24,607 nt of DNA from a virus: positions 1-24,607 of the IMG/VR virus record IMGVR_UViG_3300045131_003011, one strand, 5' to 3'. Below are positions 1 to 24,607 of this stretch, piece by piece (the first letter of the stretch is position 1; the number at the start of each line of letters is the position of its first letter). Position numbers and translations under genes: made by a program. The notes under the pieces were generated by a model. That model did no database searches, was not told the DNA's origin, and worked only from the letters and a program-made list of their open reading frames with translations.

Positions 1-1
1 T

Positions 2-1063
2 TGCGGAACTTGTGAAACTGTATGTGGTGCTGGTCAAGAGTGTTGCTCTGGTGTTTGTAAATCAGTACAAACAGATGAATCTAATTGCGGAACATGTGGC
101 AACGCTTGTGCTGCTGGCGAACTATGTTGTGGTGGTGTTTGTAAAATTGTACAAACAGACGAAGCAAACTGCGGAACTTGTGGTAACGCTTGTGCTGCTG
201 GTCAAGAGTGTTGCGATGGTGTCTGCAAAGCACTTCAAACAGATGAAGCTAATTGCGGAGCTTGCGGTAACGCTTGTAGTGCTGGCGAAGAATGTTGTTC
301 TGGTGTTTGTAAAGCACTCCAAACAGATGAAGCTAATTGCGGAACATGTGAAACTATATGTGGTGCTGGTCAAGAATGTTGCTCTGGTGTTTGTAAATCA
401 GTACAAACAGATGAAGAAAATTGCGGAAATTGTGGAACTGTATGTGCTGCTGGTCAAGAATGTTGCGGTGGTATTTGCACAGCCGTACAAACAGATGAAG
501 CTAGTTGTGGAGGTTGCGGAATAGAGTGTGCTGCTGGCTACACCTGTTGTTCTGGTGTTTGTAGAAACACAGCAACCGATCTCAGCAATTGTGGAACATG
601 CGGAAGCTCTTGTAGCGGAACATGTTGCAACGGCTTTTGCAAAGCGACATATGAGGATGAATTAAATTGTGGTGATTGCGGAATAGAATGTGCTGTTGGC
701 GAAACATGTTGCTCTGGTGTTTGTAAAGCCGTACAAACAGATGAAGCAAACTGTGGAACTTGTGGAAACACTTGTGCTGCTGGTTACACATGTTGTTCTG
801 GTGTTTGCAAAGCATTACAAACAGATGAAGCTAACTGTGGAACTTGTGGAACTGTATGTGCTGCTGGCTACACATGTTGCGATGGTGTCTGCAAAGCACT
901 TCAAACAGATGAAGCAAACTGCGGAACTTGCGGAAACGCTTGTGCTGCTGGAGAAACTTGTTGCTCTGGTGTTTGTGCAAATACAGAAACAAGTTCATCT
1001 AATTGTGGATCTTGCGGAAATGCATGTCCAGCTGGCGAAACTTGCGAAGAAGGAATTTGTTAT
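2..1063 (+). repeat. 13 imperfect tandem copies of an 84-bp unit
   Basis: The unit start (codon for the first Cys of CGxC) recurs every 84 bases: at 2, 86 and so on up to copy 13, whose Asn codon starts at 1001. Copy 8 (Cys-Gly-Thr-Cys followed by GSSCSGTCC) is 6 bases shorter. Blocks such as the QTDEA-NCGTC coding segment are nearly identical at DNA level between copies, while the variable residues after AAG (QE, EL, YT, ET) and the linker differ. The frame is kept throughout. High DNA identity points to recent expansion by slippage or unequal recombination. Confidence 0.9.
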
Positions 1064-1390
1064 CTGCCTCCACTAACGGTAAAATTAGTTTTCCGTGCTT
1101 TCGTATGTGCAAGTGATTTTTCAAATCTTCCAAATGAACTTCCTGCTGGATCTAGAAGTGTTAATTTCACAATCACTGTTGGTGGAACTACTTTTGCCAG
1201 TGGTTCTGTTTCAAACATTGGACCCGGAGGAGTTGCAGCAACCTTAGCATCAATTACGATTCCAACAGGAACATCATTTAATATAAATATAAGTGGGTAT
1301 GCTGGGTCGGCAATTATTGGTAGCACTAGAGCATCTGGTCAAATGACTTATACTGGTGCTGTTAAAACTGCAGATAATAATGCATGTTAA
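2..1390 (+). CDS. Cys-rich Stig1-like tandem-repeat protein, 5' partial
   Basis: The open frame runs from the window edge to TAA at 1388-1390 (462 residues seen, N-terminus missing). About 355 residues are 13 copies of a 28-residue unit, NCGTCGNACAAGxxCCxGVC followed by KALQTDEA, with six cysteines per unit; copy 8 is two residues shorter. This spacing (CC-x3-C, then D-x2-NCGxCG, then C-x2-G-x2-CC) resembles Stig1-type repeats known from plant Stig1 proteins and some bacterial secreted proteins. The last ~105 residues are a Thr/Ser/Gly-rich, probably beta-sheet domain ending in NAC. Other frames across the repeats are open but lack cysteine periodicity, so this frame is chosen. The Cys density suggests a disulfide-bonded extracellular or virion-surface protein, for example a fibre or decoration protein; that is inference. 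A terminator follows directly. Confidence 0.85.
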   Translation, partial: CGTCETVCGAGQECCSGVCKSVQTDESNCGTCGNACAAGELCCGGVCKIVQTDEANCGTCGNACAAGQECCDGVCKALQTDEANCGACGNACSAGEECCSGVCKALQTDEANCGTCETICGAGQECCSGVCKSVQTDEENCGNCGTVCAAGQECCGGICTAVQTDEASCGGCGIECAAGYTCCSGVCRNTATDLSNCGTCGSSCSGTCCNGFCKATYEDELNCGDCGIECAVGETCCSGVCKAVQTDEANCGTCGNTCAAGYTCCSGVCKALQTDEANCGTCGTVCAAGYTCCDGVCKALQTDEANCGTCGNACAAGETCCSGVCANTETSSSNCGSCGNACPAGETCEEGICYLPPLTVKLVFRAFVCASDFSNLPNELPAGSRSVNFTITVGGTTFASGSVSNIGPGGVAATLASITIPTGTSFNINISGYAGSAIIGSTRASGQMTYTGAVKTADNNAC

Positions 1391-1424
1391 AAAAACAGGC
1401 TTGATTTTCAAGCCTGTTTTTTTT
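1391..1424. terminator. Bidirectional intrinsic terminator
   Basis: A 9-bp perfect stem (1396-1404 with 1408-1416, ACAGGCTTGA-type arm) has a three-base TTT loop. It is flanked by an A tract at 1391-1395 and a T tract at 1417-1424, so it works on both strands. It lies right after the Cys-rich repeat gene (+) and before the end of the convergent minus-strand series that stops at 1444. Confidence 0.9.
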
Positions 1425-1443
1425 CTTTAATTTAGAATTTTTT

Positions 1444-1731
1444 CTATTCTTTGTAGGATACCCATCGGTTACGAACGAATAAAAGATTTGCAAAAAACCC
1501 ACAAAAGGCAGAAATCAGATTTCCAGCAAATGGAACATATAGTTCACCTACCGGATTGAGCAAAAATGAGATTCCTAAAGAAAACCAAAAACTGCTGCAT
1601 TCATGGCAAAGCATTGGAACATTAACATATGGTATCTTAGCTACCAAGTTTCTAAATGGTCGTGCAACATCGGTGTCGGACCAAGCGTATGCGACACCGA
1701 GACATGCAACTAGATAAATTAAAAATATCAT
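1444..1731 (-). CDS. Small membrane protein with a CHEC-x2-FW motif
   Basis: A 95-residue protein with hydrophobic segments at about residues 1-17, 47-58 and 70-86, so probably two or three membrane spans with a basic C-terminal tail (VRNRWVSYKE). Residues 42-49 read CHECSSFW, a pattern resembling small phage and bacterial membrane proteins of the DUF1360 type (C-x2-C-x2-FW); function is unknown. The ATG at 1731 is preferred because it overlaps the upstream stop as ATGA, a sign of translational coupling. A GTG at 1746 would add five residues. It is the last gene of the minus-strand series and ends just before the terminator. Confidence 0.7.
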   Translation of the reverse strand: MIFLIYLVACLGVAYAWSDTDVARPFRNLVAKIPYVNVPMLCHECSSFWFSLGISFLLNPVGELYVPFAGNLISAFCGFFANLLFVRNRWVSYKE

Positions 1732-2147
1732 AGGAAATAAACCCACATATAATCGAACTCTCGAACAACCGAGAAGCTTCTAAAAGTTTTTCCGGTAATA
1801 GTCTTGTTGAAATTAGCCCAAGCTTCATCACCAAGCTGCACCTTGAAAACCTTACCATTAATTGCGTTATTTACTCTTTTTAGCTTAATGGCTTCAAGTT
1901 CTTTAACTATCGCAGCTTTATCCTTGTAGTACTTTTCCAAAATGTTCGGATCAGCAGCTACTTTGTCGGAAAAAAACTTGCCAACCTTTCCTCTGCATGA
2001 GCAGTTTGGGTTGGTTTTTAATGTTGTTAGGTCGGCAAGAATATCTGGAAATTCCGCCTTTAGTTCAGCGAATAAGGTTTCATCCTTGATGATCATATAG
2101 ATGAGATCTGGCATCGTGCCGAGATCTACAGTGATTGTAGTTTCCAT
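1728..2147 (-). CDS. Unknown phage protein with a CxC motif
   Basis: A 139-residue protein I do not recognise. It has an acidic N-terminal half, a central NPNCSCRGKVGKFFSD segment with a C-x-C pair, a charged probably helical middle (residues ~60-90), and an aromatic C-terminus ending EFDYMWVYFL. ATG start at 2147. No strong Shine-Dalgarno is visible in the very AT-rich 52-base leader (2148-2199) that separates it from the dnaE fragment. It is translationally coupled to the membrane protein downstream through ATGA. Confidence 0.65.
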   Translation of the reverse strand: METTITVDLGTMPDLIYMIIKDETLFAELKAEFPDILADLTTLKTNPNCSCRGKVGKFFSDKVAADPNILEKYYKDKAAIVKELEAIKLKRVNNAINGKVFKVQLGDEAWANFNKTITGKTFRSFSVVREFDYMWVYFL

Positions 2148-2199
2148 AAAATTAATATAGTTTTATTGTTTTATTTTTTTGATTTTTAAAAATATTTTT

Positions 2200-3562
2200 T
2201 TACAAATCAAAACAAATAGATCTACCGCCTCTAGCCTCAGACATGAATCGACTAAACAAAAGACCTTCATATACTGGATCGACATCAGTGATTCCAAGGC
2301 AATAACAAACCAAAGATCCACAAGCACTTCCTCTTCCGGGTCCTACAGCTTGAGTTCCATCACCACCGATATTTTCTCTACACCATTTTCTTGCTTCGTC
2401 AGTCATCATCTTTTGAATAAGAAAATATGTACTAAAACCTTTGCGAGTTATAAGGCTCAACTCTTCAATTATTCTATTTTTATATTCTGTAGTCATTGGC
2501 AAATTACGATGTTTAAATCCTCTCAAGACTTCATCCTTAAGCCTTTGGTCACAATCTGGAAATATAGGTAGTTTCAGACTTCTATCTAATTCGACACCTT
2601 TTGCTTTACGACAAATCTCTACTGTATTCTTTTTAGCTTCGCAAAAAATTTCATAAGGAATAATATCTTTATAATCACTCAGCCACTTTTCATTAAGTTC
2701 TTCCTCAGATTTCATCCATAGATTAGCATCCTGCAATTCGAAGAAATCCTGCATTGAATCTTCTTTCATTGCCCTTTGAATTTCTTTTAATGTTCTGTTG
2801 GTCTGAACCATCAACATAAGTCTTTGCAAGTGACTATCTTCTTTACGGCAATAATGACAATCTTGCGTAAGAATAATCTTCAATCCAAATTTTTGCTTTG
2901 CTTTAACAATAAAAGCGTCATAAGGTTTTTGTTTAACAAAATCTAAAAGCATAATTTCAAGCAGATAATTTTCTTTACCAAACATCTGAATGTATCGTTC
3001 TATCATTTGAAATCCAGCTTCTTCTCCGCCAGCATCAAATGCTCTGCCAACTTCGCTGTTATAGCAACAACTTGTAAAAAATAAGCCTTCTTTATGCTTC
3101 TCAAGTTGTTCGTAATTTACTCTTGGCTTTCTATAAAATCCTTTCGTCCAACCCCAAGATGTCAAACGAACAAGATTTTTATATCCAGTTTCATTATATG
3201 CTATGGCTAATAAGTGTGGACTTGCTCTCAGTTCCAATAATTCACTTGGAGAGAGAGATTCAGAAAATTTTTGCATGTCCGACAAAGAAGAGGATTGTGG
3301 TTGCAATCTATTTACATAAAGTTCCGCAGCGAATATGGGAGAAAGTTTATTTTTCCCATATTTATCACATATCTTTTCGCATGCTTTGATTTGTCTGGGA
3401 ACTGCTCCCAACATGCCATGATCACTAATTGTAAGAAAATTTTGATTTATTTCTGTAGCACGAACCGAATATTCTTCGCATGTTCCAAGCCCATCGAGGA
3501 CGGAAAAGTCGGAGTAACTAATGAAGGTGGAGATGTTCAAAACCAACAATCTCCACCTTCAT
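2200..3562 (-). CDS. dnaE: DNA polymerase III alpha subunit, N-terminal part; frameshifted near start, truncated before active site
   Basis: The main open frame (codons up to TAA at 2200) encodes a PHP domain plus the start of the polymerase palm: SDFSVLDGLG and LTISDHG near the N-terminus and VGPGRGSACGSLV about 45 residues from the end, followed by CLGITDVDP and LLFSRFMSEARGGRS. In bacterial DnaE the next motif carries the catalytic Asp residues (PDxDxDF), but here the protein ends ICFDL. Fingers, beta-binding and the rest of the palm are not in the window. At the 5' end, ATG 3562 with a good AAGGAG site begins MKVEIVGFEHLHLH, matching the PHP metal-binding HxHxH motif, then hits TAG (3518-3520). 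The homology continues one frame over. The only starts in the long frame are weak TTG codons near 3549. It may be a split gene, a decayed copy or an assembly error. Confidence 0.8.
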
Positions 3563-3571
3563 TGTTACTCC
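3511..3571 (-). repeat. Near-perfect inverted repeat over the dnaE ribosome-binding site and start
   Basis: Arms 3511-3534 (24 nt) and 3549-3571 (23 nt) are reverse complements except for one extra base in the left arm; the spacer is 14 nt. On the minus strand one arm holds the GGAG site and ATG of dnaE. The other holds the HLHLH codons and the premature TAG. The hairpin would occlude initiation. Confidence 0.9.
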
Positions 3572-3589
3572 TTTCGTAAATGTCATTGT

Positions 3590-4378
3590 TCAATCTCTTT
3601 GTTTAGTTTGAAGCCAAATTAAAAATTCTTGCTTATCGTACTTTGCATTTTTACGACAATTCTCAGAAGCTGAAATTGGTCGTAAATTCTCCAAACAATT
3701 GATCAAAGACAAATCCCAAATCTTATGATCTGAAAACGCCTTGATTGGGAAAATATGGTCAATATGCCACTTTCCATTTTTTACCTTTTCATAATTCTCA
3801 TGATTGATTATATGATTTTGCAATTCTTTATAATCATAGCCAAGTAAAGCTGAAGTTTTAGACTTTTTTACTCTGCCAGTAACCGCCAAACTCATACTCA
3901 ATAATTTATACGATCTCTGTCGAAATATCAAGTCCATTTTAAATTTCTCTCGATCATCAACCCATTCATAATGATTTTCTCCAGATCGTTTGGCAATTCC
4001 GCAATCCCAACATCTTTTACCTGTTCTGAAATTATTCCAAGAGATCTTTGCTTCTTTGCCACAAGAACAAATATATCGCATATTCTTGGAAGACTTTTCG
4101 TATTGATCCAAAAGCGTACAACCAACGGCTGCGAATTCAGATTTTATTTTTTCATGAGAATAAGAGAATCGTTCGCTTATTTTGCGAGAACCGCAATTTT
4201 TACATCTATTGCCAGATTTGAAACTATAAAAAACAATTTTAGATTCGTTTCCACAAGAACAACGATACCTCATTGGTGTGCGAGCATTGATATAAGTATC
4301 TTCTAATAATTTGCAACCATTTTTTAAGAAGAAACTTTGAACGAATTGATAGGTAAGTCTTTGACTTGAATATTTCAT
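3590..4378 (-). CDS. HNH homing-type endonuclease with two zinc-finger repeats
   Basis: A 262-residue protein. Two N-terminal modules (about residues 15-65 and 82-128) each have a CSCG...CxxCG zinc-binding pattern and a GCxLL...Y lead-in. The C-terminal HNH nuclease follows: WHIDHIFP (His205, Asp207, His208), then CLENLRPISASENCRKNAK with Asn231, Asn240 and Asn244. This architecture is common in free-standing phage homing endonucleases. The ATG at 4378 is chosen because GGAGG lies 4 bases upstream; a GTG at 4411 would add 11 residues with no site. It sits between the coiled-coil gene and the dnaE fragment, so it may have been involved in disrupting or mobilising that locus. Confidence 0.88.
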   Translation of the reverse strand: MKYSSQRLTYQFVQSFFLKNGCKLLEDTYINARTPMRYRCSCGNESKIVFYSFKSGNRCKNCGSRKISERFSYSHEKIKSEFAAVGCTLLDQYEKSSKNMRYICSCGKEAKISWNNFRTGKRCWDCGIAKRSGENHYEWVDDREKFKMDLIFRQRSYKLLSMSLAVTGRVKKSKTSALLGYDYKELQNHIINHENYEKVKNGKWHIDHIFPIKAFSDHKIWDLSLINCLENLRPISASENCRKNAKYDKQEFLIWLQTKQRD

Positions 4379-4382
4379 AAAA

Positions 4383-4405
4383 CCTCCAATATATTTAGTT
4401 GGAGG
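4383..4405 (-). promoter_or_regulatory. RBS-sequestering hairpin of the HNH gene
   Basis: On the minus strand CCTCCAA pairs with TTGGAGG (7 bp, loop of 9), and the GGAGG half is the Shine-Dalgarno site of the HNH gene at 4378. Hairpins that hide the site until a late transcript is made are known for T4 homing-endonuclease genes such as I-TevI. The regulatory effect here is inferred. Confidence 0.65.
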
Positions 4406-4451
4406 CTTCACAATTATTTCAATCTTTTAGACGGTTCTGCAGAATTAAAAG

Positions 4452-4673
4452 TTATTTCTTAATTGATGCCTTTGTAGGTTCTTCAGACTGTATTTTTTTC
4501 CATTTTTCAAATTCATCAGATAAAGCTTGAGCTTGAGCTTCAAGTTCTTTTAATTTTACCTGTGTTTTTTCATAATACTCTTTTAATTGTTGTTTAATCT
4601 GTTTTTTCTCATTGTGAATTTCAGAAACTCGCTGAGAAAAAGTGACAAATTCATCTGATAATAGCCAATCCAT
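4452..4673 (-). CDS. Small coiled-coil protein
   Basis: A 73-residue, highly charged protein of mostly Lys/Glu/Gln, predicted by eye to be one long helix or coiled coil (residues ~15-60, with repeated EIHNEKKQIKQQLKEYYEK-like heptads). ATG at 4673, with AAAGGA upstream, 11 bases after the SpoVR stop, so probably co-transcribed with the kinase/YhbH/SpoVR set. No family recognised. It could be a partner of SpoVR, but nothing beyond position supports that. Confidence 0.65.
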   Translation of the reverse strand: MDWLLSDEFVTFSQRVSEIHNEKKQIKQQLKEYYEKTQVKLKELEAQAQALSDEFEKWKKIQSEEPTKASIKK

Positions 4674-4684
4674 AATTTTTTCCT

Positions 4685-7600
4685 TTATTTCTTTTCTCGA
4701 ATTCTTACATTAGCAGGATCATTATCGAAACATTCGAATACGACATCAGTACCATCATGACCTTTAGTGGAAAGAAAAACATCATTTCCCCAAATGAATC
4801 TTAGACCAACCAATACATCTCGAACATAAGGCTCATGAAGCGGTCTGCCTTCAAATGTATGCTCAAGCATCAGATAGCCCTTACCACGATAATTAGGCTC
4901 TGTTAAACGAATATCTGGCAGTCCTCCATTTACATGGCGAGCCATCAACAATTTTTTTATCTTATTGTAATCATGACTTTCAAGAATCGTCTCTCCGCTT
5001 GGATAACGCTTATGTTCAAAGTATTCTTGTTCTCGACAGAAATCCTCGGTAAAAAATTCATGTATTAAAGTTAGATCATCGTAATACTTTCTAACTTCAA
5101 ATATTTTTTCCTTACCAAGCATTGCCTTGGTATCCCATTTTTCTTTCTTGCTAGAATTTGTGCAATCATCCCATTCATTGCCGAATTGACCTTTATCCCA
5201 ACGATTGCGAATATCGGACAAAAGATTATATCCTAGCTTATAAGGATTGGTGCTATATTTTCCACCAAGAACACCCATCTTGTGTGCAGCGTATTCAATG
5301 ATTCCAGAATCATGAGTCTTTTGACCCAAGCCGACATAACCCTGTTCTGCCATGATAACATGGTCAGTCATACTATTATGATTCATAAATCCACAAGCCG
5401 AATATCGATGACTTGTTTCTACTGTAATGTCATACACTGTATCTTTTCCAATTTTTTCGATAGAAACAATTTCATCTTCAAGTTTTTGATCAATAAACCA
5501 TTTATGATTGTCAATATACTTCTTTAACTTTTGCTGTTTTCTAGATAATCCAAAACCTATTTGCTCATAATACTTTACCGCTTCCTGTCCGGTTATGCGT
5601 ACATGCCAACAAGAATCTTTTTGTTTGCGTCTTGTTGATAATATGCAAAAATTCAACAAAACATTTTGTATTTGTCTGGAAAGAACTTCGCTTGCGGTGG
5701 AAAGAATGACACCAGCATTCCCCGCATAACCATCACAATCAAAATACGATCTTACAAAAGAAGCGATAACACTCTTGGGCGATTTAAGAATAATTTCTGG
5801 TATTTGCTTAATCCTAGCACAGACTCCAGTTTTCATTCCCAAATAAACAAGTAGTTCTTCAAGTTCTTTTGAAGTTACAGAAATTCTATATCGACCATTT
5901 TTAGATGTGTCATCCCAACTAGATTTACAATCTATACTAAATAATTTCTTTGTAAGACGAATATAATTATCGGCTTGATCTTTATCTCCAGTTGTTAAGC
6001 CAAGAGTTCTCTTGCTTTTAGATATATGACCATCTCCAATCATATATCCAACAAATGAAGCAAATTCTTCATCCATAAAAAAAGGCAAAGATATACATTT
6101 CCTTTTATTTCTCATGCATGTCATAGACTGATCATCATATTGCTTGAGCAATTTGTCTAAATTGTCATTTTTTTCTTCACCTTTATAATGATATTTTCTA
6201 TAAACGACTTGAGACATAGTCACTGATGCTTTTTTACAAATTTGCTTCAATTCTATCCTTTTATTGGGCAATTTATAATCGATTTTTTGATATTTTTTCG
6301 TCCAAATATTTGAAAATGATATTTTAACTTTTTCACCTACATTCATTTTATCAAGACGAACCCAATCATTATTACCCATAATTCTATGATTATTTGAACC
6401 CTCAAAAACATATCCTCTTCTAGTTTCAATCCTATAAACATCACGATTTTCAAAAGTGAACCAATTTGTAACATTTCTAGATTTTTCACCATCATAAACC
6501 ATAACAGGCAACTTTTTATCGACAATTTCACCTAATGTCAAAATGCCCATATTTGTAGATACAAGAGAATCTTTTCGTCCGCAAGCCCATCCTTCGTTTA
6601 ATACTTTGGTTTGTCTCTGTGGGAAAAAATAAATTGATTCTTCATAGATCATAGACATGATATCTTGTTGCCAAGGCTTAAGTGGAGCATTATCACGCAA
6701 AAATCCAAATATATCTTTAACTGGTTCTATAAAAAATCCAAGTTCTTCTGCAAGATCCTTATCTTTTACCTTTTCATTTTCTCTTTCTTTGAACTCTTTT
6801 GTGTTGATGTAATTATCCATATAAAATCGATCACTATCAACTTTAAGTCTTTTTGGAAATCTATAATTTCTTTTATCAATAATATTTCTATCTTTGATAA
6901 CTTTTTGATGCCAAGCCGATGCTCCATCAACCAAAGTATCAATGCGAAGTAAATAATCAAGAAATTCAGTAACCTTTTCCTTGCCCCATCTAGCCATATA
7001 TTTTTTAATACGGCTACTATGATTTGCCATGTTGTTCAACATGTTTGTATCAGTAGCAGAAAAGTGAATATTATTTTTAAAGAAATCATTATGACCAGTG
7101 GCGTGAGCGATAACAGTCAGATGATCCAATAATGTGTTGCTATCTAAGCAATAGATGTAACATGGCGATGTGTTATGAGTAATCAATCCATATGCAATAA
7201 AATCATGAGCATCATGATCCAATGCAATATCAACAGTTTCGATCTCATCTCCATCAACAACATGCTCAACAACAAATAAAGGATTTGAAATAATATCTTT
7301 AATTTCATTTGGAACACTTAATCCTTGATTTTCTGCTCTTTGTACAAATGAAGAAAAAGAATTAATCCCAACTTTTTGTTTCTCGAACATTTTAATTGAA
7401 TAGCCAAGACTATGGTTGTTATATGTTGTAATGTTTAGATTTTTTGCCCACATAATCAATTGTTGTTGAATATATGGCAACTCCATACCTCCATTACGAC
7501 AAAATTTTCTATCAAGTAATTTTTTAAGTAATTCTTGCTTATAGTTAAGCACAAAACCTATTCTATTGTAAAATTTATTTTCAGCCCAAATTCCCTTAAT

Positions 7601-8791
7601 TTTAACAACATTAATATATTTTTGATCACCTTTTTTACCCTTGCCATTTTTTAATGTTTTTAAATTAGAAAGAATTCCCATTTCTGAAAGCATAATCTGA
7701 ACATCATCTGCCAATTTTTTATTGTAGCAACTAAAACCAACATGGTTAACCACATAGCCATCAGTATCGAACAAACCACGAATAAAAGCACATCTATAGG
7801 CAGGAGGAGACTTCCAAATAATATCTGGAATTACTTTTTCTTTAAATGTGTTGCCTTTCTTTAAACCAATCGAATTAACAAAATCAACTGCGTTTTTTGA
7901 GCATAATGTTACATTGAAACAATTTGGCTTTTCGTAAATATCTGCTCCGATTCCAAATACCTTTTCAAACAAAAATACAACATGTTCTGCGTATGACCTA
8001 TGTTTTTTACCAACAGCAACAGTCAACATATTTTCAGCCGACTTTACTCCTACTGATCCATCTCCAACCAAAATTCCAAGAAGTTCTGCCAATTCCATAG
8101 TAATCTGATTTGGCGGATAAATTTCTTTGACACAATGTCTAATGTTTGGTCTTGTTGATTCAATGACTTGTTTTGATGACCAGTCAATACTTGGTGCATC
8201 CCAATTATTTTCATAAGAATCAGTTCCTACAAAAATGTCACCAGAAATAATTTCAGATGTCTTTTTCCAGATCAAACCTTTATCGGAAAGTATACGCCAC
8301 TTGTGATTTGGCGTACAAACTAATGTCTGACCACCTTTAAGAAAAATTTTCTTGGTTTGAGAAGAATTTTGTTTTTTTATGGCGACAACATTCCTAGTTT
8401 CACTACCAACAATAACTTGATCTCCTACCTTCACATCTCCAGCTAGAATTGTACCACGCTTAGTCAAAACCGGAGCGTCAAGTTCACAGCAATTGATAAC
8501 CATCTCATATATTTTGTGCATTTGATTTTCATATCCACGCTGCAATTCTTCATATTGCATGCCAAATGACCAATGTGGATATCGTACTGGAAAGCCACCA
8601 TACGCTGCTACTTCAGAGATTTCATCGTAGGTAAGAAGTTGCACTACGGTTGGATAAAAGTCCAAACCCCAATCTTTACAAACATTTAAAATTATTTGAG
8701 CATATTCTTTTAATTGTTTTGGAAGCTGAACTCCGGGAATTGTGTTGTCGCCAATAAGAAGCGAAGAACCATGCATGAACTTATTAGACAT
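4685..8791 (-). CDS. spoVR: SpoVR family protein interrupted by two inteins
   Basis: A 1368-residue precursor. Removing residues 101-540 and 737-1139 leaves a 525-residue protein, about the usual size for SpoVR/YcgB. Extein motifs are typical: the N-terminal region ends YEMVIN. The middle extein starts TSPCYIYCLDSNTLL and includes AHATGHNDFFKNN (563-574) and FFPQRQTKVLNEGWA (722-736). The last extein starts SMTDHVIMAEQ and contains NGGLPDIRLTEPNY. SpoVR is needed for spore cortex formation in Bacillus and its homologue YcgB occurs in enterobacteria with YeaG/YeaH; the biochemical role is not established. ATG 8791 is preceded by AAGGA. It is 18 bases after the DUF444 gene and shares the unit with prkA. 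The reading frame is intact across both inteins, so splicing is plausible. Confidence 0.93.
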   Translation of the reverse strand: MSNKFMHGSSLLIGDNTIPGVQLPKQLKEYAQIILNVCKDWGLDFYPTVVQLLTYDEISEVAAYGGFPVRYPHWSFGMQYEELQRGYENQMHKIYEMVINCCELDAPVLTKRGTILAGDVKVGDQVIVGSETRNVVAIKKQNSSQTKKIFLKGGQTLVCTPNHKWRILSDKGLIWKKTSEIISGDIFVGTDSYENNWDAPSIDWSSKQVIESTRPNIRHCVKEIYPPNQITMELAELLGILVGDGSVGVKSAENMLTVAVGKKHRSYAEHVVFLFEKVFGIGADIYEKPNCFNVTLCSKNAVDFVNSIGLKKGNTFKEKVIPDIIWKSPPAYRCAFIRGLFDTDGYVVNHVGFSCYNKKLADDVQIMLSEMGILSNLKTLKNGKGKKGDQKYINVVKIKGIWAENKFYNRIGFVLNYKQELLKKLLDRKFCRNGGMELPYIQQQLIMWAKNLNITTYNNHSLGYSIKMFEKQKVGINSFSSFVQRAENQGLSVPNEIKDIISNPLFVVEHVVDGDEIETVDIALDHDAHDFIAYGLITHNTSPCYIYCLDSNTLLDHLTVIAHATGHNDFFKNNIHFSATDTNMLNNMANHSSRIKKYMARWGKEKVTEFLDYLLRIDTLVDGASAWHQKVIKDRNIIDKRNYRFPKRLKVDSDRFYMDNYINTKEFKERENEKVKDKDLAEELGFFIEPVKDIFGFLRDNAPLKPWQQDIMSMIYEESIYFFPQRQTKVLNEGWACGRKDSLVSTNMGILTLGEIVDKKLPVMVYDGEKSRNVTNWFTFENRDVYRIETRRGYVFEGSNNHRIMGNNDWVRLDKMNVGEKVKISFSNIWTKKYQKIDYKLPNKRIELKQICKKASVTMSQVVYRKYHYKGEEKNDNLDKLLKQYDDQSMTCMRNKRKCISLPFFMDEEFASFVGYMIGDGHISKSKRTLGLTTGDKDQADNYIRLTKKLFSIDCKSSWDDTSKNGRYRISVTSKELEELLVYLGMKTGVCARIKQIPEIILKSPKSVIASFVRSYFDCDGYAGNAGVILSTASEVLSRQIQNVLLNFCILSTRRKQKDSCWHVRITGQEAVKYYEQIGFGLSRKQQKLKKYIDNHKWFIDQKLEDEIVSIEKIGKDTVYDITVETSHRYSACGFMNHNSMTDHVIMAEQGYVGLGQKTHDSGIIEYAAHKMGVLGGKYSTNPYKLGYNLLSDIRNRWDKGQFGNEWDDCTNSSKKEKWDTKAMLGKEKIFEVRKYYDDLTLIHEFFTEDFCREQEYFEHKRYPSGETILESHDYNKIKKLLMARHVNGGLPDIRLTEPNYRGKGYLMLEHTFEGRPLHEPYVRDVLVGLRFIWGNDVFLSTKGHDGTDVVFECFDNDPANVRIREKK
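5375..6583 (-). mobile_element. Intein 2 in SpoVR (403 aa, LAGLIDADG endonuclease)
   Basis: Residues 737-1139 of the precursor. Block A is CGRKDSLV, block B GSNNHRIM (His802), and the C-terminal end is SACGFMNHN followed by Ser+1, giving the joined extein NEGWA-S as in other SpoVR proteins. The two LAGLIDADG helices are FVGYMIGDGHIS (913-924) and SFVRSYFDCDGYAG (1010-1023). Between the splicing and endonuclease parts lies a basic ~80-residue insert (about 830-905), possibly a helix-turn-helix DNA-recognition segment. All nucleophiles needed for standard class 1 splicing (Cys1, His, Asn, Ser+1) are present. Confidence 0.92.
7172..8491 (-). mobile_element. Intein 1 in SpoVR (440 aa, LAGLIDADG endonuclease)
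   Basis: Residues 101-540 of the precursor. Block A is CCELDAPV with the first Cys as nucleophile, block B VCTPNHKW (Thr160, His163), and the end is IAYGLITHN followed by Thr+1. Taking the first Cys gives the joined extein VIN-TSPCY, which keeps the family spacing (VINxxPxY). Taking the second Cys would add one residue. LAGLIDADG helices are LLGILVGDGSVG (237-248) and AFIRGLFDTDGYV (335-347). The splicing residues look intact. Confidence 0.92.
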
Positions 8792-8809
8792 CTTATAAAT
8801 CCTTAAATT

Positions 8810-10006
8810 TTACTTTGATTTTTGATTACCCATCAAACTTTTAATTGCATCTAAAATTTGATTATTTCTAATTTCATCATCACGCATATTCGAATCATTA
8901 GGATTTCCATTTCCAAAGTTAATTTCGGTGGTACGAATATTATTTTTATCAAGCTCTCCAGTTTCCAATGCCTTATCGACATGATACTTAACACTATTGG
9001 TATAGTTATAAGGCAAAATTTGTGTGATCCCGACTAAATTAATATCCTTTTCTGGAAATGATTCTTTTAATGTGTTGATAAATACTTGATTATCATCGCC
9101 CCAATTATCTCCATCCGTAAAGTAAAAAACATAAATGTTCCACTTTTGCGGAGGGTATCTATTCTCAAATTGCTTTTGAATAAATTTCAAAGCAGAAGAA
9201 CAAGTTGTTCCTCCGCCATATCGGTAGTTATAAAACTTTTCTTCATCTACTTCCATGGCAAGAGAATCGTGCCACACAAAAAGTCGATCAACTCTTTTAT
9301 AAAATTGTCTAATCCAAACATCAATCCACCAAGCCATATCTGATACGATCTCACATTTAGCTTGATCCATCGATCCAGATCCATCACGGGCATAAATGAT
9401 CAAAGCATTGCTAGAAGGAACTTTAACTTCTTTGTATTGCCTATAACGCTTGTCACGCTTAATTGGCTTGATTGTCTTCATAGGCATGCTAAGACCCGGA
9501 ACTATTTCAAAATTATTAGCAGTTCCATCTGCACATTGCCTTTTTAAAGCTTCGATAAAAGTTCTTCTATTATGACGCAAAGATTCGGGACCAACCAAAG
9601 ATATATTATTATATTTGATTTTTACTTCATCGAATGTATCATTTACTTTTGGCTTTAAATTTGGCAATTCCAGTTCATCTTGCATGAACTTCAATACAGT
9701 TTCCAAATCAAGACTTACGGTGATTCCTTCACCTTCATCCTGAGTTGCCCCATTGCCATTTGCTTTTTTGCCCTTATCAATGACATCGCCATCCTTGCCT
9801 TTACCTCTGCCGATGCCATTGCCGTTGTCACCATAAAGAATTTGAGGAATATCAATTTTTGGAATTGTGATAGAAATTTTACCTCGTTTGCCACGAGATT
9901 TTACTATCTGTCCAGATTTGATAAACTTTTTAAGTGCTTTACGAAGTTTGCCTGAGACAACATCTATAAAGTCTTTATGATCTTCTTCAATTCTGCGTGG
10001 ACACAT
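8810..10006 (-). CDS. YhbH/YeaH family (DUF444) protein with vWA-like domain
   Basis: A 398-residue protein matching the DUF444 family, whose members are encoded next to prkA (yeaGH in E. coli; YhbH in Bacillus). The N-terminus is basic, followed by a Gly/Asp/Lys-rich low-complexity linker (about 59-95). Residues 197-310 form a vWA-like fold with a MIDAS motif: DGSGSM (Asp208, Ser210, Ser212), Thr267/Thr268 in GGGTTCSS, and TDGD at 297-300. The family is known to act in sporulation and stress responses; its molecular role is unclear. ATG at 10006, six bases after the prkA stop, with AGGA within the end of prkA, so the two are coupled. Confidence 0.93.
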   Translation of the reverse strand: MCPRRIEEDHKDFIDVVSGKLRKALKKFIKSGQIVKSRGKRGKISITIPKIDIPQILYGDNGNGIGRGKGKDGDVIDKGKKANGNGATQDEGEGITVSLDLETVLKFMQDELELPNLKPKVNDTFDEVKIKYNNISLVGPESLRHNRRTFIEALKRQCADGTANNFEIVPGLSMPMKTIKPIKRDKRYRQYKEVKVPSSNALIIYARDGSGSMDQAKCEIVSDMAWWIDVWIRQFYKRVDRLFVWHDSLAMEVDEEKFYNYRYGGGTTCSSALKFIQKQFENRYPPQKWNIYVFYFTDGDNWGDDNQVFINTLKESFPEKDINLVGITQILPYNYTNSVKYHVDKALETGELDKNNIRTTEINFGNGNPNDSNMRDDEIRNNQILDAIKSLMGNQKSK

Positions 10007-10012
10007 GTTCTA

Positions 10013-12085
10013 TTATTCCTCGGCTAGATCGCCTCTTGCAAATATAGATCCAACAAAATCTAGAACATCAGTTGCAGATCTTTCGTTATAACCATACTGT
10101 TTGATAAGGCGAGTTTTAATCGCATCTATTTTTTCTTGAATATCCTTATCAACCACAGTTGCTCCGCTAACATTGAGTGCGGACAACTTAATGGTATCTT
10201 TTACATCTTCAAAAAGCTTTGCTTCTAAAGCTTTTCTCAATTTTGGATTAGAATCCCAACTAAATTGCTTGTGCTTGATTGCAAGGTCGCCAATAAAAGC
10301 AGCTATCTGCCTACGGAAATCATCAGCACCCGGTTCTGGTATGTCGATCTTAGATTCAATGGCTCGCATCAATCTTTCATCAGGCTTTCTATCTTGCCCT
10401 GTGATTGGATCTTTAATCTTACTTTTGTTGATATACGCCATGATATTATCAATGTAATTAGCACAAAGGCGAATAATCGCATCTTCATCACCAACAAGAG
10501 CCTTCTGAACTTCGGCTTTTAAAATTTCAGTCAACTTCTTAACTACTAAATCAATACATGTGATGTATCGACCAACATCATCCTTATTGTTCAACAAAGA
10601 ACTTCCTTCTAAACCTTCACGAAGCTCATTTAGAACCATGAACATATTTACATAGTCATGATTATTGGCTAGGCAGTTTGAAAGCTTATCTTGAACATAA
10701 CGAACTGAAACACCACGGGTCATACCCTCATCAGGATACCTATCCTTTAATTCTTTGACTTGCTCTTCTGTCCATCCAGAAAGAAGTTTGCCGTCATAAA
10801 GCTCTGCCTTTTCGACTAAGGAAATTTTACCATCCTTATCATCATGAAGTCTGGTTAAAACTGCCCATAGAGCAGCAACTTCAAGTGTGTGTGGTGCGAT
10901 ATGTTGTTTGACCCTATCTACACCATAATCTTTTTCCAAGATTTTAAGTTCTTCGCCCCATCGAAGAGTATAAGGAACATCGATCTTTACAGTCCTGTCA
11001 CGCAACGCTTCCATATATTGATTGCTTCTAAGCCTTTCGTATTCAGGGCTATTGGTATGACAAAATATTGCCTCATCAATAGAGACTTGTGCAAACTTCT
11101 TCGGCTTAATACTTTGCTCTTGGCTTGCTCCCAAGAGATCATATAAAAATGCTTGATCTAACTTCAAAGCTTCTATAAACTCTATAATTCCCCTGTTTCC
11201 GACACAAAATTCTCCGTCAAAATTAAAACTTCTTGGGTCAGAGTCGGAACCAAAGGTGCTGATACGACTAAAATTAATATCACCTGTAAGTTCTGTAGAG
11301 TCTTGATTTTTTTCATCTTTCGGTTGGAATGTGGCGATACCAACACGATCTGCTTCGCTATATGTTTTTCGAATTACTCGAATATGTTTTTCGAGAACTT
11401 TTTCGAGATCTCCATCATACCTAATCAAAAGTTCTTTCATAAAGAACTTGCATCTTGGATCAAGCTCTCCCTCGCACTTCAATGCATATAGTTCATTTCT
11501 CTCTTCTGCAGATACAGACTCAGAAAGAACTCGATTCAAATCATCCATAATAGGTTTACGAATTTCTGGAGGAAGCAACTTAAGTGGCTGCTCATGCATT
11601 GGGCATTCGTCTTCTTCTTTGACATAAATTCCATCTTGTCCAGTCGGAAGATTTATCCATTTGAAAGTATACCAAGCACCAGCATCGGTTGTGGAATAAT
11701 TTTCCAATTCTCGCTTGAACAATCTACAGATTGTAGATTTAGAGCTACCTACAGGTCCGTGCAAAAGAAGAATTCTTTTTTCAGTACCAAAATATCCAGC
11801 TGCACCTTTGATGAACTTAACCAAAGAATCCTTAGTTGGTGTCAGACCAATGATTGGACATTCCTGATTATCAAAAAAATTATAATGTTTGTATGTCTTT
11901 CTGTATTCTTCAACGGCATGACAACCCTTTTCCATAATCATGTCGTAAATCATTTGCCAAGAATTACGAACAAGTCTTGGTTGCTGATAGCACAGATCAA
12001 TGTATTCGGAAAATGACATTTCTCCGTTAAGAATTTTAAATTTGCTTTGATTGAATCTGCCTATGAATCTTTTAAGTTCGTCCAT
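10013..12085 (-). CDS. prkA: PrkA-type serine protein kinase (AAA+)
   Basis: A 690-residue protein, slightly longer than E. coli YeaG/PrkA. The N-terminal half is the PrkA AAA domain with Walker A GPVGSSKST at 110-118. A conserved SIDEAIFCHTNSPEY segment (around 330) and DRTVKIDVPYTLRW follow, then a C-terminal helical domain with DPITGQDRKPDERLMRAIE, both characteristic of the family. PrkA proteins were first described as serine kinases, and their AAA domain may act as an ATP-dependent machine in stress and sporulation. ATG at 12085 with GGAG 9 bases upstream. First gene of the prkA-DUF444-spoVR unit. Confidence 0.95.
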   Translation of the reverse strand: MDELKRFIGRFNQSKFKILNGEMSFSEYIDLCYQQPRLVRNSWQMIYDMIMEKGCHAVEEYRKTYKHYNFFDNQECPIIGLTPTKDSLVKFIKGAAGYFGTEKRILLLHGPVGSSKSTICRLFKRELENYSTTDAGAWYTFKWINLPTGQDGIYVKEEDECPMHEQPLKLLPPEIRKPIMDDLNRVLSESVSAEERNELYALKCEGELDPRCKFFMKELLIRYDGDLEKVLEKHIRVIRKTYSEADRVGIATFQPKDEKNQDSTELTGDINFSRISTFGSDSDPRSFNFDGEFCVGNRGIIEFIEALKLDQAFLYDLLGASQEQSIKPKKFAQVSIDEAIFCHTNSPEYERLRSNQYMEALRDRTVKIDVPYTLRWGEELKILEKDYGVDRVKQHIAPHTLEVAALWAVLTRLHDDKDGKISLVEKAELYDGKLLSGWTEEQVKELKDRYPDEGMTRGVSVRYVQDKLSNCLANNHDYVNMFMVLNELREGLEGSSLLNNKDDVGRYITCIDLVVKKLTEILKAEVQKALVGDEDAIIRLCANYIDNIMAYINKSKIKDPITGQDRKPDERLMRAIESKIDIPEPGADDFRRQIAAFIGDLAIKHKQFSWDSNPKLRKALEAKLFEDVKDTIKLSALNVSGATVVDKDIQEKIDAIKTRLIKQYGYNERSATDVLDFVGSIFARGDLAEE

Positions 12086-12125
12086 TTAAATCTCCAATAA
12101 AAATCTAGTTAATTAGATCTGCATT

Positions 12126-12154
12126 ATTATAAGGTGAGTTCACAAAATTAAAAA
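12126..12154 (-). promoter_or_regulatory. Possible promoter for the prkA unit
   Basis: In the 83-base gap between the zinc-ribbon gene and prkA, the minus strand has an exact TATAAT (12126-12131). The region 17 bases upstream is only T-rich (TTTTTA), a poor -35 match. It could be a weak sigma70-type or a phage-modified promoter. Position supports it more than sequence. Confidence 0.4.
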
Positions 12155-12168
12155 AGACATATAAATGA

Positions 12169-12516
12169 TTATTTTATTTCGCCCCATGAAGAATCACTAT
12201 CAATATCATTTATTGGACTATATGGTTCTGATCCCATATGGCTATTTTCTTTTGCATTTTTTCTTTGGTCTCGGACACCGCCGGGACGATCAACATTGAA
12301 ATTATGTCGATAATCATGCCCTTTTGATTCACTATTCCAAACATCTGTTCCTACTGGATTTGTGAAACTAAAACGACAAGTAGTCAATAATTTGTTTTTG
12401 GATTTTGATTTACATTTAGGGCAGGAAACTTTTGAATATTTTCCAGTTTTATCGTATTCCGCTACTTCTTCCCATACTTTTGTACATTTCTTGCATTCGA
12501 ACGCATATGTTGGCAT
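12169..12516 (-). CDS. FmdB-type zinc-ribbon protein
   Basis: A 115-residue protein. The N-terminus MPTYAFECKKC with Cys8, Cys11, Cys32 and Cys35 is the typical FmdB/CxxC-CxxC zinc ribbon, ending around residue 52 with RFSF. The remaining part is polar and likely disordered (DRPGGVRDQRKNAKEN). Such proteins are frequent in phages and are often called regulatory, with no proven role. ATG at 12516 has AGGA upstream and starts 11 bases after the preceding stop. Confidence 0.85.
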   Translation of the reverse strand: MPTYAFECKKCTKVWEEVAEYDKTGKYSKVSCPKCKSKSKNKLLTTCRFSFTNPVGTDVWNSESKGHDYRHNFNVDRPGGVRDQRKNAKENSHMGSEPYSPINDIDSDSSWGEIK

Positions 12517-12527
12517 GATATATATTC

Positions 12528-12803
12528 CTAAATTTCTTGTAGATCTCGCAACTGAAAATATACCTTCGAGATCATGCTTAATTGAGTTTGCAAACTATAA
12601 AACTTCCAAAAGAAAGATTTTTCACAGACTTTTATAGATTTAGCAATTAACTTTTGATTCAAAGCCAAATATGTAAGTTCGACACCTTCTTGCTGTAAAG
12701 CTTGATCTTCTGCAATCAATTCTTTATATTCTTGCGGTGAAATTGGAGGTTCGTTTGATTCGTCTTCATTCTCTTCGTCATCATAATAATCAAATCGCTT
12801 CAT
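12528..12803 (-). CDS. Unknown small acidic protein
   Basis: 91 residues. The first 25 are strongly acidic (DYYDDEENEDESNE), followed by a predicted all-helical part (YKELIAEDQALQQEGVELT, then LNQKLIAKSIKVCEKSFFW). Family not recognised. ATG at 12803 with GAGGAG at good spacing that overlaps the stop region of the upstream gene, so expression is likely coupled. Confidence 0.65.
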   Translation of the reverse strand: MKRFDYYDDEENEDESNEPPISPQEYKELIAEDQALQQEGVELTYLALNQKLIAKSIKVCEKSFFWKFYSLQTQLSMISKVYFQLRDLQEI

Positions 12804-12812
12804 TTTTTCTCC

Positions 12813-13430
12813 TCAACAAACACTATGGAAAACATTACATGCATCTTTCCATATATTTGAAAATCGTCTTTCATTAATAGTAAGCATCACATTGTCATGT
12901 TTGGAATAGACACTCAATGGATTCCCAAGTTTATTTATCCATGAATCTGTATTAAAGTTCCCCCACCCAGAAGAATATGAAACAAATCTAGAAAATTTAT
13001 TTTCTTTGACATTAGCAAATAAATTTTCATTTTTTACAATATCATCAACTTCGTTATACAAAATATAACAATTTTCTTTTTTATAATTTTGCTTTGAACT
13101 GATAATGCTTTCTTCATCATCTAATTCTTGCAAGCAAATTATGTCTGGTGATATGACAAGCACGGGATATTTAACATAAGATTTTTTAAGAGCATAGTTC
13201 AAGCAAGAGATTGGATTATCATTCTTTGTTATTTCAAATGTAACGCCAAGACGCTTAGTCCAATTAAATAAATTGAATTTCATATCTTTTCGATTACACA
13301 ATATTGAAATTTTTGCATCTGGAAGATTTTGCTGGAAAGAATACCAACTAAGAAATGTCATCCAATCATGATGCAAAAGATGCGAACAACAAATCAAAAC
13401 GCTTAGATTTTCACCTGTGTAACTTATCAT
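12813..13430 (-). CDS. Unknown protein, possibly a GT-A-like glycosyltransferase
   Basis: 205 residues. The N-terminal layout looks like a Rossmann/GT-A nucleotide-sugar domain: strand LSVLICCSH, helix, ISILCNRKD, then NPISCLNYALKK and a strand ending VLVISPDIICLQE, where the acidic residue after SP could take the place of a DxD motif. The C-terminal half is Asn/Lys/Ser-rich with YSSGWGNFNTDSWINKLGNP. This is a fold-level guess; no specific family was recognised. Nearby HldE-like and cupin genes make a sugar-related role reasonable. ATG at 13430; no clear ribosome-binding site, 12 bases after the previous stop. Confidence 0.55.
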   Translation of the reverse strand: MISYTGENLSVLICCSHLLHHDWMTFLSWYSFQQNLPDAKISILCNRKDMKFNLFNWTKRLGVTFEITKNDNPISCLNYALKKSYVKYPVLVISPDIICLQELDDEESIISSKQNYKKENCYILYNEVDDIVKNENLFANVKENKFSRFVSYSSGWGNFNTDSWINKLGNPLSVYSKHDNVMLTINERRFSNIWKDACNVFHSVC

Positions 13431-13442
13431 GATCTAATGGAG

Positions 13443-13598
13443 TTATTTTTTCTTTTTATTCAAGTGTAAAGGAGAAAAGAGACTAAAAATTGGCTTTGCT
13501 GGCTTTACACTTTTAGACATTAATTGTGTGGGAGAATTTGACCCTCTAGAATTGAAGCCATACATCTTCTCATTTAAAAACTGCTGAAAAGTTTTCAT
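13443..13598 (-). CDS. 51-aa protein with a T4 CTS-like N-terminus
   Basis: A short open frame from ATG 13598 to TAA 13443-13445, starting MKTFQQFLNEK and ending in four lysines. The first ten residues are very close to the T4 internal protein III capsid-targeting sequence as I recall it (MKTYQEFIAE), including a possible prohead-protease site of the form (L/I)-x-E after FLNE. The rest is Ser/Pro/Lys-rich and basic, suitable for a DNA-packed internal protein. It begins three bases after the preceding gene, which has the same type of N-terminus. A GGAG lies about 14 bases upstream, which is long. Confidence 0.6.
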   Translation of the reverse strand: MKTFQQFLNEKMYGFNSRGSNSPTQLMSKSVKPAKPIFSLFSPLHLNKKKK

Positions 13599-13601
13599 TT
13601 A

Positions 13602-13892
13602 TTATTTTAGAACTCCAGCTGTAGCTTTACCCTGATCTTTTTGAGCAGCATCCAATTGAGTCTTAATTGTTTTTTGTAATGCTGCTGGATTAAGTGTTAC
13701 TGGATTTTTAGATTTTAACATTAGATTTTTAACTTCTGTGTCTTTTATGATCTTGTCGGCAATTGCACTTGGATTGTTCCCAATCTTTGGGTCTGCAGAA
13801 AGCATCGCTGATTTTCCTTGGATGGCTCCAGAAAGTTGTGCATCAAAATCGCCCTCTTCTGTAATTTTCAACCAATTTTTGAATGAATTCAT
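13602..13892 (-). CDS. Small protein with a CTS-like N-terminus
   Basis: 96 residues, starting MNSFKNWLKITEE, then a polar Ala/Lys/Asp/Gln-rich body with no cysteine, tryptophan only at position 7, and repeated short motifs such as LSADPKIGNNPSAIADKI. The start has the M-x-S-F-K-x-W-L-K pattern shared with the gene at 16783 and contains ITE, a T4 gp21-protease type site. It may be a scaffold or internal head protein; that is inference. ATG at 13892 with AAGGAG. Confidence 0.7.
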   Translation of the reverse strand: MNSFKNWLKITEEGDFDAQLSGAIQGKSAMLSADPKIGNNPSAIADKIIKDTEVKNLMLKSKNPVTLNPAALQKTIKTQLDAAQKDQGKATAGVLK

Positions 13893-13933
13893 ATTTACTC
13901 CTTATAAACATATATATAGAAGAAAGGAATAAA

Positions 13934-14137
13934 ATGAAAAAATGTTGTTTAACTAGAGTTTTGTTTGGTATGATTTTTGGTTTTTTTCTAAGTATTTTCG
14001 TAATGTATTCACAACTTTCTGGTGTCAAAAATCAAATTAAACATGATCATAAAACATGTGGCATGTGTGTGTGTGAAAAAAAATGCAATTGTCCTCACGA
14101 AAATGACAAATGTAAAAACAAATGTTTGTGTGATTAA
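13934..14137 (+). CDS. Small membrane-anchored Cys-rich protein
   Basis: 67 residues. The N-terminus MKKCCLTR is followed by a hydrophobic segment (about 8-25), so it is probably a single-span membrane protein. The tail carries eight cysteines (42, 45, 47, 51, 53, 60, 64, 66) plus His, a metal-binding or disulfide-rich pattern. ATG 13934 has AAAGGA 6 bases upstream. An in-frame upstream ATG at 13883 would overlap the divergent gene and lacks a site. It is alone on the plus strand and its stop overlaps the stop of the convergent hldE-like gene by four bases. Function unknown. Confidence 0.72.
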   Translation: MKKCCLTRVLFGMIFGFFLSIFVMYSQLSGVKNQIKHDHKTCGMCVCEKKCNCPHENDKCKNKCLCD

Positions 14138-15522
14138 ATTATTTTTCTGACAATTGAATCGATTATATTTGTTGTTGACAATCCATCGACAAATGGAGCA
14201 AAAACAACCTTTCCAGCATAATCTCTGCCAACTACTTCCTTGTCAATATAATCATGACCTTTTACCAAAACCTCTGGATTTAAATGTTTGATAATTTCAA
14301 TTGGTGTGTCTTCTTCAAAACAAGCGACATAATCAACACACTCTAACGCAGCGAGCATTTGCATTCGATGTTGAATTTTATTCACAGGGCGACCCGGCTT
14401 TAACTTCCCAACCGACTCATCACTATTGACAGCAACAAGAAGTTTATCACCTTGCTTTTTAGCAAATTCTAAACTCTCTATATGCCCTGCATGTAAAATA
14501 TCAAAACATCCATTTGTAACGACCAACTTAAAATCTCTTTTTTTAAATCTTTTGTAATCAACAATTTTGGAAGAACTTCCAATAACTGTTTTTTTAATTG
14601 TGTCGATATCTAATGGCTTGTTGTGTTTTTCTGTGACATAAATTAAACCCATAGAAAATGCGAATTCAGCAGCTTCTTCAAGTGGTATGTTGTTGCCCAA
14701 GCATAATCCCAAAAATGCAATAAAACAGTCTCCTGCACCAATAACACTATTGGCTTGTTTGTCTGATTTTGGATTCTTATATTCAAAGTAATTTTCATTA
14801 AATCCAAAAAACCCACTTCCTTCCGAAGTTATAATTACAGACTTACAATTAGTTTGTTTTATTATTGAATCAATTTGCTTAGGCTTTTCTTTTTCATTGG
14901 TAATCGCACAAGCTTCTTGTGTATTTGGTTTTATGAGTGTGCATCCTTTCCACTTTGTAATATCTTTTTTTGGATCAACAATCCTTATGGAGCATGGATG
15001 TTTTTCTGCCAAAGAAGAAACAATTGAATTGGCGAATAATCCTTTGTCGTAATCAGAAAATATCAAAACATCAAAATCTTTTGACATGATTTTTTTGCAA
15101 AGATTTTCAGAAGCCTCCTGCAATTCATCTTTGTTCATGCCATAATTATTTTTCTCGACATCCCAACGATATGTCGGAAAATCCGAACTATAAAATCTTT
15201 TTTTTCTTGGAACCAAATAAGGACTTATACTCACCGATAATGATGTATCAATTTTATTTTTTTGTAAAATTTCATTCGCAGAATCATCTAAGAAAGAACA
15301 TAGAAATGTATTTTTATTTATATTTTTAAGCTGATATGCAACATTAGCGGCTCCGCCCGGAAGAATTGCACTTGGCATGCATTCCTCTGAATGCATTACT
15401 GGAATTGGAAATTCTGGAGATATTTTTCGAACATTTACATTGAAATATTCGTCCAACATAGAATCTCCAACGATTCCAATTTTTAAATTGCTAGAATTAA
15501 TTGATTCTATAATATTCTTCAT
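14134..15522 (-). CDS. hldE: HldE-like bifunctional sugar kinase / nucleotidyltransferase
   Basis: 462 residues, the size of E. coli HldE (477), which makes D-glycero-D-manno-heptose 1-phosphate and then ADP-heptose for lipopolysaccharide. The kinase half (RfaE1, PfkB fold) has GDSMLDEYF at 20-27, PGGAANVA at 55-62 and the catalytic GAGDCF at 262-267. The nucleotidyltransferase half (RfaE2) has NGCFDILHAGH at 337-347 and the ending FVDGLSTTNII. ATG at 15522 is chosen because its 18-residue lead-in to IVGD matches the family; a TTG at 15567 would add 15 residues. It may modify host heptose metabolism or make a phage sugar nucleotide; both are inference. Substrate specificity cannot be read from the sequence. 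Confidence 0.9.
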   Translation of the reverse strand: MKNIIESINSSNLKIGIVGDSMLDEYFNVNVRKISPEFPIPVMHSEECMPSAILPGGAANVAYQLKNINKNTFLCSFLDDSANEILQKNKIDTSLSVSISPYLVPRKKRFYSSDFPTYRWDVEKNNYGMNKDELQEASENLCKKIMSKDFDVLIFSDYDKGLFANSIVSSLAEKHPCSIRIVDPKKDITKWKGCTLIKPNTQEACAITNEKEKPKQIDSIIKQTNCKSVIITSEGSGFFGFNENYFEYKNPKSDKQANSVIGAGDCFIAFLGLCLGNNIPLEEAAEFAFSMGLIYVTEKHNKPLDIDTIKKTVIGSSSKIVDYKRFKKRDFKLVVTNGCFDILHAGHIESLEFAKKQGDKLLVAVNSDESVGKLKPGRPVNKIQHRMQMLAALECVDYVACFEEDTPIEIIKHLNPEVLVKGHDYIDKEVVGRDYAGKVVFAPFVDGLSTTNIIDSIVRKII

Positions 15523-15568
15523 ATGTGCAGCCCAATAATAGATGTTGCTATTATTTGAGTTACACAAT

Positions 15569-16453
15569 TTATTTTTCTATATTTTTAACAGACAAGCCAA
15601 GCATTGCAGCTTTAGTTTTCCACTCTTCCTGTTCCCTTTTATTATCTGTTTTTAAAGAATTCACAGATATTCCTCCCAAGGATGAGACCATTGCATCTAC
15701 TTCCAATTTGGTCAATCTAATCGCTCCACGATGCTCATGATAGTCCTCCCAAGCTTCAACAGCCCAAGGAACAATAGGTTTGATAAGTTCTAGCATAGCA
15801 TTTGCAAACACTCTAATCTCCCATTGGGCATGAGCATCGCAACGCAAGGCTAAAAAATGCAAAAGATTATGCAGATCCACTTTCCAATACCACTCTGTAT
15901 ACAAATTGACTGGTAGGAGCATTCTGGCTTGTTCTCTAGCCACACCATTTTGAATTGCTTTTTCGTATTCCTCATATGATTGATTGCAGATAAAATCTAT
16001 TTTTTCAATGAAGTTAGAAGCATCAACTTCATTTATTGATTCGCCACTTCCTTGTTTATTTACTGATGATTGTTGCCTCACATTTTCAATTTCTGGCTTA
16101 TAAAATTCATCCTTCATCATTGAATATCTTCCACTGTATTCATTAATGTTAGCGGTTCTATGCCTTACCATTTGTCTGGCTATGAATATGGGCATTTTCA
16201 CATTGAATTTTATTTCAATCATTTCGAATGGGGTTGTGTGCTTCTGACGAAGCAGGTAACGAATCAATCCTCTATCTTCATTAATGGTCTTAGTTCCATC
16301 TCCATAAGAAACTCTAGCAGCTTGAACTATTGCATAATCTGCGGTCTTCCTGTCATCTGGAACAAGTCTTGGCATAACATCAAGAATCGTCACATGACCC
16401 TTGTCCAAGCATTTAATTGTTTTTTCTGAAACATTTGTCAAAACATCATGCAT
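15569..16453 (-). CDS. thyX: Flavin-dependent thymidylate synthase ThyX
   Basis: 294 residues. It makes dTMP from dUMP with FAD and methylenetetrahydrofolate. The signature RHR-x7-S motif is at 97-109 (RHRTANINEYSGR). ARVSY (46-50) and HTTPFEMIEIKF (72-83) lie in the conserved N-terminal region, and the REQARMLLPVNLYTEWYW segment precedes the substrate-binding LHNLLHFLALR. An Asn/Ser-rich loop (about 120-145) is inserted. ATG at 16453 with GGAG 8 bases upstream. Phages often carry thyX for nucleotide supply; the dNMP kinase at 18744 belongs to the same pathway. Confidence 0.96.
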   Translation of the reverse strand: MHDVLTNVSEKTIKCLDKGHVTILDVMPRLVPDDRKTADYAIVQAARVSYGDGTKTINEDRGLIRYLLRQKHTTPFEMIEIKFNVKMPIFIARQMVRHRTANINEYSGRYSMMKDEFYKPEIENVRQQSSVNKQGSGESINEVDASNFIEKIDFICNQSYEEYEKAIQNGVAREQARMLLPVNLYTEWYWKVDLHNLLHFLALRCDAHAQWEIRVFANAMLELIKPIVPWAVEAWEDYHEHRGAIRLTKLEVDAMVSSLGGISVNSLKTDNKREQEEWKTKAAMLGLSVKNIEK

Positions 16454-16495
16454 GAGATAACTCCAAAATAGTTAAATCTTATTCTATGAGTTATA

Positions 16496-16524
16496 TTATA
16501 GAAAAAATAAAGGGAAATGAGAAT
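16496..16524 (-). promoter_or_regulatory. Sigma70-like promoter before thyX
   Basis: On the minus strand an exact TATAAT (16496-16501) is preceded by 17 bases and TTCTCA (16519-16524, four of six matching TTGACA). It lies in the 129-base gap (16454-16582) upstream of thyX and gives a leader of about 35 bases. Apart from a doubtful 16-codon frame, nothing else is visible in this gap. Confidence 0.6.
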
Positions 16525-16582
16525 AGCAATTAGAACCAACCTATGTCTCCCATGACAACATCTGGCAGATTAGGAAACATTT

Positions 16583-16783
16583 TTAAAATTTTACTTTTTT
16601 TCTTTTTTTTTTCTCAAGATCATCAACAGTTATCAAACTTGGTGATTTTCTAGTCACTGTTCCAATGCCAATAGGTCTTGCATAAACAGCCACATCACCA
16701 GTCGATGTCATTCCGCCACCCGCAGCTGGTGCTGCTGCTGTTGCGACTTCATTTTGTTTCAACCATTCTTTGAACGATATCAT
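16583..16783 (-). CDS. Small protein with a CTS-like N-terminus
   Basis: 66 residues: MISFKEWLKQNEVATAAAP, then an Ala/Gly-rich linker, a short beta-like part (GDVAVYARPIGIGTVTRK), and a very basic tail KKKRKKVKF. The N-terminus closely matches that of the gene at 13892. ATG 16783 overlaps the upstream stop as ATGA and has GGGAGG upstream, which settles the start against a longer frame from 16852. A basic tail would suit a DNA-associated internal head protein, but this is inferred. Confidence 0.72.
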   Translation of the reverse strand: MISFKEWLKQNEVATAAAPAAGGGMTSTGDVAVYARPIGIGTVTRKSPSLITVDDLEKKKRKKVKF

Positions 16784-17256
16784 GTTATCCCTCCCATACC
16801 TGCATCTGGAGGCATACCACCTGCATCTGCTGGTGGTGGTGCAGGAACCCATGCGGTTGTCAAAAATTTTACAAGTTCGTCACGACTTAAATAATATTTA
16901 TTTTTATCTGGTGTAGCCCTATTAAGGCTTCCATTTTTAAGAAAACTTCTCGTTCTCTTGTCTGGCTTTAAACGAATATATGCTCCATTTTTAGAAATTG
17001 ATTCTGGATCGATTTCCCAAGAAGATGCTTTGTATGACATTTCATAATTTGGCTTGCCCATCATAAAATGAGTTGCAACCCAAGGCTCTGAAGTCAAAAG
17101 TGAAGATAAATCTTTCCATTTAATTCCAAACTCATCTTCGAGTGTATCAATATAATCATTTCCAACTGGCGTAGATTCACTGCCTTCATCTTCTGATTTT
17201 TTCTCAGGAGAAGGGTCCATTTCTTCAATATATTTTTTGAATCCTGCGAAGCTCAT
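16780..17256 (-). CDS. Unknown protein with a CTS-like N-terminus
   Basis: 158 residues. It starts MSFAGFKKYIEEMDPS with an IEE site, followed by an acidic, probably disordered stretch (17-33), a folded centre (YIDTLEDEFGIKWKDLSSLL; YEMSYKASSWEIDPES), and a Pro/Ala/Gly/Met-rich C-terminus. Not recognised as a known family. It is the first gene of the pair with 16783 and has no clear ribosome-binding site. The 89-base divergent gap upstream (17257-17345) contains TTGTTT and TATTAT on this strand at about 19-base spacing, a weak promoter candidate. Confidence 0.68.
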   Translation of the reverse strand: MSFAGFKKYIEEMDPSPEKKSEDEGSESTPVGNDYIDTLEDEFGIKWKDLSSLLTSEPWVATHFMMGKPNYEMSYKASSWEIDPESISKNGAYIRLKPDKRTRSFLKNGSLNRATPDKNKYYLSRDELVKFLTTAWVPAPPPADAGGMPPDAGMGGIT

Positions 17257-17345
17257 ATTTCTATATATAATATTACCCGCTAACTTATGAAAAACAATTA
17301 ATTAAAATAAACTATTGTACTGTTCCATAATAATTTTGTTTTAGG

Positions 17346-17717
17346 ATGGCGTGGATATATAAATATATGATGAACGATATAGAAAATTTTAAAAACACCA
17401 TGGCAACTTGGGATACATATCTTCTTAAGGAAGATAAGATTCAAAATTTTTTTGATGAAAATGAATTAATTTTCTTTTTTCAAAAAGGTGACAATATCTA
17501 TGGAGCAAACGAAGATGGCAGATTGACATTTGCCACAATGAATGACAAAAAAGAAGATAAAAGAGTTCGAGACGAAATTAGAGTCCTTGCAATAAATATC
17601 GTTAAAAGTATCAATGACGAAAAATCAGAATCAATGTTCAATATGAAAGAAATGAAAAAAATTAAAATTTTAGACAGAGATGAAGCAGAAAAAATTCTGC
17701 ACAAAAAAATTAAATGA
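17346..17717 (+). CDS. Unknown charged protein
   Basis: Up to 123 residues, rich in Lys, Asp, Glu, Asn and Phe, probably helical at the C-terminus (MFNMKEMKKIKILDRDEAEKI). Family not recognised. The start is uncertain: ATG 17346 has no spaced ribosome-binding site, and ATG 17367 or 17370 (leaving MNDIENFKNTM) is equally possible. Its stop overlaps the start of the nuclease gene as ATGA, so the two are coupled. Confidence 0.65.
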   Translation: MAWIYKYMMNDIENFKNTMATWDTYLLKEDKIQNFFDENELIFFFQKGDNIYGANEDGRLTFATMNDKKEDKRVRDEIRVLAINIVKSINDEKSESMFNMKEMKKIKILDRDEAEKILHKKIK

Positions 17718-18385
17718 CATTGCCATTTCAAAAAAATAATCATGTTCGCAAATATCAATGTTTCGTATGTGGCAGAGCCTATTACGAATATGACGAGTAT
17801 AGCAAACACATAAAGGATACTCACGAACTTGGTCGTGATTATGTTGTATGCCCACTACAAAGATGTGGTTGTCCAGTCAGAGATCTAAGGCTACATTTTA
17901 AATCAAAGCATCCGCATGAAAAAGATATTCCAAAGATAGGACAAATGCGAGCAACAATCTGGAAAGATATTGATAAAAAAAGTGGAAAATTAAAGCAGCA
18001 AAAGCCAAAATTTCGTGAAGGTTATTTCATGTCAGGAAAAAATAGAAAAGAAATGCATTATCGAAGTGGCTACGAAGTAGAAGTATATGAACAATTAGAA
18101 TATTTGCCAGAAGTTATAAAATACGATGTTGAACCATTCAAAGTTGATTATATTTTTGAAGGAGAAAAGCACGAATACAATCCGGATCTTAGTATTTACT
18201 TTATGGATGGACATGTAGAAATATGGGAAATAAAGCCAGCCAATCAAACGCAATTGCCAAAAAATCACGCTAAGTGGGCTGCATGTCAACATCACTGCCA
18301 AGCAAGAGGTTGGCAGTTTGTAGTTATGACGGAAGTTGGTATAGGAAAACTTAAAAGAAGAGTTGATGAGATAACAAAGTCTTAA
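17714..18385 (+). CDS. Zinc-finger plus PD-(D/E)XK nuclease, T4 gp4 head-completion / TnsA-N-like
   Basis: 223 residues. The N-terminus has a C2H2 finger (Cys16, Cys19, His32, His37) and a second Cys/His cluster (Cys46, Cys51, Cys53, His61, His66). The C-terminal half has the core of a TnsA-type or T4 gp4-type nuclease: RSGYEVEVYEQLE (118-129), NPDLS with Asp158, and EIK at 172-174, the PD...ExK catalytic triad, followed by the conserved KWAACQHHCQARGWQF. T4 gp4 is a head-completion protein thought to process DNA ends after packaging. I infer the same here; a homing-like nuclease is the alternative. Start ATG 17714 overlaps the upstream stop. Confidence 0.82.
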   Translation: MTLPFQKNNHVRKYQCFVCGRAYYEYDEYSKHIKDTHELGRDYVVCPLQRCGCPVRDLRLHFKSKHPHEKDIPKIGQMRATIWKDIDKKSGKLKQQKPKFREGYFMSGKNRKEMHYRSGYEVEVYEQLEYLPEVIKYDVEPFKVDYIFEGEKHEYNPDLSIYFMDGHVEIWEIKPANQTQLPKNHAKWAACQHHCQARGWQFVVMTEVGIGKLKRRVDEITKS

Positions 18386-18388
18386 AAT

Positions 18389-18757
18389 CTAATCTCCTTT
18401 TTCCAATCTAATCGAATCACTATCCTCATGATGCGTAGAAAATTCTATAATTTTAGCTCCATTTTCTCCAGCTATCATTTGATGTCTTAATCCAGTAGGA
18501 ATATGAAAAGACATTCCTGCTTTTAAAATAATTGATTTTAATTCTTCTCCACCCCATCCATATAACATCTCTATATCATTTTCTAAAATAAATAAAACCT
18601 CATCCTTTATAGCATGATAATGGATAGAACATTTCTTTTTTGGATTAAAAAAAAGAATCTTACCACAATATTTTTCGTTATTACATATCCATTGTTCATG
18701 TCCCCAACCCTTTGGAACAATAATATTTGGATGTAATGTATAATTAGTTACTGACAT
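18389..18757 (-). CDS. Cupin (sugar isomerase-type) protein
   Basis: 122 residues forming one cupin barrel. KYCGKILFFNPKKKCSIHYH with His46 and His48, Glu53 and, about 40 residues later, His92 give the usual metal-binding set (H-x-H-x(n)-E ... H). GWGHEQW near the start resembles the cupin domain of mannose-6-phosphate isomerase/GDP-mannose pyrophosphorylase type II proteins. The substrate is not known. ATG 18757 with GAGAGG overlaps the end of the kinase gene by 14 bases; a TTG at 18772 is less likely. Likely linked to the sugar genes nearby. Confidence 0.78.
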   Translation of the reverse strand: MSVTNYTLHPNIIVPKGWGHEQWICNNEKYCGKILFFNPKKKCSIHYHAIKDEVLFILENDIEMLYGWGGEELKSIILKAGMSFHIPTGLRHQMIAGENGAKIIEFSTHHEDSDSIRLEKGD

Positions 18758-19376
18758 TGTACGCCCTCTCAATAAAAGGAATTAATTGGTCTCTAATTTT
18801 GTAATGAAGATCGACTATTTCTTTGTCATTTATAAGAAAATAATCATAAAGTTCGCTTCCCTCTGGTGCATTTGGATCATTATGCATGATTTCGCCTTCT
18901 TTTTGAGTTTTTAAACACCATTCAATGATTGGTTTTATTTGAGATTCTGAAGGATTGGTATCATTATTGAAATAATTAGGACGATACATGATAACATTGA
19001 TACCTTCTCGACCACGAATGTTTTTTGCCTCATTGATATATCGACAATCAGAAACAATAAGTTGCTTGCCATTATCTCTTAAGGCTATATCAATCCATAT
19101 ATCGCTTACAATTTGACGAAATCCATCACCAACGAATTGTAACGCCTTGCGGATATTCATTTTCATTCCGGGAGGTGCATCATCAATTCTTTTCCATTTT
19201 TCTAGAAAATCTCTATCGACATTGAACGCCCTGCAAAATGTGTCTTTTACAGCGTTTGCAAATGCTCCTCTTTCCCATGTTCCTGTAGTTTGAACACGGT
19301 TAAGTTCGATAGCCAAATAATCGGCTGCAGTATCTTTTCCCATAGCTAATTGCGATGCAAAACCAATAATTTTCAT
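18744..19376 (-). CDS. Deoxynucleoside monophosphate kinase (T4 gp1-like)
   Basis: 210 residues. The P-loop region GFASQLAMGKDTAADYL (Gly13, Lys14, Asp15, Thr16) has the G-K-D-T form seen in phage dNMP kinases; in T4 gp1 it reads GKDT as well. FVGDGFRQIVSDIWIDIAL and VSDCRYINEAKNI match the family centre and substrate-binding part. It phosphorylates dNMPs (in T4, dGMP, dTMP and hydroxymethyl-dCMP) for phage DNA synthesis. ATG 19376 with GAGG 8 bases upstream and a good promoter before it; the cupin follows in an overlapping frame. Confidence 0.88.
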   Translation of the reverse strand: MKIIGFASQLAMGKDTAADYLAIELNRVQTTGTWERGAFANAVKDTFCRAFNVDRDFLEKWKRIDDAPPGMKMNIRKALQFVGDGFRQIVSDIWIDIALRDNGKQLIVSDCRYINEAKNIRGREGINVIMYRPNYFNNDTNPSESQIKPIIEWCLKTQKEGEIMHNDPNAPEGSELYDYFLINDKEIVDLHYKIRDQLIPFIERAYNVSN

Positions 19377-19400
19377 AATGAAATCCTCGTTGTTTTAGTA

Positions 19401-19429
19401 ATCATAAATCATTTATAAATTTTTATCAA
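19401..19429 (-). promoter_or_regulatory. Sigma70-like promoter for the dNMP kinase and cupin
   Basis: Minus strand TTGATA (19424-19429), exactly 17 bases, then TATGAT (19401-19406): five of six matches in each hexamer. It lies in the 98-base divergent gap (19377-19474) and gives a leader of about 18 bases with GAGG before ATG 19376. The same gap has TATAAT on the plus strand at 19464-19469, which would give an almost leaderless transcript for the divergent gene. Confidence 0.7.
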
Positions 19430-19474
19430 CAGCCAAGTCTGTTTTTTATAACCAATTGTCACTTATAATTTCTT

Positions 19475-19747
19475 ATGATACCTATGAAAAAAATAGAACC
19501 AATATGTAAAAATTGTTTGCTTTACAATCATGAAAAAAAAGAATGTAAAGTTGCAGTTCTAATTGATGGCACTGAACATCATCTGCCAGTAGATAAAAAT
19601 GATAGATGTCATATGGATGAACTTGGGATTGAAGTTCAGCAAGTCAGATGGTGGACAGAAGATAAGGAGGGCAATCCAACAAAAGAAAACGGCATTGTTA
19701 AGATTGAATATCCACAGAATTTCTTCGGAAAACAAGAGAATCAATAA
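19475..19747 (+). CDS. Small Cys-containing protein, likely zinc-binding
   Basis: 90 residues from ATG 19475; an in-frame ATG at 19484 is an equal choice, and neither has a visible ribosome-binding site. The N-terminal part has CKNCLLYNHEKKECK and RCHMDELG, giving four Cys and several His that could bind one zinc. The middle has QQVRWWTEDKEGNP. No family recognised. It ends three bases before the Cys-rich gene and probably forms one transcript with it. Confidence 0.65.
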   Translation: MIPMKKIEPICKNCLLYNHEKKECKVAVLIDGTEHHLPVDKNDRCHMDELGIEVQQVRWWTEDKEGNPTKENGIVKIEYPQNFFGKQENQ

Positions 19748-19750
19748 GTA

Positions 19751-20521
19751 ATGGCTTGTGAAGGTCCTTTTAAAAATGGTATTGCAGGAGATCCAGTCTG
19801 TGGTTGCTCATGCTCAGATTCTAAATGTTGTCCACCACCATGCTGCACTAGTGTTAGTCTTTTTTTTGAAATAGGACCAGCTTATGACGAAGTAGATTAT
19901 CCCGAAGGATGTAAATGCGAAGATCCAACTCCGCCAGAAGAACCGGCACCATTACTAAGAGAATTATTTGAAAAAGAAAATTGGGAAACTATAAACATTG
20001 GATCTCATCTCATACCTTTTCCAAAATTTAAAAAAAAATCAAATAAAAATTCAGATAATTATGTTTTTGCTCTTGGGGGAAGCTGTTCAGTGCCATGCGA
20101 AGTGGTAGAAATTCAATTAACTGTTGATAGCTGTTGCATAGAAATAGTAGATGGAACAGAAGGGCAAACAAACTTTGATCCAGATGTGTCGTTAAGAATG
20201 GTTGGTGATGGCTTTGTATTTGCCACAAAAATCGATGGTGATTGCGAATTCGATCTAGTAATAAATGGCACAACAATAACAGAAGAAGAAGATAGCGTAT
20301 TTGTTGCCGATGGAGATCCAATTGTTGTTTCACTTGAGCCAACAGGAATAAATGCAGATTGTTGCACACCCTGCTGGATTGACACTCAATGCACACCAAA
20401 GAGCCTTCTTGCTGCAAAGGTATTCTTTAGAGCTAGATCTGTGAAAAAAGGTGCAAAGGGCTATTTAAACATAGCAAAGCTAATGGAAAGAGTAAACAGG
20501 TTAAAGCGCAGAAAGTCTTAA
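19751..20521 (+). CDS. Unknown Cys-rich protein with beta-sheet domain and basic tail
   Basis: 256 residues. Residues 17-32 are extremely Cys-rich (CGCSCSDSKCCPPPCC), followed by a Pro/Glu-rich linker. A probable beta-rich domain with further Cys pairs (SCSVPC, DSCCIEIVDG, DCCTPCW) comes next, and the C-terminus is basic (MERVNRLKRRKS). No signal peptide seen. It may be a virion surface or tail component by analogy with other Cys-rich phage proteins, but I do not recognise it. It starts at ATG directly after a TAAGTAATG junction and its last 21 bases overlap the convergent helicase gene. Confidence 0.68.
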   Translation: MACEGPFKNGIAGDPVCGCSCSDSKCCPPPCCTSVSLFFEIGPAYDEVDYPEGCKCEDPTPPEEPAPLLRELFEKENWETINIGSHLIPFPKFKKKSNKNSDNYVFALGGSCSVPCEVVEIQLTVDSCCIEIVDGTEGQTNFDPDVSLRMVGDGFVFATKIDGDCEFDLVINGTTITEEEDSVFVADGDPIVVSLEPTGINADCCTPCWIDTQCTPKSLLAAKVFFRARSVKKGAKGYLNIAKLMERVNRLKRRKS

Positions 20522-22525
20522 TGCAACGCTTTTTATTTCTTTGACCAAATCTTCTTTAAGATTCAATATTTTTTTCAATTTGGCATCATCCAATTCGGCA
20601 ACAGAATCAACATCTTTATATCCCAAATCATATAACTTTGTCGCTCTAACTTTCCCTACATTTGGCAACTGACACAAATTTATAAGATGTGCTGGCACTC
20701 CATGTCTAATGCGACTTCCCAAATCCCTTAAAAATGACTCTTGACCCCATTTCCCACTCATAGAATCAAGTGCAATCAATATCTGCTGTATTCTTTCAAA
20801 TTCGCTTTGCAAACTTCTTTGATATCCAGCCAAAGCCGTTACATACGATCCATTCAACAAATTGAAATAACAAAAGGCAGATTTCTTGATTCCTTCTGTT
20901 AAAAATTTATATTCTGAATAAAAATCTTTTTGTAGTCTTTTGTCGAACAAGCTCATTTCTTGTTTTTCTGCAGTGTTGACTATATTTGCTCTATTGGTAT
21001 CAATTTTTGCCAAAGCCAAAGCAACATGTAAATCAGAGTTTTGTTTTTTTTCCTTAAATAGAAAATAAAAATTTCTACTGTAATCAGCAATGTCAAACGG
21101 AGAGTAATAAAAAATGCTTGCTATTTTTCCAACACTAGAAACTTCCAAATTACCATCATCGTTATGAACAATTTTTCTATCGATCATTTCGACAAGCAAT
21201 TCGCTGATATAAGTCTGATTAAGATTCCTTGCTTGAAAACTAGCCAATGATCTTTCATACCACTTCTTAATATCTGCAACATTTTCAATTGATCTATGAT
21301 GAATTTCACTCACCAAATGAAATGCGAGATTTCTTGGCTTCTCTAAAAGTTTAGAAGTAATATTCTGTGGAGTATTCAATCTGTCACGATGTCTTTTTGC
21401 ATTAGAGTTTGGCAATAAGATATAAGCATCGCCACGAGGATCAATTCCTAATCGTCCTGATCTACCGACCATTTGAGTCACATTATAAGTTTCTACTTCA
21501 TCCTTGCCACGATGAACTCCAAGTATAATCACACGCCTAGCAGGTGTATTCACTCCCCAAGCCAAAGTTGGAGTTGCAACAATAATTCTCAAGCCATCTT
21601 TTTTCTTAAATCTTCTTTCTAAATCAATTCTTTTATCTTTATCCAAATCTGCATTATGAAACTCTGAATCAATTGAATTAGCTTTCAATGTACGAGTTAT
21701 CAAATCGCCAGTTCTTTTTGTGTGTGCAAAAACCAAAAATTTATCATCGGGATAATCGTTTATAATATCCAAAGCTTTGTCAATCTTTGCCTTTTCTTCA
21801 ATATCATAAGAATAACAATGCTCATCATCGTAGTTTTCATAGTGAATTCCTAAAGGCACTGGTCTATACTCAGAATTCAAAATATAAGTTTTCTTTTTAT
21901 TGAGTTCACATAACCATTCTGCGATTTGACTCACATTTGGCATAGTTGCAGACAAAAGAACAATCCGACAATTTGGATTAATTTGAGTGAATTTCATCAA
22001 TCCAACCTCAAGATGTTCGCCTCTTCCGGGAACTGTCAAAAGGTGAGATTCATCAATTACTAAAGTTCCTATTTCTTTCAGATAAGCACTTTTTTCAGAA
22101 TTGATATTTCTTGCCCTATGGTTGAGCATTTCTGAAGTCATAATGATTAGATTTGATTTTGACAATTCTTGTTGTCTTTTTTCGGTAATTCTATAATCGC
22201 CTGTGCATATTGAAATATTCAAATCATGAAAATGATATGACAAGTCTGTCCATTGGTCTATTTTTTCTTGAGCCAAGGCTTTTAATGGTGCAAGAAACAT
22301 TCCTTTGCCACCACGCTTACGAATTTCTTGAGCCAAAAACATTTCAGCAATAACAGTTTTTCCGGCACTAGTTCTTGCGGAAACCAAAAAATTAGCATCA
22401 TTTTCAAAAACTTCAAAAATTCTACTTTGAACTGGATTGAAATTTTCATATTCCCATTTTGCGTATGGATATTTCGAACAAGGAACCAGATCGGTCTGAT
22501 CTATTATTTGAATCAATTCGCTCAT
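20501..22525 (-). CDS. Ski2/Hel308-like superfamily 2 helicase
   Basis: 674 residues. Motifs in order: ARTSAGKT (50-57, Walker A), APLKALAQEK (79-88, Ia), TGD (108-110), TSEML (130-134), DESH (158-161, Walker B), LLSATMPN (190-197, motif III), FAHTKRTG (266-273, IV), ATPTLAWGVN (317-326, V), QMVGRSGRLG (351-360, VI). The C-terminal part has a winged-helix/ratchet-like region and a helix-hairpin-helix around LPNVGKVRATKLYDLGY, as in Hel308 (a 3'-5' DNA helicase for fork repair). ATG 22525 chosen; a GTG at 22555 has no site. It follows an HNH gene and its end overlaps the convergent Cys-rich gene. Confidence 0.9.
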   Translation of the reverse strand: MSELIQIIDQTDLVPCSKYPYAKWEYENFNPVQSRIFEVFENDANFLVSARTSAGKTVIAEMFLAQEIRKRGGKGMFLAPLKALAQEKIDQWTDLSYHFHDLNISICTGDYRITEKRQQELSKSNLIIMTSEMLNHRARNINSEKSAYLKEIGTLVIDESHLLTVPGRGEHLEVGLMKFTQINPNCRIVLLSATMPNVSQIAEWLCELNKKKTYILNSEYRPVPLGIHYENYDDEHCYSYDIEEKAKIDKALDIINDYPDDKFLVFAHTKRTGDLITRTLKANSIDSEFHNADLDKDKRIDLERRFKKKDGLRIIVATPTLAWGVNTPARRVIILGVHRGKDEVETYNVTQMVGRSGRLGIDPRGDAYILLPNSNAKRHRDRLNTPQNITSKLLEKPRNLAFHLVSEIHHRSIENVADIKKWYERSLASFQARNLNQTYISELLVEMIDRKIVHNDDGNLEVSSVGKIASIFYYSPFDIADYSRNFYFLFKEKKQNSDLHVALALAKIDTNRANIVNTAEKQEMSLFDKRLQKDFYSEYKFLTEGIKKSAFCYFNLLNGSYVTALAGYQRSLQSEFERIQQILIALDSMSGKWGQESFLRDLGSRIRHGVPAHLINLCQLPNVGKVRATKLYDLGYKDVDSVAELDDAKLKKILNLKEDLVKEIKSVALRLSAL

Positions 22526-22592
22526 AACATTATTTCTCTTAAGGTTGAATTGCACATGATAGCAAAAGCAGCTTTGTTGGGAAAGATAACAT

Positions 22593-23051
22593 TTAAAAAT
22601 TGATTTTATTTTCTTTTCTAATTTGCCAAATTTGCGAAATGGTCTTTCCCAAAGATCCCATTTCCTCTTGGCTAAAACTATTGCTCTTTACTTTATTGCA
22701 TGCGAGACAGCAAAGAACGATATTATCAAGCGTGTAATCCTTATCGCTATCGATGCGATCTACGCCCAATGATTCAACTAACAATCCAATTTGTGAATAT
22801 ATTGATAAATTTAAAAGTTCTGCTTCTGTGACACCACAATAAAAACATTTTCTCACATGTGATTTTATCCATGTGAGAAATTCTTCTTGAGTGATAGCGA
22901 CTTGAGGAGTTTTTTTTCTTTTTCTTTTGACAGAACAATTTGCTTGAATATTTTTATATTTCTGACAATCTTTGCATGTACGCATTTTTCCAGAACTATA
23001 TCTCAATGTCAAATCATCGGTTTTACAAATAGGACAAGTCCAAATAATCAT
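22593..23051 (-). CDS. HNH endonuclease
   Basis: 152 residues. An N-terminal zinc ribbon (Cys6, Cys9, Cys26, Cys29), a basic linker (KRKRKKTP), then an HNH domain with CFYCG (69-73), GVDRID (96-101, Asp98 in the active-site position), NIVLCCLACNK (110-120) and Cys115/Cys118 as the second zinc pair. This looks like a free-standing phage HNH endonuclease. ATG 23051 has GGAG 5 bases upstream, partly inside a weak hairpin (23054-23072). It lies just upstream of the helicase gene, as expected of a homing enzyme targeting it or its surroundings. Confidence 0.85.
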   Translation of the reverse strand: MIIWTCPICKTDDLTLRYSSGKMRTCKDCQKYKNIQANCSVKRKRKKTPQVAITQEEFLTWIKSHVRKCFYCGVTEAELLNLSIYSQIGLLVESLGVDRIDSDKDYTLDNIVLCCLACNKVKSNSFSQEEMGSLGKTISQIWQIRKENKINF

Positions 23052-23103
23052 TTATCTCCATCGTCTGGATATGATTATTTAGACTTGTCTGCTATTAAAT
23101 TTA

Positions 23104-23358
23104 TTAGCGGTGAATATCAAATCTCTTTTGATATTCACGATTTACAGCTTCGTGCATAGTGTCAACCATGCCATAAAAATCAAAGCATCCAGATGCTCCG
23201 CCAAGCCATCTGTCAAGATCTTTGTTATTTCCAACAAAATTCAAGACTTCTGGAATGTCGCCTTGATACCTAAAATGAAGTCTACTATGAAGCACTTTTA
23301 GATTCTCATCAGAAAGCCTATAAAAGTATTCTTTTAAAAAATGATCGATATTTTTCAT
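23104..23358 (-). CDS. Unknown phage protein
   Basis: 84 residues, no family recognised. It has MKNIDHFLKEYFYRLSDEN at the N-terminus, then LHFRYQGDIPEVLNFV, NKDLDRWLGGASGCFDFYG and a helical end MHEAVNREYQKRFDIHR. ATG 23358 has GAGGT upstream. Its start is only 14 bases from the divergent gene at 23373. The last codons form a 12-bp inverted repeat with a 5-base loop. Confidence 0.65.
   Translation of the reverse strand: MKNIDHFLKEYFYRLSDENLKVLHSRLHFRYQGDIPEVLNFVGNNKDLDRWLGGASGCFDFYGMVDTMHEAVNREYQKRFDIHR
23110..23138 (-). repeat. Perfect 12-bp stem-loop at the end of the 84-aa gene
   Basis: Arms 23110-23121 and 23127-23138 are perfect reverse complements with a 5-base loop TCTCT. The sequence is fully coding (EYQKRFDIH) and ends five bases before the stop. 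There is no T tract after it, so it is not a standard terminator. It could stabilise or process the mRNA. Confidence 0.75.
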
Positions 23359-23372
23359 ACTATACCTCAGAT

Positions 23373-23711
23373 ATGGAAAAGATTTTTAACCAAAAAAAGT
23401 TTGAAGAACTACTAGTCTCCAAATGGGCTGAGTTCTTAGATGCTCCAAAATTATTGAAAACAATCAATGATTTAGTCCAAGAACATAAAAATAATTTCGA
23501 CATTGTTCCCAATACATCATATAAACAAAAAGGAACACAAATAATGATATCCAGATTCCAACTTACAAATAATGGATTCATTATATGGGTAGACTTTTTG
23601 GTTCCACTCGCAGAAAACAAGGTTGCCGTAGGAACTACCGAGTTGTTCCTACTATCTACAGGAATTCTAAGTCATTCCAAAACTTTAGGCAACATATACG
23701 ATTGTATTTAA
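23373..23711 (+). CDS. Unknown protein
   Basis: 112 residues: charged helical start MEKIFNQKKFEELLVSKWAEFL, then a beta-rich part (TQIMISRFQLTNNGFIIWVDFLVPL) and VAVGTTELFLL. No family recognised. It is read divergently from the gene at 23358 with a gap of only 14 bases and no obvious ribosome-binding site, and it ends four bases into the convergent gene at 23708. The antisense frame (23360-23620) is open but has no phage-like features. Confidence 0.6.
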   Translation: MEKIFNQKKFEELLVSKWAEFLDAPKLLKTINDLVQEHKNNFDIVPNTSYKQKGTQIMISRFQLTNNGFIIWVDFLVPLAENKVAVGTTELFLLSTGILSHSKTLGNIYDCI

Positions 23712-24007
23712 ACTACATCTAGCCTTCTTACATGGTCTCCATCTTGATTGATGAAGCTGTCTTCTAGTATTAAGGCGTTTTTATCATCCGCAAAACGAAG
23801 CCCTAAATTGAATGCATCAATACATGCTGTTCGATCATTTTGTGATGCCATAACCCAACAATAGTCATTTTTCTTTATAAATTTTCCTCTTTGATTTTCT
23901 TGTGTTATTCCTATTTCTAATGTAACATTGTCCGGCAAAAGTAATTCAATTTTCCCATGCCTCATAAGATGCTCTACAATCATAGATTGTATTTTATTTT
24001 GACTCAT
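23708..24007 (-). CDS. Unknown phage protein
   Basis: 99 residues. MSQNKIQSMIVEHLMRHGKIELLLPDNVTLEIGITQE is followed by GKFIKKNDYCWVMASQNDR and a beta-like end. The IELLLPDNVTLEIGI part looks like a common small T4-type phage protein, but I cannot name it. ATG 24007 with GAGGTG upstream. Stop overlaps the convergent gene by four bases. Confidence 0.65.
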   Translation of the reverse strand: MSQNKIQSMIVEHLMRHGKIELLLPDNVTLEIGITQENQRGKFIKKNDYCWVMASQNDRTACIDAFNLGLRFADDKNALILEDSFINQDGDHVRRLDVV

Positions 24008-24027
24008 GATTACACCTCGTAAAATTT

Positions 24028-24498
24028 TTAAATGAAAAAAACTTTGCTAGGAGGAATATAAAAGTATTTGAACCCATCATAGAAACGATGTGTATAGTCA
24101 CCATCTTTACGAATTGGAGATTCAATCACCCTCTCCTCCTTGTTCAAACAAACTGTCCAACAGTATATCTTTTTTTGTTGCTTATAGGTCTCTATGAGAA
24201 ACAATTCATCATTTCCTAAAAACAACTTTGCAATCTTACAATTAACAGAAATCGGCAAAAAGGTGCTATAGTCACCATAAAGTTGTAAAACATCCATATA
24301 ATAATGTTCGTAATCACATCTTTGGTAATGAGCTACTACAGAATATCCATCAACGACATATTTTCTACTTTTAAAAATAAGTAGATCTTCTTCGTAAGCT
24401 TCTGAATTTTTAATGGGATAATTGTATGGAATCAAAATCTTTGAGAGATTTTTTAATTCTTGAATCGAACTTTTTATCTTTGTGATGTTGTCCGACAT
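24028..24498 (-). CDS. Unknown protein, aromatic-rich
   Basis: 156 residues. A helical N-terminus (MSDNITKIKSSIQELKNLSK), then a Tyr/Phe-rich, probably beta-sheet body: YVVDGYSVVAHYQRCDYEHYYMDVLQLYGDY and DGFKYFYIPPSKVFFI. No family recognised. ATG 24498 with AAGGTG 5 bases upstream, which sits inside a hairpin. Confidence 0.65.
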   Translation of the reverse strand: MSDNITKIKSSIQELKNLSKILIPYNYPIKNSEAYEEDLLIFKSRKYVVDGYSVVAHYQRCDYEHYYMDVLQLYGDYSTFLPISVNCKIAKLFLGNDELFLIETYKQQKKIYCWTVCLNKEERVIESPIRKDGDYTHRFYDGFKYFYIPPSKVFFI

Positions 24499-24504
24499 AT
24501 ATTC

Positions 24505-24519
24505 ACCTTCTATGAAGGT
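24505..24519 (-). promoter_or_regulatory. RBS-sequestering hairpin before the 24498 gene
   Basis: ACCTTC and GAAGGT pair over a three-base ATA loop, and the GAAGGT half provides the ribosome-binding site for ATG 24498. It resembles the hairpin before the HNH gene at 4378 and may control translation. Confidence 0.5.
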
Positions 24520-24526
24520 ATATATC

Positions 24527-24607
24527 CTAATCCAAGAACTTATCTTCTATAAATTTATTATTCAATAGTGAAGTTGAACCTTTTTCTATTTGAAAAATAT
24601 CATAATA
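24527..24607 (-). CDS. 3' end of an upstream gene, partial
   Basis: From the window edge the minus strand reads 26 codons, including FQIEKGSTSLLNNKFIEDK, and ends at TAG (24527-24529), 28 bases before the next start. The composition fits a protein C-terminus. The gene lies mostly outside the window; identity unknown. Confidence 0.5.
   Translation of the reverse strand, partial: YYDIFQIEKGSTSLLNNKFIEDKFLD

Follow-up and report, generated by a model that had tools for sequence, protein, structure and literature searches.

Four small proteins with T4 capsid-targeting-like N-termini, probably head proteins, of a T4-related huge phage

The window analysed here, the whole 24,607-nucleotide stretch of IMG/VR virus record IMGVR_UViG_3300045131_003011, represents part of the genome of a T4-related huge phage. 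It is collinear with LR756511 (595 kb), an uncultured and unannotated huge-phage record, over approximately 338–376 kb of the latter. An earlier note on this DNA had singled out four small proteins whose N-termini recall the capsid-targeting sequence (CTS) of T4, and all four open reading frames and their N-termini were confirmed on the minus strand. The genes and their elements are as follows:

13443..13598, minus strand: p51, a 51-residue protein with a CTS-like tag, an SRG..SP..L....PAKP-like motif in its body and a KKKK tail
13569..13598, minus strand: CTS-like tag of p51, MKTFQQFLNE, in the T4 CTS layout, with predicted cleavage after E10
13602..13892, minus strand: p96, a 96-residue protein with a CTS-like tag, Ala/Lys-rich and without a known domain
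13854..13892, minus strand: CTS-like tag of p96, MNSFKNWLKITEE, containing ITE
13911..13918, minus strand: TATATATA, upstream of p96
16583..16783, minus strand: p66, a 66-residue protein with a CTS-like tag, resembling the mature major capsid protein N-terminus and with a basic tail
16586..16612, minus strand: Lys/Arg-rich tail of p66, KKKRKKVKF; most aligned p66-family rows also have basic tails
16631..16708, minus strand: capsid-arm-like segment of p66, TSTGDVAVYARPIGIGTVTRKSPSLI, similar to the capsid protein N-terminus
16748..16783, minus strand: CTS-like tag of p66, MISFKEWLKQNE; E12 is invariant in 21 rows and aligns with the presumed cleavage Glu of the capsid protein
16780..17256, minus strand: p158, a 158-residue protein with a looser CTS-like N-terminus and a Gly/Pro/Met-rich tail; its gene overlaps that of p66
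17221..17256, minus strand: CTS-like N-terminus of p158, MSFAGFKKYIEE; F6 is invariant and F9 at least 90% conserved in 20 rows selected for such a start
17262..17269, minus strand: TATATATA, resembling a late promoter and lying 5 nt before the p158 start

In the T4 CTS, residues 4 and 7 serve targeting and residues 8 and 10 processing, as described in the consulted part of PMC9026906. The p51 tag has the same arrangement, with aromatics at 4 and 7, a Leu/Ile at 8 and Glu at 10. The aromatic pair also lies at 4 and 7 in p96 and p66 and is found at 6 and 9 in p158, whose N-terminus is a loose fit to the T4 CTS. The T4 peptide given in the earlier note proved correct, as two T4 genes (65416-65718 and 65834-66415) begin with MKTYQEFIAEA. 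Its description of the proteins was also accurate: basic tails occur in two of the four, and [LI]-x-E in three (LNE, ITE and IEE), p66 (KQNE) being the one without, although 11 of 21 aligned members of the p66 family have [LI]-x-E at the same Glu. T4 Alt is cut after ITE-6, according to the portion of PMC5694885 consulted. The p158 and p66 genes share a 4-nt ATGA overlap, which recurs in 13 of the 16 loci measured.

Searches with tblastn (E ≤ 0.05) over 84 viral loci, approximately eight near-identical copies among them, matched p51 in 21 loci, p96 in 11, p66 in 36 and p158 in 32, with identities down to 28–36% among family members. The weakest p66 match (L313, E 0.047) is probably no homologue. 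An aromatic pair stands near the N-terminus in 19/21 p51, 11/11 p96 and 35/36 p66 matches, and the looser start of p158 in 31/32. Six matches without a tag-like start were removed before alignment, hence the "invariant" aromatics are so partly by construction. In the nine p51 rows, likewise selected for such a start, M1, T3, F4, L8 and P23 are invariant. Tags are only modestly better conserved than bodies (0.66 versus 0.58 in the p66 family). On sequence comparison, the four open reading frames are conserved genes with N-termini resembling the T4 CTS.

Pfam and PHROGs returned no credible family for p51, p96, p66 or p158 (two had weak Pfam matches, E 0.1) and no homology of their bodies to T4 internal proteins. 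A tblastn search of p158 against annotated phages found no match at E 1, and its AlphaFold model (mean pLDDT 58.7, pTM 0.45) matched nothing in the PDB at E ≤ 0.001.

The head genes of the lineage are represented in LR756511, which encodes a PF03420 (T4-type prohead) protease (E 6.7e-28) and a PF07068 (gp23-type) capsid protein (E 5e-87). The search for a gp21-like protease suggested in the earlier note was thus positive in this collinear genome, and the lack of a T4-type protease, which it had named as evidence against its reading, does not apply to the lineage. Neither the window nor the records of its 15 relatives (G001–G015) gave a protease match, and those relatives gave no capsid gene match. 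The protease was present in nine of 17 large records searched, seven of the nine having been selected via the capsid gene or being LR756511 itself; among PrkA-selected large records it was found in 2/10. At E 0.01, tblastn of the four window proteins gave zero matches in LR756511. Probable counterparts of p66 and p158 nevertheless occupy the same place with the same overlap, recognised from this arrangement together with weak similarity (E 0.024 and 0.068), whereas p51 and p96 have no match there (tblastn E 0.01) and no such gene appears in the locus listing.

Further genes with the same N-terminal motif, a search also proposed earlier, proved to be enriched in LR756511 and in G009. Using our own gene caller, which missed the p51 gene, a strict form of the motif opened 24/966 called genes in LR756511 (mean 1.7 and maximum 6 in 300 shuffles) and 6/153 in a close relative, G009 (shuffle mean 0.29, maximum 3). 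In viral contigs surrounding the capsid gene of the clade (80 best of 370 relatives), 60/612 genes were tagged against 8/3072 internal methionines. The PrkA loci (best 80 of 135) had 42/752 tagged genes but a raised internal-methionine rate (52/4071), owing at least in part to an MSFSEYI within PrkA itself, and this set was excluded as the main statistic. The 128 distinct tagged proteins formed 83 body clusters, which overcounts families since diverged p51-family members fall into separate clusters. The strict motif missed T4 genes that we take to be IPI, Alt, gp67 and gp68, and the counts are therefore lower bounds. Some of the sequences it picked up are false positives, among them MAFCEYF in LR756511 and, at L273 7834-8367, an internal start; a kinase/cytidylyltransferase in L258 is probably another. 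A loose form of the motif occurs at 0.5–1.4% of internal methionines in the genomes scanned, which is the one point in favour of the four N-termini being chance look-alikes; conservation in divergent orthologues and the genome-wide enrichment contradict this, and we consider it hardly credible.

Sequences of the TATATATA/TAAATA type are enriched before tagged genes in LR756511. With up to one mismatch and within 60 nt upstream, the T4-late-like TATAAATA preceded 13/41 tagged genes there versus 79/925 others (p 4.4e-5), while its exact form preceded 0/41 and 6/925, respectively. A Shine-Dalgarno sequence was rejected as a mark of tagged genes, many of which score zero.

Short amphipathic helices serve many roles, and the N-terminal helix could be a localisation or interaction signal that has nothing to do with the head, directing proteins to a membrane surface, to a phage compartment or to degradation. 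In its favour, the strongest Glu enrichment in the LR756511 logo falls at +2 from the second aromatic, off the +3 position of T4, so cleavage rules may differ; many tagged genes also lie far from head genes. However, the layout equals that of the experimentally defined CTS, and the surroundings of the capsid gene are rich in tagged genes across the clade, with three downstream of it in LR756511 (516905-520135, 520504-521964 and 521964-522461), the nearest separated from it by approximately 1 kb and two untagged genes. The phage phiKZ, without a PF03420 protease, has the motif in 1/334 genes, although this control is unclean, as protease-bearing RaK2 (1/480) and Atu_ph07 (2/522) are equally poor in it. 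An unrelated signal thus appears quite improbable.

The profile of the p66 family aligned with that of the clade's capsid protein (hhalign probability 91.5, E 8.8e-7) with the cleavage Glu in register, and over 17 whole records it also matched the capsid N-terminus in nine. All 21 members beat shuffled sequences (at most two of 200 shuffles reach the score), and family members scored 37–60 against the capsid segment, versus ≤30 for representatives of the 82 other tagged clusters. The p66 body therefore matches the mature capsid N-terminus of its own lineage across the cleavage Glu, a resemblance which points to a structural role, and p66 looks structural. In pairwise comparison, the LR756511 counterpart of p66 was outside the top five of 965 genes against the LR756511 capsid segment. 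The LR756511 genes scoring highest in that comparison were 220448 and 234344. No capsid-copy gene was recognised among the called genes of RaK2, P-SSM2 or Atu_ph07 (examined over 120-490 kb).

A similar protein, gp61.1 (PHROG 1823 / 2086), exists in T4. Like p66, it has a CTS-like start, a Lys-rich tail and a capsid N-terminal segment copied across the cleavage site. Against gp23 residues 61-110 it ranks first of 251 other T4 genes (score 77, next 40), and a search with a fragment of gp23 led to the gp61.1 locus in 6/6 further Straboviridae genomes, which were chosen from gp61.1 matches. The N-fist of T4 gp23 spans residues 66-91 (PMC7136217, in the part consulted), and gp61.1, together with its six further Straboviridae copies, appears to copy it. 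Among the seven gp61.1 proteins, a clear CTS start was seen only in T4 and Phi1; four genes encode 151-158-residue proteins with another N-terminal domain and no CTS, and that of Aes508 (63 residues) has no clear CTS. Each family resembles its own shell, in that p66 members score higher on the huge-phage capsid (20/21) whereas gp61.1 proteins score higher on the Straboviridae capsid (7/7). The p66 gene (16583-16783) matched 0 PHROG families and so lies outside PHROG 1823 / 2086; p66 is therefore likened to gp61.1 in its probable working only. Within Straboviridae, a 7 × 7 score matrix showed no preference of gp61.1 for the gp23 of the same phage, giving no sign of phage-by-phage co-evolution. 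The literature searched yielded no function for gp61.1, only a gene-table entry in a paper naming it.

As the similarity spans the cleavage junction in both lineages, the capsid-like segment of p66 and gp61.1 might be a protease substrate only, a timer or decoy that does not dock on the shell. We regard this as unlikely, given that the similarity continues approximately 25–30 residues past the cut, far exceeding the needs of a protease site and covering the T4 N-fist as delimited in that part of PMC7136217.

Other tagged proteins have diverse bodies. In LR756511, 54 genes fit the loosest motif, 10 of which (SpoVR included) were dropped by eye and 44 domain-scanned, revealing tRNA nucleotidyltransferase, RNA-repair HAD, 2H phosphodiesterase and NADAR domains. 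In 11 of the 14 rows listed, NADAR homologues in other phages start to align with the tagged query at its residues 13-26, and HAD homologues do so at residues 16-22 in 4/4 rows, which is consistent with an added tag. The earlier note had suggested that its four proteins are packed in the head, possibly as host-takeover or anti-defence effectors. The former holds up by inference from the protease and capsid protein of the lineage, and CTS-type head targeting is well supported as a reading of the sequences; the latter is unsupported, as p66 is capsid-like and credible Pfam or PHROG domains are absent from all four. In the clade, an effector role would better suit certain other tagged proteins, namely those with a NADAR or an ArdC-N domain and the RNA-repair enzymes.

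Taken together, we consider the four to be tagged head proteins of a T4-related huge phage, with p66 a copy of a capsid segment and gp61.1 its T4 counterpart, at a probability of roughly 0.8. They would be made late, each with an amphipathic N-terminal tag of 10–13 residues acting like the T4 CTS. Through this tag each protein may dock on the prohead's scaffold core, where the prohead protease would cut after glutamate, leaving the body inside the head, possibly for delivery. The p66 body, putatively a duplicate of the mature major capsid protein's first segment with a Lys-rich tail added, most likely binds in trans where the shell protein's own first segment binds, its basic tail presumably facing the DNA. 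The four could instead be core or scaffold helpers that are cleaved away at maturation rather than persisting or entering the host. T4 gp22, gp67 and another core protein are fragmented and mostly removed, according to the consulted part of PMC9026906, and the p66 body resembles the shell protein, but small basic bodies are reminiscent of T4 internal proteins and other tagged proteins carry enzyme domains; this alternative is doubtful, if less so than the others.

Head cargo of this kind would resemble T4 IPI, IPII and IPIII, which share the short N-terminal tag (aromatics three apart, a hydrophobic residue, then Glu), the small, partly basic bodies and a T4-type protease in the lineage. The huge-phage tags differ in often having Trp as second aromatic and in the number of tagged genes per genome (strict motif in 3/252 called genes of T4, 24/966 of LR756511). 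The ejection proteins of phiKZ and SPN3US are likewise a large head-protein payload cut by the prohead protease; in the part of PMC5694885 consulted, however, several SPN3US propeptides exceed 100 residues, only that of gp45 is as short as the T4 CTS, and no common 10–13 residue tag is described for either phage.

More tentatively, T4-related phages may have in common a small head protein. It would copy the N-terminal segment of the phage's own shell protein (the N-fist in T4), be delivered to the prohead by a CTS (T4, the huge-phage clade) or another domain (several Straboviridae), fill vacant N-fist/N-arm sites in trans, for example at the portal vertex, with its five disordered gp23 N-fists, or beside gp24 pentamers, and tether DNA via its Lys-rich tail. 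The huge-phage clade would additionally use the CTS as a general cargo system that loads each head with dozens of proteins; among these, RNA-repair and ADP-ribose-handling enzymes would act at the first moment of infection.

With the tag as a rule, head cargo becomes predictable from sequence in huge phages of a large, uncultured group, and gp61.1 of T4 gains a directly testable role. If the tag works as we infer, dozens of unrelated proteins per phage may enter with the genome before phage gene expression, some of them possibly bearing RNA-repair, NADAR or anti-restriction-like domains.

The earlier note proposed that four small proteins of the window open with N-termini resembling the T4 capsid targeting sequence (CTS), here called the tag. 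The four ORFs (51, 96, 66 and 158 aa) lie on the minus strand; their positions and N-terminal sequences were confirmed in the window sequence, as were Lys-rich tails in two of the four and an [LI]-x-E site close to the helix end in three. The T4 peptide given in that note was also right: MKTYQEFIAEA is the start of two T4 genes. According to PMC9026906, the first ten residues of IPIII are enough for packaging, with residues 4 and 7 mainly serving targeting and residues 8 and 10 controlling processing. The 51-aa gene adjoins the 96-aa gene, and the simplest reading of their products is an internal-protein role like that of the T4 IPs. The 158-aa and 66-aa genes overlap by 4 nt (ATGA); the 158-aa protein has a looser tag and a poor structure model.

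The window is itself a virus record of 24,607 bases. Its SpoVR-like gene, used as a protein query, led to LR756511 (595 kb), an uncultured, T4-related huge phage. Fifteen called window proteins have collinear matches between 338 and 376 kb of LR756511, including a DnaE N-terminus, SpoVR-, YeaH-, PrkA- and HldE-like proteins and a helicase (named from reading of the sequences), as well as a TnsA-like endonuclease and dNMP kinase (named from Pfam/PHROG searches). The PrkA-like protein shares 68% identity with its counterpart, and a PrkA relative is encoded by 135 viral stretches. The SpoVR-, YeaH- and PrkA-like genes form one block (window 4685-12085, minus strand), ordered as in LR756511. The SpoVR-like gene (4685-8791, minus strand) aligns with LR756511 at residues 3-100, 475-755 and 1140-1359 only, which leaves two intein-like stretches of ~374 and ~385 aa unaligned. 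Within 2200-4411 (minus strand), a DnaE-like ORF ends soon after GLLFSRFMSEAR and is adjoined by an HNH-like endonuclease ORF (3590-4411), both named from reading of the sequences; the polymerase gene is possibly split or intron-containing. Window 12-1076 is a long repeat-rich stretch of recurring units with open frames on both strands. A 67-aa Cys-rich, small membrane-like protein (13934-14137, plus strand) lies between the 96-aa and HldE-like genes, and its 70-aa Cys-rich counterpart (LR756511 357840-358052) also adjoins the HldE-like gene.

The four tagged window proteins gave no tblastn match in LR756511 at E 0.01. The probable counterparts of the 158-aa and 66-aa genes are LR756511 364024-364431 and 363842-364027, respectively, recognised from their location, an identical overlap and a weak resemblance to the proteins of G009, a close relative (E 0.068 and E 0.024). 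The earlier note tied its proposal to a gp21-like protease, which was found in LR756511; neither the window nor the records of its 15 relatives (G001-G015) gave a PF03420 match, and PF07068 likewise had none in those 15. The matches in LR756511 were as follows.

526118-526534: prohead protease, PF03420, E 6.7e-28
242621-242989: second, weaker PF03420 match, E 3.5e-9
523572-524777: capsid protein, PF07068, E 5e-87

The second protease-like gene is not part of the head cluster; a NADAR gene (240532-240966) lies ~2 kb from it. Among the controls, PF03420 matched in T4, P-SSM2, RaK2 and Atu_ph07, with no match in phiKZ or phage G.

Tag frequency was assessed on ORFs of at least 40 aa, called with a simple caller, using the fixed strict motif M-x(1-3)-[FY]-x2-[FWY]-[LIV]-x(0-4)-E (Strict-motif starts by genome). 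Around the capsid gene of this huge-phage clade (best 80 of 370 related viral contigs), a slightly wider motif opens 60/612 non-redundant genes vs 8/3072 internal methionines (Fisher p 2.8e-39). RaK2 and Atu_ph07 have the protease without tag enrichment, and the tag expansion is therefore not general among T4-type phages.

Strict-motif starts by genome (genes; 300 within-protein shuffles for LR756511; internal Met)
LR756511: 24/966; shuffle mean 1.7, maximum 6; internal 6/2839
G009: 6/153; shuffle mean 0.29, maximum 3; internal 0/665
LR756504: 7/854; shuffle mean 2.4, maximum 8; internal 2/2669
T4: 3/252 (gp61.1 and the two genes that open with the IP peptide)
P-SSM2: 3/289
RaK2: 1/480
phiKZ: 1/334
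Atu_ph07 (120-490 kb scanned): 2/522

The bodies behind the tag are varied. From 3111 called genes, a redundant set (160 loci, LR756511 and four contigs), 128 distinct tagged proteins fell into 83 body clusters (E 1e-3, first 14 residues removed), a count that somewhat overstates families and includes a few false tags. In LR756511, 44 of the 54 proteins fitting the loosest motif were scanned with Pfam, ten having been dropped by eye; the domains include PolyA_pol (9.8e-26), NADAR (2.3e-19), HAD_SAK_1 (1.6e-15), Peptidase_C39-like (5e-14), DUF5661 (4.8e-11) and tRNA_lig_CPD (7.6e-9). The 43 representatives of other contigs yielded eight Pfam families in total, including ArdcN (5.3e-5, viral locus L306, 6870-8228) and FSH1 (7e-7). 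The tag is followed directly by the domain in both the HAD and the NADAR protein. Alignments with homologues from other phages begin at residue 16-22 for HAD (4/4 other records) and at residue 13-26 for NADAR (11 of the 14 other rows listed), with three Dinoroseobacter phage NADAR rows aligning from residue 5. NADAR is not generally tagged: among nine domain matches in 5/17 records, three had starts that could be read for the tag. One of these, ~1 kb downstream of the capsid gene in LR756511, is tagged, and two are clearly untagged (LR756511 230689-231084 and one in record G017). Adjoining the tagged NADAR gene is a tagged 486-aa protein (LR756511 520504-521964) with the phosphoribosyltransferase-like C-terminal motif VLIIDDNVDSGGT.

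Upstream of the tagged LR756511 genes (≤60 nt), the T4-late-like octamer TATAAATA occurs with at most one mismatch in 13/41 vs 79/925 other genes (p 4.4e-5), and in 6/15 vs 38/400 when only intergenic DNA is counted (p 0.0024); the exact octamer precedes 0/41 and 6/925. TAAATA, a word chosen after its enrichment was seen, precedes 14/41 vs 55/925 (p 1.9e-7) and is also present ahead of the capsid gene. The window has TATATATA upstream of both the 96-aa gene and the 158-aa gene, in the latter case at a distance of 5 nt. In several tagged LR756511 genes the start codon often follows only ~5 nt after the end of a TAAATA or TATATA, in many cases with no visible Shine-Dalgarno, which suggests that their late mRNAs are leaderless.

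The 66-aa protein resembles the capsid N-terminus. Its 21 aligned family rows, selected for a tag-like start, share F4, W7, E12, T26, A32 and P37, and a profile built from 66-aa proteins alone matched that of 16 clade capsid proteins over 31 columns (probability 91.5, E 8.8e-7), with E12 on the Glu preceding the presumed mature capsid N-terminus (NE|VSTDTGDIAQFKRISIPLVRRIYPQLI). Over 17 whole records the profile found 66-aa genes, part of them by construction. In nine records it also matched, independently, the N-terminal end of the capsid ORF (478-497 aa; E 1.7e-6 to 1.3e-4); these are the same nine that have the protease, and seven of them are LR756511 or records selected by way of the capsid gene. 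Each of the 21 members outscores its own shuffles (of 200, 0-2 equal it), and the family scores 37 to 60 against the capsid vs at most 30 for representatives taken from the other 82 tagged clusters. Weighing against the resemblance, a simple pairwise ranking of 965 LR756511 genes against that phage's capsid segment did not place its 66-aa counterpart among the first five. The main alternative to shell binding is that the capsid-like segment acts as a protease decoy.

T4 itself holds a comparable copy. The 54-aa gp61.1, annotated as hypothetical and starting MKTFKEFIKEDMVAG, aligns gap-free with residues 57-93 of the major capsid protein gp23 (0/2000 shuffles reach the score); when gp23 61-110 was compared with the 251 other genes of T4, gp61.1 came first (score 77, next 40). 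PMC7136217 places the gp23* N-fist at residues 66-91, disordered in the five portal-facing subunits; PMC9958956 has it contacting four subunits and the N-terminal regions moving outward during expansion. With tblastn, gp61.1 matched 1437/50,697 phage records, though gp23 itself accounts for at least one of the listed rows (H97, from a capsid-gene record). A gp23 fragment (residues 21-187) recovered the gp61.1 locus in 6/6 Straboviridae genomes selected from that match list (E 3.3e-7 to 5.2e-4), along with gp23 and two other places. In Serratia phage 4S the public record labels the gp61.1 gene (33365-33841) 'major capsid protein', presumably because the annotation was carried over on the strength of the N-fist similarity, and a few other tblastn rows carry the same label. 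All seven gp61.1 proteins compared match the Straboviridae capsid and not the huge-phage capsid, whereas 20/21 of the 66-aa family show the reverse; within Straboviridae there was no own-pair preference between gp61.1 and gp23. Only T4 and Phi1 of the seven have a clear CTS start (Aes508 does not fit), and in four (151-158 aa) another domain comes first, with the capsid copy close to the C-terminus. The common element is thus the capsid copy, the CTS being one of its settings.

The CTS itself, and the idea that with its help T4-like phages can pack varied proteins, are already established (PMC9026906). Titles and opening abstracts, with most subscription papers outside the search, contained no report of CTS-type cargo across huge phages or of the gp61.1/N-fist match. 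Most likely, tagged proteins would be synthesised late, docked by the tag on the prohead core and cleaved after Glu, with the body kept in the head. Judged from its sequence, the 66-aa protein probably takes up the same place in the shell as the corresponding segment of the capsid protein, its basic tail lying on DNA. That copies of a phage's own shell N-terminus dock in trans at N-fist/N-arm sites, and that beside them the huge-phage clade has turned the CTS into a general cargo system, is a tentative reading, to which we give a probability of about 0.3, lowered from 0.35 because of the recount of gp61.1 CTS starts.
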